The notes beneath the pieces are model-generated. The model worked only from the letters and a program-made list of their open reading frames with translations, did no database searches and was not told the origin of the DNA. The translations under genes and the position numbers were made by a program. A stretch of 64,000 nt of DNA from the NCBI RefSeq assembly GCF_036014215.1, contig NZ_CP107921.1, positions 3,769,001-3,833,000 on the forward strand, given 5' to 3'. Shown here piece by piece: positions 1 through 64,000 of the stretch (its first letter is position 1; each line of letters begins with the position of its first letter). The DNA is from Streptomyces sp. NBC_00440. Lineage in GTDB: Bacteria; Actinomycetota; Actinomycetes; Streptomycetales; Streptomycetaceae.

Positions 1-335
1 CGCTCCTTCGCCGCCGCCAGATCCACCGCCATCATCCGGCTGAGCAGACCGCGCCTGCGGTGCGTCGGGGTGACCGTGACGTGGGTGACCGCGTCGGACG
101 GGAGCGAGGCTCCGCCGACGACGGTGATCTCCTGCGCGAAGGACCGGAAGGTCGCCACACAGCGCCCGCCGTCGAACGCGCCCCGGGTGCGGGCCAGATC
201 CGTGTGCGGGAGGCGGCTGCGCACCTCCTCGTCGGAGGCCGACGGCGGCTGGAGGAAGCCGGTGTGACAGGCGCGGAGCCAGTCGGGGTACTCGGAATCG
301 GAGATCGTACGGACGTCAACTGCCATGGTGGCCAC
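1..335 (-). CDS. GNAT N-acetyltransferase, Eis-like (N-terminal part; runs off the left edge)
   Basis: The visible 111 codons hold the first half of a GNAT fold. The acetyl-CoA pyrophosphate loop reads [15 protein letters not shown] near residues 90-104, and this pattern followed by [11 protein letters not shown] is characteristic of the Eis family (family knowledge), which acetylates amines such as lysines or aminoglycosides. The substrate here cannot be told. The GTG at 335 is preferred because GGAGGGG at 344-350 sits 8 nt upstream; an in-frame ATG at 326 is the alternative. It lies downstream of the asparaginase on the same strand, separated by a repeat-rich gap. The family is normally about 400 residues, so most of the gene is outside the window. 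Confidence 0.85.
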
Positions 336-419
336 GGTAAGCACCCCTCCTCGGACTGTCGCGCGAATTTCGGACCGGAGCCTGTGAAACCGCCACCGGA
401 CTGCCGCCGCCGGACCGCC

Positions 420-505
420 GCCTCAGGACTGCCGCTTCCGGAATGGCCCTTCCGGAACAGCCACTTTCCGGAACAGCCTTTCCGGACCGGCGCTTTCAGA
501 CCGGC
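420..505. repeat. short imperfect tandem repeats between the GNAT and asparaginase genes
   Basis: Units close to CTTCCGGAACAGCC and CTTTCAGACCGGCG recur about six times with small changes. They sit between two co-directional genes and encode nothing convincing. Such decayed short tandem repeats are common in Streptomyces intergenic DNA; no function is visible. Confidence 0.6.
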
Positions 506-509
506 GCTT

Positions 510-1472
510 TCAGACCGCCGCGCGGATTTCGCCGACCTTCGCGGCGCCACCGAGCAGCGGCGCGTCCGCCAGCCTGGCCAGCACCGGGCTCTCCACGCCC
601 ATCCGTTCCAGGGTCCGCGCCAGCACAGGACCGAGCACCCGGGTCGCACCGTCGTCGACCTTGAAGGCGAGCGCCCGGCCGTCGGGGAGCGCCAGCGCCT
701 GGACCGCCTCGGCGCCCATCTTGGAGAGCGTGCCCGGCAGCGCCCGCATCACCCATGTGTCGGGCCTGCGGGTCCCCGCGACGTACTCGGGGTGGGCGCG
801 CATCGCGTCCGCGACCCGGCGCTCCGGCGACCCCTCGGGGGCCAGCACGAACGTACGGAACGCACGGGCCAGGCCCACCAGGCTGATCGCCATCAGCGGC
901 GCCCCGCACCCGTCCGTACCGACCGACGCCACCCGCTCGCCCGCCGCCTCCTCGATCACCGTCAGCACCAGCCGCTGGAGCGGGTGGGAGGGGTCGAGGT
1001 AGGAGTCGGTGGGCCAGCCGTTCAGCGCGCAGACGGCCAGCATCGCGGTGTGCTTGCCCGAGCAGTTCATGGTGACCCGCTCACGCCCGTGGCCCGCGGC
1101 GAGATACCCCTCGGCCTCGACCGGGTCCAGCGGGAGATCGGCCGGGCACTGGAGATCGCTCTCCTGGAGCCCGTACTCACTGAGCATCGTGCGCACCAGC
1201 GCCCGCTGGAACTCCTCGCCCGAGTGGCTCGCCGAGGCCAGTGCCAGCCGCTCACCGGAGAGGTCGAGGCCGGCCCGCAGAATGGCGGCCGCCTGCATCG
1301 GCTTGTTGCTGGAGCGCGGGAAGACGGGCAGCGACGGGTCACCGAGCGCGTAATCGACGCTCCCGTCGGCCGCGAGCACCACCAGCGAGCCCCGGTGCCG
1401 GCCCTCCACGAAGCCGGAGCGCACGACCTCGGCGAGGACCGGAGATACAGGGGCGGTGGTGCTGGCGGTCAT
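510..1472 (-). CDS. L-asparaginase, thermolabile (Rhizobium etli-type) family
   Basis: This 320-residue protein should hydrolyse L-asparagine to aspartate and ammonia in the cytoplasm. It belongs to the serine/cysteine-containing family typified by the R. etli enzyme (Pfam asparaginase_II), not the E. coli type I/II fold. Hallmark motifs are RSSNKPMQ (53-60), SASHSGEE (80-87), NCSGKH (136-141) and TDGCGAP (186-192), the last holding the conserved zinc-ligand cysteine region. The ATG at 1472 has GGAAGG 6 nt upstream. It follows rsiG by 44 bp on the same strand, so the two may share a transcript. Length matches the family. Confidence 0.93.
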   Translation of the reverse strand: MTASTTAPVSPVLAEVVRSGFVEGRHRGSLVVLAADGSVDYALGDPSLPVFPRSSNKPMQAAAILRAGLDLSGERLALASASHSGEEFQRALVRTMLSEYGLQESDLQCPADLPLDPVEAEGYLAAGHGRERVTMNCSGKHTAMLAVCALNGWPTDSYLDPSHPLQRLVLTVIEEAAGERVASVGTDGCGAPLMAISLVGLARAFRTFVLAPEGSPERRVADAMRAHPEYVAGTRRPDTWVMRALPGTLSKMGAEAVQALALPDGRALAFKVDDGATRVLGPVLARTLERMGVESPVLARLADAPLLGGAAKVGEIRAAV

Positions 1473-1516
1473 CGTCGGCCTTCCGGGAACGGGGCCCGCT
1501 CACCGGAAGGATCGCC

Positions 1517-2104
1517 TCAGGTGAGCAGGTCGTCTACTTGCGCTTCGCCCTCACGGTACCTGCGGGCGATCTCCGCGCTGCAATCGTCGGCGGTCCGCTG
1601 GAGGTGCTGTCGGCGGCTGGATACCTGCTGTTCGTAGCGGACGAGGCGGCCCATTCCGGTGTGCAGCTCTTCGTCCGTACGGGCGCAGAGGTCGGAGAGT
1701 TCCACCTCGGCGAGCATGTCGGCGGCCAGCTTGCTGTTCTCCGCGCTGCGCGGCGTCGAGAGCGTCACATGGCGGGCCGACGAGCGGTGCGAGGACGGCA
1801 CGTCGGCCAGGATCTCGGAGAGCCGCTCGACGACCGGGGACTCCGGTCCCGTACGCCGGGACAGCTCGGCGCGGAGGATGTCGATCCGCCCGTGCAGCAT
1901 CCGGCGTACGTAGCTGAGGTCGGCCTCGTCCCGCTGGGCGTCCCTGCGCAGCGTGCGCAGTTCGGGCAGGCGCAGCCCGCCGATGTCGTGCTCGGTGGCC
2001 GCCGGGAGCGCGGCGCCCGCGCGCTGCGCGGGTGCTCGTGGCACGGAGCTGATCCGGGTCATGGACACGGGACCGGGCGACTGCCCGGCGCCAGATGTAC
2101 TCAT
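1517..2104 (-). CDS. rsiG: RsiG, c-di-GMP-dependent anti-sigma factor for WhiG
   Basis: This predicted cytoplasmic coiled-coil protein of 195 residues carries two copies of the c-di-GMP-binding signature known from Streptomyces RsiG, E(X)3S(X)2R(X)3Q(X)3D. Copy 2 is perfect (E158, S162, R165, Q169, D173). Copy 1 is E60, S64, R67, H71, D75, with His in place of Gln. In the characterised system RsiG loaded with c-di-GMP sequesters the sporulation sigma factor WhiG and so delays sporulation. The start at 2104 (MSTSG) is chosen over an upstream in-frame ATG at 2161 because the extra residues are Arg-rich and the start lies just after a purine stretch. It is divergent from dtd. Confidence 0.9.
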
Positions 2105-2207
2105 ATGCGTATTCCGTCCCCTCGACCGGTGCGGTGCACCGCCTCTCGTGCATGGTGCCACTCCGGATGGTGCCGCTGCTGGCTCTCCGCGCCCGTTCGG
2201 CCCCGGA

Positions 2208-2213
2208 TAGGTT
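2208..2213 (+). promoter_or_regulatory. -10 element placing transcription at the dtd start codon
   Basis: TAGGTT lies exactly 7 nt before the ATG of dtd, the spacing expected for a leaderless mRNA. No Shine-Dalgarno sequence is present upstream of that ATG. No convincing -35 hexamer was seen. Confidence 0.5.
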
Positions 2214-2220
2214 GGACCGT

Positions 2221-2646
2221 ATGCGTGCAGTGGTGCAGAGGGTGGACGGCGCGAGCGTCGTCGTGGCTGGTGAGACCGTGGGTGAGATCTCCGGGGAGGG
2301 TCTGTGCGTCCTTGTGGGGGTCACTCATGAGGACACTGCGGAAAAAGCGGCGCAACTAGCCCGAAAGGTCTGGTCGCTGCGGATCCTGTCGGGCGAAAAG
2401 TCGTGCTCGGACGTGAATGCACCTTTGCTGGTGATTTCACAGTTCACCCTCTACGGAGACGCCCGGAAGGGCCGCCGCCCCACCTGGAACGGGGCCGCCC
2501 CCGGCGAGGTGGCCGAGCCGCTCGTGGACGAGGTGGTGAACCAGCTGCGCGCCCTGGGCGCGACGGTCGGGACGGGCCGGTTCGGCGCGAGCATGCGGGT
2601 CTCGCTGACGAACGACGGCCCGTTCACGGTCCTGCTGGAGATCTGA
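2221..2646 (+). CDS. dtd: D-aminoacyl-tRNA deacylase
   Basis: Dtd hydrolyses D-amino acids (and glycine) mischarged on tRNA, a cytoplasmic proofreading step. The 141-residue length is normal. The two active-site signatures are present: SQFTLYGD at 73-80 and NDGPFT at 131-136, the latter corresponding to the family's Gly-cisPro region (NXGPVT), here with Phe for Val. The ATG at 2221 is chosen because it begins the conserved MRAVVQRV; longer reading through the upstream region has no support. It is divergent from rsiG and convergent with ygfZ. Confidence 0.96.
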
Positions 2647-2680
2647 GCCCGGCCGCCAGGAACCCTATGGCGCCACGGCT

Positions 2681-3646
2681 CTACGGCTCCACGACGACTT
2701 CCTGGGCGGCCGCGGTGTCCCCTGCCAGCAGCTCCGCGTCCACCGGCACATTGCGCTTCACCAGTGCCAGCGCGATCGGTCCCAGTTCGTGGTGGCGGGC
2801 CGACGAGGTGACGAAGCCCAGCTGGCGGCCCTCGGCGCCGTCCGATGCGAGCCGGACCGGCGTACCGTGCCCCGGCAGCAGCACCTCGCTGCCGTCCAGA
2901 TGCAGGAAGACCAGCCGGCGCGGCGGCTTCCCCAGGTTGTGGACACGGGCGACCGTCTCCTGGCCCCGGTAGCAGCCCTTCTCCAGATGGACCGCGGTGC
3001 CGATCCATCCCAGCTCGTGCGGGATGGTCCGGTGGTCGGTCTCCAGACCGACCCGCGGCCGGTGCGCCTCGATGCGCAGCGCCTCGTACGCGAGGAGCCC
3101 GGCGACCGGACCGTGCTCGGCCGCATACGCCTCCAGCTGCTCCCGGGGCAGGAAGAGATCACGGCCGTGCGCCGTCTCCCGTACGACCACGCCGTCCGGC
3201 ACCCCGGCGATCGAACCGGCCGGCAGATGCACGACCGCGATGTCCTCAGTGCGGTCGGCGATCTCGGCCCGGTAGTAGAACTTCATGCTCTCCAGGTACG
3301 CGATCAGCTCCTGCTGCGTGCCCGGCTCGACATGCGCCCACACCGTCTCGCCGTCGTCCACGAGGTAGAGGGCGTGCTCGATGTGGCCGTTGGCCGAGAG
3401 GATGAGCGCCTCGGTGGCCACGCCCTGCGGCAGCTCGCTGACGTGCTGGGTGAGCAGCAGATGCAGCCAGCTCAGCCGGTCGGGGCCGGTGACCGTGATG
3501 ACGCCGCGGTGGGAGAGGTCCACGAGGCCGGTACCGTCCGACAGCGCACGCTGTTCGCGGAACAGGTCTCCGTAGTGGGCGGCGACACCTTCGTCCCGGC
3601 CTTCGGCGGGGACGGCACCGGGCAGTGACAACAGCGGGCTCTTCAT
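2681..3646 (-). CDS. ygfZ: Folate-binding YgfZ/GcvT-like protein
   Basis: YgfZ proteins use tetrahydrofolate to help maintain or assemble certain iron-sulfur clusters and resemble the glycine-cleavage T protein. The signature KGCYRGQE is intact at 223-230 with the conserved Cys at 225. The fold should comprise an N-terminal GcvT-like domain and a C-terminal barrel; 321 residues is usual for actinobacteria. The ATG at 3646 begins MKSPLL. It lies convergent to dtd and is followed upstream, on the same strand, by nur. Confidence 0.93.
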   Translation of the reverse strand: MKSPLLSLPGAVPAEGRDEGVAAHYGDLFREQRALSDGTGLVDLSHRGVITVTGPDRLSWLHLLLTQHVSELPQGVATEALILSANGHIEHALYLVDDGETVWAHVEPGTQQELIAYLESMKFYYRAEIADRTEDIAVVHLPAGSIAGVPDGVVVRETAHGRDLFLPREQLEAYAAEHGPVAGLLAYEALRIEAHRPRVGLETDHRTIPHELGWIGTAVHLEKGCYRGQETVARVHNLGKPPRRLVFLHLDGSEVLLPGHGTPVRLASDGAEGRQLGFVTSSARHHELGPIALALVKRNVPVDAELLAGDTAAAQEVVVEP

Positions 3647-3677
3647 GTCCGCAAGCGTACGACCGCCCGCCGCAAGG

Positions 3678-4160
3678 CTACGAACCGCCGCCGGAAGCAG
3701 GGGCCTGAGCCTCGGCCTGCCCCTGGGGCTGCTCCTCGGCGGCCTTGGCCGCGCACTTCCGGCACCGCCCGAAGATGGCGAAGTGCTTCATGTCCGTCTC
3801 GAAGCCGAACGACTCGCGGAGCTGCCCGGTGAAGTCCGCGGCCACACTGATGTCGGCCTCGATGACGTCCGTACAGTCCCGGCAGACCAGATGGATGTGG
3901 TGGTGCCGGTCGGCGAGGTGGTACGTGGGAGCACCGTGCCCGAGATGGGCATGGCTCACCAGGCCCAGCTCCTCAAGCAGCTCCAGGGTGCGGTAGACCG
4001 TGGAGATGTTCACGCCGCCCGCCGTCTTCCGCACCTCGGTGAGGATGTCGTCGGGCGTCGCGTGCTCCAGCGCGTCCACGGCCTCCAGCACGAGCTGTCG
4101 CTGCGGGGTCAGCCGGTACCCGCGGCTGCGGAGGTCGCTCTGCCAGTCAGTGGTCACCAC
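3678..4160 (-). CDS. nur: Nur, nickel-responsive Fur-family repressor
   Basis: This 160-residue Fur-family regulator has the complete ligand set described for Streptomyces Nur: H70, H72 and H126 for the nickel site and H33, H86, H88 and H90 for the second metal site. The winged helix (RLTPQRQLVLEAV to STVYRTLELLEELGLV) spans residues 16-68, and two Cys pairs (C93/C96 and CRKC near the C-terminus) follow. With nickel bound, Nur represses nickel uptake genes and the iron superoxide dismutase and so indirectly permits the nickel enzyme. The C-terminal 20 residues (Gln/Ala/Gly-rich) look variable. Its position beside ygfZ matches my memory of S. coelicolor SCO4180. Confidence 0.95.
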   Translation of the reverse strand: MVTTDWQSDLRSRGYRLTPQRQLVLEAVDALEHATPDDILTEVRKTAGGVNISTVYRTLELLEELGLVSHAHLGHGAPTYHLADRHHHIHLVCRDCTDVIEADISVAADFTGQLRESFGFETDMKHFAIFGRCRKCAAKAAEEQPQGQAEAQAPASGGGS

Positions 4161-4180
4161 GCCTCCAGTGTAGGAGCGGC

Positions 4181-4744
4181 CTACTTGAAGAAGGCGATTC
4201 CGTCGTCAGGAAGGTCCTTCAGATCCTTCGCCCACTCGCTGGGGTCGACGGACTTCTTCAGATGCGCGGACATGTAGGGCCGCAGCTCGACCTCGGGCGT
4301 GGCCTTCTCGCCCACCCACATCAGGTCGCTGTTCACATAGCCGTAGAGCCGCTTCCCGCCGCTGTACGGGCCGGACGCCGCGGTCCGCGCGACCGCGTCG
4401 GTCACCAGGTCGATCTGCGGCTTCTGGTCGGCGAGCTCGCCGTACCAGATCTCGACGACGCCCTGGTCGCGCACCATCACGACCTCGACCTTGCGGTGCT
4501 CGTCCACGCGCCAGTACCCGGACTCGGTCTCCAGCGGCCTGACCTTCGCGCCCTCGGAGTCCAGCACCCAGGTGTGCGAGGTGTACTCAAGGAAGTCGCG
4601 GCCGTCGTGGGTGAAGGCGACCTCCTGGCCGAAGTTGCACTTCTCCTCACCGGGGAAGTCCGCGACACCGGCCCCGGTCCACTTACCGAGGAGGAAGACC
4701 AGCGGGACGAGGCTCGGATGGAGGTCCGACGGAATCTCGATCAT
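4181..4744 (-). CDS. Nitrobindin-like heme-binding beta-barrel protein
   Basis: The protein (187 residues) belongs to the FABP-like/DUF1794 family, whose members include nitrobindins that bind ferric heme and isomerise peroxynitrite to nitrate. The family's N-terminal signature GXWXGXG is seen as GKWTGAG (20-26), and the C-terminal His of SAHLKK is in the place of the proximal heme ligand. The enzyme activity is inferred from the family only. The start ATG at 4744 is the one beginning MIEIPSDLHP. It is cytoplasmic, with no signal peptide, and lies 21 bp from the end of nur on the same strand. Confidence 0.85.
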   Translation of the reverse strand: MIEIPSDLHPSLVPLVFLLGKWTGAGVADFPGEEKCNFGQEVAFTHDGRDFLEYTSHTWVLDSEGAKVRPLETESGYWRVDEHRKVEVVMVRDQGVVEIWYGELADQKPQIDLVTDAVARTAASGPYSGGKRLYGYVNSDLMWVGEKATPEVELRPYMSAHLKKSVDPSEWAKDLKDLPDDGIAFFK

Positions 4745-4802
4745 GAGGGCTCAGACGATCTGTGAGAGGGGTTCGGGCTACCGGCTGCCAGTTGCCGAGC
4801 GG

Positions 4803-4904
4803 TCAGCGCTGGCCCTGGTAGAGCTTCTTCACCGAAAGACCGGCGAAGGCGATGACGCCGACGCAGACCAGGATCAGCAGAGCGATGAAAATGGCGTCAA
4901 GCAC
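4803..4904 (-). CDS. 33-residue single-pass membrane peptide
   Basis: A short frame begins at a GTG at 4904 with AGGAG 7 nt upstream and ends at 4803. It begins LDAIFIALLILVCVGVIAF after the start residue, forming one hydrophobic helix of about 20 residues, and ends with a basic tail, VKKLYQGQR. Good ribosome binding site, clean membrane helix and basic C-terminus argue for a real small membrane protein. I recall near-identical small proteins at this locus in other streptomycetes, without a function. It is usually too short for automatic gene calling. Confidence 0.75.
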   Translation of the reverse strand: MLDAIFIALLILVCVGVIAFAGLSVKKLYQGQR

Positions 4905-5035
4905 GAGGTGCTCCTTGTATGAGCGACTGCACGGACGACGGCGGCCGCGTGAACGTGAAAAGCAGGAAGGGCCGGGCCCCAGCCTAATGGGTGGGGGCCG
5001 AGCCCTCTCTGCGAGGTGCGGCGGCGGCCGACGAT

Positions 5036-5041
5036 TAGAGT
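5036..5041 (+). promoter_or_regulatory. -10 element for a leaderless DsrE-family transcript
   Basis: TAGAGT is 6 nt upstream of the ATG at 5048, and no ribosome binding site precedes that ATG. The arrangement is typical of leaderless actinobacterial genes. The -35 region is not recognisable. Confidence 0.5.
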
Positions 5042-5047
5042 TCCGCC

Positions 5048-5413
5048 ATGGCCCAGAAGAAGCTAGTGATCAAGGTGACTGCGGGATCCGACGCCCCCGA
5101 GCGGTGCTCCCAGGCGTTCACCGTGGCCGCGGTCGCCGTGGCCAGCGGGGTGGAGGTCTCGCTCTGGCTCACCGGTGAGTCGTCGTGGTTCGCCCTGCCG
5201 GGCCGGGCCGCCGAGTTCGAGCTGCCGCACGCGGCGCCGCTGCCGGATCTGATCGACTCGATCAGGGCGGGCGGACAGATCACCGTCTGCACGCAGTGCG
5301 CGGCCCGCCGCGACATCACGGAGCAGGACGTACTGGAGGGCGTACGGATCGCGGGCGCCCAGCTCTTCGTACAGGAAGCGATGGCCGACGGCGTCCAGGC
5401 GCTCGTCTACTGA
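5048..5413 (+). CDS. DsrE/DsrF-like small protein
   Basis: This 121-residue cytoplasmic protein fits the DsrE/DsrF fold (PF02635): an N-terminal strand and helix (KKLVIKVTAGSDAPERC), a central VEVSLWLTGESS segment, and a late Cys motif CTQC near residues 81-84. Family members in sulfur oxidisers relay persulfide sulfur, but many actinobacterial members have unknown roles. The Cys pair here could carry persulfide; that is inference. It is divergent from the 33-residue membrane peptide and convergent with the DUF3099 gene. Confidence 0.82.
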   Translation: MAQKKLVIKVTAGSDAPERCSQAFTVAAVAVASGVEVSLWLTGESSWFALPGRAAEFELPHAAPLPDLIDSIRAGGQITVCTQCAARRDITEQDVLEGVRIAGAQLFVQEAMADGVQALVY

Positions 5414-5453
5414 GGTCTGGAACGACCGGCAACTGCCGGGTGCGCCGCCCCGC

Positions 5454-5807
5454 CTACCGGCGTCGCTTCTTCCCGTCCAGCTCGTCCCACCACTCGTCGG
5501 ACGTACGGTCCCCCGAAGGCGGCAGGTCCGAGCGCTTGTCCGTGCGCTTGGCCGTCGGCCTGTCCGTGGACTTGCCCGTCGGCCTGTCGGCGGACCCGCT
5601 GTCGGGCGGCGGCTCGTCCCACCAGCGGTCATCGGGACCGCGCCGGTTGCCGACGATCGCCGCGACCGGCGGGATGACCATCGCGACGAAACACATGGCG
5701 ATGGCGGCAGGCACCGACCAGAGACGCACGAAAGCCCAGGCTGAGACGAAGAGCAGCAGACAGCCGCCCATCAACAGAAAATAGCCGCGCCGACGTCGCG
5801 AGTACAT
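5454..5807 (-). CDS. DUF3099 two-helix membrane protein
   Basis: The 117-residue protein has a basic start (MYSRRRRGYF), two transmembrane helices separated by a short loop (about residues 10-30 and 35-55, the second ending in AMVIPPVAAIVGNRRGPDDRWW), and a long charged tail with repeated Asp/Arg/Pro and the terminal motif DEWWDELDGKKRRR. This is the DUF3099 pattern in streptomycetes; function is unknown. The ATG at 5807 is selected because it begins the conserved basic stretch; a longer reading to 5924 would add an unconserved-looking extension. The tail contains repeated DRPT units. Confidence 0.8.
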   Translation of the reverse strand: MYSRRRRGYFLLMGGCLLLFVSAWAFVRLWSVPAAIAMCFVAMVIPPVAAIVGNRRGPDDRWWDEPPPDSGSADRPTGKSTDRPTAKRTDKRSDLPPSGDRTSDEWWDELDGKKRRR

Positions 5808-5891
5808 GCATCCAGCGTAAGACCGATCGGCAACTCGTCGCCCCCGGAAGGCGCTCGGCAAATTTCCGGCCCTCGCCTGCCCCGGACGGCG

Positions 5892-5946
5892 CGGAGGGCC
5901 GCACCCGGTCCAAGTGGCGTCCAACCCCCTGGGGTGCGGCCCTCCG
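5892..5946 (-). terminator. 15-bp perfect stem downstream of the sulfurtransferase/DUF1416 operon
   Basis: CGGAGGGCCGCACCC (5892-5906) pairs perfectly with 5932-5946 around a 25-nt loop. It lies just after the end of the DUF1416 gene, so it probably ends that transcript. There is no T tract, which is common in high-GC actinobacteria. Confidence 0.6.
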
Positions 5947-5978
5947 GCCAGATCAGGTCCTGCTCGGATCCTGCTCGG

Positions 5979-6266
5979 TCAGACAGCGATCGCGATCTCC
6001 GCGAGGCCGCCGGTCTGCGCGACGACCGTACGGTCTGCCGTGCCGCCCGGGACGAGGGCGCGCAGCGTCCACGTGCCCTCGGCCGCGTAGAAGCGGAACT
6101 GTCCGGTGGCCGAGGTCGGGACCTCGGCGGTGAACTCGCCGGTCGAGTCCAGCAGGCGCACATAACCGGTGACGGGCTCGCCGTCACGGGTCACGCTGCC
6201 CTGGATCGTGGTCTCACCGGGCTTGATCGTCGAGGCGTCCGGGCCGCCGGCCTTCGCTCCGCACAT
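5979..6266 (-). CDS. DUF1416 protein (sulfurtransferase-linked)
   Basis: This is a 95-residue protein of the DUF1416 family: MCGAKAGGPDAS start with one Cys, then an immunoglobulin-like or carboxypeptidase-regulatory-like beta-sandwich (TTIQGSVTRDGEPVTGYVRL). DUF1416 genes are regularly found immediately after CysA-type sulfurtransferase genes in actinobacteria, as here with a 42-bp gap, so a role tied to sulfur transfer is likely but unproved. The conserved N-terminal Cys might accept sulfur (inference). No signal peptide is seen. Confidence 0.85.
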   Translation of the reverse strand: MCGAKAGGPDASTIKPGETTIQGSVTRDGEPVTGYVRLLDSTGEFTAEVPTSATGQFRFYAAEGTWTLRALVPGGTADRTVVAQTGGLAEIAIAV

Positions 6267-6308
6267 GCTGTTCTCCTGAGGGGCCTGAGAGGTTGGTGAA
6301 GGTCGGTA

Positions 6309-7148
6309 CTACTTGTTGGCGCCGAGCTCGATCGGCACACCCACGAGGGAGCCGTACTCGGTCCACGAGCCGTCGTAGTTCTTGACGTTCTCCTGGCCGA
6401 GCAGCTCGTGCAGCACGAACCAGGTCAGCGCGGAGCGCTCACCGATGCGGCAGTACGCGATGGTGTCCTTGGCAAGGTCGACCTGCTCGTCCTCGTAGAG
6501 GGCCTTGAGCTCGTCGTCCGACTTGAAGGTGCCGTCGTCGTTGGCGTTCTTCGACCACGGGATGTTGCGGGCGCTCGGCACGTGGCCGGGGCGCTGCGAC
6601 TGCTCCTGCGGGAGGTGCGCCGGGGCGAGCAGCTTGCCGCTGAACTCGTCGGGCGACCGGACGTCGACCAGGTTCTTGCTGTTGATCGCGGCCACCACGT
6701 CGTCGCGGTAGGCGCGGATCGACTCGTCCTGCGGCTTGGCCTTGTACGTGGTGGCCGGGCGGGACGGCACGGCGTCGACCAGGTCGCGGGAGTCGAGCTC
6801 CCACTTCTTGCGGCCGCCGTCGAGCAGCCGGACGTCGCTGTGGCCGTACAGCTTGAAGTACCAGAAGGCGTACGAGGCGAACCAGTTGTTGTTGCCGCCG
6901 TAGAGCACGACGGTCGTGTCGTTGCCGATGCCCTTCTCGGACAGCAGCTTCTCGAAGCCGGCCTGGTCGATGAAGTCACGGCGGACCGGGTCCTGGAGGT
7001 CCTTGGTCCAGTCGATCCGGATCGCGTTCCTGATGTGGTTCTTCTCGTACGCAGAGGTGTCCTCGTCCACCTCGACGATGGCGACCTGCGGGTCGTCGAT
7101 GTGGGCCTCGACCCAGTCTGCGTCTACCAGAACGTCGCTGCGGCTCAT
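6309..7148 (-). CDS. Thiosulfate sulfurtransferase, tandem rhodanese (CysA/SseA type)
   Basis: The 279-residue protein has two rhodanese domains. The C-terminal domain carries the active-site loop CRIGERS at 233-239 with the catalytic Cys233. The N-terminal domain has GGNNNWF in the loop position and so is inactive, as usual. It moves sulfane sulfur from thiosulfate or mercaptopyruvate to thiophilic acceptors. The ATG at 7148 has GGAGGAGA upstream with good spacing; a longer upstream reading to 7367 overlaps the leader region and is rejected. A leader peptide and a leaderless promoter lie 190-300 bp upstream, suggesting control by sulfur or cysteine supply. Confidence 0.95.
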   Translation of the reverse strand: MSRSDVLVDADWVEAHIDDPQVAIVEVDEDTSAYEKNHIRNAIRIDWTKDLQDPVRRDFIDQAGFEKLLSEKGIGNDTTVVLYGGNNNWFASYAFWYFKLYGHSDVRLLDGGRKKWELDSRDLVDAVPSRPATTYKAKPQDESIRAYRDDVVAAINSKNLVDVRSPDEFSGKLLAPAHLPQEQSQRPGHVPSARNIPWSKNANDDGTFKSDDELKALYEDEQVDLAKDTIAYCRIGERSALTWFVLHELLGQENVKNYDGSWTEYGSLVGVPIELGANK

Positions 7149-7162
7149 GCGGAATCTCCTCC

Positions 7163-7179
7163 GGGGATGGGGAATCCCC
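7163..7179 (-). promoter_or_regulatory. small hairpin just upstream of the sulfurtransferase ribosome binding site
   Basis: GGGGAT (7163-7168) pairs with ATCCCC (7174-7179), a 6-bp stem with a 5-nt loop adjoining the GGAGGAG ribosome binding site of the sulfurtransferase. A second short stem, GGGAG/CTCCC at 7318-7333, abuts the leader peptide stop codon. Both could take part in attenuation or translational control; that is inference. Confidence 0.35.
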
Positions 7180-7335
7180 TGCTCCTGCGGAGCCCGGGGA
7201 CGTGCGGCGGGATGGTGCGATGGTGTCGGCGTACGGATCCACGGAGGCCGGGAGACAGAGCGCATCCGGCACCGCGGGGGGCAGCCCCGACAGACGGTCG
7301 GGGGACCCGGGGGATACGGGAGTCGGAGCTCCCGC

Positions 7336-7416
7336 TCAGAAGGCGCGACAGAGCATGGCGGAGACACGGCACAGGTCGACTGCCCGCCGCTTCGTGAGAT
7401 CCGCCTGCTGCTTCAT
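7336..7416 (-). CDS. Cys-containing leader peptide (26 residues) of the sulfurtransferase operon
   Basis: The frame from ATG at 7416 to TGA at 7336 encodes a 26-residue peptide that begins MKQQADLTKRRAVDLCRV and holds two Cys residues, in VDLCRV and MLCRAF. The pattern RR-x-VDL-x-R...C is that of the 'putative leader peptides' found before sulfur-assimilation genes in streptomycetes (recalled). In mycobacteria, Cys-rich leaderless leader peptides act as cysteine-responsive attenuators. Here the -10 element is 7 nt upstream of the ATG, so the peptide is probably leaderless too, and no ribosome binding site is present. Confidence 0.78.
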   Translation of the reverse strand: MKQQADLTKRRAVDLCRVSAMLCRAF

Positions 7417-7423
7417 ACGGTCG

Positions 7424-7453
7424 ATCGTAGGGAAGTACGGGCGGAGATGTCAC
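7424..7453 (-). promoter_or_regulatory. promoter of the leader peptide/sulfurtransferase transcript
   Basis: A -35 hexamer GTGACA (7448-7453) and a -10 hexamer TACGAT (7424-7429) are separated by 18 bp. The -10 ends 7 nt before the leader ATG, predicting a leaderless transcript. Both elements match the vegetative actinobacterial consensus well. Confidence 0.7.
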
Positions 7454-7632
7454 CGCCGTATCGCACACTGAGACGCGATCGTCCGCGATGCGAGACAATG
7501 TGCCAATGGCGCGCGTACGGCCCGGGATCCCCACGGTGCCGTACTTGCCCACCATCTGAGGACCGGACTCCCCCGTCTCACCATCCGGTCACTGTGGGGC
7601 TCTCCGCCGGCCCCGTGCTGCCGCCGCCCCTC

Positions 7633-8325
7633 CTACTGCCCGGCCAGCGCGACGTTCGTACCCGTGACGCCGATGTCGACGCCGTCCGCCGTGGCCCGCA
7701 CCTCGCTGAGCTTCAGCCCGGCGGGCAGCCCGCCGACCGCGCTGTCGAAGTCGGTCTGCTGCCGGACCAGACCCTCCAGGCCGGGGATGCCCTCGCCGGG
7801 CACCACGTCCGCGTGCACCTTGATCCGGTCCGTCCCCACCATGGTCACCGTCGAGATCACGCTGCGGCTGACCGTGCGCCCCAGAACGGCCACCGAGCCG
7901 GTGACCTTGACCTTGCCGTTCCCCGCGTACGCGACCTTGGCGCCGGATTCGGAGGCCTTGGTGAGGTCCCCGTACGAGATGTGCGCGCTGCCGCTGGCGC
8001 GCGCGGCCACCGCGCTGCTGAAGTTGCTGGAGACCGTGACGTCGTGCAGTTCGGCCCGGACTTCACTGATCCGCAGGTGGCGGCCGGACGCTTTCGCGTC
8101 GACGCCCTTGAGCGTGACGTCGACCCGGCCGAGCTTCTTGTCGAGGACCTGGGTCAGGAACGGGAAGCCCTTGATGTCGACGTCGGGGGAGGCCGAGAGG
8201 CTCTCGCTGCTGCGTATTCGGTCCGCCGCCTTGTTGTCCGCGACATGCACCGCGATCCGGTCGGCGAGGACGAAGAGGCCGCCCAGTACCACGACGACGA
8301 TGAGCAGTGTCCGCAGTGCTCGCAT
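7633..8325 (-). CDS. LmeA-like DUF2993 phospholipid-binding protein
   Basis: The protein has 230 residues with one N-terminal hydrophobic segment (RTLLIVVVVLGGLFVLADRI, about 4-23) that is probably a signal anchor. It is followed by a DUF2993 domain including the hallmark GFPFLTQVLDKKLGRVDV. In mycobacteria LmeA binds phospholipid in the periplasm and supports lipomannan assembly; the family role in Streptomyces is not established. The ATG at 8325 has GAGGGA about 9 nt upstream; the longer start at 8376 adds an Arg-rich stretch and is less likely. A second family member lies at 17868-19136. Confidence 0.85.
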   Translation of the reverse strand: MRALRTLLIVVVVLGGLFVLADRIAVHVADNKAADRIRSSESLSASPDVDIKGFPFLTQVLDKKLGRVDVTLKGVDAKASGRHLRISEVRAELHDVTVSSNFSSAVAARASGSAHISYGDLTKASESGAKVAYAGNGKVKVTGSVAVLGRTVSRSVISTVTMVGTDRIKVHADVVPGEGIPGLEGLVRQQTDFDSAVGGLPAGLKLSEVRATADGVDIGVTGTNVALAGQ

Positions 8326-8387
8326 GGCCGGTCGTCCCTCTGCTCGTACCCGAGTCCTGATCCGTGCCGGTGGCACGGACCCGAGCC

Positions 8388-8551
8388 TAGGGCCTTTCGT
8401 TTGGATCAGGCCGGATCAGGGAGCGGGGTCTGGTGCGTGCAGCTGCAAGGCGGAGGATTGAGGCAACGCGGAGCGTTGTTGATTGACGACAACGCCGCAG
8501 ATGAGCGTGCCAGACCCCGCGAGCCCGGCATGATCCAAACGAAAGGCCCTA
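8388..8551. mobile_element. 160-bp MITE-like palindromic element with TA flanks
   Basis: Perfect 20-bp terminal inverted repeats occupy 8389-8408 and 8531-8550 (AGGGCCTTTCGTTTGGATCA and its complement). The interior continues as an imperfect palindrome: GCGGGGTCTGG near 8412-8422 pairs with CCAGACCCCGC near 8510-8520, and a central arm has GCGTTGT/ACAACGC. The element from GGGCC to GGCCC is bounded by TA on both sides, which suits a TA target duplication of IS630/Tc1 type. It encodes no protein. It is inserted between the Q/P/Y-rich membrane protein gene and the LmeA-like gene. Confidence 0.72.
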
Positions 8552-8560
8552 ACGGGGTGA

Positions 8561-9982
8561 TCAGCCGACGAGTCGGCCGATGAGGTAGATCGCCGGTGCG
8601 GCGGCGGAGAGCGGCAGGGCCACTCCGGCCGTCATGTGCACGAACCGGGACGGGTAGTCGTAGCTCGCGACGCGCAGCCCGATCAGGGCGCAGCCGCCGC
8701 CTGCGAGCCCGAGCAGCGCGCCCTGCATCCCGAGTCCGGTGACAGTGCCCGCCAGGGCTCCGGCGGCCGCCGCCGCGACCAGGGCGCCGACGAGCCCGGC
8801 GGGGCCCGGCAGCGGGAGTGCGCGGACGACGGCCGCGACCGCCACGGCCGTACAGCCGACCGTCACCGCGTCCGTCGACGCCGCGAGGATGCCCGTCGCG
8901 ACGATGGTGAGCGCGGAGGAGGCGATGGTGGCCATCAGTCCGGCCATCCGTTCGTCGGCCGGTGCGTGGCTGCGCAGCTGGAGCACGAGCGTGAGCAGCA
9001 CCCAGACGCCGAGCGTGCCGATGATCGCGGCGGGCCCGTGGCCGGCGCCCGCGACGAGCAGCGCGATGTCCGCGACAACACCGCCGAGGAAGGCGAGCGC
9101 GATGCCCTGCCGGGCGGGCCACATGCCGTTCAGCCGGAACCAGCCGGCGGCGGTTACCGCCTGGAGCACCAGCAGCGGCACGACCACGGCGTACCGCCCG
9201 CCGAACGCGGCGGCAGCGAGCACGATCCCGAGCCCGGCCGTGAGCACGGCGGGCTGCATGCCCGGAGGGATGATCGGCGACCGCCCCTCGGCGCGGGCCC
9301 GCTGCGCGTCGGTGATCCGCGCCTGTCCGACGGTGCTGGGGGCGCTGTACGCGGGGCCGTCGGCGGGCGACGCCGCGGCGGGCGCCTCAGCGGCGGCGGG
9401 CGCGGGCGCGGGCCGCGCGGCGTACGGAGCGGGGGCGGGCGTCTCCGGCGGAAGGGGGAGCGACGCGGGCGGAAGGTAGGTGGATTCGGGCCCGGTGTAA
9501 GGCTGCCGCGGGTCGTGCTGCTGGGGCGCCGGGCTCTGCGGGGAAGCGTAGGGCTGCTGGGGAGCCGGGCTCTGCTGGTACGGCTGGTTCTGCTGATACG
9601 GCTGGTTCTGCTGGTACGGAGGCTGCTGCACGTACGGGTCCTGCGGGGCCTGCTGGTACGGGGCTTCCTGGTACGGAGCCTGCTGCTGGGCGTACGGGTC
9701 CTGCGAAGCCTGCTGGTACGGAGCCTCCTGGTACGGGGCCTGCTGCTGCGCGTACGGGTCCTGTGTCGGCGGCTGCTGCGCCGGGTCCGGCCGCACCGGC
9801 GTCTGCACCGGCTGGAACTGGGTGTCCCAGGTCTGCCCGTTCCAGGTCTGGTTGAACGGATCATCCGGGTGCGGATCCTGGTGCCCGTTCGGATCCTGGT
9901 GCCCGTTCTGGGCCTGGTAGAACCGCGGGTCGGGCTGCTGCGGCGACTGCTGCTGCCCGTACGGATATGGCTGATCACTCAT
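8561..9982 (-). CDS. Polytopic membrane protein with Q/P/Y-rich N-terminal repeats
   Basis: I do not recognise a named family. The first 240 residues are low-complexity and rich in Gln, Pro and Tyr, with near-identical repeats DPYAQQQAPYQEAPYQQ (twice) and QNQPYQ units. A linker rich in Ala/Pro follows, then about eight to ten hydrophobic helices from residue 245 to the end (starting AVLTAGLGIVLAAAAFGG). The layout, a disordered cytoplasmic head on a compact membrane domain, is common in streptomycetes. The ATG at 9982 follows an AGGAGGG that overlaps the end of the MoaD-like gene, so the two are probably translationally linked. The repeats may vary in number between strains. Confidence 0.75.
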   Translation of the reverse strand: MSDQPYPYGQQQSPQQPDPRFYQAQNGHQDPNGHQDPHPDDPFNQTWNGQTWDTQFQPVQTPVRPDPAQQPPTQDPYAQQQAPYQEAPYQQASQDPYAQQQAPYQEAPYQQAPQDPYVQQPPYQQNQPYQQNQPYQQSPAPQQPYASPQSPAPQQHDPRQPYTGPESTYLPPASLPLPPETPAPAPYAARPAPAPAAAEAPAAASPADGPAYSAPSTVGQARITDAQRARAEGRSPIIPPGMQPAVLTAGLGIVLAAAAFGGRYAVVVPLLVLQAVTAAGWFRLNGMWPARQGIALAFLGGVVADIALLVAGAGHGPAAIIGTLGVWVLLTLVLQLRSHAPADERMAGLMATIASSALTIVATGILAASTDAVTVGCTAVAVAAVVRALPLPGPAGLVGALVAAAAAGALAGTVTGLGMQGALLGLAGGGCALIGLRVASYDYPSRFVHMTAGVALPLSAAAPAIYLIGRLVG

Positions 9983-9991
9983 CGTGGGGGG

Positions 9992-10246
9992 TCACCCTCC
10001 TGCGAACGGCGGGAGCACCTCGACCGTGCCGCCCTCGGCAAGCCGTACCGTCTCATGGCCGCGGGTCCCCACGGGATCACCGTCGACGAGGAACGAGCAT
10101 CGCCGCAGCACCTGCGCCAGCTCACCGGGGTGCCGCTCGCGCGCCGCGTCGAGTGCTTCGGCCAGGGTGGCGCCGCTGTACGGCTCCTCGGCTGTGCCTG
10201 CGGCGGCCTTGGCGGCGGCCCAGTAGCGGATGGTTCCCGCGGGCAT
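9992..10246 (-). CDS. MoaD/ThiS-like sulfur-carrier protein
   Basis: This 84-residue protein has the beta-grasp pattern and ends in a diglycine (VLPPFAGG), the site that is adenylated and thiocarboxylated in MoaD/ThiS carriers. IRYWAAAKAAAGTAEEPYSG at the start matches MoaD of molybdopterin synthase better than ThiS. No other molybdenum-cofactor gene is next to it, so the partner is not shown by context. The ATG at 10246 has GAGGAG 7 nt upstream. The following membrane protein gene starts 10 bp after its stop. Confidence 0.85.
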   Translation of the reverse strand: MPAGTIRYWAAAKAAAGTAEEPYSGATLAEALDAARERHPGELAQVLRRCSFLVDGDPVGTRGHETVRLAEGGTVEVLPPFAGG

Positions 10247-10290
10247 GGGTACTCCTCATTGGTTTACGTCGCGCGGGTCCATGATGCCGG

Positions 10291-10869
10291 GTGCGGAGAG
10301 GCGACCGCGCCGCTGCCCGTCGCACCCCCGGCCCCGGCCCGCCCCGAATTCGCTGGAACCGGCCGACCGAGCCGCCTAGCGTGTCCGGATCGCTGATCAT
10401 GCGCATGGTGACCATGAACGGGGCGTTCGCCTTCCCCGGACTGGACGAGCCCCACGGCTGGAACGACCCCGAGCTGCTGAGCGCCGAGATCCCCGGAGCC
10501 GGCGCGGTCTCCTCGGCGAACGGCCTGGCCGCGCTGTACGCGGCCGCGGTGACGGAAGTGGACGGTTCGGCCCGCCTGCTGACGCCCGCCACGGTCACGG
10601 ACGCGGTACGTGAGGTGTCGGCGGGCCCGACCTGGCAGGGCTTCGACACGGGCCAGCGCTGGGGCTCGGGCTTCCTGCTCGACTCGACGGCCCCGCGTCC
10701 CCTGCTCGGCCCCCGGAGCTTCGGCAACGACGGTGCGGGCGGCCAGTTCGCATTCGGGGACGACGAATTCGGGGTGGGTTTCGCCTACGTCTCCACCAAA
10801 ATGATCGGTTATGGCGACGCCCGCGCGACCCGCCTCATCGAGGCAGTACGGGATTGCCTGAACGCTTGA
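10291..10869 (+). pseudogene. truncated serine hydrolase/beta-lactamase-family esterase (C-terminal half only)
   Basis: From about 10385 the frame reads IMRMVTMNGAFAFPGL and later SSANGLAALYAAAV, WGSGFLLD and FGNDGAGGQFAFGDDEFGVG, matching the C-terminal half of EstB-like class C beta-lactamase-family esterases. The N-terminal half, with the catalytic SxxK and Tyr motifs, is missing: upstream lie only Pro/Arg-rich codons and the start of the divergent MoaD-like gene. I see no ribosome binding site or plausible start. A family member would be about 380-400 residues, so this is most likely a decayed remnant. Confidence 0.7.
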
Positions 10870-10881
10870 GACCGGCCCGGG

Positions 10882-11796
10882 TCAGGCCCCTTCCGGACGC
10901 ATCAGCCACTCCCCCACCCGCCCCAACAACTCGTCCCCGGCCGCATTCTCCGCATGGCCCATCCCCGGCTCCACCCAAAGCTCCGCGGCCCCCGCCCCGG
11001 CCGCCGCGGCCAGCATCCGCGGATGGTCCAGCGGAAAGTAGGGATCCCGGTCCCCGTGCACGATCAGCAGCGGCGCAGGCGCGATCATCGGCACCGCGTC
11101 CACCGGTGACAGCGGTACCGGGTCCCACTCCTCCGTGTGGATCCGGGTCCGGAGCCCGAACCGCCCCACCAGCCTCCCCAGCGGTCGCGTGACCACCCAG
11201 TGCAGCCGCCGCATCGGCGCCGTCCCCCGGTAGTACCACCGCGCGGGAGAACTCACCGCGGCCACCGCCTGCACGGACCCGGCAGAGCGGGACTCGGCAG
11301 AACGCGACCCGGCAGAGCCGGTACCGGCAGCCCCACCCGCACCACCGTCAACACCGGCACCCCCGGCACCCCCCGCCCCGTCCCCGTGCAGCGCCGCATG
11401 TCTCAGCACCACCGAGCCGCCCATCGAGAAGCCGACCGTCACCACCCGGCTGTGCCCGAGGCTGTGGGCCCACTCGACCGCCGCCGCCAGGTCGAGCACC
11501 TCCTTGTCGCCCACCGTCGAGCGCCCGCCCGACCGCCCGTGCCCCCGGAACGAGAACGTGACCACGGCCGCACGCTGCGCGAACACCCCCGCGGCGCGCC
11601 GCACCGCGGGCCGGTCGACCGACCCCGTGAACCCGTGCGCGACCACGATCGCCGTGTCGCCCGGACCCTTCACACACGGCTCGTACCGCGCCTCGACCGG
11701 TACTCCGTCCCGGGTACGAAGGATCACCCTGAGGTCGCCCGGAGTGACCAAGGGAACAGAGGCATTCCGGAAAGGCTCTTCTGACGCAGAACTCAT
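10882..11796 (-). CDS. Alpha/beta hydrolase
   Basis: A 304-residue alpha/beta-hydrolase with the nucleophile elbow GFSMGG, an oxyanion motif HGFTGS near residue 56, a late acid motif [10 protein letters not shown], and a terminal catalytic His in GMGHAEN. A Gly/Ala/Ser-rich insertion follows the elbow, with repeats such as [17 protein letters not shown] and [11 protein letters not shown], and probably lengthens the cap region. The substrate is unknown. The ATG at 11796 begins MSSASEEP; upstream in-frame codons to 12012 run through the glnR leader and are rejected. CAGAAT lies 7 nt upstream of the ATG, so it may be leaderless. It is divergent from glnR. Confidence 0.85.
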
Positions 11797-11817
11797 GTGG
11801 GCTATTCTGGTGGGATC

Positions 11818-11850
11818 AGGACCTGGGCAAAGTTGCCCCCAGGTCCTTTT
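11818..11850 (+). terminator. intrinsic-terminator-like hairpin upstream of glnR
   Basis: AGGACCTGGG (11818-11827) pairs perfectly with CCCAGGTCCT (11838-11847) around a 10-nt loop and is followed by TTTT. It points toward glnR and lies about 180 bp before its start codon. It could end a short transcript or attenuate glnR; see findings. Confidence 0.7.
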
Positions 11851-12027
11851 GTGCTTTCGGTGGGTTGTATACGAAACCCGCCGGAGCCGCGCAGCGAACC
11901 CCGGGCGCGGGGTATGCGCAGAAAAAAAGCAGTGCCACATACGTCCTCGCAGGGACCGAGGAGGAACCGACGTAATGGGCGAGCGATATATGCACGACCG
12001 TATGACGACCACGGCAGGTGGAGCGCG

Positions 12028-12819
12028 ATGAGTTCTCTGCTGCTCCTGACCAACGCCCTCCAGCCGTCGACGGAGGTGCTACCCGCCCTCGGACTTCTGC
12101 TGCACAGTGTGCGGGTCGCTCCCGCCGAAGGCCCGGCTCTCATCGACACCCCGGGTGCCGATGTGATCCTCGTGGACGGGCGCCGCGACCTTCCCCAGGT
12201 CCGCAGTCTCTGTCAGCTGCTCCACTCCACGGGACCCGGCTGTCCGCTGATCCTCGTCGTCACCGAGGGCGGCCTCGCGGCCGTCACGGCCGACTGGGGC
12301 GTGGACGACGTCCTGCTCGACACCGCGGGCCCGGCCGAGGTCGAGGCGCGGCTGCGGCTCGCGACCGGCCGCCAGCAGATCACATCGGACGACTCCCCGA
12401 CCGAGATCCGGATCGGCGACCTCTCGGTCGACGAGACGACGTACAGCGCGAAGCTCAAGGGCCGGGTCCTGGACCTGACCTTCAAGGAATTCGAGCTGAT
12501 CAAGTACCTCGCCCAGCACCCGGGCCGGGTCTTCACCCGCGCCCAGCTGCTCCAGGAGGTGTGGGGGTACGACTACTTCGGCGGTACGCGCACGGTCGAC
12601 GTCCACGTAAGGCGGCTGCGCGCCAAGCTCGGCCCCGAGCACGAGTCGCTGATCGGCACCGTACGTAACGTCGGCTACCGCTTCGTCACCCCCGAGAAGG
12701 TGGAGCGCGCGGCCGAAGAAGCCCAGGCCAAGGCCGCCGAACAGGCCTCCGGGGCACTGACCCGGACGGAGGACACGGCGGGCTCCCGGGAGGCTGCCGT
12801 CCGGCCCGTAAAACGGTAG
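12028..12819 (+). CDS. glnR: GlnR, global nitrogen response regulator
   Basis: This 263-residue OmpR-type regulator matches Streptomyces Gln[21 protein letters not shown] start, an atypical receiver with Asp50 but lacking the usual acidic pocket, and a winged-helix domain ([20 protein letters not shown] to [15 protein letters not shown]). GlnR works without a cognate kinase and controls ammonium assimilation (glnA, amtB, nitrite reductase) in actinobacteria. The C-terminal tail, rich in Ala, Glu and Arg, is variable. ATG at 12028 is preceded by GGTGGAG. It was identified by recall of the sequence and by its orphan position next to a LacI gene. Confidence 0.95.
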
Positions 12820-12842
12820 GTCCAACGGCAGGTCCATCCGCG

Positions 12843-12848
12843 TAGACT
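12843..12848 (+). promoter_or_regulatory. -10 element for a leaderless lacI-family transcript
   Basis: TAGACT is 7 nt upstream of the GTG start at 12856. No ribosome binding site precedes the GTG. A weak -35 candidate TCCAAC lies 17 bp further upstream. Confidence 0.5.
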
Positions 12849-12855
12849 GCCGCGC

Positions 12856-13878
12856 GTGGCCAAGGTGACGCGGGACGATGTGGCGCGACTGGCGGGGACT
12901 TCGACCGCTGTCGTCAGCTATGTCATCAACAACGGACCGAGGCCGGTCGCCCCGGCCACGCGCGAGCGGGTAGTCAACGCGATCAAAGAGCTGGGGTACC
13001 GGCCGGACCGGGTGGCGCAGGCCATGGCCTCACGGCGCACCGATCTCATAGGGATGATCGTGCCGGACGCCCGGCAGCCCTTCTTCGCGGAGATGGCGCA
13101 CGCCGTCGAGCAGGCCGCATCCGAGCGCGGGAAAATGGTGCTCGTCGGCAACTCCGACTACGTCGACGAGCGCGAGGTCCACTATCTGCGGGCCTTCCTC
13201 GGGATGCGGGTCTCCGGTCTGATCCTGGTCAGCCAGGGCATGAGCGAGCGCGCCGCCGCGGAGATAGAGGCGTGGGACGCCCGCGTGGTGCTGCTGCACG
13301 AGCGGCCCGAGGCCATCGACGACGTCGCCGTCGTGACGGACGACATCGGCGGCGCGCAGCTCGCCACCCGCCACCTCCTGGAGCACGGCTACGCGTACGT
13401 GGCCTGCCTGGGCGGCCTCGAATCGACGCCCTCCGTCGGCGACCCGGTGGCCGACCACGTCGAGGGCTGGCGGCGCGCGATGCAGGAGTCCGGCCGCTCC
13501 GTCGACGGCCGGCTCTTCCAGGCCCCGTACAACCGCTACGACGCGTACCAGGTCGCGCTGAAGCTGCTGGCGGGCCCCGACCGGCCCCCGGCGATCTTCT
13601 GCTCCACCGACGACCAGGCGATCGGTGTCCTGCGGGCCGCCCGTGAGCTGCGGATCGACGTGCCCACCGAGCTGGCGGTGGCCGGCTTCGACGACGTCAA
13701 GGAAGCGGCCCTCACGGACCCGCCGCTGACGACGGTGTACTCGGACCGCCCGGCGATGGCGCGCTCCGCGGTCGATCTCGTACTGGACGACGCGCTCCGG
13801 GTCGCGGGGTCGCGGCGGGAGCGGCTGAAGCAGTTCCCGTCGGCGCTCGTCGTGCGCAGGTCCTGCGGCTGCGGCTGA
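12856..13878 (+). CDS. LacI-family transcriptional regulator
   Basis: A 340-residue LacI/GalR repressor: helix-turn-helix at residues 5-25 ([20 protein letters not shown]) with the hinge helix near 45-60 ([15 protein letters not shown]), followed by a periplasmic-binding-protein-like effector domain ([40 protein letters not shown]). The C-terminus ends in RRSCGCG. No sugar operon is adjacent, so the effector and targets are unknown. The GTG at 12856 starts 36 bp after glnR; the TAGACT 7 nt upstream indicates its own leaderless promoter. Confidence 0.92.
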
Positions 13879-13880
13879 CG

Positions 13881-13949
13881 CCCGGTCCTGATGCGCGGTC
13901 CTGACACCCGGTCCTGACGCCGGATCCTGACCGCCCGGCCCTGACACCC
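13881..13949. repeat. short tandem repeats after the lacI-family gene
   Basis: Five imperfect copies of a 13-14 nt unit, CCCGGTCCTGACACC or variants, lie directly after the stop codon and before the terminator. No coding or regulatory role is visible. Confidence 0.65.
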
Positions 13950-13965
13950 AACCCCGCCCGCGCAC

Positions 13966-13984
13966 AGGCCCGTCGGGCCTTTAT
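13966..13984 (+). terminator. intrinsic terminator of the lacI-family gene
   Basis: AGGCCC (13966-13971) and GGGCCT (13975-13980) form a tight stem with a 3-nt loop followed by TTATAT. Confidence 0.65.
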
Positions 13985-14062
13985 ATCGGGCATACGGGGT
14001 TCTGTCGGGCTTCTCAGCGGGCACTCAGGAAACTCTCATGGTCGGTGGCAAGGCTATGAGAC

Positions 14063-15148
14063 ATGACCGAGAACCCGGAGCAGTACCCCAACCCGCAGCA
14101 GGACGATGCGTACGCGGCCCGGTCCTTCCCGCCGCCGCCCGCACACCAGCCGTCAGCGGCCTGGCCGCCGCCGGCTCCGGCCGCCCCGGCGGACCACGTG
14201 ACCTCCAGGCGCGCCAAGCGGCCGATCGCTCTCCTCGCCGCCGTCGCCATCATCGCCGCGGTCGTCGGCGGCGGTTCGGCGGCGCTCGCCGAGTCCCTGA
14301 TGGACAACGGCAGCAACGGCGCGAACCCCGCGGGCACCGTCAGCGGCACCACCGTCTCGCAGTCGAGCAAGGGCACGGTCTCCGGTGTCGCCCAGGCCGT
14401 CTCACCGAGCATCGTGGAGGTCAAGGCGACCTCCACGGCAGGTCAGTCCACCGGGGCCGGCGTGATCGTCACCGCCGCCGGTGAGATCGTCACCAACAAC
14501 CACGTCATCTCGGGTGCCGACACGGTCAAGGTCTCCCTGAGCGACGGCAAGACGTACACGGCGAAGGTGGTCGGCACCGACCCCGGCAAGGACCTGGCAC
14601 TCATCAAGGTGCAGGGCGCGTCCGGCCTCAAGCCCGCCTCGCTCGGTGACTCGTCCAACGTCGCCGTCGGCGACCAGGTCGTGGCGATCGGCTCCCCCGA
14701 GGGCCTGACCGGCACCGTCACCAGCGGCATCATCTCGGCGCTGAACCGCGATGTCACCGTCGCCAAGGAAGAGGGCCAGGGGCAGAGCCAGGACCAGGGC
14801 CAGGGCCAGGACGGCCAGGGGCAGGGCTACGGGCAGCAGGGCGGCGGCGACGGGAACTGGCCGTTCCAGTTCGGTGGGCGGCAGTTCAACGGCGACACCG
14901 GCAACTCCACCACCACGTACAAGGCGCTCCAGACCGACGCCTCGCTCAACCCCGGCAACTCCGGCGGTGCGCTGATCAACATGGACGGCGAGATCATCGG
15001 CATCAACTCCGCGATGTACTCGGCCAGTTCGCAGAGCAGCGACAGTTCGAGCGACGCCGGGAGCGTGGGCCTCGGCTTCGCCATCCCGATCAACACGGTC
15101 AAGGCCGACCTCGCCCACCTGCGCGCGGGCGGCAGCAACAGCAACTAG
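14063..15148 (+). CDS. Membrane-anchored HtrA-type serine protease without PDZ domain
   Basis: The 361-residue protein has a Pro/Gln-rich cytoplasmic head, a transmembrane anchor at about 54-77 (PIALLAAVAIIAAVVGGGSA), and an extracytoplasmic trypsin-like domain with triad His147 (NNHVIS), Asp177 (GKDLAL) and Ser300 (NPGNSGG). A Gly/Gln-rich insertion (about 238-263, repeats of GQGQ) sits between the protease halves. No PDZ domain follows, so the protein is shorter than PepD-type homologues. A role in envelope protein quality control is likely from the family. It is followed by a small gene and a two-component system, and such systems commonly regulate HtrA proteases. Confidence 0.9.
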   Translation: MTENPEQYPNPQQDDAYAARSFPPPPAHQPSAAWPPPAPAAPADHVTSRRAKRPIALLAAVAIIAAVVGGGSAALAESLMDNGSNGANPAGTVSGTTVSQSSKGTVSGVAQAVSPSIVEVKATSTAGQSTGAGVIVTAAGEIVTNNHVISGADTVKVSLSDGKTYTAKVVGTDPGKDLALIKVQGASGLKPASLGDSSNVAVGDQVVAIGSPEGLTGTVTSGIISALNRDVTVAKEEGQGQSQDQGQGQDGQGQGYGQQGGGDGNWPFQFGGRQFNGDTGNSTTTYKALQTDASLNPGNSGGALINMDGEIIGINSAMYSASSQSSDSSSDAGSVGLGFAIPINTVKADLAHLRAGGSNSN

Positions 15149-15226
15149 TGCGACCCGCGTGAGCCAGCACCACCCAGCACCACCAGTCGGCGCAGCACTC
15201 GCGCCGGCGCCACCCAGGAGGACCCC

Positions 15227-15532
15227 GTGACCGCAACTCCGCACGGCACCGCCACCGTCACCATCACCATCAACCGAGCCAGGCACGCCCTGCTCACCGC
15301 GATCTCCTGGGCGGACCCCGCCGGTCTGGGGCTCCCCCTCGCGCTGGCCCAGTCCCAGGCAGACCAGGCCGGAAAGACCGAGCAGGCCGGAAAGACCGAC
15401 CAGAGCGGGAAGACCGGACAGGAAGCAGCGGCACGGGCCCCCGAGGTGCGCGCCTCCGCCTCCTCCGCCCCCTCCCCCGCGCGCTCCAAGGGGCGTGCCG
15501 CGCGCCGCCGACGGTCGGCCGTGCGAGGCTGA
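15227..15532 (+). CDS. Small basic protein with QAGKT repeats, unknown function
   Basis: A GTG at 15227 with AGGAGG 5 nt upstream opens a 101-residue frame. The first 45 residues have a [18 protein letters not shown] segment, followed by repeats [19 protein letters not shown] and a Lys/Arg-rich C-terminus ([16 protein letters not shown]). No family is recognised. It lies between the HtrA protease and the response regulator, reading the same way, so it is probably co-expressed with them. The strong ribosome binding site supports translation. Confidence 0.65.
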
Positions 15533-15584
15533 GGGACGCCACGCCGAAGACCGACGCCCCCCAGTAAACGAGGACAGAGAGCCG

Positions 15585-16316
15585 ATGAGCCCCGCCGAGG
15601 ACGGCCACGACCAGCAGCGCATCCTGATCGTCGACGACGAGCCCGCCGTACGCGAGGCGCTGCGCCGCAGTCTCGCCTTCGAGGGGTACGGGACGGAGGT
15701 CGCCGTCGACGGTCTGGACGCGCTGACGAAGGCGGCCCCGTACGCGCCGGATCTCATCGTCCTCGACATCCAGATGCCCCGCATGGACGGCCTGACCGCG
15801 GCCCGCAGGCTGCGGGCGTCGGGGTCGACCACCCCGATCCTGATGCTCACCGCCCGTGACACCGTCGGCGACCGGGTCACCGGACTCGACGCGGGCGCCG
15901 ACGACTACCTGGTGAAGCCGTTCGAACTGGACGAGCTGTTCGCCCGTATCCGCGCGCTGCTGCGGCGCAGTTCGTACACGGCGGCCGCGGGCGAGGTCCC
16001 CGACGACAACGTGCTGTCCTTCGCCGACCTGCGGATGGACCTCTCGACGCGCGAAGTGACGCGTGGTGAGCGGCGGGTGGAGCTGACCCGTACCGAGTTC
16101 ACGCTGCTTGAGATGTTCCTGGCCCACCCGCGCCAGGTGCTCACCCGCGAGCAGATCCTCAAGGCGGTGTGGGGCTTCGACTTCGAGCCGTCGTCCAACT
16201 CGCTGGACGTGTACGTGATGTACCTCCGCCGCAAGACGGAGGGCGGCGGTGAACCGCGTCTGGTCCACACGGTGCGGGGCGTGGGGTACGCGCTGCGGAC
16301 CGGGAGCGCCGAGTGA
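15585..16316 (+). CDS. OmpR-family response regulator (MprA-like)
   Basis: A 243-residue response regulator with a complete receiver: acidic pair D17/D18, phosphorylation site D61 (LIVLDIQMP), T89 and K111. A winged-helix DNA-binding domain follows ([20 protein letters not shown] to [14 protein letters not shown]). The arrangement with a histidine kinase and an HtrA protease resembles MprAB and the PepD protease in mycobacteria, which sense envelope stress; that parallel is inference. ATG at 15585 follows GAGGACAGAGA. The gene overlaps the kinase gene by 4 bp (GTGA). Confidence 0.92.
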
Positions 16317-17776
16317 GCTTCCCCCAGCCCGTGCGCTGGTTCCGGCGGCTTCCGCTGCGCTCCCGGCTGGCGATGCTGACGGCGGCCGCGGTGGCGTTCG
16401 CGGTGGCCGTGGTCTCGGTGATCTGCTGGTTCCTGGTGCAGGGGAAGCTGTACGACGAGATCGACTCGAAGCTCGCCGGGCAGATCTACACCCAGACCGT
16501 CTCCCCCACCACCCTGCGCAACAACCTCAACGACTGCCGCGCACCGGAGCCGCCCGGCAACTTCGGCCAGCAGACCTCCCCGTACTACGCGCAGCTCGTG
16601 CAGTCGGACGGCACCATCTGTGTGCGCGGTGGCGCGGGCACCATCAAGGTCACCGCCGACGACCGTTCCCTGGCGAAAGCCGGCAACACCAAGCTGCCCA
16701 GATACCGCAACGGCACGGACTCCGACGGGCACGCCGTCCGCATCCTCACGGCGCACGTGCTCTACCAGCCCGGAGTGCCCTACCCGGACATCGTGCAGAT
16801 GGTCGCCTACCCGCTGGCGGACACCCGCAGCACCCTCAGCGAACTGGCCCTGCTGCTTCTCGCTGTCTCCGGTGTCGGTGTCATCGGGGCGGGCGCGGCG
16901 GGCCTGTGGATCGCGCAGGCCGGGCTCAAACCGGTCGACGAACTGACCGAGGCCGTCGAGCACGTGGCCCGTACGGAGGACCTCACCGTACGGATCCCGG
17001 TCGAGGGCGAGGACGAGATCGCCCGGCTCTCCCGGTCCTTCAACTCGATGACGGCCGCGCTCGGCGAATCCCGCGACCGTCAGGCGCAGCTCATCGCGGA
17101 CGCCGGGCACGAGCTGCGCACCCCGCTCACCTCGCTCCGTACCAACATCGAGCTGCTCGCCCGCAGCGAGGAGACCGGCCGCCCCATCCCGCCCGACGAC
17201 CGCAAGGCCCTGATGGCTTCGGTCAAGGCGCAGATGACCGAACTGGCCGCGCTCATCGGCGACTTGCAGGAGCTGTCCCGCCACGAGGCGACCCATGCGC
17301 CGGAGACCCTGAACGTCGTCGCGCTGCACGACATCGCGCAGTCGGCGCTGGACCGGGCGGTGCTACGCGGCCCGGAGCTGACCTTCACCGCCGACCTCGG
17401 GCCCTGGTACGTACAGGCCGAACCGGCCGCGCTGGAGCGGGCCGTGATCAATGTGCTGGACAACGCGGTGAAGTTCAGCCCGCCCGGCGGGACCATCGAA
17501 GTCACCCTGGGCGAGGGCCGGCTGACGGTACGGGACCACGGCCCCGGCATCCCCGCCGACGACCTCCCGTACGTCTTCGAGCGGTTCTGGCGGTCCTCGT
17601 CGGCCCGTTCCCTGCCCGGCTCGGGCCTCGGCCTCTCCATCGTGGCCCGTACGGTCCAGCAGTCCGGCGGCGACATCGAGCTCAACCCCGCGCCGGGCGG
17701 CGGCACCGAGGCGGTCATCCGGATCCCGGGCGCCGCGACACCACCGCCGGACGCGCCGCCCTCAGCAGAGGCGTGA
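16313..17776 (+). CDS. Sensor histidine kinase (MprB-like)
   Basis: The 487-residue membrane kinase has two transmembrane helices (about 20-43 and 177-202) flanking an extracytoplasmic sensor of about 130 residues with two cysteines (C75, C103). A HAMP linker follows, then a phosphoacceptor His266 in [13 protein letters not shown]-box [11 protein letters not shown], and G-boxes RDHGPGIP and GSGLGLSIV. All catalytic motifs are intact. It should phosphorylate the response regulator encoded immediately upstream with which it overlaps by 4 bp. The extracytoplasmic cysteines may respond to redox or folding state (inference). Confidence 0.93.
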
Positions 17777-17821
17777 GGCGCCCGCCCCACCGGGCTCCGC
17801 GCCACCGGACGTCACCCCACC

Positions 17822-17858
17822 GGGCCCCGGTCCTTCCGCCATCGGGCGACCGGGGCCC
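17822..17858. terminator. bidirectional terminator hairpin between convergent genes
   Basis: GGGCCCCGGTC (17822-17832) pairs with GACCGGGGCCC (17848-17858) around a 15-nt loop. It sits between the kinase gene and the convergent LmeA-like gene and can serve both strands. Confidence 0.65.
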
Positions 17859-17867
17859 CGCCCGTCC

Positions 17868-19136
17868 TCAGCGCTGCTTGCCCCAGTGCAGGCCGGAGCC
17901 CGCCAGGTCCGCCCTGATCCCGTCCTTCTCCACCACCACATGGCGCAGGCTGATGTCGCCGGGCGCCTTGGGCAGCTTGAAGGAGAGCGAGAACTGACTG
18001 GAGAGCTCCGGCGGGCGAAGGCTCATCACGGCGGCGATCAGCTTGGGGTCGATGCCCGCCTTCTGCAGCAGCCAGGGGTGGGCGACGACCTCGTCGACCA
18101 GGTTGACCTGCATCAGCTGGTGGGCGAAGCGCGGTGTGCCGGTCAGCTTGTGCAGCTGGTCGTCGCTCTGCAACGCCTGCTGTACGCGCTTCTGCGGTAC
18201 GCCGATGCGCTGGACGATGGACGGTACGGAGAGCAGCGCCTTGATGTGGCTCTCCTCGCGGGCGATCCGGGCGGCAGCCTCGGGGGCGAGCCGCAGCCCG
18301 GAGTGCGCGCGGTCCTTGCCGGGCGTGTACGTCGCGATGCCGGGCACCTCGATCCGCATGTGGTCGACCGTCGTGGAGACCGCCCGGCCGCCGTCCCGCT
18401 GGACGTGTGCCTTGGCCTGGACGCGTACCTCGGTGCCCGCCACGGGCAGGCCGCCGTGGACATTGATCGAGTCGTGCCCCTCGTCGGTGAACTTGACCTG
18501 GGAGGCGCCGAGCTCGCGGTTCATGTCCTCGAACGAGAGGAAGACGTCGCCGTCCATCGAGCCGACCACGGCGCCCTTGATGGAGCTGGGGAGGTCTCCG
18601 TTGATCCGGATGTCCTTGGCGGTGGCGTGCACCTCCGCGAGGGAGACCCGGTCGGCCGGGACGTCGGGGACGGCCACGTCGACCCGGTCGAGGTGCTTGT
18701 CGAGAACCTGGGTGAGGAACGGGAAGCCGTGGATGTCGACCTCCGGTCTGGTCACCAGGTGCATCGACTGCTGGAGCTTCTCGGCGGCCTTGTTCTGCGC
18801 GTACAGCTCGGCGAACCGGTCGGCGAGGAAGAGGAATCCGGTGCAGACCAGGGCGGCGACGGCGACCTTCACCACGGTGGACACGGCGGCGAACCGGCGC
18901 CGGGCCCGGTGGTTGGGCGGCGACCAGCGGTCATCGGGGTCGTCACGGCTCTCGCCGGCGACACCGTCGGCTTCGTCGTAACCGTCGGCTTCGTCGCCAT
19001 CGGACTTCAGCCCCAGCCCGAGGGGGTCGTGCTCGTCGTAGCCGTACGGCTCGAAGCCCGGCTCCGGATCGCGGAGTTGTGCCAGTTCGTCGTAGGGATT
19101 ACGCGGATGCGGGGGTATGCGTGTGGGGGGTCGCAT
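17868..19136 (-). CDS. LmeA-like DUF2993 protein with long cytoplasmic head
   Basis: This 422-residue protein has an acidic N-terminal head (Asp/Glu/Tyr-rich to residue 80), one transmembrane segment (about 86-106, VVKVAVAALVCTGFLFLADR), and an extracytoplasmic DUF2993 domain with GFPFLTQVLDKHLDRVDV, the same signature as the protein at 7633-8325. It is nearly twice as long as that paralogue and carries extra helices in the C-terminal half. Phospholipid binding is inferred from the family. GTG or ATG choice: the ATG-equivalent start at 19136 begins MRPPTRIPPHPRNPYDEL. It is convergent with the histidine kinase. Confidence 0.85.
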   Translation of the reverse strand: MRPPTRIPPHPRNPYDELAQLRDPEPGFEPYGYDEHDPLGLGLKSDGDEADGYDEADGVAGESRDDPDDRWSPPNHRARRRFAAVSTVVKVAVAALVCTGFLFLADRFAELYAQNKAAEKLQQSMHLVTRPEVDIHGFPFLTQVLDKHLDRVDVAVPDVPADRVSLAEVHATAKDIRINGDLPSSIKGAVVGSMDGDVFLSFEDMNRELGASQVKFTDEGHDSINVHGGLPVAGTEVRVQAKAHVQRDGGRAVSTTVDHMRIEVPGIATYTPGKDRAHSGLRLAPEAAARIAREESHIKALLSVPSIVQRIGVPQKRVQQALQSDDQLHKLTGTPRFAHQLMQVNLVDEVVAHPWLLQKAGIDPKLIAAVMSLRPPELSSQFSLSFKLPKAPGDISLRHVVVEKDGIRADLAGSGLHWGKQR

Positions 19137-19516
19137 CGGCTCATCCCACCACGCGTGCGCCCCCCGAACGCAAGTCGTACCGGGGGTAGCACCCTGCTTT
19201 GCACCCTTTGTCGGCTACCGCCGGATGTTAGGCCGGTCACAGCCCGAAGCGGGGCGGCCAGAAAAAGTCTGGCCGCCCCGCTTCGGTGAAGGGACACAGT
19301 GAGCCTGGGGCGGCCGCGGCTTCGGGCTGCCCCGGATGCTGTCACTCACATAACTGCTCCCTCATTCGAATTACTGCGACCCCGGACCAGAAGTCCGGGA
19401 AAACATTCACCGATAGCGGCGAAATGATCTCCGGAACACCGGGTGCCCCGCCGCGCGACACTTCACACATTCCCTGCCGAGGAAACCAACGCGTCACTCT
19501 GTCCGGCGGGCGCCGT
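19137..19516. other. 380-bp gap with a very strong hairpin
   Basis: No convincing gene is present. The stretch holds the 18-bp stem described at 19245-19285 and, at 19317-19327, GCTTCGGGCTG, which could alternatively pair with CAGCCCGAAGC at 19240-19250. A minus-strand GTG frame near 19345 has GGGAG upstream but its Arg/Pro-rich product crosses the hairpin and is not credible. Confidence 0.6.
19245..19285. terminator. 18-bp perfect stem-loop
   Basis: CGAAGCGGGGCGGCCAGA (19245-19262) pairs perfectly with 19268-19285 around the 5-nt loop AAAAG. It is long for an intrinsic terminator and is flanked by the LmeA-like gene start on one side and the 56-residue hydrophobic protein gene, reading toward it, on the other. 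Termination of that small gene is the simplest role. Confidence 0.55.
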
Positions 19517-19687
19517 CTACCACCGGTACCAGCGACTGCGCTTTCCACCGCTCGCCGCGGGACGGATGACGAATCCCAGCAGCCACACGACCAGCACGAC
19601 AGCGGCGATCCACCACAGGGCCTGGACGGCGAAACCAGCACCGAAAAGGATCACTGCAAGGACAAGAACAAGAAGAACAGGAATCAT
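19517..19687 (-). CDS. 56-residue hydrophobic membrane protein
   Basis: The frame begins at ATG 19687 with GGAGG 8 nt upstream and ends at TAG 19517. It encodes a very hydrophobic protein (start MIPVLLVLVLAVILFGAGFA, then a second helix WWIAAVVLVVWLLGFVI) with a short basic tail, GGKRSRWYRW. This two-helix pattern matches small 'hydrophobic protein' families common and often multicopy in streptomycetes, sometimes linked to stress regulons; function is unknown. The T-rich spacing between ribosome binding site and start is unusual for the local composition. Confidence 0.82.
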   Translation of the reverse strand: MIPVLLVLVLAVILFGAGFAVQALWWIAAVVLVVWLLGFVIRPAASGGKRSRWYRW

Positions 19688-19953
19688 TTTTTTAACCTCC
19701 GAAGCATCGAGTGCCCCGACATCACTGCTTCATTCCTCGAAGCTCCGGAAAGTCCCCGACAGTAACTTTCCCAGCCTCTCGGCACGTCCCTCAACGCAAC
19801 TCTCAGTACGCCTCTCAGCGCCACAATTCCCCGACGGAAAATCAATAGGACTCGAAGAGGAACGAAGAAGAACCCTACGGAAAAGCGACGAATCGAGAGC
19901 GCGGCGGCACTACGCCGGGCCGGGTCTCGGCCAGGGGCTCAAGCGCCAGGGGC

Positions 19954-20078
19954 TCAGCGGCAGGCATCGGATACGCCGTCCAGCCAGTCGCGGATCGCAC
20001 CTCGCTGCTCCGCCGTGAACGCGGCTTCCAGCTCGGCTTCACGGCGGGCGACGGCGATCCGGGCATCGGCCAGGCGCG
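19954..20078 (-). pseudogene. C-terminal remnant of a MarR-type regulator
   Basis: The minus-strand frame ending at 19954 finishes with ADARIAVARREAELEAAF followed by TAEQRGAIRDWLDGV, which matches the C-terminal dimerisation helix of MarR-family repressors of drug efflux. The DNA-binding domain is absent: upstream of about 20078 the same frame becomes an Arg-rich shadow of the MFS remnant on the other strand. It looks like the tail of a regulator that was once divergent from the transporter. Confidence 0.6.
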
Positions 20079-20922
20079 CTGGCCGCCTTCGTACGCGTCG
20101 AACTGCGCACCCGGCAGCCCAGCTTCGACCCCCGGCTGCTCGCCCAGCGGATGTTCGGCGGCGGCAACGCGGCACTCGGGTTGCTGCTCTTCGCCATGAC
20201 CGCCGCCGGCTTCTACGGCGCCTTCTACCTGCAAGGCGCACGTGGCTTCTCGCCGCTCCAGGCCGGGTTGGCCTTCTCCCCGACCGCGCTCGGCGCCATC
20301 GGGGGAGCGCCGCTCGGCGTCCGGCTGTCCCGTCGCTGGGCACTGCGCCCCGTCACCGCGACGGCGCTGGCCACGGCAGGACTGGCCATGGGCTCCACCA
20401 TGTTCTTCGGGCTGCACACCCCCCCTCGCCCGGAACGAGATCGCGTATCTGATCCAGGGCCTCTCGATCGGCATGGTGATCGGCCCGGTGACCGCAGGGC
20501 TGATGAGCACCCTGCCGTTGGAACGGGCCGGCGCCGGATCAGCCGTCATCAACACCGTGCGGCAGACCGGCAGTCTGCTCGGGATCGCGGCAGGCGGCAC
20601 GATCATGTCGATCGTGTATCGCCGCGGGATCGAAGCCTCGCTGCGCGATCAGCCCCGCCCGGTACGGGACCAGGCGCAGGTCTCCGCGGAACAGGCCCGT
20701 CACGCCGCCGCCGCGACCCACCAGCCCGCCCTGGCACACGCTGCCGACAACGCGTTCATCCACGCCATGCACGTCAGCGCGGCCTGGACCATGCTGATCG
20801 CACTCTCCGGAGCAGCCCTGCTGGTGACCGCCCTGCGTCCGGCCCGACAGCCTGCTGAGGTCCCGACCGGTACGGCGGTGGCGGCGGTAACGGAACGCGG
20901 CCGACCCGACCGCCGGCCATGA
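20079..20922 (+). pseudogene. MFS drug:H+ antiporter (DHA2/EmrB-QacA type), 5'-truncated and frameshifted
   Basis: From 20079 the frame reads LAAFVRVELRTRQPSFDPRL, then several transmembrane helices (ALGLLLFAMTAAGFYGAFYL, GLAFSPTALGAIGG), as in the second half of 14-helix DHA2 exporters. Near 20418-20432, in a C-rich run after GLHTP, the frame shifts and continues as ARNEIAYLIQGLSIGMVIGP through the last helix to 20922. The first half of the protein is missing. A single indel in the C run restores the frame, so a sequencing error could explain the shift but not the truncation. Confidence 0.75.
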
Positions 20923-20958
20923 CCGCGCGCCTCTCTGCCCCGCCCTTTGCTCCGGCCC

Positions 20959-21576
20959 TTACTCCGAGACCCCGCCCCGGGGGCGTCCGGCGTTGGCGGC
21001 GAGTGTGCGGGCGGCTTCGATCACTGTCTCGCGGCGGCGGGCGAAGGCGGCCTCGTCGGTCTCCTCGTCCAGAGCCATGCGGGCCATCCTGGGCACCGCG
21101 AAGTTCCACGCGATCAGCCCCATGATGGTGAACAGCAGGTCCTGGGCAGCGCGGACCCGGGCGTCCTCGGGCAGATGACGGGCCACGCCTCCGTCCACGA
21201 GATGGCGAGCCTTCTCGCGGAAACCGTCCCGGCGCTCCTGCTCACTCTCGGGTTCGTCGCCCGCCTCCAGCGCCTCCCACAGCAGCAGCCTGATCAGCTC
21301 CGGGTGCTCCTGGTACCAGTCGAAGAGCTGCCCGACCACCTCGGCCATCGCGTCGGGATCGACGGACACGGAGAGCCGGACCTCCTCCAGCTTGGCTCGC
21401 AGGATGGCGGTGAACAGCTTCTCCTTGCTGCCGTAGTACAGGTAGATGGCCTGCTTGTTGGCCCTGGCGGCCTTGGCGATCCGGTCGACCCTGGCCCCCG
21501 CCAGACCGTGCTCGGCGAACTCGGCGACGGCGGCGGCGAAGATGCGCCGCCTGGTGTCTTCCGCGTCATAGGCCAT
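20959..21576 (-). CDS. TetR-family repressor divergent from the SDR gene
   Basis: A 205-residue TetR-family regulator: helix-turn-helix at about 10-55 (RRRIFAAAVAEFAEHGLAGA, VDRIAKAARANKQAIYLYYGSKEKLF), then a helical ligand-binding domain of the usual length. The ATG at 21576 begins MAYDAEDT. Two copies of an AACC-N4-GGTT palindrome lie in the 98-bp gap to the divergent SDR gene, one immediately upstream of each start, so it likely represses both genes. The ligand is unknown. Confidence 0.9.
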   Translation of the reverse strand: MAYDAEDTRRRIFAAAVAEFAEHGLAGARVDRIAKAARANKQAIYLYYGSKEKLFTAILRAKLEEVRLSVSVDPDAMAEVVGQLFDWYQEHPELIRLLLWEALEAGDEPESEQERRDGFREKARHLVDGGVARHLPEDARVRAAQDLLFTIMGLIAWNFAVPRMARMALDEETDEAAFARRRETVIEAARTLAANAGRPRGGVSE

Positions 21577-21586
21577 GAACAAATTA

Positions 21587-21654
21587 AACCATCCGGTTGA
21601 CTGCTCCCTGTCCAGGCAGCAGTATGAACACAAGAGTAAAACAACCAGATGGTT
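21587..21654. promoter_or_regulatory. paired TetR operators, AACC-N4-GGTT
   Basis: AACCATCCGGTT (21587-21598) and AACCAGATGGTT (21643-21654) are 12-bp palindromes 56 bp apart, each next to one of the two divergent genes. The wider context AAACCATCYGGTTG is shared in inverted order. They are probable binding sites for the adjacent TetR protein. Confidence 0.7.
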
Positions 21655-21674
21655 TATTCACGGAAGGCTCTCCC

Positions 21675-22481
21675 ATGAGCACTGCGACTCCCGTCCCGAC
21701 CCCCATCCCCGTTCGCTCGCCGCTGCCGAGCGCCCTCTCCGGTACGACTGTCGTCCTCGTCGGCGGAAGCTCGGGAATCGGCCTGGCGGCGGGCACCCTG
21801 CTGCGTTCGGTCGGCGCCCGTGTCGTGCTGGTCGGCCGCGACCCCGACCGGCTGAAGGCCGCCGTCCACCGGCTGCACAGCGCAAGCCCGGCCGGGGCTC
21901 CCGACGATGCCGTGCTGGCCGTTCCCGGCGACGGCGGCGACGAGCGGACCCTCGCCGATGCCTTCGACAGGGCGGGTCACGTCGACCATGTGCTCGTCAC
22001 CGCGGGAGGCATGAACGGCATCGGCCCCCTGACCGGACTGTCGGCCGATGACATCCGCACGGCCTTCGACTCCCGGCTCCAGGCGGCCTTCACCACCGCC
22101 CGCACGGCGGCGACACGGCTTCCGGCAGGAGGCTCGCTCACGTTCAGCTCGGGGATCCTCGTGGTCCGCCCCGTGCCCGGGATGGCCGCCCCGCTGTCGG
22201 TGGCCGGTGCTGTGGAGACCCTCACCAGGGTTCTCGCCGTGGAGCTGGCCCCCGCACGGCTGCGCGTGAACACCGTCCGCTTCGGCCGGATAGACACACC
22301 GCTGCTGCGTTCGCTGCCGGGCCTGGACTCCGACGACGCGATCGCCACCGCCGGATCGACCACTCCCCTCGGCCGCTTCGGCACCGCTGAGGAAGCAGCC
22401 GCCTCGGCCCTCTTCCTCATGGCCAACACCTACGTCACCGGCCAGGTCATCACCGTCGACGGCGGCGAAACCCTCACCTGA
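21675..22481 (+). CDS. Short-chain dehydrogenase/reductase lacking the catalytic Tyr-Lys
   Basis: A 268-residue SDR with an intact nucleotide-binding motif GGSSGIG (about 30-36), VTAGG in the NNAG position, and a C-terminal VTGQVITVDGG. The active-site segment, normally S...YxxxK, reads SSGILVVRPVPGMAAPLSVA followed by GAVETL: the Tyr position is Pro and the Lys position Ala by alignment with YAAAKGAVEAL. So classical SDR catalysis is doubtful. ATG at 21675 has AGG upstream and lies behind a TetR operator. Expression is probably induced by a ligand of the divergent TetR repressor. Confidence 0.85.
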   Translation: MSTATPVPTPIPVRSPLPSALSGTTVVLVGGSSGIGLAAGTLLRSVGARVVLVGRDPDRLKAAVHRLHSASPAGAPDDAVLAVPGDGGDERTLADAFDRAGHVDHVLVTAGGMNGIGPLTGLSADDIRTAFDSRLQAAFTTARTAATRLPAGGSLTFSSGILVVRPVPGMAAPLSVAGAVETLTRVLAVELAPARLRVNTVRFGRIDTPLLRSLPGLDSDDAIATAGSTTPLGRFGTAEEAAASALFLMANTYVTGQVITVDGGETLT

Positions 22482-22536
22482 GCAGTCGGCCCCGGGAGCC
22501 TTGCCCGTAACCGCTCCCATGCCGGACCGGCCCACC

Positions 22537-22908
22537 TCAGTACGGCCCGCACGTGCCGCCCAGGACGGGGATCAGCGCCCCGCCGTCGACACGGAATTCC
22601 AGGTACGGGCGCACGGACCACTCGATCCACCGCCCCCGGTGACTCAGCGAGAACCCGCACGGCTCACCCCGGTGCAGTGCGCCGATCGCACCGACACAGC
22701 CACCTCCGTCGACCCAACTCAGCGCGCGGTGGCGCTCGATGGGCGGAAGGGCGTGCGCCAGCTCGCGTACGTCCGCTCGGATACGGCGGATCGCCTCGGC
22801 CGGTGCGGTGGCCGCGTACCGCGCCACGTCCGCAACGTCGTCGGCGCCCATCGTGCAGTAGGTGATCCGCTCGCACCAGAAGGCGCGGGTGGGGTGCGCG
22901 ACACGCAT
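22537..22908 (-). CDS. Hypothetical protein (123 residues)
   Basis: Unrecognised. The ATG at 22908 has AGGAGG 8 nt upstream, strongly supporting translation. The product is soluble and mixed: an N-terminal FWCERITYCTMGADDVAD segment with two Cys, a helical middle (EAIRRIRADVRELAHALPP), and a Trp/Gly-rich C-terminal half (GRWIEWSVRPYLEFRV) ending in GGTCGPY. Four further Cys/Trp positions suggest a compact fold. It lies downstream of, and reads the same way as, the DUF397 and XRE genes, from which it is separated by strong hairpins, so it may or may not belong to that locus. Confidence 0.7.
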   Translation of the reverse strand: MRVAHPTRAFWCERITYCTMGADDVADVARYAATAPAEAIRRIRADVRELAHALPPIERHRALSWVDGGGCVGAIGALHRGEPCGFSLSHRGRWIEWSVRPYLEFRVDGGALIPVLGGTCGPY

Positions 22909-23222
22909 GATGTGGCCTCCTGACGCGACGTCGGGGCCGCCCCCTGCCTACTGCCGGCGTGACGAGCTGCAGGCAGGGGGCGGCCCCTTCTTGCCCCCTC
23001 AATCGGCGCAGACCGAAGGGGAGTTGAAGCGCCTTTGCATGAACACAGGTCACCAGTAGCCCCGTTGGCGGCGCGATATGAAGCTAGCGGTTGCACCCAC
23101 CCCGTATCAAGCGTTTGACGTCTAACGAGTGATACCAGTCGCCCGGATGAGTGCTACGGAACAAAACAAGGCGGCCCCCACCTGCGCCGGTGGGGGCCGC
23201 CCGAAGCGGAAGTGGGCCCGAC
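22909..23222. other. 314-bp gap with two strong hairpins
   Basis: GGGGCCGCCCCCTGCCT (22933-22949) pairs with 22971-22987, a 17-bp stem with a 21-nt loop just upstream of the 123-residue protein gene. A second hairpin near 23170-23201 is listed as a terminator. Between them is lower-GC DNA (about 23030-23160) without a credible frame. Confidence 0.65.
23163..23205 (-). terminator. intrinsic terminator of the XRE-DUF397 transcript
   Basis: GGCGGCCCCCACC (23170-23182) pairs with 23189-23201, a 13-bp stem with a 6-nt loop. Read on the minus strand it is followed by TTGTTTTGTT, a good T-rich tail directly after the DUF397 gene. Confidence 0.8.
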
Positions 23223-23417
23223 TCACGCCAGGTCGTCGAACTCGCCCTCCTTCGCACCCCCGAGGAAGGCACGCAGCTTGGCGCGGGTCGTGTGGATGAC
23301 CACACCGGGGTTGTCGCTCTCACGCATCAGGATCTCGCCCCCTTGCTCGGCGAGTTCGAGACAGTTGTTCCCCTCCGCACCCGACGACTTCGAGGACTTG
23401 CGCCACTGGATTTCCAT
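23223..23417 (-). CDS. DUF397 protein
   Basis: This 64-residue protein is a standard DUF397 member: IQWRKSSKSSGAEGNNCLEL start, MRESDNPGVVIHTTRA middle and a terminal acidic segment. In streptomycetes DUF397 proteins pair with XRE-DUF5753 regulators (WhiJ-type loci) and appear to oppose or bind them. The ATG at 23417 is preferred over a GTG at 23426 because GAAGG lies 10 nt before it and almost overlaps the GTG. It starts 13 bp after the XRE gene stop, so the two are one operon. Confidence 0.92.
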   Translation of the reverse strand: MEIQWRKSSKSSGAEGNNCLELAEQGGEILMRESDNPGVVIHTTRAKLRAFLGGAKEGEFDDLA

Positions 23418-23430
23418 GGTTCTCACGCCT

Positions 23431-24282
23431 TCATGCTTGTTGTGCGATTCTTCGGATGAAGTCCCGGGAACTCTCCGGATCGAGCGACCGCTCCTCGGTC
23501 CGGTCGAGCACTGCTCGATAGTTCACGAGACGAGTCTCGGCATCCAGAAATGCAGGCCCGGTCGCAGTGTCCATCTGAACGGTGTCGAGCTGCGGGACTG
23601 AGCCGTAGACGTATTGTGTCGAACTGCCGGGCTCCGGGAAACCGCCTGCCGCGAAGGGGATCACCCGGATAGTGACGTTGTCCCGGTCCGATTCCTTCAG
23701 CAGATGGGCAAGTTGACTACGGGCCACGCTCGGGCCGCCGTACGTCATCCGCAGAGCGGCCTCATGAATGAGGAACGTGCAGGCGAGCGGTGCTTCACGG
23801 TCGAGCACGTCTCGACGCTTCAGCCGATGGGACAGCTGCCGCCGCTGCCGTGCCGGACTCAGTGGCGGCACCACTTCCGCGAACACGGCACGGGCGTAGT
23901 CCTCATTCTGGAGCAGGCCAGGCATGTACATGATGTGCACCGAGCGGATCCCGACGGCATGGTGCTCCAGCTCGGCCAGGTCGAGCGCACCGCTGGAGAA
24001 GTCGTTGCGATAGTCCTCCCACCAGCCGCTTATGCGCTCCGACGCCATGTCGGCCAGAGCATCGATATAGGCCGCGTCAGGGCACTCGTACTGGCCGGCC
24101 CAGGTCCGCACCCGTTCACTACTGACCCCAAATCGGCCTGACTCGGTGTTGCTGATCGCAGTGCGGTCCGTACTGAGCAGCGCTGCGGCCTGAGCGAGCG
24201 ACAACCCCGCGTGCTCACGCATCTTCCGCAGCTCAGTGCCCAGACGGCGCTGCCGCGCCGTGGGCGCCTTCCTCGATGGCAT
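23431..24282 (-). CDS. XRE-family regulator with DUF5753 (WhiJ-like)
   Basis: The 283-residue protein has an N-terminal XRE helix-turn-helix (about 12-62, RLGTELRKMREHAGLSLAQA through TDRTAISNTESGRFGV) and a DUF5753 domain with the typical IRSVHIMYMPGLLQNEDYAR motif and ETRLVNYRAVLDR near the end. WhiJ-type regulators of this build influence development in Streptomyces and occur in many copies with DUF397 and AbaA-like partners. The ATG at 24282 has AAGGAGAGG 5 nt upstream. Its operon partner DUF397 follows, and a HATPase gene is divergent. Confidence 0.92.
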   Translation of the reverse strand: MPSRKAPTARQRRLGTELRKMREHAGLSLAQAAALLSTDRTAISNTESGRFGVSSERVRTWAGQYECPDAAYIDALADMASERISGWWEDYRNDFSSGALDLAELEHHAVGIRSVHIMYMPGLLQNEDYARAVFAEVVPPLSPARQRRQLSHRLKRRDVLDREAPLACTFLIHEAALRMTYGGPSVARSQLAHLLKESDRDNVTIRVIPFAAGGFPEPGSSTQYVYGSVPQLDTVQMDTATGPAFLDAETRLVNYRAVLDRTEERSLDPESSRDFIRRIAQQA

Positions 24283-24522
24283 CGACCTCTCCTTAAGTCG
24301 GAACCCAGTGTGGCCCGTGCCCATTCGACAGTCCACCTCGTTGAGTGAATGAGTCGACTTGGTCACACTAATTAGCCTTGTGCACTAACGTCGTCATCGA
24401 CGTCGACAAGCCCGAAGTGCAGCCGCTTCAGCGCGCCTTGAGTCCTGCGCGCCGATCCGGCCATTGCCACGGACAACGAGCGGCGCACCCGTTTCGGATC
24501 GCATCGCGTAGGGAGAACCCTC

Positions 24523-24969
24523 ATGACCCCCGCCGCACCACGCCGCCCACAGGGCGGCGAGTTCTACCGCATCGCCCTGCCCAACACCGCCAACGCACCC
24601 CGCATCGCACGGGACTTCGTCACCTCGCTGCTCACCGTCAGCCGTCACCGCGACCTCACCGACGACGCGCGGCTCTGCGTAGCGGAGGTGGTGACCAACG
24701 CCCATCGCCACACCCGTACGCCCCGGATCCAGCTGTACGCGACCGTCAACCGCAAGCAGATCACCGTCTCCGTGGCGGACAACGCGCCCTGGTTCCTTCC
24801 CGCCCTCGCCCCCTCACCTGCGGACGATCAACTGGAGTGCGGGCGCGGACTGTTACTGCTCGACCGACTCGCGTTCGCCTGGGGATGGACCCTCCTGGGC
24901 GGCTGCACCCCGGACCGCAAGGCCGTCTGGTTCACGCTCGCCAGGGCCGGGACCGGCGAGCCTCGATAG
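24523..24969 (+). CDS. RsbW/AbaA-like ATP-binding protein (HATPase_c)
   Basis: This 148-residue single-domain GHKL ATPase has an N-box CVAEVVTNAHRH (about 51-62), a G1 box VSVADNAPW and a G2 box ECGRGLLLLDR. The fold is that of anti-sigma kinases; in WhiJ-type loci the third component is often such a protein. Substrate unknown. The ATG at 24523 follows a short purine run (GGGAGAACCCTC). It is divergent from the XRE gene with 240 bp between, which probably carries operators for the regulator. Confidence 0.88.
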   Translation: MTPAAPRRPQGGEFYRIALPNTANAPRIARDFVTSLLTVSRHRDLTDDARLCVAEVVTNAHRHTRTPRIQLYATVNRKQITVSVADNAPWFLPALAPSPADDQLECGRGLLLLDRLAFAWGWTLLGGCTPDRKAVWFTLARAGTGEPR

Positions 24970-25175
24970 CGCCGCGCGCCCCTCCTCACCTGCTGTTTTC
25001 CCATACTCGGACCGATGCGACGCTCCGGCGCGTGCAGTCGGCAACGCAGGCCGACTCCGTAGCTCGTTGGAGTGGATGCCCCGGGCTGATCTTCTGCTCG
25101 AAGCAGTCGATCTGTATACCTATGGCTACGGAGGGTTACTTATTCAAGTGACCCGTCAGCGCCAAGGAGCATCTG

Positions 25176-25646
25176 GTGAAGTTCCGTAATTCTCTGTGTG
25201 TCGCGGCCGTATCGGCCTCGCTGATCCTCGGTGCGGGTAGTGCCTTCGCGGCTCCCGCCCTGACCACAAGCCAGGCCGGAGCGGCCAAGGTTGCCGCCGC
25301 GCGTCCCACCAGTGACACCATCATCCGGCCGCGCGCGCAGATCTGTAAGAACGGTGCGTGGACGTCGGGCAACGGCCGGACCATCCTCCGCATGCAGGAG
25401 GACGGCAACTTCGTCCTCTACAAGGACGGCCACCCGGCCTGGCAGGCGCCCCACACCTGGTCGCACGGGAACTGCGCCGTGTTCCAGGAGGACGGCAACT
25501 TCGTCGTCTACAACTCCGCGAATGAGCCCGTGTGGGCGTCCGGCACCTGGCACAAGGGCGCCTACCTGGCCATCCAGGACGACGGCAACGTCGTCATCTA
25601 CAACAACGAGCACCGCCCCGTCTGGGCGACCAACACGGGTGACTGA
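25176..25646 (+). CDS. Secreted bulb-type mannose-binding lectin
   Basis: The 156-residue protein has a signal peptide (MKFRNSLCVAAVSASLILGA, cleavage near AFA-AP at 26) and a B_lectin domain with three QxDxNxVxY-type mannose sites: MQEDGNFVLY, FQEDGNFVVY and IQDDGNVVIY. Such single-domain lectins of bacteria (like LlpA-type bacteriocins, which usually have two domains) bind mannose or rhamnose-containing glycans. Two Cys (in QICKNG and HGNCAV) can form the fold's disulfide. The GTG at 25176 has GGAG 7 nt upstream. A ligand or target cell is not evident. Confidence 0.9.
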   Translation: MKFRNSLCVAAVSASLILGAGSAFAAPALTTSQAGAAKVAAARPTSDTIIRPRAQICKNGAWTSGNGRTILRMQEDGNFVLYKDGHPAWQAPHTWSHGNCAVFQEDGNFVVYNSANEPVWASGTWHKGAYLAIQDDGNVVIYNNEHRPVWATNTGD

Positions 25647-25821
25647 CCTGACAGTTCCCGACCCGGGAGCTGAAGGCTGACAGCCGAAATGAAGAAGGGG
25701 CGGCGAGCCGTCAGGGCCCGTCGGGTCTCCGCCCCGCCAACCGCACACCGAGAACCGAGCGCCGGGACGCCGGCCCCTCGCCGACACCACCGGACCAAGA
25801 TCCACACCTTGCTCACTTTAC

Positions 25822-25837
25822 GTAGCAAGTCCGCTAC
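25822..25837. promoter_or_regulatory. GTAGC-N6-GCTAC palindrome upstream of the BP74-type gene
   Basis: GTAGC (25822-25826) and GCTAC (25833-25837) are separated by AAGTCC and lie in a locally AT-rich stretch 58 bp before the start of the BP74-type gene. CTTGCT at 25808-25813 mirrors AGCAAG at 25824-25829, adding a second overlapping dyad. A regulator site is likely; the regulator is unknown. Confidence 0.5.
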
Positions 25838-25894
25838 TTTCAGTGACGCAACGGCCGTGTGGACGGCCGTGCTTCCCGGAAGGACCTCTGCACC

Positions 25895-26359
25895 ATGCGA
25901 CGTGTCACCAAGATCGGCCTGTTTGCCTCGGCCCTGATGCTCACCCTCACCGGCGCCGCCACCGCCACCGCCCAGCCGGACACCGCCACCACCCGTGCCG
26001 CAGCAGGCGACGCCGCCTACTTCGAGGTGGCCAATGACCATGACTACCGCAACACCTGGGTCATCAAGCTGACCAAGCCCGAGGAAATCCAGCACGCCCG
26101 CGACCTGGCGAGCGGCGCGACGACCGAGAGGCCCCACGTCATCGGGCGGATCGACAAGCGGCCCGCGCCGTACAACCCCCGCTGGAGCTACAACCTCCGC
26201 CCGGACACCATCAGTTTCTTCGACTACGCCATCGAGGTCTGCGACGCGCACCCCGCGTACGTCGAGGAGCACCTGGACGAGGCGGGCGGGGCGTTCCTCC
26301 CGGGCCTGGTCTGGTGCCCCTGGTCCTCGCACATCACGAAGGAAGTCCCCGCGCCCTGA
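25895..26359 (+). CDS. Secreted BP74-type protein
   Basis: The 154-residue product starts with a signal peptide (KIGLFASALMLTLTGAATAT, cleavage near residue 27) and then a domain that matches the N-terminal domain of BP74-type proteins: NTWVIKLTKPEEIQHARDL, VIGRIDKRPAPYN, WSYNLRPDTISFF, IEVCDAHPAYVEEHLDEAGG and WCPWSS. Two Cys are likely disulfide-bonded. The biochemical role of this domain in bacteria is unclear. ATG at 25895 is preceded by GGAAGGA. It sits next to the secreted lectin on the same strand but 248 bp apart. Confidence 0.8.
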   Translation: MRRVTKIGLFASALMLTLTGAATATAQPDTATTRAAAGDAAYFEVANDHDYRNTWVIKLTKPEEIQHARDLASGATTERPHVIGRIDKRPAPYNPRWSYNLRPDTISFFDYAIEVCDAHPAYVEEHLDEAGGAFLPGLVWCPWSSHITKEVPAP

Positions 26360-26625
26360 TCTCGCTCTCCCGCCACGGGCTGCGGCCCCCGTCTGCCTAG
26401 TCGGTCCGGGCACCTTCGACGACTCGCTCACCGTGACGCCGTACTTGTTCCAGGCGACGGTTACAAAGTGGACTGGAATCAGCCCGCCCACCGGCATTGT
26501 TGGGGCCCGGCCCCGTCGTCAACCCTGCCGTCGTGCGAGCACACGGACGCCCTCGGAGAGTGGTGGTCGGCTCGTCCAGGGCAAGTGGCCGACAGGGCTG
26601 GACGCGTTCTTGAACCCGGGCTTGT

Positions 26626-27969
26626 TCATGAACGCCGGGCTGATTCCGGCGTCGGCTCTTCCTCCGCGGCCGGTGCCGGCCGGCCGGTCCTGGGATTCGG
26701 CAACCGCGTGGAGTCGGCGTCCGGTCGGCCGGTGGTGTCGTCCGGTTCAGTGACCTGCAGGCCGTCCGGATGTTCCGAGCGGGTGCTGGTGCGGGCGCGC
26801 GGCGATGCCACGGTCCGCACCCCGGAGGCCAGTTCGTGGAACCAGAGTTGAGGCGCCCGGCGTCGGGCCAGGAGTACGTACGCGCCTACCCAGCCGCAGA
26901 CGAAGGTAGCCAGCAGTATCTGCGGGAAGTGGCCGATCAGCAGCCAGTAGACATCATGCACGCCCGCCTGGGTGACCTGGCGGAGCAGCCCCATGGGCCT
27001 GTCCAGCAGGACCAGCGACGCCGCCACAAAGGTCGCCACCAGCGGGAGGGCGACCACGCCCAGCAGCACCGCGCGTACAACGAGCCGCCACAGCGCGGGC
27101 TTGCCGTCTTCTCCGACCGGTACGAGCCGGAGCAGGAGCAGCCGCTTGCCCGGGGTCACCCCGATCAGCCAGGGCACCACGACGAAGTAGGCGGGGAGGG
27201 CCACGGCCATCACCGGCGGCAGGACCTCAGAGCCTTGCTGCCCGGCGTACATCAGGGCCAGGACCGCAGCGGCGATCACGGCCGCGGCCCCGGCCAGGTC
27301 GGCCAGCAGCGCCACCAGCCGCTGACCGACGGGGACGAGCCGCCGCTCACCCACCCTCTCTTCCGGCGTGTCCAGTGTCGGCAGCACCCGGGCGAGCGGT
27401 CCGGCCACGCACCAGCCGACCAGTGCTCCCGCGGCGTTGATCAGCAGGTCGTCCACGTCGAACAGCCGGTAGGGGCACGGGTAGATACCCCACAGCGCGG
27501 TGCCCTGCGTGATTTCGAAGAACAGTGAGGCGCCGAAGCCCGCGACCGCCGCCGCCGCGATGCCGCGCCGCAGGTGATAGCGGACGAAGGCACCCAGCGG
27601 CACCAGCATGACCAGGTTCAGCAGCGCACCGGCCACCGCTGGGTTGTGGAACACCAATGCGCCAAGCGAGACCTTGTGGTGCGCGTCCTTCCAGATGTCA
27701 CCGAAGGTGTTGCCCGGTATCCACTGCGGATGGGCGACCGCGGCGAACCTCCGGCACATGCCCTGCGTCTCCTTGGGCAGCGGCACGATCGTCATGCACA
27801 GGGCCGAGATCGCGTAATACAGGAAGCCAAGGAGCGACATCACGCGCCATTGCGACATGACGCCGTGCCGCCGGTACAGGACGACCGCCGTCGGCAGGAA
27901 CAACACCAGGGCCAGGAGAGGGAAGAGCGCCGCGGCCGTCTTCACCGGCAACAGGTAAACAGAAACCAT
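26626..27969 (-). CDS. VanZ-RDD membrane protein
   Basis: A 447-residue membrane protein combining a VanZ-like N-terminal half (about 1-190: five helices, with TIVPLPK, VFHNPAVAGALLNLVMLVPLG and FDVDDLLINAAGALVGW) and an RDD-like C-terminal half (about 210-390: RLVALLADLAGAAAVIAA, WLIGVTPGKRLLLLRLV). A polar tail of about 60 residues ends the protein. VanZ proteins give low-level teicoplanin resistance in enterococci, but actinobacterial homologues are mostly uncharacterised. The ATG at 27969 (MVSVYLLP) is chosen because a TATAGT -10 lies 6 nt upstream. Confidence 0.82.
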   Translation of the reverse strand: MVSVYLLPVKTAAALFPLLALVLFLPTAVVLYRRHGVMSQWRVMSLLGFLYYAISALCMTIVPLPKETQGMCRRFAAVAHPQWIPGNTFGDIWKDAHHKVSLGALVFHNPAVAGALLNLVMLVPLGAFVRYHLRRGIAAAAVAGFGASLFFEITQGTALWGIYPCPYRLFDVDDLLINAAGALVGWCVAGPLARVLPTLDTPEERVGERRLVPVGQRLVALLADLAGAAAVIAAAVLALMYAGQQGSEVLPPVMAVALPAYFVVVPWLIGVTPGKRLLLLRLVPVGEDGKPALWRLVVRAVLLGVVALPLVATFVAASLVLLDRPMGLLRQVTQAGVHDVYWLLIGHFPQILLATFVCGWVGAYVLLARRRAPQLWFHELASGVRTVASPRARTSTRSEHPDGLQVTEPDDTTGRPDADSTRLPNPRTGRPAPAAEEEPTPESARRS

Positions 27970-27975
27970 GCGGAG

Positions 27976-27981
27976 ACTATA
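27976..27981 (-). promoter_or_regulatory. -10 element for a leaderless vanZ-type transcript
   Basis: TATAGT on the minus strand ends 6 nt before the ATG at 27969. Upstream, near 27988-28005, an AACACTGTGTGTATA stretch could hold an operator. Confidence 0.5.
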
Positions 27982-28094
27982 CGATCCTCTAAACACTGTG
28001 TGTATAGCCGGACGGGCTGCGAATCCACCAGCAGGCGGACGGGGGGGGGCCGCTCTCCGTGTGGGGCACCCGTGCTTCTCAGTGATCTTTCTGG

Positions 28095-29294
28095 TTACTT
28101 GCTGAGCCGGCCGAGCTGAGAACGGTAGTCGGGCAGGTCGATGGTGCTGATCTTCTGCCCCTCCTTGAGCATCCAGTTCAGGAGGGAGCGCCTGTTCAGA
28201 AGGCCGTTCCGGATCCGGAGGCCGACCGTGGTGCCAGGGGCGAGGAACTTCCCGGTGCGGCTGCCGCCCTTCTGGCAGCCCTGGGCATAGCCGCGCATCG
28301 CGTTCTCATACCGGCTGAAGGCCGCACGCCGGTCGCCATTGGCCAGCGCGAGTTCGCCGGCCAGCACGTAGGCGGCCACCATGCCGGTTCCGGTGCCCAT
28401 GCCGCCGATCGTCGCGCCGCAGGCGGCGTCCCCGACGAGGCCGATGCGCCCTGTGGACCAGGCGGGTACGTCTGCCCGGCTGATCGAGTCGAAGTACAGT
28501 TCCGGGGCCTGCTGCAGGGAGTCGAGAAGCCGCGGTACCTCCCAGCCGAGCCCGGCAAATGCCTTGACGATCAAAGCCTTCTGTTGTTCCAGGTCATGGC
28601 GGTCATACGTGACCTGGGGCGAGGCGAAGACGAAGAAGGCACTGGCCTTCGCCGCGTCCCGGTGATCGCCGCCGACCCTGGCGAGTCGGCCCGGCGTGTT
28701 GTAGCCCACCGAACATCGCCCGATGCCAAGGTCGTTGGGCAGCTGCCAGGTGGCGGCGTAGTAGCCGAGATGGCGGACGAAACTCTCCTCGGGGCCGAAG
28801 GCGAGTCGGCGCACATTGGAGTGCAGCCCGTCCGCACCGATGACGAGGTCGAACTCTCGCGGTGTGCCGTGCCGGAAGGTCACCTGTACGCCTCCGGTGG
28901 TCTCGGTAAGGCTGGTGATCGAGTCGCCGAAGACGTATTCGGTGTGCGGGCGGCTGTGCTCGCAGAGCACCCGGGCCAGGTCTCCGCGGAGTACCTCCAC
29001 GTCGCCGCCGGCGAACTCGGCGGGCAGGTGCAGAAGAGATCGGCCGTGCTCGTCGACGAAGCGTATGGGGCTGCCGCCGGTCTGGATCCGGCGCAGCTCC
29101 GCGAGAACACCCATGCGCTTCAGCACGGTGAGGTGTGCCTCTCCGCGGAAGTCGACGGCTTGGCCACCGGCACGCAAGGCCGGTGTCAGCTCGACCACTG
29201 TGGGCCGGAAGCCATAGCGGCCCAGCCAGTAGGCCAGGGCCGGACCAGCGATGCCGGCACCGGAGATGAGGACGTTCTTGTTCAGGGGAACCAC
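28095..29294 (-). CDS. FAD-dependent aromatic monooxygenase (PHBH-fold)
   Basis: This 399-residue flavoprotein has the Rossmann motif GAGIAGPALAYWLGRYG (about 12-28), the middle DG motif VIGADGLHSNVRR and the second FAD motif RIGLVGDAACGATIGGMGTG. The set is typical of class A flavin monooxygenases of the TetX/RebC-like type that hydroxylate aromatic compounds or inactivate antibiotics. The substrate is unknown. The GTG at 29294 overlaps its GAGGAG; a CTG nine bases in would have better spacing, so the exact start is uncertain. A TetR gene is divergent, with an operator-like palindrome between. Confidence 0.9.
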   Translation of the reverse strand: MVPLNKNVLISGAGIAGPALAYWLGRYGFRPTVVELTPALRAGGQAVDFRGEAHLTVLKRMGVLAELRRIQTGGSPIRFVDEHGRSLLHLPAEFAGGDVEVLRGDLARVLCEHSRPHTEYVFGDSITSLTETTGGVQVTFRHGTPREFDLVIGADGLHSNVRRLAFGPEESFVRHLGYYAATWQLPNDLGIGRCSVGYNTPGRLARVGGDHRDAAKASAFFVFASPQVTYDRHDLEQQKALIVKAFAGLGWEVPRLLDSLQQAPELYFDSISRADVPAWSTGRIGLVGDAACGATIGGMGTGTGMVAAYVLAGELALANGDRRAAFSRYENAMRGYAQGCQKGGSRTGKFLAPGTTVGLRIRNGLLNRRSLLNWMLKEGQKISTIDLPDYRSQLGRLSK

Positions 29295-29303
29295 TCCTCA
29301 CAG

Positions 29304-29354
29304 AAACTGTGTCCACCGGATACTGATTATTAGTGTGTACGGTAGACACAGTTT
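29304..29354. promoter_or_regulatory. TetR operator pair between the monooxygenase and its regulator
   Basis: AAACTGTGTCCACCG (29304-29318) and CGGTAGACACAGTTT (29340-29354) form an inverted repeat with 14 of 15 bases matching. It fills the gap between the divergent genes, and the core ACTGTGTC/GACACAGT is a plausible TetR site. Confidence 0.7.
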
Positions 29355-29390
29355 TGGCGGATTGGCAACACTGCGGAGGGGAACGGCGAA

Positions 29391-30107
29391 GTGAGCGACG
29401 AGCGGAGCGAGACCGTACGGCTGCTCTGGGGCCCGCACCTGAAGCCCTCACGAGGGCCCAAGCCCGCACTCAGCCTGGGCGGCATCGCGCGGGCCGGCAT
29501 CGAGATCGCCGACGCGGAGGGGCTGGCCGCTGTATCCATGCAGCGGGTTGCCGGGCTGCTCGGCGTCACCAAGATGGCGCTCTACCGGTACGTGCCCGGC
29601 AAGTCCGAGTTGGTCGCGTTGATGGTGGAGACCGCAGTCGGCGAGGCGCCTTCGCCTGACGGATCGCGCTGTGGGTGGCGCGAGCAACTCAGCGACTGGG
29701 CCGGTCAGCTGGTCAGCGTCTTCGAGCAGCACCCATGGCTGCTGGATGCAACGGTCGGCCCGAGAATCATGGGCCCCGGAGAGCTTGCCTGGACGGAGCA
29801 GGCCCTCGCCGCACTGGACGGCACGGGCCTCTCGGGCGCCGAACGGCTGGACGCGGTCCTGCTGCTGGCCGGCCATGTGCGTGGAATCGTTCAGCAGGCC
29901 CGTGCGGCAGGTCATGCAGGTACCCCTGAAGCGCAGCTCATCGTCACCCTTGGGGAGCTGATGCAGGCACACGGCGCGGACTACCCCGCTCTGACCGCCG
30001 CGTTGACCTCGGCGACCCAGCACGGCGGGCAGGACCAGGGATTCGAGTTCGGACTGCAGCGCATCCTGGATGGTTTGGGTCTGCTCATCGCTCAGCGTTC
30101 GAACTGA
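29391..30107 (+). CDS. TetR-family regulator with TetR_C domain
   Basis: A 238-residue TetR-class regulator: an extended N-terminus, helix-turn-helix near 29-75 (SLGGIARAGIEIADAEGLAA, MQRVAGLLGVTKMALYRYV), then a TetR_C-type ligand domain (WREQLSDWAGQLVSVFEQHP). The GTG at 29391 has GGGG-type purines upstream. It most likely represses the divergent monooxygenase and itself through the palindrome between them, with an aromatic or antibiotic-like ligand as inducer (inference). Confidence 0.88.
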   Translation: MSDERSETVRLLWGPHLKPSRGPKPALSLGGIARAGIEIADAEGLAAVSMQRVAGLLGVTKMALYRYVPGKSELVALMVETAVGEAPSPDGSRCGWREQLSDWAGQLVSVFEQHPWLLDATVGPRIMGPGELAWTEQALAALDGTGLSGAERLDAVLLLAGHVRGIVQQARAAGHAGTPEAQLIVTLGELMQAHGADYPALTAALTSATQHGGQDQGFEFGLQRILDGLGLLIAQRSN

Positions 30108-30234
30108 GCCGGACGGTGCTGGCCGGCCGACGGTCCCGGCGGCCGCGTTGCAGCCGGCGTACGAGCCACCCGGCATCGGCCAGAGGTCAGGTCGGATCCA
30201 GTCGCTTCCCGGCGGGTCACGTTCCCGGCGTCTG

Positions 30235-30240
30235 TACGCT
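30235..30240 (+). promoter_or_regulatory. -10 element for leaderless mshD
   Basis: TACGCT lies 7 nt upstream of the ATG at 30248; the intervening bases are CGCCCCC with no ribosome binding site. The -35 region is not obvious. Confidence 0.5.
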
Positions 30241-30247
30241 CGCCCCC

Positions 30248-31195
30248 ATGACGAATGCGCCCGCAGACCCCGCACCCGGCCGGCAGATCCAGACCCTCGA
30301 CGCCCTCACCGCCGACCAGGAGCAAGCCGTACGCGCGCTGCTCGCCGAGGCCGCGCGGACCGATGGGCAGCAGGCCGTCTCCGAGCAGGGACGGCTTCAG
30401 CTGCGCGGAGGGCGCCGCGAAGGGGTTCAGCACTTCCTGGTCAGCGTCGGTGACACGCTCACCGGGTACGCCCAGCTGGAGGCGACCGACCCCGTCGAGG
30501 CACCCGCCGCCGAACTCGTCGTCCACCCCTCGCACCGGGGACAGGGCAACGGCCGCGCGCTCGGCTCCGCACTGCTGGCCGCCTCCGGGCGGCGGCTGCG
30601 CGTCTGGGCGCACGGCGGACACGCGGCGGCCCGCCACCTCGCCCAGGTGCTCGGGCTGGCCAAGTTCCGTGAACTGCGCCAGCTGCGGCGCCCGTTGGCC
30701 CCGCTGAACATCCCCGAGCCGGTGTACCCGGACGGCGTCACCGTACGGACCTTCGTACCCGGTCAGGACGATGCGGCCTGGCTCGCCGTGAACGCCGCCG
30801 CCTTCGCCCACCACCCCGAGCAGGGGTCGATGAGCCAGCGCGACCTGGACGACCGGAAGGCGGAGTCCTGGTTCGACCCGAAGGGGTTCTTCCTGGCGGT
30901 ACGGGACGCGGATGCGGACGGCGGCCCCGGCGGGGAGATCGTCGGCTTCCACTGGACGAAGGTGCACGCCGACGAGCAGCTGGGCGAGGTGTACGTGGTC
31001 GGCATCCGCCCGGACGCCCAGGGCGGCGGCCTCGGCAAGGCGCTGACCGCGACCGGGCTGCGCCACCTCGCGGCCGAGGGGCTGCCCACGGCGATGCTGT
31101 ACGTGGACGCCGACAACACGGCGGCCGTCACGGTGTACGAGCGGCTGGGCTTCACCACGCACGAGGTCGACCTGATGTACCGCTCGGAGTCCTGA
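30248..31195 (+). CDS. mshD: Mycothiol synthase (acetyltransferase)
   Basis: MshD performs the last step of mycothiol synthesis, acetylating the cysteine of Cys-GlcN-Ins in the cytoplasm. The 315-residue protein has two GNAT domains in tandem: an N-terminal one with LVVHPSHRGQGNGRALGSAL (about 95-114) and a C-terminal one with VVGIRPDAQGGGLGKALTAT and YVDADNTAAVTVYERLGF. Both acetyl-CoA loops are intact, though in characterised MshD only the C-terminal domain is catalytic. The first in-frame upstream stretch is rejected because the TACGCT promoter element fits the ATG at 30248. It marks return to core genes. Confidence 0.95.
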   Translation: MTNAPADPAPGRQIQTLDALTADQEQAVRALLAEAARTDGQQAVSEQGRLQLRGGRREGVQHFLVSVGDTLTGYAQLEATDPVEAPAAELVVHPSHRGQGNGRALGSALLAASGRRLRVWAHGGHAAARHLAQVLGLAKFRELRQLRRPLAPLNIPEPVYPDGVTVRTFVPGQDDAAWLAVNAAAFAHHPEQGSMSQRDLDDRKAESWFDPKGFFLAVRDADADGGPGGEIVGFHWTKVHADEQLGEVYVVGIRPDAQGGGLGKALTATGLRHLAAEGLPTAMLYVDADNTAAVTVYERLGFTTHEVDLMYRSES

Positions 31196-31230
31196 CCCAC
31201 GGAGACCCGGAGCCCTGAATCGCGGAACCC

Positions 31231-31276
31231 CACAGCCCCGACCTGCGGAAACTCACAGTCCTGACCTGCGGAAACG
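31231..31276. repeat. two tandem 23-bp repeats after mshD
   Basis: CACAGCCCCGACCTGCGGAA... (31231-31253) is repeated at 31254-31276 with three changes. A further degenerate copy (GAGCCCTGAATCGCGGAAC) precedes it. They lie between mshD and its terminator. Confidence 0.65.
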
Positions 31277-31290
31277 CTGCACGGCACACC

Positions 31291-31320
31291 GCCCTCCCCG
31301 GCCGCCCGGGGAGGGCGTTT
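31291..31320 (+). terminator. intrinsic terminator of mshD
   Basis: GCCCTCCCCGG (31291-31301) pairs with CCGGGGAGGGC (31306-31316) around a 4-nt loop and is followed by GTTT. Confidence 0.75.
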
Positions 31321-31369
31321 CCGATCCCGGATCCGATCATGGAGTTGACATGCCTCCGACCTTGCATCA

Positions 31370-31397
31370 CCCTTTCACTACTCAACTAGTGAAAGGG
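31370..31397. promoter_or_regulatory. GntR operator overlapping the promoter of the GntR/ABC operon
   Basis: CCCTTTCACTA (31370-31380) and TAGTGAAAGGG (31387-31397) are perfect 11-bp arms around CTCAAC, ending 10 bp before the gntR start. A TTGACA -35 lies at 31345-31350, so the operator overlaps the -10/start region, consistent with autorepression. Confidence 0.78.
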
Positions 31398-31407
31398 GGG
31401 TGGGCAC

Positions 31408-31911
31408 GTGATCGAGTTCCGTATCGACCGGCGCAGCGGCGTCTCGACGTATCTCCAGATCGCCCAGCAGACCAAACAGGCTCTGCGCCTGGGCCTGTTG
31501 CAGCCCGGTGACCAGCTGCCCACCGCACGCGCGGTGGTCGAGTCCACCGCCATCAACCCCAACACGGTCCTGAAGGCCTACCGCGAACTGGAACGCGAGG
31601 GACTGGTCGAGGCCCGGCGCGGCATGGGCACCTTCATCCGCAAGTCGCTCGGGCACACCCCGCCCGCGGACTCGGCGCTGCGGGCCGAGCTGACCGAGTG
31701 GGCCGCCCGGGCCCGTACGGCCGGACTGGAGAAGGACGACGCGGCAGCGCTCTGCGCCTCCGTACTCGACGACTGCTTCCAGGACACCGCCGGCACCACC
31801 GGCGCTACGGCCACCACCGGCTCCACGGCCACCACCGCCGCCTCGGACACCCACATCCACACCCGCGCCACCACCGACGCAGCCCGCTCCAAGGGGGACA
31901 TGCACACATGA
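31408..31911 (+). CDS. GntR-family (YtrA-type) repressor
   Basis: A 167-residue GntR regulator of the YtrA subfamily: winged helix (about 10-75, VSTYLQIAQQTKQALRLGLL, RAVVESTAINPNTVLKAYRE) followed by a short helical dimerisation region and a Thr/Ala-rich variable tail. YtrA-type repressors typically precede the ABC transporter they control and are often released by cell-envelope antibiotics. The GTG at 31408 lies just after an 11-bp palindrome. Its stop overlaps the ATP-binding protein start (ATGA). Confidence 0.9.
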   Translation: MIEFRIDRRSGVSTYLQIAQQTKQALRLGLLQPGDQLPTARAVVESTAINPNTVLKAYRELEREGLVEARRGMGTFIRKSLGHTPPADSALRAELTEWAARARTAGLEKDDAAALCASVLDDCFQDTAGTTGATATTGSTATTAASDTHIHTRATTDAARSKGDMHT

Positions 31912-32801
31912 CCGACACCGCCATCGAGGCCTCCGGGCTCGGCAAGACCTACGGGAGACGGCGCGGCTGGGCGCTGCGGGGCTGCTCCTTCCGGCTGCCC
32001 GTCGGGCGGGTCTGCGCACTCGTGGGCCCCAACGGCGCCGGCAAGTCGACGCTGCTCGCCCACACCGCGGGGCTGCTGCGGCCCACCGAGGGCGCCGTAC
32101 AGGTGCTCGGAACGTCGGCCGCCGCTGCCCGTGAACGGATCGCCTTCGTCGCCCAGAGCAAGCCGCTGGTCGGGCAGTTGACCGTCGCCGAGACCCTGCG
32201 CATGGGGTACGAGCTGAACCCGGCCCGCTGGGACGCGGCGGCCGCCGAGCGGATCATCGCCGGCGGCAAGCTGAACCGGAACGACACCATCCGTACCCTC
32301 TCCGGCGGCCAGCGCACCCGCGTCGCCCTCGCACTCGCCCTCGGCAAGCGGCCCGAACTGATGCTGCTGGACGAGCCGATGGCCGATCTCGACCCGCTCG
32401 CCCGGCACGAGCTGATGGGCGCTCTGATGTCCGAGGCCGCCGAGCACGGCACGACGATCGTGATGTCCTCCCACGTCCTGGCCGAACTGGAGGGCGCCTG
32501 CGACTACTTGCTGCTGGTCGACGCCGGCCGGGTACGGCTGGGCGGCGAGACCGAGGACCTGCTCGCCGTCCACACCCTGCTGACCGGTCCTGTGGCATCC
32601 CTCGACCCGCACACCGTCATCGAGTCGCGCACCACAGGACGCCAACTGACGGCGCTGGTACGGCGGGACGGGCCGGTGTCGGGTGACTGGCAGGCCATGG
32701 AACCGTCCCTGGAGGAGCTGCTCCTCGCCCATCTGCGGTCACCCGACGCACCCGCCCTGCTGACACCGAGCGCCGAACACCGTACGGAGGCAAGGACATG
32801 A
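31908..32801 (+). CDS. ABC transporter ATP-binding protein
   Basis: The 297-residue ATPase has Walker A GPNGAGKST (about 42-50), signature LSGGQ, Walker B LMLLDEPMADLDP and H-loop SSHVLAEL. It lacks a membrane domain and should pair with the permease encoded next. The ATG at 31908 overlaps the gntR stop by 4 bp (ATGA), and the permease overlaps its 3' end in the same way, so the three genes form one tightly coupled operon. Substrate unknown; the YtrA-type regulator suggests envelope stress or peptide antibiotics. Confidence 0.93.
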   Translation: MTDTAIEASGLGKTYGRRRGWALRGCSFRLPVGRVCALVGPNGAGKSTLLAHTAGLLRPTEGAVQVLGTSAAAARERIAFVAQSKPLVGQLTVAETLRMGYELNPARWDAAAAERIIAGGKLNRNDTIRTLSGGQRTRVALALALGKRPELMLLDEPMADLDPLARHELMGALMSEAAEHGTTIVMSSHVLAELEGACDYLLLVDAGRVRLGGETEDLLAVHTLLTGPVASLDPHTVIESRTTGRQLTALVRRDGPVSGDWQAMEPSLEELLLAHLRSPDAPALLTPSAEHRTEART

Positions 32802-33757
32802 GCACCCTGCACCAGAACACCGTGACCGACCCCGGCACCCCCGCCGGTACCAACGCCGGCACCGACGCCGGCACCGGATCGCAGCGGCTGCGCGGACCGT
32901 ACTGGGTCGCCGCCCGGACGCACCGATCCACCCTCCAGGGGGCCGCCGGGCTCCTCGTCCTGGCCGTGCTCCTGCTGATCGCGATCCGCGTCTGGGGCGG
33001 CGGCCTGGCGGGCGGGTACTGGACGGACACCCGGATTGTGGAGAACGCCGCATCGGTGATCGCGCTGCTCCCCTATCTGATCGCCGCCTTCGTGGCCGGA
33101 CCGGTCGTCGCCCGCGAGCTGGAGTCCGGCACCCACCAGCTGCTGTGGACGCAGTCCGTCTCCCCCGTCCGCTGGTTCGCGGCGAAGCTCGCCGTGCCGA
33201 CCGCGCTGGCCCTCGTCGGTTCGGTCGTACTCGACGGCCTCTACCGCTGGGTGTGGAGCACCAGCCGGCACGAGGACGTGGCCCTGAACTGGTATTCCGA
33301 CAGCGTCTACCACGCCATCGGCCCCATCGGCATCGCCACCGCCCTGCTCGTGGTCCCGCTCGGCGCCCTGACCGGCCTGCTGATCCGCCGCACCGTGCCC
33401 GCGATCGTGACGAGCCTGATCGCCACCGCGGCCGTATCCAGTGTGCTTGAGGCCGTACGCGGCCACCTCTGGCCGGTCGTGACCGTCCGCACCAGCCTCG
33501 CCACGGGCTACCCGGCGATGAACGGCATGGTCACCGGCGAGGGCGCCGTCACGACGAGCGGCGCCCACGTCGCCGACCCGATCTGTGTGGACGACAAGCA
33601 GTGCCAGGCGGCCCACCACCTGGCGGGCTACTTCCGCTCCTCGCACCCGGTGTCCCACTTCTGGCCGCTCCAGCTGGTCGAGACCGGCATCCTGCTGGCC
33701 CTGGCCGCCGTGCTGGCCCTGGTGGTGTTCCGCGTCGTCAAGCGGATGGCGGTCTGA
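32798..33757 (+). CDS. ABC transporter permease
   Basis: A 319-residue membrane protein with a Thr/Gly-rich N-terminus (GTPAGTNAGTDAGTGS) and six helices, first at about 48-66, of the ABC-2 type as found with YtrA-regulated ATPases. One long extracytoplasmic loop near 235-285 contains two Cys (ICVDDKQCQAAHH), which may form a disulfide. ATG at 32798 overlaps the ATPase stop codon by 4 bp. It would form the channel of the exporter. Confidence 0.9.
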   Translation: MSTLHQNTVTDPGTPAGTNAGTDAGTGSQRLRGPYWVAARTHRSTLQGAAGLLVLAVLLLIAIRVWGGGLAGGYWTDTRIVENAASVIALLPYLIAAFVAGPVVARELESGTHQLLWTQSVSPVRWFAAKLAVPTALALVGSVVLDGLYRWVWSTSRHEDVALNWYSDSVYHAIGPIGIATALLVVPLGALTGLLIRRTVPAIVTSLIATAAVSSVLEAVRGHLWPVVTVRTSLATGYPAMNGMVTGEGAVTTSGAHVADPICVDDKQCQAAHHLAGYFRSSHPVSHFWPLQLVETGILLALAAVLALVVFRVVKRMAV

Positions 33758-33773
33758 ACGCCGCGACGCCGGG

Positions 33774-34346
33774 TCAGCCCTCAGGGGCCGGGGCGTAACG
33801 CTGGAGGGTGATCCCGCTGCGGAAGGCCCTCGACTCCAGGAGCCGCAGCCGCGGGATCCCGTACCCCTCCGGGAAGAGACGGCGGCCGCGGCCCTGGACC
33901 ACGGGGTAGACGAAGAAGCGGTACTCGTCGACCAGGCCGGCCGCGATCATCGTGTGCGCCAGGGTGATGCTGCCGGTGAGCACGATGTCCTTGCCACCCT
34001 CCCGCGCCTTGAGCGCGGTCACCTCCTCGACCGGGTCGCCCTTCAGCACCGTCGTGTGCTCCCACCGCGGATCCGTGAGCGAGGCGGACACCACGTACTT
34101 CTGGACCCGGTTCAGATAGTCGGTGATGCCGGTGGTGTCGTCGGTCTGCTGCGGCCAGTAGCCGCGGAAGTCCTCGAAGGTCCGCCGGCCGACGAGCAGG
34201 GCGTCGGCCCGGCTGTCCTGCCGGTGGCTCTCCTCCATGAGGTCGCTCATGTCCACAGCGCCCTGGCCCTGCGGGTCGAACCAGTCCGTGAGCATCTCGA
34301 CCGAGCCGTCGACCGTGATGTTCTGGGTGATCGCGAGGGTGCGCAT
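33774..34346 (-). CDS. RibD C-terminal/dihydrofolate-reductase-like protein
   Basis: This 190-residue protein has the RibD_C fold: N-terminal RTLAITQNITVDGSVEM, LLVGRRTFEDFRGYW in the cofactor region and a C-terminal DIVLTGSITLAHTMIAAGLV followed by DEYRFFVYPVVQGRGRRLF. Members bind NADPH and are widespread as stand-alone reductases of unknown substrate; a true role in riboflavin synthesis is unlikely without the deaminase domain. The ATG at 34346 has AGGAGG 7 nt upstream. It is divergent from ppk. Confidence 0.9.
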   Translation of the reverse strand: MRTLAITQNITVDGSVEMLTDWFDPQGQGAVDMSDLMEESHRQDSRADALLVGRRTFEDFRGYWPQQTDDTTGITDYLNRVQKYVVSASLTDPRWEHTTVLKGDPVEEVTALKAREGGKDIVLTGSITLAHTMIAAGLVDEYRFFVYPVVQGRGRRLFPEGYGIPRLRLLESRAFRSGITLQRYAPAPEG

Positions 34347-34437
34347 ACCGGTCCTCCTGCTGCTGACGCGATGCCGATACCGATGTTGACTGCGCCGGGG
34401 GCGGAGAATCATCGGTGCAGACCGACCGGCACCCGCC

Positions 34438-34472
34438 TCCCGGACGTCATGGCGCGCTTCCCGGACGTCATG
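34438..34472. repeat. 14-bp direct repeat upstream of ppk
   Basis: TCCCGGACGTCATG occurs at 34438-34451 and again, perfectly, at 34459-34472, 21 bp apart (two helical turns). It lies about 100 bp upstream of the ppk start. It may be a regulator site (PhoP is the natural candidate) or a simple duplication. Confidence 0.6.
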
Positions 34473-34566
34473 TCCTCGTTACCCGTCATTCAGACGCGCT
34501 TGCGACCCTCTCGGAATGCAACCCGTCACCGCGCCCGCCGACCCTCCCGCGCGGAACAATGGGCAT

Positions 34567-36798
34567 ATGAGCCAGCAGCCCAGTGCAGAGGTCCCGGTCA
34601 AGCACCTCCAGCCCTCCGTCGGTTCCATAGCAGCACACCGTCCGCACACCGTCGCGGCAGCCGTTCCCGACCTGGATCCGGGCATCGACGCCGACGTCGA
34701 CGCGTACGAGGAGTCCGCCGACGGCGCCGGCGCCGAGCTGCCGTCCGGCCGGTTCCTCGACCGGGAGCAGAGCTGGCTCGCCTTCAACGAACGGGTCCTC
34801 GAACTGGCCGAGGATCCGGCGACCCCCCTCCTCGAACGGGCTAATTACCTCGCCATCTTCGCGAGCAACCTCGACGAGTTCTTCATGGTCCGGGTGGCGG
34901 GCCTCAAACGCCGTATCGCGACCGGTGTCGCCACCCGCTCCGCATCCGGCTTCCAGCCCCGCGAGGTGCTGGAGCAGATCTGGACCAGGTCGCGCGAGCT
35001 CATGGCCCGGCACGCCGCCTGCTACCAGCAGGACGTCTCGGCCGCGCTGGCCGACGAGAACATCCACCTGATCCGCTGGGATGACCTGACCGACAAGGAG
35101 AAGGCCCGGCTCTTCACCTTCTTCCGGCAGCGGATCTTCCCCGTGCTGACCCCGCTGGCCGTCGACCCCGCGCACCCCTTCCCGTACATCTCGGGTCTCT
35201 CGCTCAACCTCGCCGTGGTCGTCCGCAACCCGGTCAGCGGCCACCGCCACTTCGCCCGGGTCAAGGTGCCGCCGCTGCTCACCCGGTTCCTGGAGGCGTC
35301 GCCCCAGCGGTACGTGCCCGTCGAGGACATCATCGCGGCGCATCTGGAGGAGCTCTTCCCGGGGATGGAGGTGCTGGCGCACCACATGTTCCGGGTCACC
35401 AGGAACGAGGACCTGGAGGTCGAGGAGGACGACGCCGAGAACCTCCTCAAGGCCCTGGAGAAGGAGCTGATGCGGCGCCGCTTCGGGCCGCCCGTCCGGC
35501 TGGAGGTGGAGGAGTCCATCGACCCGTACATCCTCGACCTGCTGGTCCGCGAGCTGAAGGTCTCCGACGCCGAGGTGTACCCGCTGCCCGGCCCGCTCGA
35601 CCTCACCGGGCTCTTCGGCCTCGCGACGCTGGACCGGCCCGAGCTGAAGTTCCCGCCGTTCATCGCGGGCACCCACCGCGACCTCGCCGAGGTCGAGTCC
35701 GCTTCGGCGCCCGACATCTTCGCCGCCCTGCGGGAACGGGACGTGCTGCTGCACCACCCGTACGACTCGTTCTCCACCTCCGTCCAGGCCTTCCTGGAAC
35801 AGGCCGCCGGCGACCCGGACGTGCTCGCCATCAAGCAGACCCTGTACCGGACGTCCGGCGACTCACCGATCGTGGACGCCCTGATCGACGCGGCCGAGTC
35901 CGGCAAACAGGTGCTCGTCCTGGTCGAGATCAAGGCCCGCTTCGACGAGCAGGCCAACATCAAGTGGGCCAGGAAGCTGGAGGAGTCGGGCTGCCACGTC
36001 GTCTACGGCCTGGTGGGGCTGAAGACACACTGCAAGCTCTCGCTCGTCGTACGGCAGGAAGGCGACACGCTGCGCCGCTACTCCCACGTCGGCACCGGCA
36101 ACTACCACCCGAAGACGGCCAGGCTGTACGAGGACCTGGGGCTGCTCACCGCCGACCCGCAGGTCGGCGCCGACCTCTCCGACCTGTTCAACCGGCTCTC
36201 CGGCTACTCGCGGCGCGAGACCTACCGGCGGCTGCTCGTCGCCCCCAAGTCCCTGCGCGACGGCCTGGTCGTCCGGATCGACAAGGAGATCACGCACCAC
36301 CGCGCGGGCCGCCCCGCCTACGTCCGCATCAAGGTCAACTCCATGGTCGACGAAGCGGTCATCGACGCCTGCTACCGGGCCGCGCAGGCCGGCGTTCCCG
36401 TCGACGTGTGGGTGCGTGGCATCTGCGCGATACGCCCCGGTGTCACCGGCCTCTCCGAGAACGTCCGGGTCCGGTCGATACTGGGCCGCTTCCTCGAACA
36501 CTCCCGGGTGTTCGCCTTCGGTAACGGCGGCGAACCCGAAGTGTGGCTGGGCAGCGCCGACATGATGCACCGCAACCTCGACCGCAGGATCGAAGCGCTG
36601 GTCCGCGTCGCCGACCCGGCCCACCGCGCCGCGCTCAGCCGGCTCCTGGAGACCGGGATGTCCGACACCACGTCCTCCTGGCACCTGGGGGCCGACGGCA
36701 ACTGGACGCGTCACGCGACCGACGCCGAGGGACGGCCGCTGCGCCATGTGCAGGAAATGCTGATAGACGCCAGGAGGCGCCGCCGTGCGACCCCTTGA
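34567..36798 (+). CDS. ppk: Polyphosphate kinase
   Basis: PPK1 reversibly makes polyphosphate from ATP. The sequence holds all PPK1 regions: [20 protein letters not shown] (about 60-80), [20 protein letters not shown], the catalytic loop [20 protein letters not shown] with the phospho-accepting His, and [20 protein letters not shown]. The 743-residue length from the ATG at 34567 is normal. An alternative ATG at 34516 adds 17 residues. In streptomycetes ppk is induced by PhoP under phosphate limitation (recalled). Its 3' end is part of a 67-bp duplication that leads into the CHAD gene. Confidence 0.96.
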
Positions 36799-36859
36799 TG
36801 CCCCCCTTGACGCCCCACGGAGGCGTCTTGATGCCCCACGGAGGCGCCGCCGTGCGACC
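36773..36859. repeat. 20-bp direct repeat spanning the ppk 3' end
   Basis: GGAGGCGCCGCCGTGCGACC at 36773-36792 (codons of the ppk C-terminus) recurs perfectly at 36840-36859, and the 67-bp interval repeats CCTTGA(T/C)GCCCCACGGAGGCG motifs. A small tandem duplication at the ppk stop codon is the likely origin. A GGAGG from the third copy serves as ribosome binding site of the CHAD gene. Confidence 0.75.
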
Positions 36860-36888
36860 ACCCCTTGACGCTCCCCGGAGGCGCAGTC

Positions 36889-37854
36889 GTGCCACGCCCT
36901 GACCCGACGGCGACCGCGGGCCAGCTCCTCGCCCGCTATCTGCACGACCAGGCCGCGGAGTTCCTGCGCAGCCTGCGCACGTACTCGGAAGGAGACGAGG
37001 AGGCCGCCCGCGCGCTGCGCCGGTCCGCCCGCCGTATCAGCGGCACCCTGCACACCTTCCGCGGCCACCTCGACGCGGCCTGGGCCGACCAGCTGCGGTC
37101 CGAACTGGCCTGGCTCTCCGGCACGCTGGCCCGTGAGCACGCGTACGCCGAGCGGCTGGCCCGGCTGCTCGAAGCACTCGGCAGGCTCTCGGCCGGTACG
37201 GCTTCGCTGCCGGGGCCGCGCGACGGGACGGCCCCGCACCCCGCGCTCGCCATGGGCGCCGCGCGCGCCGGCGCGCTCCTGGAGCGGCAGCTGACCCTGG
37301 CCAGGACCCGCGCCCACTCGGCGGCGCTCCAGGCGCTGGGCTCCTCCCGCTTCCACGCGGCCGCGGACGCCGTCGCGCTGCTGGCGTCGGACGTGCCGTT
37401 CGCGCCCGCCGCGACCACGTACGCCACCGAGACCCTGCCGCCCGCGGCCGAGACGGCGGGCCGCAGACTCTCGGACGCGGTGACGGCGCTGCCGCTGCAC
37501 CGGGCCGCGCACCCGTACAACGCGGAGGGGCTGAGCGACGCCCAGGACGCCCCCTGGCACCAGGTCAGACTGCTGCTGCGGCTGCACCGCTACGCGCAGG
37601 AGGCCCTGCACGCCGGCCAGGACGACCGGCCGGGCCCCGACCTGCGGCTCTACGGCGCGGGCCAGGCCCTCGACCAGCACCGCGAAGCGGCCGAGGCCGC
37701 GGGGGCAGCCGCTTCGGCGGCCCGTACGCCCCGGATCGCCCCGGCGACGGCGTACGCACTGGGGGTGCTCCACGCCGACCAGCGCCACGAGGTCGAAGCC
37801 GCCCGCTACACCTTCCAGCAGACCTGGCAGCGCACGGCGGTGAGCACCCCATGA
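36889..37854 (+). CDS. CHAD domain protein (polyphosphate-binding)
   Basis: CHAD domains are helical and bind inorganic polyphosphate through conserved Lys/Arg/His; these proteins localise to polyphosphate granules. The 321-residue protein has the helical, Arg/His-rich pattern: QLLARYLHDQAAEFLRSLRT, ALRRSARRISGTLHTFRGHL near the start, and HQVRLLLRLHRYAQEAL later. No CYTH domain is attached. The GTG at 36889 has CGGAGG 8 nt upstream; a TTG at 36865 is the alternative. Its position between ppk and a Nudix gene supports a polyphosphate role. Confidence 0.88.
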   Translation: MPRPDPTATAGQLLARYLHDQAAEFLRSLRTYSEGDEEAARALRRSARRISGTLHTFRGHLDAAWADQLRSELAWLSGTLAREHAYAERLARLLEALGRLSAGTASLPGPRDGTAPHPALAMGAARAGALLERQLTLARTRAHSAALQALGSSRFHAAADAVALLASDVPFAPAATTYATETLPPAAETAGRRLSDAVTALPLHRAAHPYNAEGLSDAQDAPWHQVRLLLRLHRYAQEALHAGQDDRPGPDLRLYGAGQALDQHREAAEAAGAAASAARTPRIAPATAYALGVLHADQRHEVEAARYTFQQTWQRTAVSTP

Positions 37855-38264
37855 CGAGTGACGCGGAGGTTCCCGTACGGGCGGCGGGGTGCGTGCTGTG
37901 GCGCCGCGCCCCGGCCGGCGGGCTGGAGATCTGCCTGGTCCACCGGCCGAAGTACGACGACTGGTCGCACCCGAAGGGCAAGCTGAAACCGGGCGAGGAC
38001 ACCCTGGCCGCCGCACTGCGCGAGGTCCACGAGGAGACCGGCCACGACTGCGCCCCCGGCGCCCGCCTCCCCACCGTGCGGTACCGGGCGAACGGCCGCC
38101 CCAAGGAGGTCAGCTACTGGGCCGCCGAGGCGACGGCCGGAGAGTTCACCCCGAACAGCGAGGTGGACCGGGTGCGCTGGCTCTCCCCGGCCGCTGCCCG
38201 CGCCCGCCTCACCCAGCAGCGCGACCGGGAACTGCTCGACGCACTGCACGCCGCGCTGCGCTGA
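37851..38264 (+). CDS. Nudix hydrolase (MutT-like)
   Basis: A 137-residue Nudix hydrolase with a complete Nudix box GX5EX7REVXEEXGX (GKLKPGEDTLAAALREVHEE, about 43-62, then TGHD). The N-terminal VRAAGCVLWRR and the KYDDWSHPKGK region match MutT1-type actinobacterial enzymes; those carry a phosphatase domain in addition, which is absent here. It may cleave diadenosine polyphosphates, damaged nucleotides or polyphosphate. The ATG at 37851 overlaps the CHAD stop by 4 bp. Confidence 0.92.
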   Translation: MTSDAEVPVRAAGCVLWRRAPAGGLEICLVHRPKYDDWSHPKGKLKPGEDTLAAALREVHEETGHDCAPGARLPTVRYRANGRPKEVSYWAAEATAGEFTPNSEVDRVRWLSPAAARARLTQQRDRELLDALHAALR

Positions 38265-38437
38265 CGCCACCGGACCGCACCGGACCGCCCCGCACCGGCC
38301 CAGGAGGCACGGAAACGCCCGGAAACGCCCGGAAACAACGGGCCACCGCGAGGCCACAGAGGCGCCGCAGAAGGGCTGGAAACAGCGGTGCCGCACAGAG
38401 GCATGGGGCGTACGGGGCCTGTGGCGGCGGACGGTGC

Positions 38438-38459
38438 GTCACCCTGCGGTCACCGCACA
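38438..38459 (+). promoter_or_regulatory. PHO-box-like direct repeat (upstream pair)
   Basis: GTCACCCTGCG (38438-38448) is followed without a gap by GTCACCGCACA (38449-38459), an 11-bp periodic repeat beginning GTCACC as in PhoP sites. It is weaker than the pair at 38487-38508. Confidence 0.45.
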
Positions 38460-38486
38460 GGACCCCGCACCCGGTCGTCCGCCGAG

Positions 38487-38508
38487 GTTCACTCTCCGTT
38501 CACTCACC
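38487..38508 (+). promoter_or_regulatory. PHO box of pstS (PhoP-binding direct repeats)
   Basis: GTTCACTCTCC (38487-38497) and GTTCACTCACC (38498-38508) are contiguous 11-bp direct repeats matching the Streptomyces PhoP consensus GTTCACC. They lie about 30 bp upstream of the putative -10 and 135 bp upstream of pstS, as expected for activation under phosphate starvation. Confidence 0.85.
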
Positions 38509-38642
38509 CCCGTCGGCCACTTCACCTGATCTGCCTAATTTCGGCCTTACACGGTGCACGGCACCCCGCCGCACCGGTCACCTCTTCGCACGCCGCCGTA
38601 CAACGAATCGAAACCCGGCGGCTCCTGGAAGGAACACCCGAA

Positions 38643-39782
38643 GTGAAGCTTCAGCAGCGCAAGACCCGGCTTCGCGCCGCCGCGCTCGGCGCCCTCGCCG
38701 TATCCGGCGCCCTGGTCCTCACGGCGTGCGGTTCGGACAACAACAGCGGCTCGACCGGAGGCACCGGCACCAAGACGAACGCCGCATCCGACGTCAAGTG
38801 CGACGGTGCGAAGGGCCAGCTGCGCGCCTCCGGTTCGAGCGCGCAGAAGAACGCGATGGACCTGTGGGCCAAGGGCTACATGGCCGCCTGCCCCGGTGTC
38901 GACATCAACTACAAGTCGTCCTCGTCCGGTGAGGGCATCGTCGCCTTCAACCAGGGCACGGTCGGCTACGCCGGTTCGGACTCGCCGCTGAAGCCCGCCG
39001 AGGTCGCGGACTCCAAGAAGGTCTGCACCGGCGGCGGCCAGGGCATCGACCTCCCGATGGTCGGCGGCCCCATCGCGGTCGGCTACCACCTGGAGGGCGT
39101 GGACAACCTGGTCCTCGACGCCCCCACGCTGGCGAAGATCTTCTCGGCGAAGATCAAGACCTGGGACGACCCGGCGATCAAGAAGCTCAACCCCGGCGCG
39201 AAGCTGCCGTCCAAGGCGATCCAGCCCTTCCACCGCGCCGAAGACTCCGGCACCACGGAGAACCTGAGCAAGTACCTGACCGCGGCGGCGCCCGGCGACT
39301 GGAAGTACCCGGTCGGCAAGTCGTGGCCCGCGCCCGGCGGCCAGGCCGCGGCCGGTTCGGCCGGTGTCTCCCAGCAGGTGAAGCAGGTCGACGGCTCGAT
39401 CGGCTACTTCGAGCTCTCGTACGCCACCTCGCAGAAGATCTCCACGGTCAAGATCGACACGGGCGCCAGCGCCCCCGTCGAAGCGACCTCCGACAACGCC
39501 TCCAAGGCCATCGCCGCGGCCAAGGTCGTCGGCACCGGCTCCGACCTGTCGCTCAAGCTCGACTACACCACCAAGGCCGACGGCGCGTACCCGATCGTCC
39601 TGGTGACGTACGAGATCGTCTGTGACAAGGGCAACAAGTCCGACACCCTCGGCACCGTCAAGTCCTTCCTGAACTACACGGCGAGCGACGAGGGCCAGAA
39701 GCAGCTCTCGACCGCCGGTTACGCGCCGATCCCGACCGAGATCAACGCCAAGGTGCGCAAGACGCTCGCCACGATCTCGTAG
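38643..39782 (+). CDS. pstS: PstS, phosphate-binding lipoprotein of the Pst system
   Basis: High-affinity phosphate-binding protein, 379 residues, with a lipobox VLTAC (Cys29 lipidated) after a basic signal (MKLQQRKTRLRAAALGALAV). Phosphate-contact motifs include RASGSSAQKNA near 57-67, GYAGSDSP and HRAEDSGTTENL. The GTG at 38643 has AAGGA about 9 nt upstream; the long upstream frame to 38388 is not coding. PHO boxes upstream predict induction by PhoP under phosphate starvation. First gene of pstSCAB. Confidence 0.96.
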   Translation: MKLQQRKTRLRAAALGALAVSGALVLTACGSDNNSGSTGGTGTKTNAASDVKCDGAKGQLRASGSSAQKNAMDLWAKGYMAACPGVDINYKSSSSGEGIVAFNQGTVGYAGSDSPLKPAEVADSKKVCTGGGQGIDLPMVGGPIAVGYHLEGVDNLVLDAPTLAKIFSAKIKTWDDPAIKKLNPGAKLPSKAIQPFHRAEDSGTTENLSKYLTAAAPGDWKYPVGKSWPAPGGQAAAGSAGVSQQVKQVDGSIGYFELSYATSQKISTVKIDTGASAPVEATSDNASKAIAAAKVVGTGSDLSLKLDYTTKADGAYPIVLVTYEIVCDKGNKSDTLGTVKSFLNYTASDEGQKQLSTAGYAPIPTEINAKVRKTLATIS

Positions 39783-39924
39783 TCCGGTTCCCCACGTTCC
39801 ACACGTTCCACAGCAGTGACGGCGTCCGGCCCGGAGCGCTCCTCCGGGCCGGTCACCGCCCCCCCATCCGGTGCACCGCCGCCAGGGGAGCCACAGCTCC
39901 CCCACACAGACCGGAAAGACCACC

Positions 39925-40920
39925 ATGGCTACCACCGCACAGATAGACACCCCTCCACCGGAAACCCCCCTCCACACCCCGTCGGGCCCGTCCACCGGCC
40001 GGCTGGGCGACCGGGTCTTCCTCGGCCTCTCCAGAGGCTCGGGCGTCCTGCTCCTCGTGGTGATGGCAGCGATCGCGGGGTTCCTCACCTACCGCGCCTC
40101 CATCGCCATCTCGAAGGACCAGGGCAACTTCTTCACGACGTTCGACTGGCTGCCCTCGCAGACACCGCCGGTCTTCGGCATCGCGGTCCTGCTCGTCGGC
40201 ACCGTCATCAGCTCGGTCATCGCGATGGTCATCGCGGTCCCCGTCGCCGTCGGCATCGCGCTCTTCATCTCGCACTACGCGCCGCGCAGGCTGGCCACCA
40301 CACTCGCGTACGTGGTGGACCTGCTGGCCGCGGTGCCCAGCATCATCTACGGCATCTGGGGCGCCCTGATCCTGGTGCCCTACCTCGGCGGCCTCAACGT
40401 CTGGCTCGACCAGTACTTCGGCTGGACGTACATCTTCGACCAGACGCAGCCCGGCGTCTCGCGGAACATGCTGACCGTCGGCATCCTGCTGGCGATCATG
40501 ATCCTGCCGATCGTGACCAGCGTCAGCCGGGAGGTCTTCCTCCAGGTCCCGCGGATGAACGAGGAAGCCGCGCTCGCCCTCGGCGCCACCCGCTGGGAGG
40601 TCATCCGGCTCTCCGTACTGCCCTTCGGACGCTCGGGTGTCATCTCGGCCTCCATGCTGGGCCTGGGCCGGGCGCTCGGCGAGACGATGGCCGTCGCCAC
40701 GGTCCTCTCGCCCAGCTATGTGATGTCGCTGCACCTGCTCGACCCGGGCGGCGGCACCTTCGCCCAGAACATCGCGGCGAAGTTCGACGAGGCCAACCCG
40801 CTGGGGCGTGACGCCCTGATCGCGTCCGGCCTGGTCCTCTTCGTCCTCACCCTGCTCGTGAACGGCGCGGCCCGGCTGATCATCGCCCGCCGCAAGGAGT
40901 ACTCGGGGGCCAACGCATGA
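39925..40920 (+). CDS. pstC: PstC, phosphate ABC transporter permease
   Basis: A 331-residue permease with six predicted helices and the BPD_transp_1 EAA loop EEAALALGATRWEVIRLSVL (about 213-232). The long first extracytoplasmic loop is typical of PstC. The start at 39925 (MATTAQIDT) is chosen over an upstream ATG at 39871 that extends into the intergenic sequence. The stop overlaps the pstA start (ATGA). It works with PstA, PstB and PstS. Confidence 0.95.
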   Translation: MATTAQIDTPPPETPLHTPSGPSTGRLGDRVFLGLSRGSGVLLLVVMAAIAGFLTYRASIAISKDQGNFFTTFDWLPSQTPPVFGIAVLLVGTVISSVIAMVIAVPVAVGIALFISHYAPRRLATTLAYVVDLLAAVPSIIYGIWGALILVPYLGGLNVWLDQYFGWTYIFDQTQPGVSRNMLTVGILLAIMILPIVTSVSREVFLQVPRMNEEAALALGATRWEVIRLSVLPFGRSGVISASMLGLGRALGETMAVATVLSPSYVMSLHLLDPGGGTFAQNIAAKFDEANPLGRDALIASGLVLFVLTLLVNGAARLIIARRKEYSGANA

Positions 40921-41996
40921 GCGACACAGCCGTAGAGACCGGACAGGAGCAGACGCCGCGCGTGCACGCGGCTCCGAGCCTCAGCGCCCGCAGCCTCCCC
41001 CGCTGGGCGCCGGCCGGCTTCGCCGCCGCCGCGATCGTGATCGGCGCGGGGATCGGCACCGCCGCAGGCCTCAGCAGCAAGGTCCAGTGGGGCCTGATCG
41101 CCGTCGCCGCCTTCCTCGCGCTCTCCTACGTCACGACCGCGCTGGTCGAGAACAAGCGCCAGGCCAAGGACCGCTTCGCGACCAGCATCATCTGGGTCTG
41201 CTTCATCCTGGCCGTCATCCCGCTGCTCTCGCTGCTCTGGACGACCGTCGGCCACGGGGTCAAGGACCTCAGCGTCAACTTCCTCACCCACTCGATGGTC
41301 GGCGTCCTCTCGTCCGACCAGGGCGGCGGCGTCTACCACGCGCTGGTCGGCACCGTGGAGCAGGTCGGCATCGCCACGGTGATCGCCGTCCCCATCGGCC
41401 TGCTGACGGCCGTCTATCTGGTGGAGTACGGCAAGGGCGCGCTGGCCAGGGCCGTGACGTTCTTCGTGGACGTCATGACCGGCATCCCGTCCATCGTCGC
41501 CGGCCTGTTCATCCTGTCGATCATGCTGATGACCGACACCGCGCCCTCGGGCCTGATGGGCTCGCTCGCGCTGACGATCCTGATGATGCCGGTCGTGGTC
41601 CGCTCCACCGAGGAGATGCTCAAGCTCGTCCCGAACGAGCTGCGCGAAGCGGCGCTGGCCCTCGGCGTACCGAAGTGGCGCATGATCCTCAAGGTCGTCC
41701 TGCCGACCGCGATCGGCGGTATCACCACCGGTGTGATGCTGGCCATCGCGCGCATCGCCGGGGAGACCGCGCCGATCATGCTGCTGGTGTTCGGCAGCCA
41801 GATGATCAACACCAACCCCTTCAAGGACGGCCAGTCCTCCCTGCCGTACTACATCTTCGAGCAGTACAAGCTCGGCGAGCCGCCCGCGATCGACCGGGCC
41901 TGGGCAGCGGCACTGGTGCTGATCGCCTTCGTCATGATCCTGAACCTCGTCGCCCGCGGCATAGCCCGCTGGAAGGCCCCGAAGACCGGCCGCTGA
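40917..41996 (+). CDS. pstA: PstA, phosphate ABC transporter permease
   Basis: The 359-residue partner permease: about seven helices and an EAA loop LREAALALGVPKWRMILKVV (about 242-261). The N-terminal 40 residues are polar and cytoplasmic. The ATG overlaps the pstC stop by 4 bp. The long helical region and IMLMTDTAPSGLMGSLALTI segment fit PstA. Confidence 0.95.
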   Translation: MSDTAVETGQEQTPRVHAAPSLSARSLPRWAPAGFAAAAIVIGAGIGTAAGLSSKVQWGLIAVAAFLALSYVTTALVENKRQAKDRFATSIIWVCFILAVIPLLSLLWTTVGHGVKDLSVNFLTHSMVGVLSSDQGGGVYHALVGTVEQVGIATVIAVPIGLLTAVYLVEYGKGALARAVTFFVDVMTGIPSIVAGLFILSIMLMTDTAPSGLMGSLALTILMMPVVVRSTEEMLKLVPNELREAALALGVPKWRMILKVVLPTAIGGITTGVMLAIARIAGETAPIMLLVFGSQMINTNPFKDGQSSLPYYIFEQYKLGEPPAIDRAWAAALVLIAFVMILNLVARGIARWKAPKTGR

Positions 41997-42020
41997 GGCC
42001 GAGAGAAGAAGCTGATTTTC

Positions 42021-42797
42021 ATGGCCAAGCGAATCGACATCAGCGGCCTGACCGCCTACTACAGCTCCCACAAGGCCATCGAGGACATCTCGATGACCGT
42101 GGAACCCCGCTCGGTGACCGCCTTCATCGGCCCGTCCGGCTGCGGCAAGTCGACCTTCCTGCGCACCCTCAACCGGATGCACGAGGTCACCCCGGGCGGC
42201 CGCGTCGAGGGCAAGGTGATGCTGGACGACGAGAACCTGTACGGGAGCCACGTCGACCCCGTCGCCGTACGCCGTACGGTCGGCATGGTCTTCCAGCGCC
42301 CGAACCCCTTCCCGACCATGTCGATCTTCGACAACGTCGCGGCGGGCCTGCGCCTGAACGGCTCGTACCGCAAGAGCGAGCTGACCGACATCGTCGAGAA
42401 GTCGCTCCGGGGCGCCAACCTCTGGAACGAGGTCAAGGACCGCCTCAACAAGCCGGGCTCCGGGCTCTCCGGCGGCCAGCAGCAGCGGCTCTGCATCGCC
42501 CGCGCCATCGCGGTCGAACCGCAGGTCCTGCTGATGGACGAGCCGTGCTCGGCGCTCGACCCGATCTCCACCCTCGCCATCGAGGACCTGGTGGGTGAGC
42601 TGAAGGAACGCTTCACGATCGTCATCGTGACGCACAACATGCAGCAGGCGGCGCGCGTCTCGGACCGCACGGCCTTCTTCAACCTCTCGGCGGTGGGCAA
42701 GCCGGGCCGGCTCATCGAGATCGACGAGACCGAACGGATCTTCTCGAACCCGTCAGTCCAGGCGACCGAGGACTACATCTCGGGCCGCTTCGGATAG
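42021..42797 (+). CDS. pstB: PstB, phosphate ABC transporter ATPase
   Basis: A 258-residue ATPase with Walker [10 protein letters not shown], a PstB-specific [19 protein letters not shown] segment, signature [16 protein letters not shown], Walker [14 protein letters not shown] and H-loop [15 protein letters not shown]. It couples ATP hydrolysis to phosphate import through PstCA. It lies 24 bp after pstA and ends the operon; no phoU follows here. Confidence 0.97.
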
Positions 42798-42841
42798 ACG
42801 CCACGGCTTGCGGTGCTGCATGGCGGTGCCACCGCAAGGCA

Positions 42842-42883
42842 GAAAAAAGGGCCCGCCCCCCGTGGATTCCGGGGGGCGGGCCC
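42842..42883 (-). terminator. bidirectional terminator between pstB and pit
   Basis: GGGCCCGCCCCCC (42849-42861) pairs perfectly with 42871-42883 (13 bp, 9-nt loop). On the minus strand it is followed by TTTTTT, giving a good terminator for the pit transcript; it can also stop pstB transcription. Confidence 0.85.
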
Positions 42884-42918
42884 ACTTCGTACGGCCGCCC
42901 GGGCGAGTGCGCCGGCGG

Positions 42919-43914
42919 TCAGAAGAGCAGCAGGACGACCCAGTAGCTGAGGGCAGCGACGACCGCGGCGGCCGGCATGGTGATGAACCAGCCGAGGACG
43001 ATGTTCTTGGCCACGCCCCAGCGCACCGCGCGCGGGCGCTTGGTCGCTCCCACACCCATGATCGCCGAGGTGATGACGTGCGTGGTCGAGATCGGCGCCT
43101 GGAAGAGGTATGACGAGCCGAACATGATCGCTGCACCGGTGGTCTCCGCCGCGAAGCCCTGCGGCGGGTCCAACTCGATGATCTTGCGGCCGAGGGTCCG
43201 CATGATGCGCCAGCCGCCCGCGTACGTACCGAGCGAGAGCATCAGCGCGCAGACGAGCTTGACCCAGACGGGGATCGCGTCGCTGAAGGTCTCGTGCCCG
43301 GAGATGACCAGGGCCATCATGACGACACCCATGGTCTTCTGCGCGTCCTGAAGACCGTGGCCGAGCGCCATGCCCGCGGCGGAGACCGTCTGGGCGATAC
43401 GGAATCCGCGCTTCGCCTTGTGCGGGTTGGACTTACGGAACAACCACAGGATCGCGACCATCACCAGATAGCCGACCACAAGACCGACGACCGGGGACAG
43501 GAACATCGGGATGACGATCTTCTCGACCACCCCGCTCCAGTGCACCATCGTGCCGCCCGCGAGCGCGGCGCCGACCAGTCCGCCGAACAGGGCGTGCGAG
43601 GACGAGGACGGCAGCCCGAAGTACCAGGTGATCAGGTTCCAGACGATCGCGCCGACGAGCGCGGAGAAGAGGATGCCCATCCCCTTCTGCCCGGTGGGCG
43701 TGGCGATCAGCCCTTCACTGACGGTCTTGGCGACCCCGCTGCCCAGGAAGGCGCCCGCGAGGTTCATCACAGCGGCCATCGCCAGAGCCGCACGCGGCGT
43801 CAGCGCCCGGGTGGACACCGAGGTCGCGATGGCATTGGCGGAGTCGTGGAAGCCGTTCGTGTAGGTGAATCCGAGCGCGACAGCAATGGTCACGATCAGA
43901 GTGAAGGTGTCCAC
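42919..43914 (-). CDS. PiT-family low-affinity phosphate transporter
   Basis: A 331-residue inorganic phosphate permease of the PiT family with two copies of the signature: TYTNGFHDSANAIATSVSTR (about 18-37) and, in the C-terminal half, FQAPISTTHVITSAIMGVGA. About nine to ten helices are predicted, with the central SSSSHALFGG. It imports divalent metal-phosphate and would serve when phosphate is plentiful, complementing Pst. The GTG at 43914 starts 5 bp after the DUF47 stop, so translation is likely coupled. Confidence 0.94.
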   Translation of the reverse strand: MDTFTLIVTIAVALGFTYTNGFHDSANAIATSVSTRALTPRAALAMAAVMNLAGAFLGSGVAKTVSEGLIATPTGQKGMGILFSALVGAIVWNLITWYFGLPSSSSHALFGGLVGAALAGGTMVHWSGVVEKIVIPMFLSPVVGLVVGYLVMVAILWLFRKSNPHKAKRGFRIAQTVSAAGMALGHGLQDAQKTMGVVMMALVISGHETFSDAIPVWVKLVCALMLSLGTYAGGWRIMRTLGRKIIELDPPQGFAAETTGAAIMFGSSYLFQAPISTTHVITSAIMGVGATKRPRAVRWGVAKNIVLGWFITMPAAAVVAALSYWVVLLLF

Positions 43915-43919
43915 GAGGT

Positions 43920-44540
43920 TCAGGACTCCTTGACCGCGATGGTCTCCACCGTGTTGGCCACGTGCTCGAACGCGTCGGCAGCCTCTTCCAGCACATCCAC
44001 GATCTGCTTGAGCTTCAGGACCTCCATGGCGTCGTACTTGCCATTGAAGAGGTGGGCGAGCAGCTTGCGGTGGATCTGGTCGGCCTGGTTCTCCAGCCGG
44101 TTGACCTCGATCCAGTACTCGGTCAGGTTGTTCATCGTCCGCAGGCTCGGCATCGCCTCAGCGGTCAGCACAGCTGCCCTGGCCAGCACCTCGATCTGCT
44201 GCTCGACGCCCTTGGGCAGCTCCTCGACCTGGTACAGCACGACGAGGTCGACGGCCTCCTCCATGAAGTCCATGATGTCGTCGAGGCACGAGGCGAGGTT
44301 GTAGATGTCCTCGCGGTCGAACGGCGTGATGAAGGAGGAGTTGAGCTGGTGGAAGATCGCGTGAGTCGCGTCGTCCCCCGCGTGCTCCGCTGCCCGCATC
44401 CGCTCCGCGATCTCGACCCGGCCGGATGCGTCCGCGCCGAGCAGTTCCATGAGGAGCTTCGAGCCCGTGACGATGTTGTCCGCGGATGCGGCGAACATGT
44501 CGTAGAAGCTCGTCTCCCTGGGGGTCAGACGAAAGCGCAC
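43920..44540 (-). CDS. DUF47 PhoU-like accessory protein of the PiT transporter
   Basis: The 206-residue, all-helical protein resembles PhoU and belongs to the DUF47 family, whose genes usually precede pit genes and modulate phosphate transport. Motifs include MRAAEHAGDDATHAIFHQL and a metal-site-like FDREDIYNLASCLDDIMDFM; the Asp/Glu cluster may bind metal. The GTG at 44540 has GAGGA 7 nt upstream. It forms a two-gene operon with pit. Confidence 0.92.
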   Translation of the reverse strand: MRFRLTPRETSFYDMFAASADNIVTGSKLLMELLGADASGRVEIAERMRAAEHAGDDATHAIFHQLNSSFITPFDREDIYNLASCLDDIMDFMEEAVDLVVLYQVEELPKGVEQQIEVLARAAVLTAEAMPSLRTMNNLTEYWIEVNRLENQADQIHRKLLAHLFNGKYDAMEVLKLKQIVDVLEEAADAFEHVANTVETIAVKES

Positions 44541-44684
44541 GTGGGGTCCTCGGGGCTCTGGATTCGGTCAGGCTGATGCTAGGCGCATCATCCGGCCACG
44601 GCTAACCGGCGTTGTTCAGTGTCGCCCATGGGGCACAGTGATCAGCACGGGGCCCGCCCCGATTTTCGGAAGGATCGGTACTAT

Positions 44685-44701
44685 ATACCCACGAGGGGTA
44701 T
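44685..44701. promoter_or_regulatory. CsoR operator (ATACCC-N4-GGGGTAT)
   Basis: ATACCC (44685-44690) and GGGGTAT (44695-44701) form the GC-core pseudo-palindrome known for actinobacterial CsoR. TACTAT at 44679-44684 is a plausible -10, which the operator would overlap, so csoR is probably autoregulated by copper. Confidence 0.8.
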
Positions 44702-44763
44702 CAAGAACCTTTCTGGACAGCGAGACACCATCATTCACAACGGTTCCACAACGGGAGGACGCG

Positions 44764-45111
44764 ATGACAACCACCGAGGCGGCCGGCGCGCCCGACCGTA
44801 CGGGCCAGGAGCCGGGCACCGAGCCCGTCGTGCACGGCTACCACAAGCAGAAGGACGAACACCTCAAGCGGCTGCGCCGGATCGAGGGCCAGATCCGCGG
44901 GCTCCAGCGGCTCGTGGACGAGGACGTCTACTGCATCGACATACTCACCCAGGTATCGGCCTCCACCAAGGCCCTGCAGTCCTTCGCGCTCCAGCTCCTG
45001 GAGGAGCACCTGCGGCACTGCGTGGCGGACGCGGCGGTCCGCGGCGGCGAGGAGATCGACGCGAAGGTCGAGGAAGCCACCAAGGCGATCGCCCGGCTGC
45101 TGCGCACCTGA
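44764..45111 (+). CDS. csoR: CsoR copper-sensing repressor
   Basis: A 115-residue CsoR/RcnR-family repressor with Cu(I) ligands Cys57, His82 and Cys86, spaced exactly as C36-H61-C65 in the M. tuberculosis protein. It has the conserved HGYHKQKDEHLKRLRRIEGQ segment at 24-43. Apo-CsoR binds DNA, and Cu(I) releases it, derepressing copper efflux and chaperone genes, usually copZ/copA, which are not adjacent here. An operator-like palindrome precedes the gene. Identity with S. lividans CsoR was recognised from memory of the sequence. Confidence 0.96.
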   Translation: MTTTEAAGAPDRTGQEPGTEPVVHGYHKQKDEHLKRLRRIEGQIRGLQRLVDEDVYCIDILTQVSASTKALQSFALQLLEEHLRHCVADAAVRGGEEIDAKVEEATKAIARLLRT

Positions 45112-45207
45112 GCCCCCGCTCCGCCCAGCGGTCGCCGGCTGTGGCCGGTGGTGACTGGTGGTGGTCGGTGGTGGCTGAAAATCGTCGGTCGGTACGGTCA
45201 GGGCGGC

Positions 45208-45245
45208 CGCTGCCCCCGGCTGTGACCGCTGCCCCCGGCTGCGAC
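45208..45245. repeat. two 19-bp tandem repeats
   Basis: CGCTGCCCCCGGCTGTGAC (45208-45226) is repeated at 45227-45245 with one change. Just upstream (45126-45175) is a GGTGGTGG-rich stretch. No coding role is visible in this 228-bp gap after csoR. Confidence 0.65.
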
Positions 45246-45339
45246 CGCTGCGACCGCGGGAGCCAGAGCCGCCGGGCAGTCGGTGCGGCCGGGAGCCCTG
45301 CCCCCGGCCACCCTGCGTCCTCCGGTTGCCGCGTCCCGC

Positions 45340-45552
45340 TCAGCGGTCGCGTTCGCGGTCCCGGCGGGTGCCGGCGCACCCCTCCGGGGGCGCGGTCCGC
45401 GCGGGCCGCGCGGTCCTCACCATCAGCACCTCGTCGATACGGGCCTGGCTGAGCCGCTCCTCCAGCGAAGCGGCGGCCGCGATCATCAACTCTCCGCACA
45501 GTTCGATCTCGACGAGGGCGATGCGGTCCTGGACGGTCAGCACTCCGGCCAT
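45340..45552 (-). CDS. Small helical protein (70 residues), unknown function
   Basis: Unrecognised by name, though I recall similar small proteins in streptomycetes. The N-terminal half is amphipathic and acidic (VLTVQDRIALVEIELCGELM, then SLEERLSQARIDEVLMV), and the C-terminus is Pro/Arg-rich and variable. No signal peptide. The ATG at 45552 is favoured because AAAGGGG is 8 nt upstream, whereas it is only 2 nt from the alternative ATG at 45558. It lies between csoR and the lipoprotein gene. Confidence 0.7.
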   Translation of the reverse strand: MAGVLTVQDRIALVEIELCGELMIAAAASLEERLSQARIDEVLMVRTARPARTAPPEGCAGTRRDRERDR

Positions 45553-45683
45553 GGCCATCACCCCTTTCTGAGCCGACTTCCCAGCGTAGGGAAACGCGTA
45601 CACGCCGCGCATGGCACGGACGGACCATTTCCCACTGGTTCCTGACGGTTCCTCTCGGCCCCCACGTGACCCCCGCCCGACTC

Positions 45684-46505
45684 CTACTCGACGCTCCCGG
45701 CGTAGATGTCGCCGAGCGGCGGCAGCGTCACCGACACCGGTGCGCCGAAGTCGTAGAGCAGCGTCGTCGACGCCACCTGGACCGTTTGCCCCTTGTTGGC
45801 GAAGCTGAACATCTCGCGCACCTTGCGCAGCCGGCCCCGGGCGTCGAAGTAGGCGTCGAAGGGCACACCGGGTCCGGCGAACCCTTTCGCCGCCGCGGCC
45901 AGCACCGCCCTGGCCTGCGGCGCCGCGTTCCGGGCGGCCACCGACAGATCGGCAATCCCCTTGTAGTGCCGCACCCGCGTACCGGCCAGCTCCTCCGTAC
46001 CGGCGTACGCCACCCCGCGCGCCCCGCGCAGCAGCTCGGCCGCGACCAGCGGATCGGTCGCCCCGTTGGTCACCAGGTTCCCGTCGGAGAGTTTCGCCGG
46101 CTCGATCCGTACCCACTCACCGGCGGGCACATTGGCGCCCCTGTTCTTCATGTAGACCGCGGCGGGCGTGAGGAGTTCGGTGATCGGCGGATGCTCCTCG
46201 GCCCCCGCGGCATCCGGGGGCAGGACGACCCGGAGCCGGCCGCTGCGCCGCCTGAAGTCGAAACCGCCGGTGCCCCGGATGGTCACCCGCGTCCCGCCGG
46301 TCGCCATCGTCATCGCCGTCCTGGCCCGGGAGCTGCCGGCCCCGGCCAGGACGTGCGCGGCCTCCCGCACCGCCTCCGGCCCGCCGTTCCGGTCGTCGGC
46401 CGACGCCCCGGTCCCGGCCGTACAGCCACCGGCCCCCACCACCCCCGCCAGAGCGAATGCGGCACCGGCGAGCGCCCTGGCCCTGCCTCTGTACTGCTCC
46501 ACCAT
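45684..46505 (-). CDS. LppX/LprG-like lipoprotein
   Basis: The 273-residue product has a lipoprotein signal with lipobox GAGGC (Cys28) and an extracytoplasmic domain of the LolA/LppX type: repeated beta strands and late SFANKGQTVQVASTTLLYDF. Relatives in mycobacteria bind and transport triacylated lipids or glycolipids. Ligand here unknown. ATG at 46505. It is divergent from the 54-residue Cys protein. Confidence 0.85.
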   Translation of the reverse strand: MVEQYRGRARALAGAAFALAGVVGAGGCTAGTGASADDRNGGPEAVREAAHVLAGAGSSRARTAMTMATGGTRVTIRGTGGFDFRRRSGRLRVVLPPDAAGAEEHPPITELLTPAAVYMKNRGANVPAGEWVRIEPAKLSDGNLVTNGATDPLVAAELLRGARGVAYAGTEELAGTRVRHYKGIADLSVAARNAAPQARAVLAAAAKGFAGPGVPFDAYFDARGRLRKVREMFSFANKGQTVQVASTTLLYDFGAPVSVTLPPLGDIYAGSVE

Positions 46506-46593
46506 CGCCTGCCAACCCCCAACGCCTGGCCAGTAATCGTCCGCGCCCGCCTCCTTCGCCTAACGACTTCCGTGAACCCTCGTCACGCCCCAG

Positions 46594-46599
46594 TACCGT
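46594..46599 (+). promoter_or_regulatory. -10 element for a leaderless 54-residue protein
   Basis: TACCGT is 6 nt before the GTG at 46606, and no ribosome binding site precedes that GTG. Confidence 0.45.
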
Positions 46600-46605
46600 G
46601 GACGG

Positions 46606-46770
46606 GTGCGCGACGACGACCCCCTGCGGAACCCCCGGCAGCACACCACCACGACCTCCGAACGCGGCTCCTTCTGCACGGCCCGCTGTGTCTGCGGCTG
46701 GACCGGCCCGGCCCGCCGCTCGCGCGAACGCGCCCGTACGGACGCGGCGGAGCACACGGCACAGACCTGA
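46606..46770 (+). CDS. 54-residue Cys-rich basic protein
   Basis: A GTG at 46606 opens a 54-codon frame whose product has three close cysteines in SFCTARCVCGW and is otherwise polar and Arg-rich (RRSRERARTDAAEHTAQ). The Cys cluster and leaderless promoter suggest a real small protein, possibly metal or redox linked. I recall similar small proteins in streptomycetes without assigned function. It is easily missed by gene callers. Confidence 0.6.
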   Translation: MRDDDPLRNPRQHTTTTSERGSFCTARCVCGWTGPARRSRERARTDAAEHTAQT

Positions 46771-46886
46771 GACACCGTCGGCACGTCCGCCCCACCCCGC
46801 ACCCACCGCCCGGTGACCGAACGGACGGTCGCGTCATGGAACCCGTACACCCGGGGTACTCGTCTCGTACGCCGGGAGGTTCACTC

Positions 46887-48494
46887 ATGCAACGTCGCAC
46901 TCTGCTCGCCGCCGTACCCGTCCTGGCCACCGCCGTCGCCTGCCGCAACACGAACAGTTCGGGCAATACGGGCAGTTCAGACCAGAAGCCGCCGGGCTCC
47001 ACGACCGGTTCCACCACCACCAGGACCACACCCGGCAGCACCCCGCCCGGCACGACCGGCTCCGGCTCCATGCCGCGCGCGGCCGCCGACTGGACCGCAC
47101 TCGCCCACGGGCTCGACGGCAAACTCATCCGCCCCGGCGACGCCGACTACCCCACGGCCCGTCAGCTCTACAACACCCGCTACGACAGCCTGAAGCCCGC
47201 AGCCGTCGCGTACATCGCGGGCGAGGACGACATCCGTGAGTGCCTCGCCTACGCGCGTGCGCACCACATACCCGTCTCGATACGCAACGGCGGCCACTCC
47301 TACGCCGGCTGGTCGTCCGGCAACGGCCGCCTCGTCATCGACGTGTCGAAGCTGTCCCATATATCGGCCGACGGCACGATCGGCGCGGGCGCCAAGCTGG
47401 TCGACGTGTACGAGACCCTCGGCAGGAGTTCCCGCGCCATCCCCGGCGGCTCCTGCCCCACGGTCGGCATCTCGGGGCTCACCCTCGGCGGCGGCCACGG
47501 TGTCGCCTCCCGTGCGTACGGCCTGACCTGCGACAGCCTCACCTCCGCCACCCTGATCACGGCCGACGGCAAGCGCCTGACGGCAAGCGCCAAGGAGAAC
47601 AAGGACCTGTTCTGGGCGCTGCGCGGCGCGGGCAACGGCAACTTCGGCGTCGTCACCTCCATGACCTTCCGTACGCACGCGGCACCGCGGACCGTCTCCG
47701 CCTATATGTCCTGGCCCTGGTCGAAGGCGCACGCGGTCATCGACGCCTGGCAGAAGTGGGGCCCCGACCAGGCCGACGAGATCTGGTCGTCGGCACATCT
47801 GGAAGCCGCTTCGGGCGGAGGCACCCCGAGCGTCTCCGTCGCGGCGTTCTCGCTGGGCACGTACGGAGACCTCCAGAACGCGGTCGACCGCCTCGCCGAC
47901 CAGGTGGGCGCCCCGGCCAGTTCCGTATCACTGCGCAGGCGCGGCTACGAGGACGCGATGCTCGTCTACGCGGGCTGCGCGAGCCTCAGCGAGAACCAGT
48001 GCCATCTGCCGGGTCCGACGCCCGGCCGCCGGACCGCGGGAACGCTGCGGCGCGAAACGTACGCCGCCGCTTCGGACTTCTACGACCGGATCCTCCCCGC
48101 GGACGGCATCGACGCCCTGCTCTCCAGGACCCGGGCCGTCGCCGGTCCGGGCACCACCCAGGGCGCGGGCTCGGTCGCGCTGACCGCGCTCGGCGGTGCG
48201 ATCAACCGGGTCTCCCCCTCGGCCACCGCGTTCGTGCACCGGCGTTCACGGATGCTGGCCCAGTACATAGCGTCCTGGCAGCCCGGCACCGCGGGCACCA
48301 CCCAGCAGGCCTGGCTCAAGGACACGCACCGGGCGATGGGCCCGTACGCGTCGGGGGGCGCCTACCAGAACTACATCGACCCGAAGCTGACGGACTGGCG
48401 GTCGGCGTACTACGGGGCGGGGGCGCCGAAACTCGCCGGGCTGAAGAAGCAGTACGACCCGCAGCGGCTGTTCGACTTCCCGCAGGCGCTCTGA
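46887..48494 (+). CDS. Secreted FAD-linked oxidoreductase, berberine-bridge type
   Basis: The 535-residue protein has a signal (MQRRTLLAAVPVLATAVAC, lipobox-like with RR), a Ser/Thr/Gly/Pro linker, then a PCMH-type FAD domain and a C-terminal BBE region. Sites for bicovalent flavin are His in NGGHSYAG and Cys in PGGSCPTVG, as in berberine-bridge and oligosaccharide oxidases. Such enzymes oxidise carbohydrates or alkaloids; substrate unknown. The lipobox-like Cys19 is followed by Arg; Tat export is plausible. ATG at 46887 has GGGAGG 8 nt upstream. Confidence 0.9.
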   Translation: MQRRTLLAAVPVLATAVACRNTNSSGNTGSSDQKPPGSTTGSTTTRTTPGSTPPGTTGSGSMPRAAADWTALAHGLDGKLIRPGDADYPTARQLYNTRYDSLKPAAVAYIAGEDDIRECLAYARAHHIPVSIRNGGHSYAGWSSGNGRLVIDVSKLSHISADGTIGAGAKLVDVYETLGRSSRAIPGGSCPTVGISGLTLGGGHGVASRAYGLTCDSLTSATLITADGKRLTASAKENKDLFWALRGAGNGNFGVVTSMTFRTHAAPRTVSAYMSWPWSKAHAVIDAWQKWGPDQADEIWSSAHLEAASGGGTPSVSVAAFSLGTYGDLQNAVDRLADQVGAPASSVSLRRRGYEDAMLVYAGCASLSENQCHLPGPTPGRRTAGTLRRETYAAASDFYDRILPADGIDALLSRTRAVAGPGTTQGAGSVALTALGGAINRVSPSATAFVHRRSRMLAQYIASWQPGTAGTTQQAWLKDTHRAMGPYASGGAYQNYIDPKLTDWRSAYYGAGAPKLAGLKKQYDPQRLFDFPQAL

Positions 48495-48520
48495 CAGGGG
48501 CGCCCCCGGCGCCGGGCCCG

Positions 48521-48583
48521 CCGTGCCGTGCTGCGCTGTGCCGTGTTGTGCTGTGCCGTGTTGTGCTGTGCTGTGCTGTGCCG
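48521..48583. repeat. simple repeat, (GTGCTGTGCCGTGTT)-like units
   Basis: About four degenerate copies of a 15-bp unit composed of GTGCTG, GTGCCG and GTGTTG words follow the oxidoreductase gene. No coding or hairpin structure; likely replication slippage. Confidence 0.7.
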
Positions 48584-48704
48584 ACTGACCCGGCCACGCC
48601 GGATCGGGGTAAACCCCCAGGCCGGGGGCAGGAGTCAGCGGTAGGCACCACTGTCAGCACCAGGATCAACACCGGTACCGGCACCGGACGGCGGAGAGGC
48701 ATGC

Positions 48705-49739
48705 ATGGGCATGGAGCGACGGGCCGCACCGGAGCCCGGCGAGAGTCCCGCCCTTCCGTGGATCCCCCGCCCCGGCCGCCGCGCACCTGACCCACGCCCG
48801 GTGTCCGACGCCTGGTCACGTGGAGGGACGGCGCTGCGCCGCACCCCCGTCTCCCTGTGGAACGACGACGTGTCCGACTGGGCCGCCGCCCTCACCTACT
48901 ACGCGATCCTCGCGCTGGTCCCCGCGCTCCTGGTCACCATTTCGGTCATCAGCCTCGTCGCCCCCACGACCACCGACGAACTCATCGCCGACGTCACCGC
49001 CTGGGCCCCCGCCGAATCCGGCACCGCTCTGCACCAGGCGCTCAGCCATGTCGCGGGCCAGCGCTCCGCCGCTCTGACCGTCCTGATCGGCGGCTCGTTC
49101 AGCGCGCTGTGGTCCGCCTCCAGCTACCTCGCGGTCTTCCGGCGCGCCCTGCACTCCATGTACGAGGTCAAGGACGAGCGCCCCGTCCTGCGCAAGGCGC
49201 ACCGCATCCTGCTGACGGCCGTGGCCCTGCTCGGGCTACTGGTGGTGAGCGCGCTCGCCCTGGTGCTCAGCGGCTCCCTGGCCGCCTCGCTGGGCCACGC
49301 GCTGGGCCTGGGCAACGCGGGAACCGACGTCTGGAACCTGCTCAAATGGCCGGCCCTGCTCTGCTGTGTGGCCCTGCTGGTCCTGCTCCTCTTCCGCTCC
49401 GGACCACCCGCGGCCCGGACCTCCCACCGCGGCCTGCCCGGCGGCGTACTCGCGGCGCTGCTCTGGCTCATGGCGTCGGCGGGCTTCACGGCGTACGCGG
49501 CGGGGTTCGGCACGTACAGCAGGCTGTACGGATCGCTGGCCGGCGTCGTCGTGTTCCTGGTCTGGCTCTGGCTCTCCAACCTGGCCCTGCTGGCAGGAGC
49601 CCAGTTCAACGCGGAACTGACAAGGGATACCCGCGCGCCAAACTCAAGCCCGGCAAACTCAAGCCCGGCAAACTCAAGCCCGGCAAACTCAAGCCCGGCG
49701 AAATCAAGCCCGGCGAAACCAAGCCCGTCCGGCGATTGA
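48705..49739 (+). CDS. YihY/BrkB-family membrane protein with repeat-derived tail
   Basis: A 344-residue YihY/BrkB protein with six helices (first about 60-82, YYAILALVPALLVTISVISL) and the family's ALTYYAILALVPALL and AGVVVFLVWLWLSNLALLAG motifs. The last 33 residues are tandem NSSPA units (NSSPANSSPANSSPA then KSSPAKPSPSGD) encoded by six 15-bp DNA repeats that run into a Streptomyces dispersed repeat, which also supplies the stop codon. Function unknown; the old ribonuclease BN label is wrong. ATG at 48705 has GGAGAGG upstream. Confidence 0.88.
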   Translation: MGMERRAAPEPGESPALPWIPRPGRRAPDPRPVSDAWSRGGTALRRTPVSLWNDDVSDWAAALTYYAILALVPALLVTISVISLVAPTTTDELIADVTAWAPAESGTALHQALSHVAGQRSAALTVLIGGSFSALWSASSYLAVFRRALHSMYEVKDERPVLRKAHRILLTAVALLGLLVVSALALVLSGSLAASLGHALGLGNAGTDVWNLLKWPALLCCVALLVLLLFRSGPPAARTSHRGLPGGVLAALLWLMASAGFTAYAAGFGTYSRLYGSLAGVVVFLVWLWLSNLALLAGAQFNAELTRDTRAPNSSPANSSPANSSPANSSPAKSSPAKPSPSGD

Positions 49740-49766
49740 GGACCGGGGCCCGGGGCAGAGCCCCGA
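49641..49766. repeat. six 15-bp repeats followed by a dispersed REP-like element
   Basis: AACTCAAGCCCGGCA units run from 49641 to 49715 and decay into CAAGCCCGTCCGGCGATTGAG (49720-49740), which I recall as a widespread Streptomyces intergenic repeat. A hairpin CGGGGC/GCCCCG follows at about 49744-49765. The units code for the NSSPA tail of the BrkB-type protein. Confidence 0.75.
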
Positions 49767-49825
49767 AAACCCCGCACCCAACCGGCACCCCGCACCCCGC
49801 ACCCCGCACCCCGCACCGGAACCTG

Positions 49826-50530
49826 TCACGCGGCCAGATCGTTCCGCCCGGACTCCGACCGCGCCTCCGGAATCTCCACCGCGGCAGCCGCCACCGTCCG
49901 CGTCCGCCGCGACCGCACCAGCATCCACGCCCGCTCGGACCGGGCGACGGCCCGCACCACCGGGGTCAGCAGCGCCATCGCGAACGGCGAGAGCAGCAGC
50001 GTCACCGCCGTCCCCAGCGCGAACCCGCCGACCACATCCGTCGGATAGTGCACGCCCATGAAGATCCGGCAGAACCCCTCGGCCAGCGCGAGCCCGATCG
50101 CGGCGAGCCCGAACTTCCGGTGCGCCACGAAGAGTCCGGCCCCGACCGCCATCGCGAGCGTCGCGTGATCGCTCACGAACGAGAAGTCGGTCTTGCCCTT
50201 CACCAGGACGTCGAGCCCCTGATGCTCGACGAACGGCCGGGCCCGGTGGACGAATCCGCGGATCGGTACGTTCACCAGAACAGCGATCCCGGCGGCCAGC
50301 GGCGCCCAGATGATCCCGGCGACGGCCGTCACGGCCGACTCGGTGTCCGGCCGCCTGCGCACGCTCCACCAGCACCCCAGCACCAGCAGCACCACCGCGA
50401 GCAGGATCCCGTACTCGCCGATGAACTCCATGGTCCGGTCCGCCCAGCCGGGGGCCGACTTCGCGAGGCCGTTGATGTCGTAGAGCAGCTGGACATCAAG
50501 GTTCGACCCATCGTTGGTGAGCCCAGCCAT
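49826..50530 (-). CDS. PAP2-superfamily membrane phosphatase
   Basis: The 234-residue membrane protein has the three phosphatase motifs of the PAP2 superfamily: RGFVHRARP, SFVSDHATL and CRIFMGVHYPTD, with His in motifs 2 and 3 for catalysis, and five or six helices. It should hydrolyse a lipid phosphate such as undecaprenyl pyrophosphate or phosphatidate on the outer face. ATG at 50530 has AAGGGG 7 nt upstream; the longer start at 50596 adds a basic lead. The BrkB-type and PAP2 genes are convergent. Confidence 0.88.
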   Translation of the reverse strand: MAGLTNDGSNLDVQLLYDINGLAKSAPGWADRTMEFIGEYGILLAVVLLVLGCWWSVRRRPDTESAVTAVAGIIWAPLAAGIAVLVNVPIRGFVHRARPFVEHQGLDVLVKGKTDFSFVSDHATLAMAVGAGLFVAHRKFGLAAIGLALAEGFCRIFMGVHYPTDVVGGFALGTAVTLLLSPFAMALLTPVVRAVARSERAWMLVRSRRTRTVAAAAVEIPEARSESGRNDLAA

Positions 50531-50769
50531 TCGCTGCCCCTTGCCTTTGCCTTCGCTCCACTGCGCGGCGTACGTCCGTGTAAGCCGCTGTACCAACCCC
50601 CGCGGTCAGTGCGCACTCTTGTAGGTGTCCCGGACAAGGGAACGCCCGGCACACCCGCGGCGTTCCGCTCTCTACCGAATGATCACCAGGCCGTTATCGA
50701 AGAGTGACTCATCGTCGCAGCTCAGAGGGGCCGGAGTTACAGCGAGTTCAAGCCAGGCGACGGACCGTC

Positions 50770-51774
50770 TCAGGCCTTCGACCCGTTTTTGGGCAGTGCA
50801 TTTGCGCCATCCTGGGTGACGCGCGTGGCCCCGAAGTAGTCCGGCGAGTCGATCTTGTCGAAGCGGATCACCGACCCGGTGTACGGCGCGTCGATCATGT
50901 AACCGCCGCCCACGTACAGCCCCACGTGGTGGATGGCACGGGAGTTGGAGAGGTCGTTCGAGAAGAACACCAGATCCCCCGGCAGCAGCTGATCGCGGGA
51001 CGGATGCTCCCCGGCGTTGTACTGGTCGTTGGCCACCCGCGGCAGCGTGATCCCGACGCTGTGGTACGCGGCCTGCGTCAGCCCCGAGCAGTCGAACCGC
51101 CCGCCCTGACTCGCGGTGCCGGTCCCGCCCCAGAGATACGGAGTACCGAGCTTCTGCTGCGCGTAGTAGATGGCCGCGGCGGCCTGCTGCGACGGAGCCA
51201 CCCCGTTGACCGGCCTGGCGAAGCTCTTCTCCAGGGTGCGGATGACCTTGACGTAGTTCTGCGTCTCCCGGTACGGCGGGACCCCGCCGTGCTGGATGAC
51301 GGCGTACGACCCCGCGTTGTACGCGGCGAGCATGTTGTCGCTCTGATCGCCCGGCACGTTCTTCACGTACTTGGCCAGTTCGCAGTCGTACGACGCGGCT
51401 GACGGAATCGCGTCGGCCGGATCCCAGATGTCCTTCTTGCCGTCGCCGTTGCCGTCGACACCGTGCGTCGCCCAGGTGCCGGGAATGAACTGGGCCATCC
51501 CCTGCGCGTTCGCCGGGCTCTTGGCCGTCGGATCCCAGCCGCTCTCCTGGTACAACTGCGCCGCGAGCAGTGCGGGGTTGAGCGCGGGACAGAGGTTGCC
51601 CCACTTCTGCACGGTCGCCTGGTAGGCGGCCGGCACGGCGCCCTTGGCCAGCGCGACGGTGGAACCGGTCCTGTCGATTCCGGCCGCGGCGGAGTACGTT
51701 CCGACGACGAGCAGGCCGATGAAGCCCAGACTCGCCCCGAACCCGATCCCGCCCATGACCAAGACTTTGCGCAT
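50770..51774 (-). CDS. Lytic transglycosylase/NlpC-P60 cell-wall hydrolase (VirB1-like)
   Basis: The 334-residue protein has one N-terminal membrane segment (GIGFGASLGFIGLLVVGTYS), a goose-lysozyme-like transglycosylase domain (catalytic Glu in YQESGW, then MAQFIPGTW and AYNAGSYAV) and a C-terminal NlpC/P60 peptidase with Cys in FDCSGLTQAAY and His in IHHVGLYVGG. This pairing of glycan- and peptide-cleaving domains is typical of conjugation-linked hydrolases that open peptidoglycan for secretion channels. It lies close to the T4SS-like genes but on the opposite strand. Confidence 0.92.
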   Translation of the reverse strand: MRKVLVMGGIGFGASLGFIGLLVVGTYSAAAGIDRTGSTVALAKGAVPAAYQATVQKWGNLCPALNPALLAAQLYQESGWDPTAKSPANAQGMAQFIPGTWATHGVDGNGDGKKDIWDPADAIPSAASYDCELAKYVKNVPGDQSDNMLAAYNAGSYAVIQHGGVPPYRETQNYVKVIRTLEKSFARPVNGVAPSQQAAAAIYYAQQKLGTPYLWGGTGTASQGGRFDCSGLTQAAYHSVGITLPRVANDQYNAGEHPSRDQLLPGDLVFFSNDLSNSRAIHHVGLYVGGGYMIDAPYTGSVIRFDKIDSPDYFGATRVTQDGANALPKNGSKA

Positions 51775-51815
51775 CCCTCAACCCTCCCCCATTCGGCCCC
51801 GGTTCACTGCCTACT

Positions 51816-52778
51816 TCACTCGGAAACCCGAACAGCTGATGCTGGCGTAGTCCGTTGGGGTTGATTTGACGTGATCGGCTCCACCGGCCCGACCGGAACC
51901 ACCGGATCCACCGGCCCGGAAGGCGCCGCCTCGCCCAGCCCCGCCAGCGCCCCGTAGAACGCGTCGTCCACCAGCGCCGCCCGCACCGAGCAGGCCGCGA
52001 TGACCTCGGTGAGCGAGGGGCGGGCCGCCGGGTCCTTCGCCACGCAGCGGCCGATCAGCCCGGCCAGCTCCGGCTCGACGCCGCCCAGGTCGATCTCCTC
52101 GTGCACCACCCGGTAGCCGATCCCGGCCGGCTGCCCGCCCCCGAACGGCGCCCGCCCGGTCGCCGCGTACGCCATCGTCGAGCCCAGCGCGAAGACATCC
52201 GCCGCCGGTCCGACCTGATGCGTGATCAGGACCTCGGGCGCGGCGAAACCGGGGGTCCCGGGCGCGAGCCCCGTCTCGGTGAGCGCCGCGTCCCCCGTGC
52301 CGCGGGCGATCCCGAAGTCGATCAGCTTCGGGCCCTGCGCGGACAGGATGATGTTCTGCGGCTTGAGATCCCGGTGCGTCACTCCGTACGCATGGACACT
52401 CGCCAGCCCCTCGGCGAGCGCGGCGAACACTCCGCGGCAGGTCGCCACCGGGAACGGCCCACGACGGCGTACGGCATGACTGAGCGTCGGGCCCGACACA
52501 TACTCGGTCGCCAGCCAGTACGGCGGCTCGGCCAGCGAGGCGTCGATCAGGTTCGCCGTGTACGCGCTGCGTACCGCCCGTACGGTCTCGACCTCACGGC
52601 GGAAGCGGCCGAGCGCCTCGGGATGGTCGGTGATCTCGTCCCGGATGACCTTGATCGCGACCAGCCGCCCACCGGGCGAACGCCCCAGATGGACCTGGCC
52701 CATGCCGCCCGCACCGAGCCTGGCGAGCAGTGCGTGCGCGCCTATCCGCGGCGGGTCGTGAGGTCTGAGTGCGTCCAC
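51816..52778 (-). CDS. Serine/threonine protein kinase (soluble)
   Basis: A 320-residue Hanks-type kinase with all motifs: GAGGMG (P-loop), AIKVI (Lys), HRDLKPQN (catalytic loop), DFGIAR, APE and the C-terminal helix. No transmembrane segment or PASTA repeats are seen; the last 45 residues are Pro/Val-rich. It is thus a cytoplasmic kinase. The GTG at 52778 (VDALRPHDPPRIG) is preferred because it starts the conserved segment; an upstream TTG at 52814 is possible. It lies next to the cell-wall hydrolase and the Tat-secreted protein, perhaps in the same transcript. Confidence 0.9.
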   Translation of the reverse strand: MDALRPHDPPRIGAHALLARLGAGGMGQVHLGRSPGGRLVAIKVIRDEITDHPEALGRFRREVETVRAVRSAYTANLIDASLAEPPYWLATEYVSGPTLSHAVRRRGPFPVATCRGVFAALAEGLASVHAYGVTHRDLKPQNIILSAQGPKLIDFGIARGTGDAALTETGLAPGTPGFAAPEVLITHQVGPAADVFALGSTMAYAATGRAPFGGGQPAGIGYRVVHEEIDLGGVEPELAGLIGRCVAKDPAARPSLTEVIAACSVRAALVDDAFYGALAGLGEAAPSGPVDPVVPVGPVEPITSNQPQRTTPASAVRVSE

Positions 52779-52888
52779 TGGGCCCACTGTTTCAGCCGAC
52801 CCGGCGCCAATCAAGGGGCGTTGGACCTCACGGCCGCCACGAACGCCCTCTCACCGCCGCACCCGCACACCGGCAACAGGGCTGCCCG

Positions 52889-54118
52889 TCACCGGCCGCC
52901 CGCGCCGCCCTGCCGCAGCTTCTTGAAGGTGTACGCGCCACCCCGCGCGGCCGGCACAGAGGTGCACCTGACCAGCAACCGCTCACCGCCCGCCCGGCCG
53001 GCGCTCCGGCCGGGCCGCCGGTACTCGACCACGTACGTGCCGTGCAGGACGACATGGCTGTCCGGGTCCAGTGAGCAGGTGAGCGTCGTACCGGTCTCGG
53101 TGCCCGTCCTGGCGGCGGCGGCCGGCGGGCCGGCCGCGGCCACGTCCTTGGTGGAGCCCGGCTCGGCCCCCGGCGCGGCCACCGGCTCCCGCACCGCCCG
53201 GAGCACGATGCCGCTGACCCGCGTACCGCTGCCCGTACCGCCGCCCAGCCGGCCGCCGGGCGCGGGGTGGACGAGGGCGGCGACGAATCCGTCGCCCGGG
53301 ACCACCGCGGCGAAGTCACCGTCCCAGGACCAGCCGGACTCGACGTCGTACGACAGGTCGGCCGGGCTCATCCGGTCCAGGTCCACCTGGACCGCCGGCC
53401 CGGGAGCGGACTCCACCACCGACCCCGGCGCCGACGGGCCGGCGGCGAAGGCCAGGACCACCTGCCCCAGCGGGAAGACGACGTTCTGCCCCTGTCCGGG
53501 CAGCGGCAGCGCACAGACCGGCACCGGGGCGCCCCCCGCCGGGGCGGGCTGCGCCAGACCGCACGAGAGCGGTGTCGCGGTGGTGTCCGAGATGGTGACA
53601 GCCCCGGGCGTACCCCCGCCGATGACGGTGGAGCGCGCACCCGCGCCGACATCGAGGGTCTGCCCCGGCGAGACCCGGGTGAGGTCCACCCCCGCGAGCC
53701 GGGCACCGTCCGGGGTATCACCGGGCGTGACGAAGGCGTAGTACTGCTCGGTCCAGGCCAGTTCGGTCCGGGTCGTGTACGTGCTCGTGGAGCTCCACAG
53801 GACGGGCAGCCCCCCGGTGCTCTGCTCGCTCTGCACGGCCTTGAACATCAGCAGCCGGTGGCCGGAAGCAGTCAGCTGACGCACCGTCCCGGCAGGCATG
53901 TTGACCCGTACCGCGTACCGCACACCGGGAGCGGCGAACCGGTGCGCCGCGCTGCGGGCCGGCCCGGCGTGCGGGACGGGGCGTGCGGGACGGGCAGGCC
54001 GTTCGGACACAGCCCCCTCCGCCCGGCGCAGCAGCGCGGGCACCAGGGCGGCGGCACCCACTACCGCGCCGCCCGCGGAAACCTGCCGGAGAAAGGTGCG
54101 CCGGGACTGCTCAGCCAT
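52889..54118 (-). CDS. Tat-exported protein, unknown function
   Basis: Unrecognised family. The 409-residue product begins with a twin-arginine signal (SRRTFLRQVSAGGAVVGAAA) and a short Arg/Pro linker. The mature part is beta-rich with Ser/Thr/Gly, two or three Cys (SCGLAQPAP, VPVCAL, LTCSLD) and low hydrophobicity. It is divergent from the T4SS-like operon with 475 bp between and could be an extracytoplasmic component of it, but no homology shows this. ATG at 54118 has GGAGGAC 8 nt upstream. Confidence 0.75.
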   Translation of the reverse strand: MAEQSRRTFLRQVSAGGAVVGAAALVPALLRRAEGAVSERPARPARPVPHAGPARSAAHRFAAPGVRYAVRVNMPAGTVRQLTASGHRLLMFKAVQSEQSTGGLPVLWSSTSTYTTRTELAWTEQYYAFVTPGDTPDGARLAGVDLTRVSPGQTLDVGAGARSTVIGGGTPGAVTISDTTATPLSCGLAQPAPAGGAPVPVCALPLPGQGQNVVFPLGQVVLAFAAGPSAPGSVVESAPGPAVQVDLDRMSPADLSYDVESGWSWDGDFAAVVPGDGFVAALVHPAPGGRLGGGTGSGTRVSGIVLRAVREPVAAPGAEPGSTKDVAAAGPPAAAARTGTETGTTLTCSLDPDSHVVLHGTYVVEYRRPGRSAGRAGGERLLVRCTSVPAARGGAYTFKKLRQGGAGGR

Positions 54119-54593
54119 GGGATGTCCTCCGAGTCTCGCGGTGACGAGTGCCGCGGCACCAGGGCCGCCGGACCGGTCAGCGGGGCAGCCCCGCGGGCAC
54201 CTCAGCACACCCCCGTACGGCACGGTGCGAGGCACACGGCCGGACCGGGACGCCTGCACCCGCACGGCCGAAGAACAGCCCCGGGAGGGAATAGACGGGC
54301 CGTCAGCCGGGCGCCGGGCGCAAACGGGACGGCTCCTCTTCCCCGACAGCCGCTTCCCCGGCAGCCGCATCATTGCCCGGCGTCACCCCCCGTGATACAC
54401 AGAGTAACCATGCATGTTCGACCGAGCACGAGTCCGCGTCGCAGGTCAGAGCAGCATGTTCGGACAAATGCGCGGGCATGTGCGTAAAGAGAGCCGCCGG
54501 GTTACACACGGGGGCTGTTTCATCAGCGAAGATAGGGCGTGACCCGTGCACTGGAGCATGGGCACGAACTACCCGATAGGGGCGGTGAGTTAC
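54119..54593. other. 475-bp divergent promoter region of the T4SS-like locus
   Basis: No gene is seen. GCATGTTCG occurs at 54412-54420 and 54454-54462 (42 bp apart, four helical turns), and GTAACC (54404-54409) mirrors GGTTAC (54500-54505). A possible -10 GATAGG precedes a GTG at 54546. These repeats are candidate operators; no regulator is assigned. Confidence 0.5.
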
Positions 54594-54902
54594 ATGAACC
54601 TGGCAGCCGACAAGGGCGACATCAGCACCATCATCGGCGGAATCGCCCCCAACTGGGGGCCGTTCGGGAGCCTCGGCAACGAGGCACGGATCATGGTCGA
54701 GGTCGTGATGGCGGTCGCCATCCTGCTCTGCCTCGGCATCGCGATCTGGGGTGCGGCCAAGCAGCGTATCGGCGCCACCGCACTGCGGGACACCTTCAGC
54801 GCGGAACAGGGCAAGGGCCTGATCGTCGCCGGGCTCACCGGCGTATTCATCATCGGCTCGCTGGGAACCGTCTTCACCATCGTGTACGGGATGGCCGTCT
54901 GA
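54594..54902 (+). CDS. VirB2/TrbC-like two-helix membrane protein
   Basis: A 102-residue protein with an amphipathic N-terminus (MNLAADKGDISTIIGGIAPN) and two hydrophobic helices (about 34-52 and 71-95, the second IVAGLTGVFIIGSLGTVFTI) with a short basic loop. This topology is that of VirB2-type pilins or small T4SS pore proteins. The ATG at 54594 is chosen because GGGGCGG lies 8 nt upstream; a leaderless GTG at 54546 would add 16 residues. First gene of the plus-strand operon. Confidence 0.75.
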   Translation: MNLAADKGDISTIIGGIAPNWGPFGSLGNEARIMVEVVMAVAILLCLGIAIWGAAKQRIGATALRDTFSAEQGKGLIVAGLTGVFIIGSLGTVFTIVYGMAV

Positions 54903-55061
54903 CCCCGCATCATCCGTCCCGCACTCCCCGGGCGTGCCCGGCCCACCCAGAGGTTGCGCATACCTGATGTCGAGTCACCACAGCCCGCCCGCGCGGGAAC
55001 CAGCACAGTTACCGTCGTACTGCACGACGACACGGCAAACGGTTGAGGGGGCGTCCGCGGC

Positions 55062-55916
55062 ATGAGTCTCGGAGACGAGAACAACTACGGCAGCGACGCG
55101 GGCCGCTCCGACGGCATGGGCGGCTCGGGCCAGACCCGTACGCGCCTGCCCGAGGGCGAGGGCGACCCTTACGGCGGCGCCAGACGCCCCGTACGCGCCT
55201 CACGCTCCCTCATCACGGTCGTGGGCGTCGTGGTGCTGCTCATCGCCGCCATCGCCTTCGCCAACCGCGGCAACGGCAGCAGCAGCGACGTGTCGGACGA
55301 CAGCAACGGAGCGAAGCGGCCCGGCTCGAACGCCACAGCGGCCTCCGGCGTCAAACCGGTCACGGGCAGCAACAGCGGCATCGCATCCGGCTTCGCCCAC
55401 ACGAGCCAGGGGGCGCAGAGCGCTGCGGCGAACTATGCGGTGGTGCTGGTGTCGGCCGACATCCTGAAGCCCGCCCGCCGCGGGGACATCGTGAACAAGG
55501 TGTTCGTGCCCGACCAGGTCGACGCGTTCAAGAACAAGCTCGACAAGGCCTATGACAAGCAGCTCCTGGACAAGATCGGACTCGACGCCAACGGCAACGC
55601 CGGCAAGGGCCTGACCTATGTCTCACGCACCGCACCCGTCGGCACCAAAATCACGCAGCAGTCCGGCGACACCGCGACCGTCGCGGTCTGGTGCACGGGA
55701 GTGTTCGGCACAGCCGGCGTGGGCTCGACCAGCCCGGTGACCAGCGACTGGTTCACCATGACGCTCAAGCTCCAGTGGGTGAGCGACAACTGGAAGGTCC
55801 AGAGCTTCACCCAGAAGGACGGCCCGGCCCCGGTGAACACCGACAGCAAGGCCTCCACCGCCGACGAGATCGCCAAGGCAGTCGAGCAGTACGGAGGGTT
55901 CACCTATGCCCGCTAA
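55062..55916 (+). CDS. VirB8-like bitopic membrane protein
   Basis: The 284-residue protein has a 45-residue polar cytoplasmic head, one transmembrane helix (about 48-66, LITVVGVVVLLIAAIAFANR), a Ser/Gly/Asn linker and a C-terminal domain with alternating strands (MTLKLQWVSDNWKVQSFTQK). This topology and the NTF2-like tail pattern are those of VirB8/TraM/TcpC proteins, the scaffold of Gram-positive conjugation channels; homology is inferred from topology and context. It overlaps the next gene by 11 bp. Confidence 0.75.
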   Translation: MSLGDENNYGSDAGRSDGMGGSGQTRTRLPEGEGDPYGGARRPVRASRSLITVVGVVVLLIAAIAFANRGNGSSSDVSDDSNGAKRPGSNATAASGVKPVTGSNSGIASGFAHTSQGAQSAAANYAVVLVSADILKPARRGDIVNKVFVPDQVDAFKNKLDKAYDKQLLDKIGLDANGNAGKGLTYVSRTAPVGTKITQQSGDTATVAVWCTGVFGTAGVGSTSPVTSDWFTMTLKLQWVSDNWKVQSFTQKDGPAPVNTDSKASTADEIAKAVEQYGGFTYAR

Positions 55917-57249
55917 CCCACGCCGCGCGCTCACCGTCGCGGGAGCCCTCACCGCCGTACAGACAGCGGCGGTGCTGCTCTCCGCCCGCGCGTTCGCCGC
56001 CCCCTCACCGACGCCTTCACCGTCGTCGTCGGGCAAGGACGACTGCAGCCTCCTCATCGGCCCCGTCCGTGACCGCTGCGAAGGCACCGCGGGCGGCGGA
56101 GCCAGCAACACCCCCCCGGCCGACTCCCTGGACCCTCTCTCCTCCCTGGCCAAGGGCTGTGCCGACGCCGCCGCCTGGATCGTCGGCAAGCTCTCCGACG
56201 CGGTGAAGAGCACGGCCAACGTCGACTTCACCAACAGCTCCTTCCTCCGCCAGTACGCCGTCGTCTTCGCCGCCTCCACCATCCTCACGCTCGTCCTCTG
56301 GCTCCTCGCCGTGGCCAAGCGCGCCGTCCGCGGCGTCCCCCTCACCACCGCGCTCTCCGAGGCCATCGGCTTCCTCTGGCTGACCGTCATCGCCTCCGCC
56401 TTCACCCCGCTGATCCTCTACACACTGGTCTCGGCGACCGACAGCGTCACCGAGGTCATCGCATCGGCCACCGGCGGCAAGAACGACGTCTTCTTCGGGG
56501 CCTTCGCCGAGGCGCTCAAGAAGGGCTCCGACATCGGCGGCGGCCCGATCATGCTGATCGTCACCTCCCTGGTGTCGATCCTCGCCGCCGGCGTCCTCTG
56601 GCTCGAACTCGTCATCAGGGCCGCCCTCCTGTACGCCGGCGCCCTCCTCGGCACCGTCGTCTACGCGGGCCTCGTCGACAAGAACATGTGGGGCCACGTC
56701 CGCCGCTGGGCCGGCATCATGATCGCGGTGATCATGGTCAAACCGGTCATCGTGATCGTGCTCGGCCTCGCCGGCGCGCTCTCCTCCGGCAAGGGCCCCG
56801 ACTCCTTCTCCGCCGTCGTCTCCGGCCTCGCGATCATCCTGCTCGCCATCTTCGCCAGCGGCATGATCTACCGCTTCGTCCCCGGCTTCGGTGACGAGGT
56901 CGCCGCCTCCCGCACCAACCGCAAGTCCGCGACCGACGGCGCCCAGGCCGCCGCCATGATCAGCTCGCCCGCCGCGCTCGTGTCCCAGGGCATCAAGACC
57001 CACAGCAGCCGCGGCGGGGGCGGCGGAAACGACAGCGGGAGCGGCGGAGGCGGCGGCGGACGCCCCGCCAACCCCATCTCCGGAGGCGTGGCGGCCCACA
57101 GCAGCCGCGGCGGCTCCGGCGGACAGAGCGGCCAGGGCGGCGGAACCGGCGGAAAGATCCCCAACGCCGCGTCCCCGCCCCGTAACAAGCCGAGCAGCTC
57201 CGGAACCCACAGCACACGCAACAACGGCACAGGAGGAGGAGGGCGTTGA
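55906..57249 (+). CDS. VirB6/TrbL-like polytopic membrane protein
   Basis: The 447-residue protein begins with a signal-like helix (cleaved near AFA-AP) and a Cys-bearing external segment (CSLLIGPVRDRCEG), followed by about six hydrophobic helices from residue 108 to 325 and a Gly/Ser/Arg-rich cytoplasmic tail with two copies of AHSSRGG/THSSRGG. This is the layout of VirB6/TrbL channel proteins. It overlaps VirB8-like by 11 bp and the next gene by 4 bp, indicating tight translational coupling. Confidence 0.78.
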   Translation: MPANPRRALTVAGALTAVQTAAVLLSARAFAAPSPTPSPSSSGKDDCSLLIGPVRDRCEGTAGGGASNTPPADSLDPLSSLAKGCADAAAWIVGKLSDAVKSTANVDFTNSSFLRQYAVVFAASTILTLVLWLLAVAKRAVRGVPLTTALSEAIGFLWLTVIASAFTPLILYTLVSATDSVTEVIASATGGKNDVFFGAFAEALKKGSDIGGGPIMLIVTSLVSILAAGVLWLELVIRAALLYAGALLGTVVYAGLVDKNMWGHVRRWAGIMIAVIMVKPVIVIVLGLAGALSSGKGPDSFSAVVSGLAIILLAIFASGMIYRFVPGFGDEVAASRTNRKSATDGAQAAAMISSPAALVSQGIKTHSSRGGGGGNDSGSGGGGGGRPANPISGGVAAHSSRGGSGGQSGQGGGTGGKIPNAASPPRNKPSSSGTHSTRNNGTGGGGR

Positions 57250-58796
57250 CGACCCAGTCCCAGCCGGTCGCGCCCCGCCGCACGTATCTGATCGGCCGCG
57301 CCCGGCCATCGGCGATCGTCGGCAAGAACCGCGAGACGGGCGAGATCGCACTGATCATCGCGGGCGCCTTCCTCGGCATGATGTGCGGACTCCTCGTCCC
57401 CGTCCTGCCCCTGCGCATCGTGACGCTGACCGGCTTCCCGATGCTGGCCCTCGCCGCGGTGTACGTCCCGTACAAGCACCGCACGTTCTACAAGTGGTTC
57501 GAGATCAACCGCAGCTACAAGCGCTCCCTGCGCCGCGGCACCGCCTACCGCTCCCCCACCATGGAAGCGGGCATCGCACTCGACGGCCGCGAGGTCGAGA
57601 TCGGCCCGCCGCCCGGCATCGGCAGGATCAACTGGCTGGCGGCCCCCTTCGGCCCCGACGAGATCGCCGTACTCCTGCACGCCGACCGGCGCACCGTCAC
57701 CGCCGCCATCGAGATCGAGGGCCCCGGCGTCGGCCTGCGCGACTCGGAGGACCAGGAAGCCCTGGTGGACCGGTTCGGCACCCTGCTCAAGCATGTGGCC
57801 AACGGCGACGGATTCGTCACCCGCCTGCAGATCCTCGCCCGCACCCTCCCCGCCGACCCGGACGCACACGCCAAGGACGTCGCCCAGCGCGGCGACCCCC
57901 GCGCCCCCGGCTGGCTCCAGGACTCGTACGACCAGCTCGCCTCCATGGTCTCCACCTCCAGCGAGCAGCACCGCGCGTACCTGGTGGCCTGTATGCACTT
58001 CACCCGCGAACTGGCGTCCGAAGCCCACGCCATGGCCCGCGCCGCCCGGCCCGCCGCAGGCCGCCGCCTCGACAAGGACGCCGGCCTCGCCGTCGTCATG
58101 GCCCGCGAACTCACCGACATCTGCGCCCGCCTCGCCGAGGCGGACATCCGGGTACGCCAGCCCCTCGGCCAGGGACGGCTCTCCTCGCTCGTGCACTCCA
58201 TGTACGACCCGGACCACCCCATCGACCACATCCAGGCCATGACGAAGCGCAACGCCTGGCCCGCCGAGCTCGACGCCGTCGAACCCACCTACCTCCAGGC
58301 CAAGACCCGCGAGTCCTCCACCCGTGCACCCTGGTGCCACGCCACCGCCTGGGTGAAGGAGTGGCCGATGACCCCCGTCGGCGTCAACTTCCTCGCCCCG
58401 CTGCTCGTCCACACCCCGGACGTGATCCGTACGGTCGCGGTCTGCATGGACCTCGAACCGACCGAGGTCGCCATCGAGCGCATGCTCACCGAGAAGACCA
58501 ACGACGAGGCCGAAGCATCCCGCGCCGCCAAGATGAACCGGACCGTCGACCCACGCGACGTCGCCACCCACGGCCGCCTCGACCAGCGCGGCGAAGACCT
58601 CGCCAGCGGCGCGGCAGGCGTCAACCTGGTCGGGTACATCACGGTCTCGTCCCGCTCACCCGAAGCACTGGCCCGCGACAAGCGGACCATCCGCGCATCG
58701 GCCGGCAAGTCGTATCTCAAGCTCGAATGGTGCGACCGCGAGCACCACCGCGCCTTTGTGAATACGCTGCCGTTCGCGACCGGCATCCGCCGATAG
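57246..58796 (+). CDS. SCO6880/PrgI-type protein, probable N-terminal VirB4 partner
   Basis: A 516-residue protein with two adjacent hydrophobic helices (about 37-75) followed by a cytoplasmic domain resembling the N-terminal domain of VirB4-type ATPases; it contains no Walker motifs. It resembles proteins annotated as the 'SCO6880 family' in conjugation-like loci (recalled). The TTG start at 57246 is fixed by a 4-bp overlap (TTGA) with the preceding stop. Given the short VirB4 ATPase encoded next, the two chains may together replace a fused PrgI-VirB4. Confidence 0.8.
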   Translation: MTTQSQPVAPRRTYLIGRARPSAIVGKNRETGEIALIIAGAFLGMMCGLLVPVLPLRIVTLTGFPMLALAAVYVPYKHRTFYKWFEINRSYKRSLRRGTAYRSPTMEAGIALDGREVEIGPPPGIGRINWLAAPFGPDEIAVLLHADRRTVTAAIEIEGPGVGLRDSEDQEALVDRFGTLLKHVANGDGFVTRLQILARTLPADPDAHAKDVAQRGDPRAPGWLQDSYDQLASMVSTSSEQHRAYLVACMHFTRELASEAHAMARAARPAAGRRLDKDAGLAVVMARELTDICARLAEADIRVRQPLGQGRLSSLVHSMYDPDHPIDHIQAMTKRNAWPAELDAVEPTYLQAKTRESSTRAPWCHATAWVKEWPMTPVGVNFLAPLLVHTPDVIRTVAVCMDLEPTEVAIERMLTEKTNDEAEASRAAKMNRTVDPRDVATHGRLDQRGEDLASGAAGVNLVGYITVSSRSPEALARDKRTIRASAGKSYLKLEWCDREHHRAFVNTLPFATGIRR

Positions 58797-58806
58797 GGGC
58801 CCTGTG

Positions 58807-60219
58807 ATGCGAGATCCGATGTCAGCCGTCACCGACGCCTTCGCCGCGTTCCTCTTCGGCAAGGTCGAGACGACGCGCCTCCCCGTCCGTACGTCGACGG
58901 GCCAGGCCCAGGCGGTCTACCTGCCGACGGCCGCCCCCGGTCTCGGCGACTCCGGCGTGATCATCGGCCGCGAGGTCTACTCGGGCAAGGGGTACATCTA
59001 CGACCCCTTCCAGCTGTACGGACAGCAGCTGCCCGCCCCGCACTGGCTGGTGCTCGGCGAATCCGGCAACGGCAAATCCTCCCTGGAGAAGACCTACGTC
59101 CTGCGCCAACTGCGCTTCAAGGACCGCCAGGTCGTCGTCCTCGACGCCCAGGGCGAGGACGGCGCCGGTGAATGGGCCCTCATCGCCCAGCAGCTGGGTA
59201 TAACCCCCATCCGGCTGGACGCGATGGCCGCGCTCGACCACGGCATCCGGCTCAACCCGCTGGATCCGGCCATCGCCACCACGGGCCAGCTGGCCCTGCT
59301 CCGTACGATCATCGAAGTCGCCATGGGCCACGGCCTGGACGAACGCTCGGGCTTCGCGCTCAAGGTGGCGCACGCGTACGTCAACGAGACCATCACCGAC
59401 CGCCAGCCGGTCCTCACCGACATCGTCGAGCAACTCCGCCACCCGGAACCGGAGTCGGCGGAGGCGATGAACGTCGGTATAGACGATGTACGGGCCTGGG
59501 GCCTGGACGTCGCCCTCGTCCTGGACCGCCTGGTGGACGGTGACCTGCGCGGCATGTTCGACGGCCCGACCTCGGTCGGTATCGACCTGGACGCCCCGCT
59601 GATCGTCTTCGACCTGTCCCACATCGACCGCAACTCCATCGCCATGCCCATCCTGATGGCGATCGTCGGTGTCTGGCTGGAACACACCTGGATCCGCCCC
59701 GACCGCAAGAAGCGCATCTTCCTCGTCGAAGAGGCCTGGCACATCATCAACAGCCCCTTCGTGGCACAGCTCTTCCAGCGCCTGCTGAAGTTCGGCCGGC
59801 GCCTGGGCCTGTCGTTCGTCGCGGTGGTCCACCACCTCTCGGACGTGGTGGACGGCGCCGCCGCCCGGGAAGCGGCGGCCATCCTGAAGATGGCGTCGAC
59901 CCGGACCATCTACGCCCAGAAGGCCGACGAGGCACGGGCGACGGGCCGCGTCCTGGGCCTGCCGCGCTGGGCCGTCGAGATCATCCCGACCCTGACCCCG
60001 GGCATCGCGGTCTGGGACGTCAACGGCAACGTCCAGGTCGTCAAACACCTGATCACCGAGGCCGAACGCCCCCTCGTCTTCACCGACCGCGCCATGACCG
60101 AGTCGTCCACCCCGGAAGCCGACGACGCGCTGACCCTCCAACTGGAGACGGAGGCGGAGGAACGAGCGGCCAGGATCGAGCGGCAGCTGAACGAGTCCTC
60201 AGAGTCGACGGTGGCCTGA
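58807..60219 (+). CDS. VirB4-like T4SS ATPase (motor domain only)
   Basis: A 470-residue HerA/FtsK-type ATPase with Walker A GESGNGKSS (84-92), Walker B RIFLVEEAWHII, and a late Gln/Arg finger region (TRTIYAQKADEA). The fold and LDAQGEDG and FDLSHIDRN motifs are VirB4-like. It lacks the N-terminal VirB4 half (normal length about 800), which the preceding gene appears to supply. Start ATG 58807 has AGGGG 7 nt upstream; GTG at 58804 adds one residue. It should power assembly or transport. Confidence 0.88.
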   Translation: MRDPMSAVTDAFAAFLFGKVETTRLPVRTSTGQAQAVYLPTAAPGLGDSGVIIGREVYSGKGYIYDPFQLYGQQLPAPHWLVLGESGNGKSSLEKTYVLRQLRFKDRQVVVLDAQGEDGAGEWALIAQQLGITPIRLDAMAALDHGIRLNPLDPAIATTGQLALLRTIIEVAMGHGLDERSGFALKVAHAYVNETITDRQPVLTDIVEQLRHPEPESAEAMNVGIDDVRAWGLDVALVLDRLVDGDLRGMFDGPTSVGIDLDAPLIVFDLSHIDRNSIAMPILMAIVGVWLEHTWIRPDRKKRIFLVEEAWHIINSPFVAQLFQRLLKFGRRLGLSFVAVVHHLSDVVDGAAAREAAAILKMASTRTIYAQKADEARATGRVLGLPRWAVEIIPTLTPGIAVWDVNGNVQVVKHLITEAERPLVFTDRAMTESSTPEADDALTLQLETEAEERAARIERQLNESSESTVA

Positions 60220-60220
60220 T

Positions 60221-61909
60221 ATGCACGACACCCCGCACCATGGGCACCACCAGCAGCACGAGCACCACAACCGGCACCACCCAGCTCACCACCCAGCGCA
60301 CCAGCAGCCGTCCCAGCCGCAGTCACGCGGCATCCCGGACGGGCTGCTGATCGCGCTGATCGTCTTCCTGCTCGGCCTGACCCTCCTGGTCTGGCTGGCC
60401 ACGGGCCTCGCCGCCGTCTTCGCCCACGGCGCCTGGCCGGACGGCGTGACCGTGACACACACCCCGGTGGCCATGCGCGAACTGGCCGCGTCCCCGCACG
60501 ACCTCGCCGCCGCCTGGCCGGACACCCCACCGGGCCGGCTCTCCGGATACGGGTTGTTCTGGGGCCTGCTCATCAGCGAAGTCCTGGTCCTGCTGGTGCT
60601 GACCGTCTTCGTCCTCGGCACGCTCACCCGCTGGCGCGCGGTACGCAACGCCCGCCGGACAGCCACAACCGGCACACCACACGTCGCGCCCCCGAGGTCA
60701 CCGGAGCGGACCGCGCCACAGAGCACCGACCAGACCGTCCCCACCGAGCAGACCCAACAGCCTCAACAAGCTCAACAGCCTCAACATCCCCAACAGGTCG
60801 AGCACACCGAGCAGTTCATGCAGCCCGGCCTGCTGGCCGAGGCTGCTGCCACCCCCACAGGCGCCACCGACCGCCCCGCCGGAACAGCGCCGGCCACCCC
60901 CGCACCGGCCCCCACAGCCACCCCCGACCCGATCGCCCCCGCCCCGGCTGCCGCCGACGCCCTCCTCCCGGTGCCCCTGGTCCGCTTCGGGCCCGCCCCG
61001 GTACGCCGGGCCGCCGCTGTCCAGGCCGTGAGCGACGCGGCCGGCCCCGCACTCGTCGTCACCTCCTCCCCCGCTGTCTGGTCGGAGACGAAGGACGCCC
61101 GGGCCAAGCTCGGCCCCGTACTCGTCTACGACCCCGGCCACCTCTGCGACACCCCCGCCCGCCTCCACTGGTCCCCCACGAGCGGCTGCGAGGACGCCGA
61201 CACCGCCGCCGCCCGCGCCGTCGCGCTGCTCGCACCGGTCCGTCCGACCGCCCGCATCGACACGACCATGGCCGACACCGCCGAGACGCTCCTGAGCAGC
61301 TGGCTGCACGCCGCAGCCGTCGACGGCCGCCCGTTCCGGCAGGTCCACCGCTGGGCCCAGGGCGCCGGCCAGGCCCAGGAGGCGGTACGCATCCTGCGCA
61401 CCCACGCACGGGCGCGCTCCGGATCGGCAGGCCTCCTGGAGTCGGCGCTCACCGCCCACCCCGAACGCCGCGAGGTCGCCCAGGAGCTGACGGCCCGTGC
61501 ACTGAGCGCACTCTCCTCGATCCACATCCGCGAAGCCTGCACACCGAACCGAACCGATACGGTCACGCTGGAATCATTCATCCACGAGGGGGGCACTCTC
61601 TATGTGGTGGGTGAAGCAATCGAGGACCCGCGCACGCACCCCGGCGCCATGCCGTTTCTCACCGCACTCGCCTCCAGCGTGGTCGAGCACGGCCGCCGCT
61701 TGGCCGCACGGTCAACTGACGGTCGGCTCGACCCACCAATGACGCTCGTCCTGGACGATGTCGCCGCGGTGGCCCCGTTCCCGTATCTGCCGGAGCTGCT
61801 CACATCCGGCCACGAGCAGGGTCTGCATCCGCTGGCACTGCTCCGCTCCCGCGAACAGGCGCGCAACCGCTGGCCCCACCAGGAACTGCCCGACGCCACA
61901 CCCTTCTGA
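60221..61909 (+). CDS. Coupling-protein (VirD4/TraG)-like membrane protein with degenerate P-loop
   Basis: A 562-residue protein: His/Gln-rich head, two transmembrane helices (about 42-66 and 108-130), a Pro/Gln/Thr-rich linker and a C-terminal domain that follows the actinobacterial coupling-protein pattern (ALVVTSSPAVWS, GPVLVYDPGHL, LHWSPTSGCEDADTAAARA, MTLVLDDVAAVAPFPYLPEL). The Walker A site is replaced by APVRRAAAVQAV, without GKT/S, while the Walker B equivalent LVLDD remains. It therefore may not hydrolyse ATP. It ends the T4SS-like operon. Confidence 0.78.
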   Translation: MHDTPHHGHHQQHEHHNRHHPAHHPAHQQPSQPQSRGIPDGLLIALIVFLLGLTLLVWLATGLAAVFAHGAWPDGVTVTHTPVAMRELAASPHDLAAAWPDTPPGRLSGYGLFWGLLISEVLVLLVLTVFVLGTLTRWRAVRNARRTATTGTPHVAPPRSPERTAPQSTDQTVPTEQTQQPQQAQQPQHPQQVEHTEQFMQPGLLAEAAATPTGATDRPAGTAPATPAPAPTATPDPIAPAPAAADALLPVPLVRFGPAPVRRAAAVQAVSDAAGPALVVTSSPAVWSETKDARAKLGPVLVYDPGHLCDTPARLHWSPTSGCEDADTAAARAVALLAPVRPTARIDTTMADTAETLLSSWLHAAAVDGRPFRQVHRWAQGAGQAQEAVRILRTHARARSGSAGLLESALTAHPERREVAQELTARALSALSSIHIREACTPNRTDTVTLESFIHEGGTLYVVGEAIEDPRTHPGAMPFLTALASSVVEHGRRLAARSTDGRLDPPMTLVLDDVAAVAPFPYLPELLTSGHEQGLHPLALLRSREQARNRWPHQELPDATPF

Positions 61910-62000
61910 CGGCGCTCAACCTCCGTACGGGAGACGCCGGAAGGAGCGGGGAAGGCGCCAGCGGGAGCGGCTGGCGGGGACGGACCAGCGGGGAACGGCG

Positions 62001-62975
62001 CTACTCCCAGTCCCAGTCGATCCCCACCCGCCCCGGCCGTACCTCCTGCTCCACGGTATGGACGGACCGGTACAGACCGCTGAGCGTCAGATCCCGCCGG
62101 GCCCCCCGTACCGTCCCTGCCGTGGCCTGCGCGAAGCGCCGGCACCGCACCGGAAGCGCATGTTCGTCGAAGCGGACCTGCAGGACGTACTGCCCACCGG
62201 CGAAACTGAATCCGCGCACATACTCGCTGCTAGGCCCCCCGGTGCCGTCCTCGAACCCGTACCCGAACACATAGGTCTCCCCCGCCCGCAGCCGGGCGTC
62301 GAACAGCAGCTCCGCGACGACCACCCCGGTCTCCCGCTCCCACCGCACCCGCCCCGTACGGCAGTTCTCCCCGGCCAGGACCTCCACCCGCCCGGGGTCG
62401 CATCCAGGATCTCCGTGGTGGATGGCCACATAGCGGTCCACCCCGTCCCGGTGGGCGCGGACGACATGCTGCGACGAGCGGCCGACCAGCCGCCGGTCGG
62501 CCCCGATCCGCACCGCCTCGTGGTGACCCACTGTGTGGAGCCCGCCGTCCGCCGGGCTCCCCATCCCGGCGAGCAGCCCCTCCAGCACAGCGGCACCCGC
62601 GACCAGCGAACGGTACGAACGACCGGCCGGCCGTTCACTCGTACCGCGTGGCCCACCACCCGCAGGCCCGCCGCCCCCGTCAGCAAGCAGCCGTACCAAT
62701 GAACCGGCGGGCAGCCGCAGCACCTCCTCCAGTGCGCTCACCGCCCGCAGCGACTCGGCCCGCCGGGGCCGCCGCACCCCCTGCTGCCAGTAACTGAGGC
62801 TCGTTACACCGACTTTGATGCCCCGGCTCGCCAGATGATGCTGGACCCGGTGCAGCGGCAGCCCCCGCACGGCGAGAGCAGTACGCAGCGCGAGATGGAA
62901 AGGGCCGGTGTGCAGGGCCCGGGCGAGTTCCGAACCGGCGGCAGCCAGCGGATCCCGCCCCGTGATCCGTTCCAT
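62001..62975 (-). CDS. HTH-containing regulator-like protein
   Basis: A 324-residue protein with a likely helix-turn-helix at about 28-62 (LPLHRVQHHLASRGIKVGVT, SLSYWQQGVRRPRRAES) followed by an unrecognised mixed domain (HVVRAHRDGVDRYVAIHHGD, TYVFGYGFEDGTGG, FDEHALPVRCRRFAQ). No receptor domain is recognised. The ATG at 62975 has GGAGGGG 6 nt upstream. It is convergent with the coupling-protein-like gene and might regulate the T4SS-like locus (speculative). Confidence 0.75.
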   Translation of the reverse strand: MERITGRDPLAAAGSELARALHTGPFHLALRTALAVRGLPLHRVQHHLASRGIKVGVTSLSYWQQGVRRPRRAESLRAVSALEEVLRLPAGSLVRLLADGGGGPAGGGPRGTSERPAGRSYRSLVAGAAVLEGLLAGMGSPADGGLHTVGHHEAVRIGADRRLVGRSSQHVVRAHRDGVDRYVAIHHGDPGCDPGRVEVLAGENCRTGRVRWERETGVVVAELLFDARLRAGETYVFGYGFEDGTGGPSSEYVRGFSFAGGQYVLQVRFDEHALPVRCRRFAQATAGTVRGARRDLTLSGLYRSVHTVEQEVRPGRVGIDWDWE

Positions 62976-63205
62976 CAGGCGCCCCTCCGGTTCCGGTGAA
63001 CATTCACGGCGGACAGCGGAGCAGCGCAGCGGACGGAGCCGACCGTGCAGGTGGAGAGGGGGGCCGTTCACAACCGGCCACGCGCCATTCACAGTGCCGT
63101 GCCGTCGCGTATTCAACCGCGTTGACCGGCACGCAACAACACCCGATGCTCACCACAGCGTCCGGACGCGCTCCTCCAATCCACCCCCACCACGGGAGGA
63201 ACACG

Positions 63206-63799
63206 ATGCGCACCCACAGGAGACGGCTGTCCCTGGCCGCCATCGCCACCGCGGCAGCCCTGTTCACCCTGCCCATCTCCACGGCGGCAGCCACCCCCAC
63301 GACCGTGCCAGCGGCGGCGGGAGCCAAACGCCTCGACATCACCATGCAGGAGCAGCAGCAGACCAACTGGTGCTGGGCCGCGACGGGCAACACCATCGCC
63401 GGCTGGTACGGCCGCGACTACAGCCAGAACCAGTTCTGCAACGCCGCGTTCGGCCGCAGCCAGAACGGCAACTGCCCCAACGACCAGGCCACCCTCGCCA
63501 ACGTCCAGGACGGCCTCGACTGGGCCGGTATCAGCCCGGGTTCCTATGTCACCGGCTGGCTCCAGTCGTCCACCGTACAGACCGAGATCAACGCCGGCCG
63601 CCCCATCGCCGACCGCATCCAGTGGTCGAGCGGCGGCGGGCACATGAATGTCGTCTACGGGTACGACACGGCCGGCGACTGGGTCTACTGGGGCGACCCC
63701 TGGCCGTCGGACAACCGCTACAACTGGGCCGCCCACGACTGGTACGTCAGCAACAACGAGTTCTCCTGGACCCACTCGCTCTACCGGATCGGGGCGTGA
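63206..63799 (+). CDS. Secreted papain-like cysteine protease (C39/C70-like)
   Basis: A 197-residue secreted protein: signal peptide with cleavage near residue 28 (LAAIATAAALFTLPISTAAA), then a papain-fold domain with catalytic Cys in QTNWCWAATGNTIAGWYG, His in GGGHMNVVYGYD and Asp or Asn in YWGDPWPSDN. The QQTNWCWAA pattern is that of the AvrRpt2-like C70 and related families. Substrate unknown. The ATG at 63206 has GGGAGGA 7 nt upstream. The gene for a second secreted protein starts 5 bp after its stop. Confidence 0.88.
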   Translation: MRTHRRRLSLAAIATAAALFTLPISTAAATPTTVPAAAGAKRLDITMQEQQQTNWCWAATGNTIAGWYGRDYSQNQFCNAAFGRSQNGNCPNDQATLANVQDGLDWAGISPGSYVTGWLQSSTVQTEINAGRPIADRIQWSSGGGHMNVVYGYDTAGDWVYWGDPWPSDNRYNWAAHDWYVSNNEFSWTHSLYRIGA

Positions 63800-63804
63800 C
63801 CACC

Positions 63805-64000
63805 ATGCAGAGACGCCTCACGCGCCCCGCCCCGTACGGCCGCACCCTCCTACGAGCGGCCCTCGCCGGAGCCGCGGCCACCGCGGCACTCGCCCTCGCC
63901 CCCGGGGCCTCCGCGGCCGACCACTCCACCGGCCCCACCGCGCACCTCACCGATTCCGCAGCCGGCCGCAGCGCCGCACAGCACACAGCGGCATCCCCCG
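63805..64000 (+). CDS. Secreted protein (N-terminal part; runs off the right edge)
   Basis: The ATG at 63805 follows the protease stop by 5 bp. The first 40 residues are a signal peptide (LLRAALAGAAATAALALAPG, cleavage near ASA-AD), then Thr/Ser-rich sequence begins. No domain is visible yet. Short spacing implies translational coupling with the protease, so it may be a protease partner, inhibitor or propeptide-like protein. Confidence 0.75.
   Translation, partial: MQRRLTRPAPYGRTLLRAALAGAAATAALALAPGASAADHSTGPTAHLTDSAAGRSAAQHTAASP

Follow-up and report, generated by a model that had tools for sequence, protein, structure and literature searches.

A chromosomal VirB4-type machine with a decayed coupling protein in Streptomyces and its possible partners in the host and on plasmids

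The cmd locus and its counterpart in S. coelicolor

The closest described system is the cmdABCDEF operon of S. coelicolor together with tgdA, the phenotypes of which are known from the work of others in other strains. According to the accessible text of the 2009 paper (PMC2782261), the cmd genes form one transcript with developmental expression and are needed for normal sporulation, anucleate spores amounting to 8% in the cmdB mutant and 6% in the cmdA-F mutant; the cmdA mutant looks normal. CmdB, the only product named VirB4-like in that text, is membrane-bound and its conserved lysines are required, with the authors' reservation that the lysine mutant proteins may simply be unstable (PMC2782261). 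Transfer of SLP2 was reported to be without significant change in cmd mutants (data not shown in that paper), and the related operon of SLP2 itself was reported as necessary for SLP2 transfer (PMC2782261). In tgdA mutants, actinorhodin is raised to the level of cmdBCDEF and SCO5677 mutants; PMC6585502 cites Gehring 2000 and Xie 2013. The available text of PMC12691689 and PMC10711302 contains no mention of cmd.

Judging by sequence, the window (the whole stretch of 64,000 nucleotides analysed) contains the chromosomal cmd operon and tgdA, matching cmdABCDEF and tgdA (SCO4126-4132) of S. coelicolor. The locus itself has already been published; new in the present analysis is the list of parts (Table 1). 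Both species share six co-directional genes, a hydrolase gene upstream and pst genes nearby (SCO4142 is pstS; PstS/C/A/B are encoded at 38388-42797 of the window, and ppk was also a neighbour in the neighbourhood comparison). The Walker lysine of CmdB lies at residue 90 in S. coelicolor versus 91 in the window, many other Streptomyces copies aligning from residue 2. Window CmdB is 33.6% identical to its SLP2 counterpart over 393 residues, the published figure for SCO4127 being 33% [133/393] (PMC2782261). Probable orthology to SCO4126-4131 is drawn from the order and neighbours of the genes, their lengths, the position of the Walker lysine and the identity figures to SLP2. Apart from the species, the two loci differ in the kinase and Tat genes, which in the window separate tgdA from cmdF, and in K404 of S. 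coelicolor, which is without positional match in window CmdB (no lysine at 404-405, the next being K414).

Gene calls in the window placed the open reading frames where the original prediction had them. Eight or nine genes had been proposed for the set; seven belong together, namely tgdA and cmdF to cmdA. Overlaps of 4-11 bp had been described from 55062 onwards, which is accurate for two junctions (11 bp at 55906-55916 and 4 bp at 57246-57249), but the next two are gaps of 7 and 1 bp. The kinase and the Tat protein, suggested as possible members, were ruled out as machine parts by their rarity, as they occur at 6/80 and 2/80 named Streptomyces loci, respectively. The full F-E-D-C-B-A order was read at 61 of these 80 loci, the others having missing or oddly picked frames.

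Table 1. Genes of the cmd/tgdA locus in the window and the assignment of their products.
Gene	Position	Strand	Product
tgdA homologue	50770..51774	-	SLT transglycosylase and NlpC/P60 peptidase with N-terminal hydrophobic segment; VirB1-type wall hydrolase
cmdF	54546..54902	+	Small membrane protein, start uncertain; putatively VirB2-like by size, topology and position only
cmdE	55062..55916	+	Bitopic, with extracytoplasmic VirB8 (NTF2-like) domain
cmdD	55906..57249	+	Polytopic membrane protein with several hydrophobic segments; putatively VirB6/TrbL-like by topology and position
cmdC	57246..58796	+	SCO6880 family; N-terminal membrane segment and VirB4-N-like region
cmdB	58804..60219	+	VirB4-type ATPase with intact Walker A GESGNGKS (K91)
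cmdA	60221..61909	+	Degenerate VirD4/TraG coupling protein; no Walker A, C-terminal part missing

Parts of the machine and the decay of CmdA

Three of the predicted parts were borne out by our analysis. The tgdA product exceeded the Pfam cut-offs for both of its domains (SLT 57.9 and NLPC_P60 89.9 bits) and shares 52.6% identity with the SLP2 hydrolase and 45.6% with its pMDJK44.2 counterpart, both encoded in transfer-type operons, which agrees with its designation as a VirB1-like hydrolase; furthermore, tgdA adjoins cmdF at 7/8 loci of other genera. CmdE, predicted as VirB8-like, showed the VirB8 fold and qualifies as a VirB8-type scaffold protein of a type IV secretion system (T4SS). The proposed VirB4 motor was recognized in CmdB by Pfam AAA_10 (48.3 bits, cut-off 27.5) and by a match to the solved VirB4 structure 4ag5 (E 1.5e-6). 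Comparison of the CmdE, CmdC and CmdD profiles with solved structures returned nothing useful.

The VirB2-like and VirB6-like assignments of CmdF and CmdD agree with size, topology and position, but Pfam returned nothing for the two window proteins, and these roles are only weakly suggested. CmdF is 39-40% identical to the corresponding plasmid proteins (E 7e-20 to 2e-22), with a mean identity of 90% among the loci with a match and an 80.5% identical homologue on plasmid L253. CmdD is homologous to plasmid proteins encoded at the corresponding position (E 2e-33, 2e-24 and 2e-65), and two of seven CmdD relatives gave a weak TrbL_4 match (best E 0.031). CmdC scored 182.7 bits to NCBIfam NF042935 (cut-off 60), one of its 11 relatives matching PrgI weakly (E 0.006), and by inference it is of the VirB3/PrgI-VirB4N type.

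For CmdA, the prediction of a coupling-protein homologue holds with regard to VirD4 homology (E 7e-35 to VirD4 of L026 and 6e-32 to that of L025, the latter scoring 69.8 bits to PF02534), but not with regard to the motor. The Walker A motif (P-loop) is absent from all 40 Streptomyces CmdA sequences examined, comprising the window and 39 of the 80 loci in which the best open frame aligned over 400 residues; among the CmdA-related loci, L027 is nearly identical to the window strain, and L241 was left out of the count since 4701 of its 7860 bases read N. The Walker B stretch reads LDD, and the C-terminus ends 45-56 residues past this motif versus 163-190 residues in three plasmid relatives. No active coupling ATPase was found in the operon in any of the 40 sequences. 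At the level of sequence, CmdA is a dead VirD4 coupling protein and its loss apparently proceeded stepwise, which fits the published normal phenotype of the cmdA mutant (PMC2782261). Since constraint on CmdA is not below that on CmdD and CmdE (0.43 versus 0.47 and 0.53), CmdA may keep a non-ATPase role.

Conservation of the locus and its proposed role in the host

CmdB was present in 150/150 Streptomycetaceae genomes with 81-93% identity outside its own genome (one being a partial match); outside the genus, identity was 29-37% in 58 class genomes and 77% in one. The dN/dS values, valid as a ranking only, being obtained by a plain counting method on DNA of ~70% GC, were 0.11 for CmdB, 0.13 for CmdF, 0.15 for CmdC, 0.43 for CmdA, 0.47 for CmdD and 0.53 for CmdE (32 to 77 rows per gene, after dropping L027, L028 and rows with <85% of the window protein aligned). 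In the CmdB tree, chromosomal copies formed one clade in 30% of bootstrap trees and were not separated from plasmid branches, one of which is very long; the tree is not used as evidence.

The claim that relaxase and integrase are lacking is partly upheld. Neither MOBF (PF08751) nor MOBP (PF03432) relaxases, the two classes searched, gave a match in the genome; the nearest tyrosine integrase match lies at C1:3907959, ~77 kb downstream of cmdA, and ARAGORN found no tRNA within the window. With CmdB in 150/150 genomes, the patchy distribution of a conjugative element was likewise not observed. The argument from the missing relaxase is weak, however, because SLP2 is typed non-mobilizable though its operon was reported as needed for transfer, and because some complete plasmids encode a relaxase and a coupling protein while no VirB4 was detected on them. 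One replicon may thus supply the relaxase and another the channel. The possibility of a second T4SS elsewhere in this genome was examined and rejected, as both contigs contained a single CmdB-type match at E 1e-3 and the single weak TraG-D_C match was CmdA itself.

The designation 'domesticated conjugation machine' is well supported: the locus is core in Streptomycetaceae, its gene order matches that of plasmid clusters in which VirD4 is intact, its own VirD4 homologue has decayed, and the published mutants are affected in development and not in SLP2 transfer (PMC2782261). The suggested action on the cell envelope fits the link with tgdA. We estimate with a probability of about 0.65 that Cmd and TgdA constitute a T4SS-type machine related to plasmid conjugation clusters, a resident chassis of Streptomycetaceae which has lost its own coupling ATPase. 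As to assembly, site of action, output and partners, we infer that TgdA would open the peptidoglycan, and that CmdE (VirB8), CmdD (VirB6-like), CmdF and CmdC would build up a complex in the membrane and cell wall. CmdB, as VirB4 ATPase, would power assembly or motion of this complex at growing aerial hyphae and sporulation septa; with CmdA unable to load cargo as an ATPase, any loading would fall to proteins encoded elsewhere, the best host candidate being SCO5677. The developmental output would be envelope remodelling or export via the channel, serving straight aerial growth, regular septation and chromosome segregation.

Candidate partners, competing explanations and related systems

A compatible extension of this reading, tentative but seriously considered, is a machine split over two chromosomal loci, in which a SCO5677-type ATPase would be the working coupling protein, passing DNA or protein to the Cmd channel while aerial hyphae grow and septate. 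The SCO5677-type gene lies 2.3 Mb from the cmd locus, beside gabT, and its product was detected in 149/150 Streptomycetaceae genomes; outside the family, draft genome G156 has cmd but gave no SCO5677 hit. SCO5677 mutants share the actinorhodin phenotype of cmd and tgdA mutants, but wblA and cydABCD mutants likewise overproduce actinorhodin according to published work. Homologues occur on five Streptomyces plasmids, adjoining a CmdD homologue in four, but the Walker A motif is degenerate in three of the five copies. The modelled protein appears to fit coupling-protein folds, with the VirD4/TrwB fold and a Walker A motif; against this, the P-loop region is poorly modelled, a Foldseek search by itself returned nothing at E <=0.001 (best TrwB, 2.4e-3), and profile comparison with plasmid VirD4s aligned only the P-loop (probability 52). 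Asp639-Asp640, which in our reading is Walker B, is invariant in 40/40 sequences, in place of Asp-Glu. Pfam coupling-protein matches above cut-off were obtained for 0/40 close relatives but for three distant ones (L189, L190 and L198), the L198 gene following an M48 peptidase gene. Moreover, members of the SCO5677 family turned up in 14 genomes of the class that belong to another family, and six of these had no CmdB match at 1e-30.

Another compatible extension, possible though somewhat doubtful, is that MOBF plasmids conjugate via the resident Cmd machine, bringing relaxase, VirD4 and their own CmdD (often also CmdE) while relying on the host for CmdB, CmdC and TgdA. Sixteen plasmids were found with a close CmdD homologue, and the seven below 50 kb were examined over their full length. 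A MOBF relaxase and an intact VirD4 are encoded by four of them and a SCO5677-type protein by three, while CmdB, CmdC and TgdA were undetectable in all seven. The former four (L250-L253) are complete plasmids of 31-46 kb, with the MobF relaxase supported by TrwC scores of 137.3 and 136.2 bits in the two scanned and by annotation in the other two. In all four, VirD4 is above the Pfam cut-off, has a P-loop and falls into the same family as the dead CmdA (E 6e-18 to 2e-27), and the CmdD homologue is 51-55% identical to chromosomal CmdD; a CmdE homologue is present in three and the 80.5% identical CmdF in one. No CmdB, CmdC or TgdA match at E 1e-3 was obtained in these plasmids by tblastn, the positive control recovering all three in stretch L202 and all except TgdA in L025. 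Nevertheless, tblastn could have missed a very distant VirB4: in L252, 68 residues match the CmdB-like protein of SLP2 (1e-5), and L253 encodes one P-loop protein of 905 residues, without Pfam match, and another of 614 residues. Profile comparison of CmdB with the large P-loop protein found in L184-L186 and L188 gave an alignment only in the P-loop region. Alternatively, the CmdD and CmdE encoded on plasmids might obstruct or alter the host machine. SLP2 reportedly transfers without need of cmd, but it carries its own CmdB-like gene.

These plasmids carry just the parts which the chromosomal machine misses, which suggests borrowing, and together with the SCO5677 findings they point to partners docking on a resident machine. 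The locus may be a coupling-less chassis used by the host in development and borrowed by plasmids. In its complete form, namely a vertically inherited T4SS chassis serving as a shared platform on which the host docks SCO5677, and MOBF plasmids dock relaxase, VirD4 and CmdD/CmdE variants to conjugate through the chromosomal machine, this proposal is rather unlikely.

Still less favoured, and in our view improbable, is that the machine exports a specific protein (a developmental signal, coat protein or toxin) via CmdB alone or another adaptor. Protein export by classical T4SSs uses VirD4, which is here decayed, and no conserved candidate cargo gene adjoins the operon, the Tat protein occurring at 2/80 loci. 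The T4SS-type parts and the genome free of MOBF/MOBP matches agree with export, as do the changed development and antibiotic timing of mutants (PMC2782261) and the toxin export proposed, in the available text, for other Streptomyces T4SS-type clusters (PMC12691689).

A defective integrative conjugative element in neutral decay is very improbable. As a guess, we take the mid-chromosome element of a published screen for such elements to be cmd. That screen classed its element, present in all of 11 strains, as defective (PMC9513070), and CmdA is decayed, but the explanation is contradicted by the conservation of CmdB (150/150 family genomes), the strong dN/dS constraint on CmdB, CmdC and CmdF and the distance of ~77 kb to a tyrosine integrase match, and the published mutant phenotypes also oppose it (PMC2782261).

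With the resident chassis as the preferred reading, an old Streptomyces puzzle can be put to the test, namely why sporulation and antibiotic timing are under the control of an operon that encodes a VirB4-like ATPase. The part list offers a role per gene, an account of the normal cmdA mutant, the tgdA-cmd link and SCO5677 as a candidate missing motor. If the docking platform were true, plasmid transfer in Streptomycetaceae would depend on a core sporulation operon; plasmids using the chromosomal machine would be a family-wide exception to the rule that the conjugation channel travels on the mobile element, and plasmids now typed non-mobilizable would merit re-examination.

Compared with Gram-positive conjugative T4SSs such as those of pIP501 and pCF10, cmd is a chromosomal core gene set with no active coupling protein and no MOBF or MOBP relaxase match in its genome. 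The SLP2 transfer operon resembles it in a tgdA-type hydrolase and in CmdC-like and CmdB-like proteins; it differs in the FtsK/SpoIIIE-type gene which adjoins and leads the operon, and among seven SLP2 products compared none matches CmdA, CmdD, CmdE or CmdF at E 1e-3. The clusters of pMDJK44.2 (typed MOBF), an Actinacidiphila megaplasmid and the NBC_00015 megaplasmid have F-E-D-C-B homologues in the same order with VirD4 at the cmdA end, and pMDJK44.2 also has a tgdA-type hydrolase first in the cluster. These three differ from cmd in their intact VirD4 with P-loop and C-terminus and in extra small genes, and two of them have M23 in place of the SLT/NlpC hydrolase. Plasmids L250-L253 share CmdD and often CmdE homologues with the chromosomal locus, and with relaxase and VirD4 present and CmdB, CmdC and TgdA undetectable, they form the complement of the chromosomal set.

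Identity and composition of the cmd–tgdA locus

Our comparative analysis revealed that the locus, lying in the window mid-way along the 8.40 Mb contig (C1:3769001-3833000) of a two-contig genome of 8.68 Mb, is, as judged by gene order, neighbours and identity figures, the already published cmdABCDEF operon of S. coelicolor with tgdA. The product of 57246-58796 matched the SCO6880 family, and the literature on SCO6880 pointed to a paper by Xie et al. 2009 (PMC2782261). As described there, cmdABCDEF (SCO4126-4131) form a single transcript whose expression climbs with aerial growth, and CmdB, described by the authors as VirB4-like, is bound to the membrane, with conserved lysines being required. 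Sporulation was defective in mutants of every cmd gene except cmdA, impaired chromosome segregation was demonstrated for cmdB and cmdA-F mutants, and SLP2 transfer was unaffected (authors' data not shown). A 2019 transposon study places tgdA (SCO4132), cmdBCDEF and SCO5677 in one phenotype group and identifies SCO4142 as pstS (PMC6585502). The proposed orthology is based on gene order, on the nearby pst (38388-42797) and ppk (34516-36798) genes, on the Walker lysine (residue 90 in S. coelicolor CmdB, 91 here) and on CmdB-SLP2 identity, 33.6% over 393 residues here against 33% of 393 in the S. coelicolor report (PMC2782261). The second published lysine, K404, has no positional counterpart in the window CmdB.

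Features of the seven-gene locus in window coordinates
Feature	Coordinates	Strand	Basis
tgdA-type hydrolase gene	50770-51774	minus	gene call
six-gene block cmdF to cmdA	54546-61909	plus	gene call

The original prediction counted eight or nine genes, with overlaps of 4-11 bp from 55062 on. Along the last five cmd genes two such overlaps (11 and 4 bp) were found, whereas the next two junctions are gaps of 7 and 1 bp, and the gene number falls to seven. By tblastn, CmdC, CmdB and CmdA were each matched in all of 80 named Streptomyces loci, CmdD in 79, CmdE in 78 and CmdF in 76, and TgdA in 37 inside the fetched 10 kb. The opposite-strand kinase (6/80) and Tat protein (2/80), once proposed as possible parts, are too rare to belong. 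Each of the two genes that follow cmdA was matched in 2/80. When 20 kb upstream was included in 20 genomes from nine genera, TgdA was present in 18 (own genus 11/12, other genera 7/8). Since tgdA directly adjoins cmdF in all seven positive loci of other genera, this adjacency is probably the older arrangement; given this and their rarity, the kinase and Tat genes are located in a variable insert. This insertion zone (51816-54373) spans 0.3-5.3 kb in the 37 loci with tgdA. Downstream of cmdA, 62996-63799 encodes a C70-family (AvrRpt2-like) papain-like protease, found there in 2/80 loci.

The CmdA coupling-protein homologue and the distribution of the operon

CmdA aligned with plasmid VirD4 proteins at E 7e-35 and 6e-32, which upholds the predicted coupling-protein homology. 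The VirD4 of one such plasmid cluster (L025) scored 69.8 bits with PF02534 and 82.6 bits with PF12696, and the CmdA matches (best 30 of 281 plasmid records) start at residues 278-298, past the site of the missing Walker A. No P-loop was present in any of 40 Streptomyces CmdA sequences (the window and 39 loci that have a long open frame), all of which read LDD at the Walker B stretch, and the distance from Walker B to the C-terminus is 45-56 residues versus 163-190 in three plasmid relatives. The P-loop was likewise absent from all 13 CmdA frames extracted from 19 informative loci of several genera. More of the C-terminus is retained in genera g3, g4, g7 and g10, in g2 and g5 single loci are left with no more than a membrane stub of 138-158 residues, and the four g13 loci gave no CmdA match. 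By these motifs, CmdA is a dead VirD4-type coupling protein, in agreement with the silent S. coelicolor cmdA mutant of PMC2782261. In the dN/dS ranking CmdA does not stand out as less constrained than CmdD or CmdE.

CmdB was present in 150/150 Streptomycetaceae genomes. Among 345 class genomes it was matched in all 40 of the own genus and, at E 1e-30 or better, in 59/305 outside it, 58 at 29-37% identity and one from another family (G156) at 77%, where the order tgdA, cmdF, E, D, C, B is kept. The own genome contains only one CmdB-type gene and gave no match to a MOBF or MOBP relaxase, bearing out for these two classes the relaxase absence noticed earlier. The CmdB tree neither united nor split the chromosomal copies as one clade.

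Another Streptomyces genome (L195, G047:C7) carries a second cmd-type cluster, 49% identical, in which F, E, D, C and B are accompanied by a CmdA-type match. A 'defective ICE' lying mid-chromosome in all strains, as described in PMC9513070, might be the cmd operon wrongly classed by an ICE screen. The two integrase matches in the own genome (G000:C1:14123-14629 and C2:266957-267463) each lie some 14 kb inside one contig end, in DNA 99.96% identical over 2622 bases, which suggests that chromosome and 282 kb contig have end sequence in common.

SCO5677 and the plasmid gene sets

PMC8998196 gives SCO5676 as gabT and SCO5679 as a semialdehyde dehydrogenase by prediction. Two genes lie between gabT and the aldehyde dehydrogenase gene in our genome, one for a membrane ATPase without a name, the other for a PucR regulator, and by this position the ATPase (C1:6139233-6141251) should be the SCO5677 counterpart. 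A P-loop is present in it, but it matched no Pfam family. That SCO5677 docks on the Cmd machine as a host motor is a tentative proposal, consistent with its near-universal occurrence (149/150 Streptomycetaceae genomes, the exception being an 800-contig draft) and with the model of a 94% identical homologue (P0121), which in the VIA second look matched coupling proteins ahead of VirB4 and HerA; Foldseek itself returned nothing at 0.001 or better, with TrwB top at 2.4e-3. Relatives outside Streptomycetaceae (L189, L190, L198) exceed coupling-protein cut-offs, and 2/120 listed homologues are already named 'type IV secretory system conjugative DNA transfer family protein' in their source records. 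Against this proposal stand an Asp-Asp Walker B and the presence of the type in 14 genomes from another family, of which 6 gave no CmdB match at 1e-30. In the three relatives (L198:9192-11943, L189, L190) an M48 metallopeptidase gene (by Pfam in L198, by annotation in L189 and L190) precedes the ATPase, a possible two-gene module.

Five Streptomyces plasmids (complete records L184-L186, stretches L187 and L188) encode SCO5677-type proteins 48-57% identical, with a degenerate P-loop in L185-L187. A CmdD homologue (46-51%) adjoins this gene on all but L188, with a CmdE homologue beside it on L187, and L184-L187 gave no match to CmdB, CmdC, CmdF or TgdA at E 1e-3. A large P-loop protein of 681-760 residues, without family assignment, recurs on all except L187, that of L184 with an AAA_10 match below cut-off.

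Of the 27 plasmid records matched by CmdD, 16 hold a close homologue (45-59%), and all seven of these below 50 kb (L184-L186 and L250-L253) were read whole. On L250-L253 lie genes for a MobF relaxase (by Pfam TrwC in the two that were scanned, by annotation in the other pair), an intact VirD4 (PF02534 61.9-95.6 bits, P-loop), a CmdD homologue (4/4), a CmdE homologue (3/4) and, on L253, a CmdF homologue 80.5% identical. CmdB, CmdC and TgdA gave 0/4 matches in a search that recovered CmdB and CmdC from controls L202 and L025. L252 does, however, hold one 68-residue match to the SLP2 CmdB-like protein, and L253 encodes P-loop proteins without family assignment. MOB-suite types several such records as non-mobilizable despite an annotated mobF gene.

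By detectable matches, L250-L253 carry what the chromosomal operon lacks, without what it has. This complementarity, rather than a transfer result, is why a borrowed channel is proposed, and it raises the odds of partners docking on Cmd. That the host docks SCO5677 while MOBF plasmids dock their own relaxase and VirD4 on a coupling-less Cmd machine is a bolder reading, put at about one chance in four.

Proposed working and comparison with known systems

Beyond the direct results (the identities of the parts, the death of CmdA, conservation across the family and plasmid gene sets that complement the operon), we propose that the Cmd proteins and TgdA would assemble into a wall-spanning complex powered by CmdB, on which SCO5677 and plasmid VirD4s might act as partners, with envelope remodelling or export as output. 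The cmd locus itself is known. In the full texts searched, subscription papers excluded, no statement was found of CmdE as VirB8-like, of CmdA as a dead VirD4 or of SCO5677 as coupling-protein-like in the Cmd setting, and none was met on plasmid use of Cmd, which was not itself a search target; a 2025 T4SS review (PMC12857230) contains neither CmdB nor cmdABCDEF.

By visual count, no fewer than 24 plasmid records are common to the best 60 of 190 TgdA records and the best 40 of 195 and best 60 of 109 records of the CmdB searches. On SLP2, typed non-mobilizable, an FtsK-type gene is followed by the gene of a hydrolase of tgdA type and by CmdC- and CmdB-like genes. In two megaplasmids an M23 hydrolase lies upstream of a row made up of F, E, a small gene, D, C, B and VirD4. 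The row on pMDJK44.2, typed MOBF, opens with the tgdA-type hydrolase and continues through F, E, D, C and B to a single small gene and an intact VirD4.
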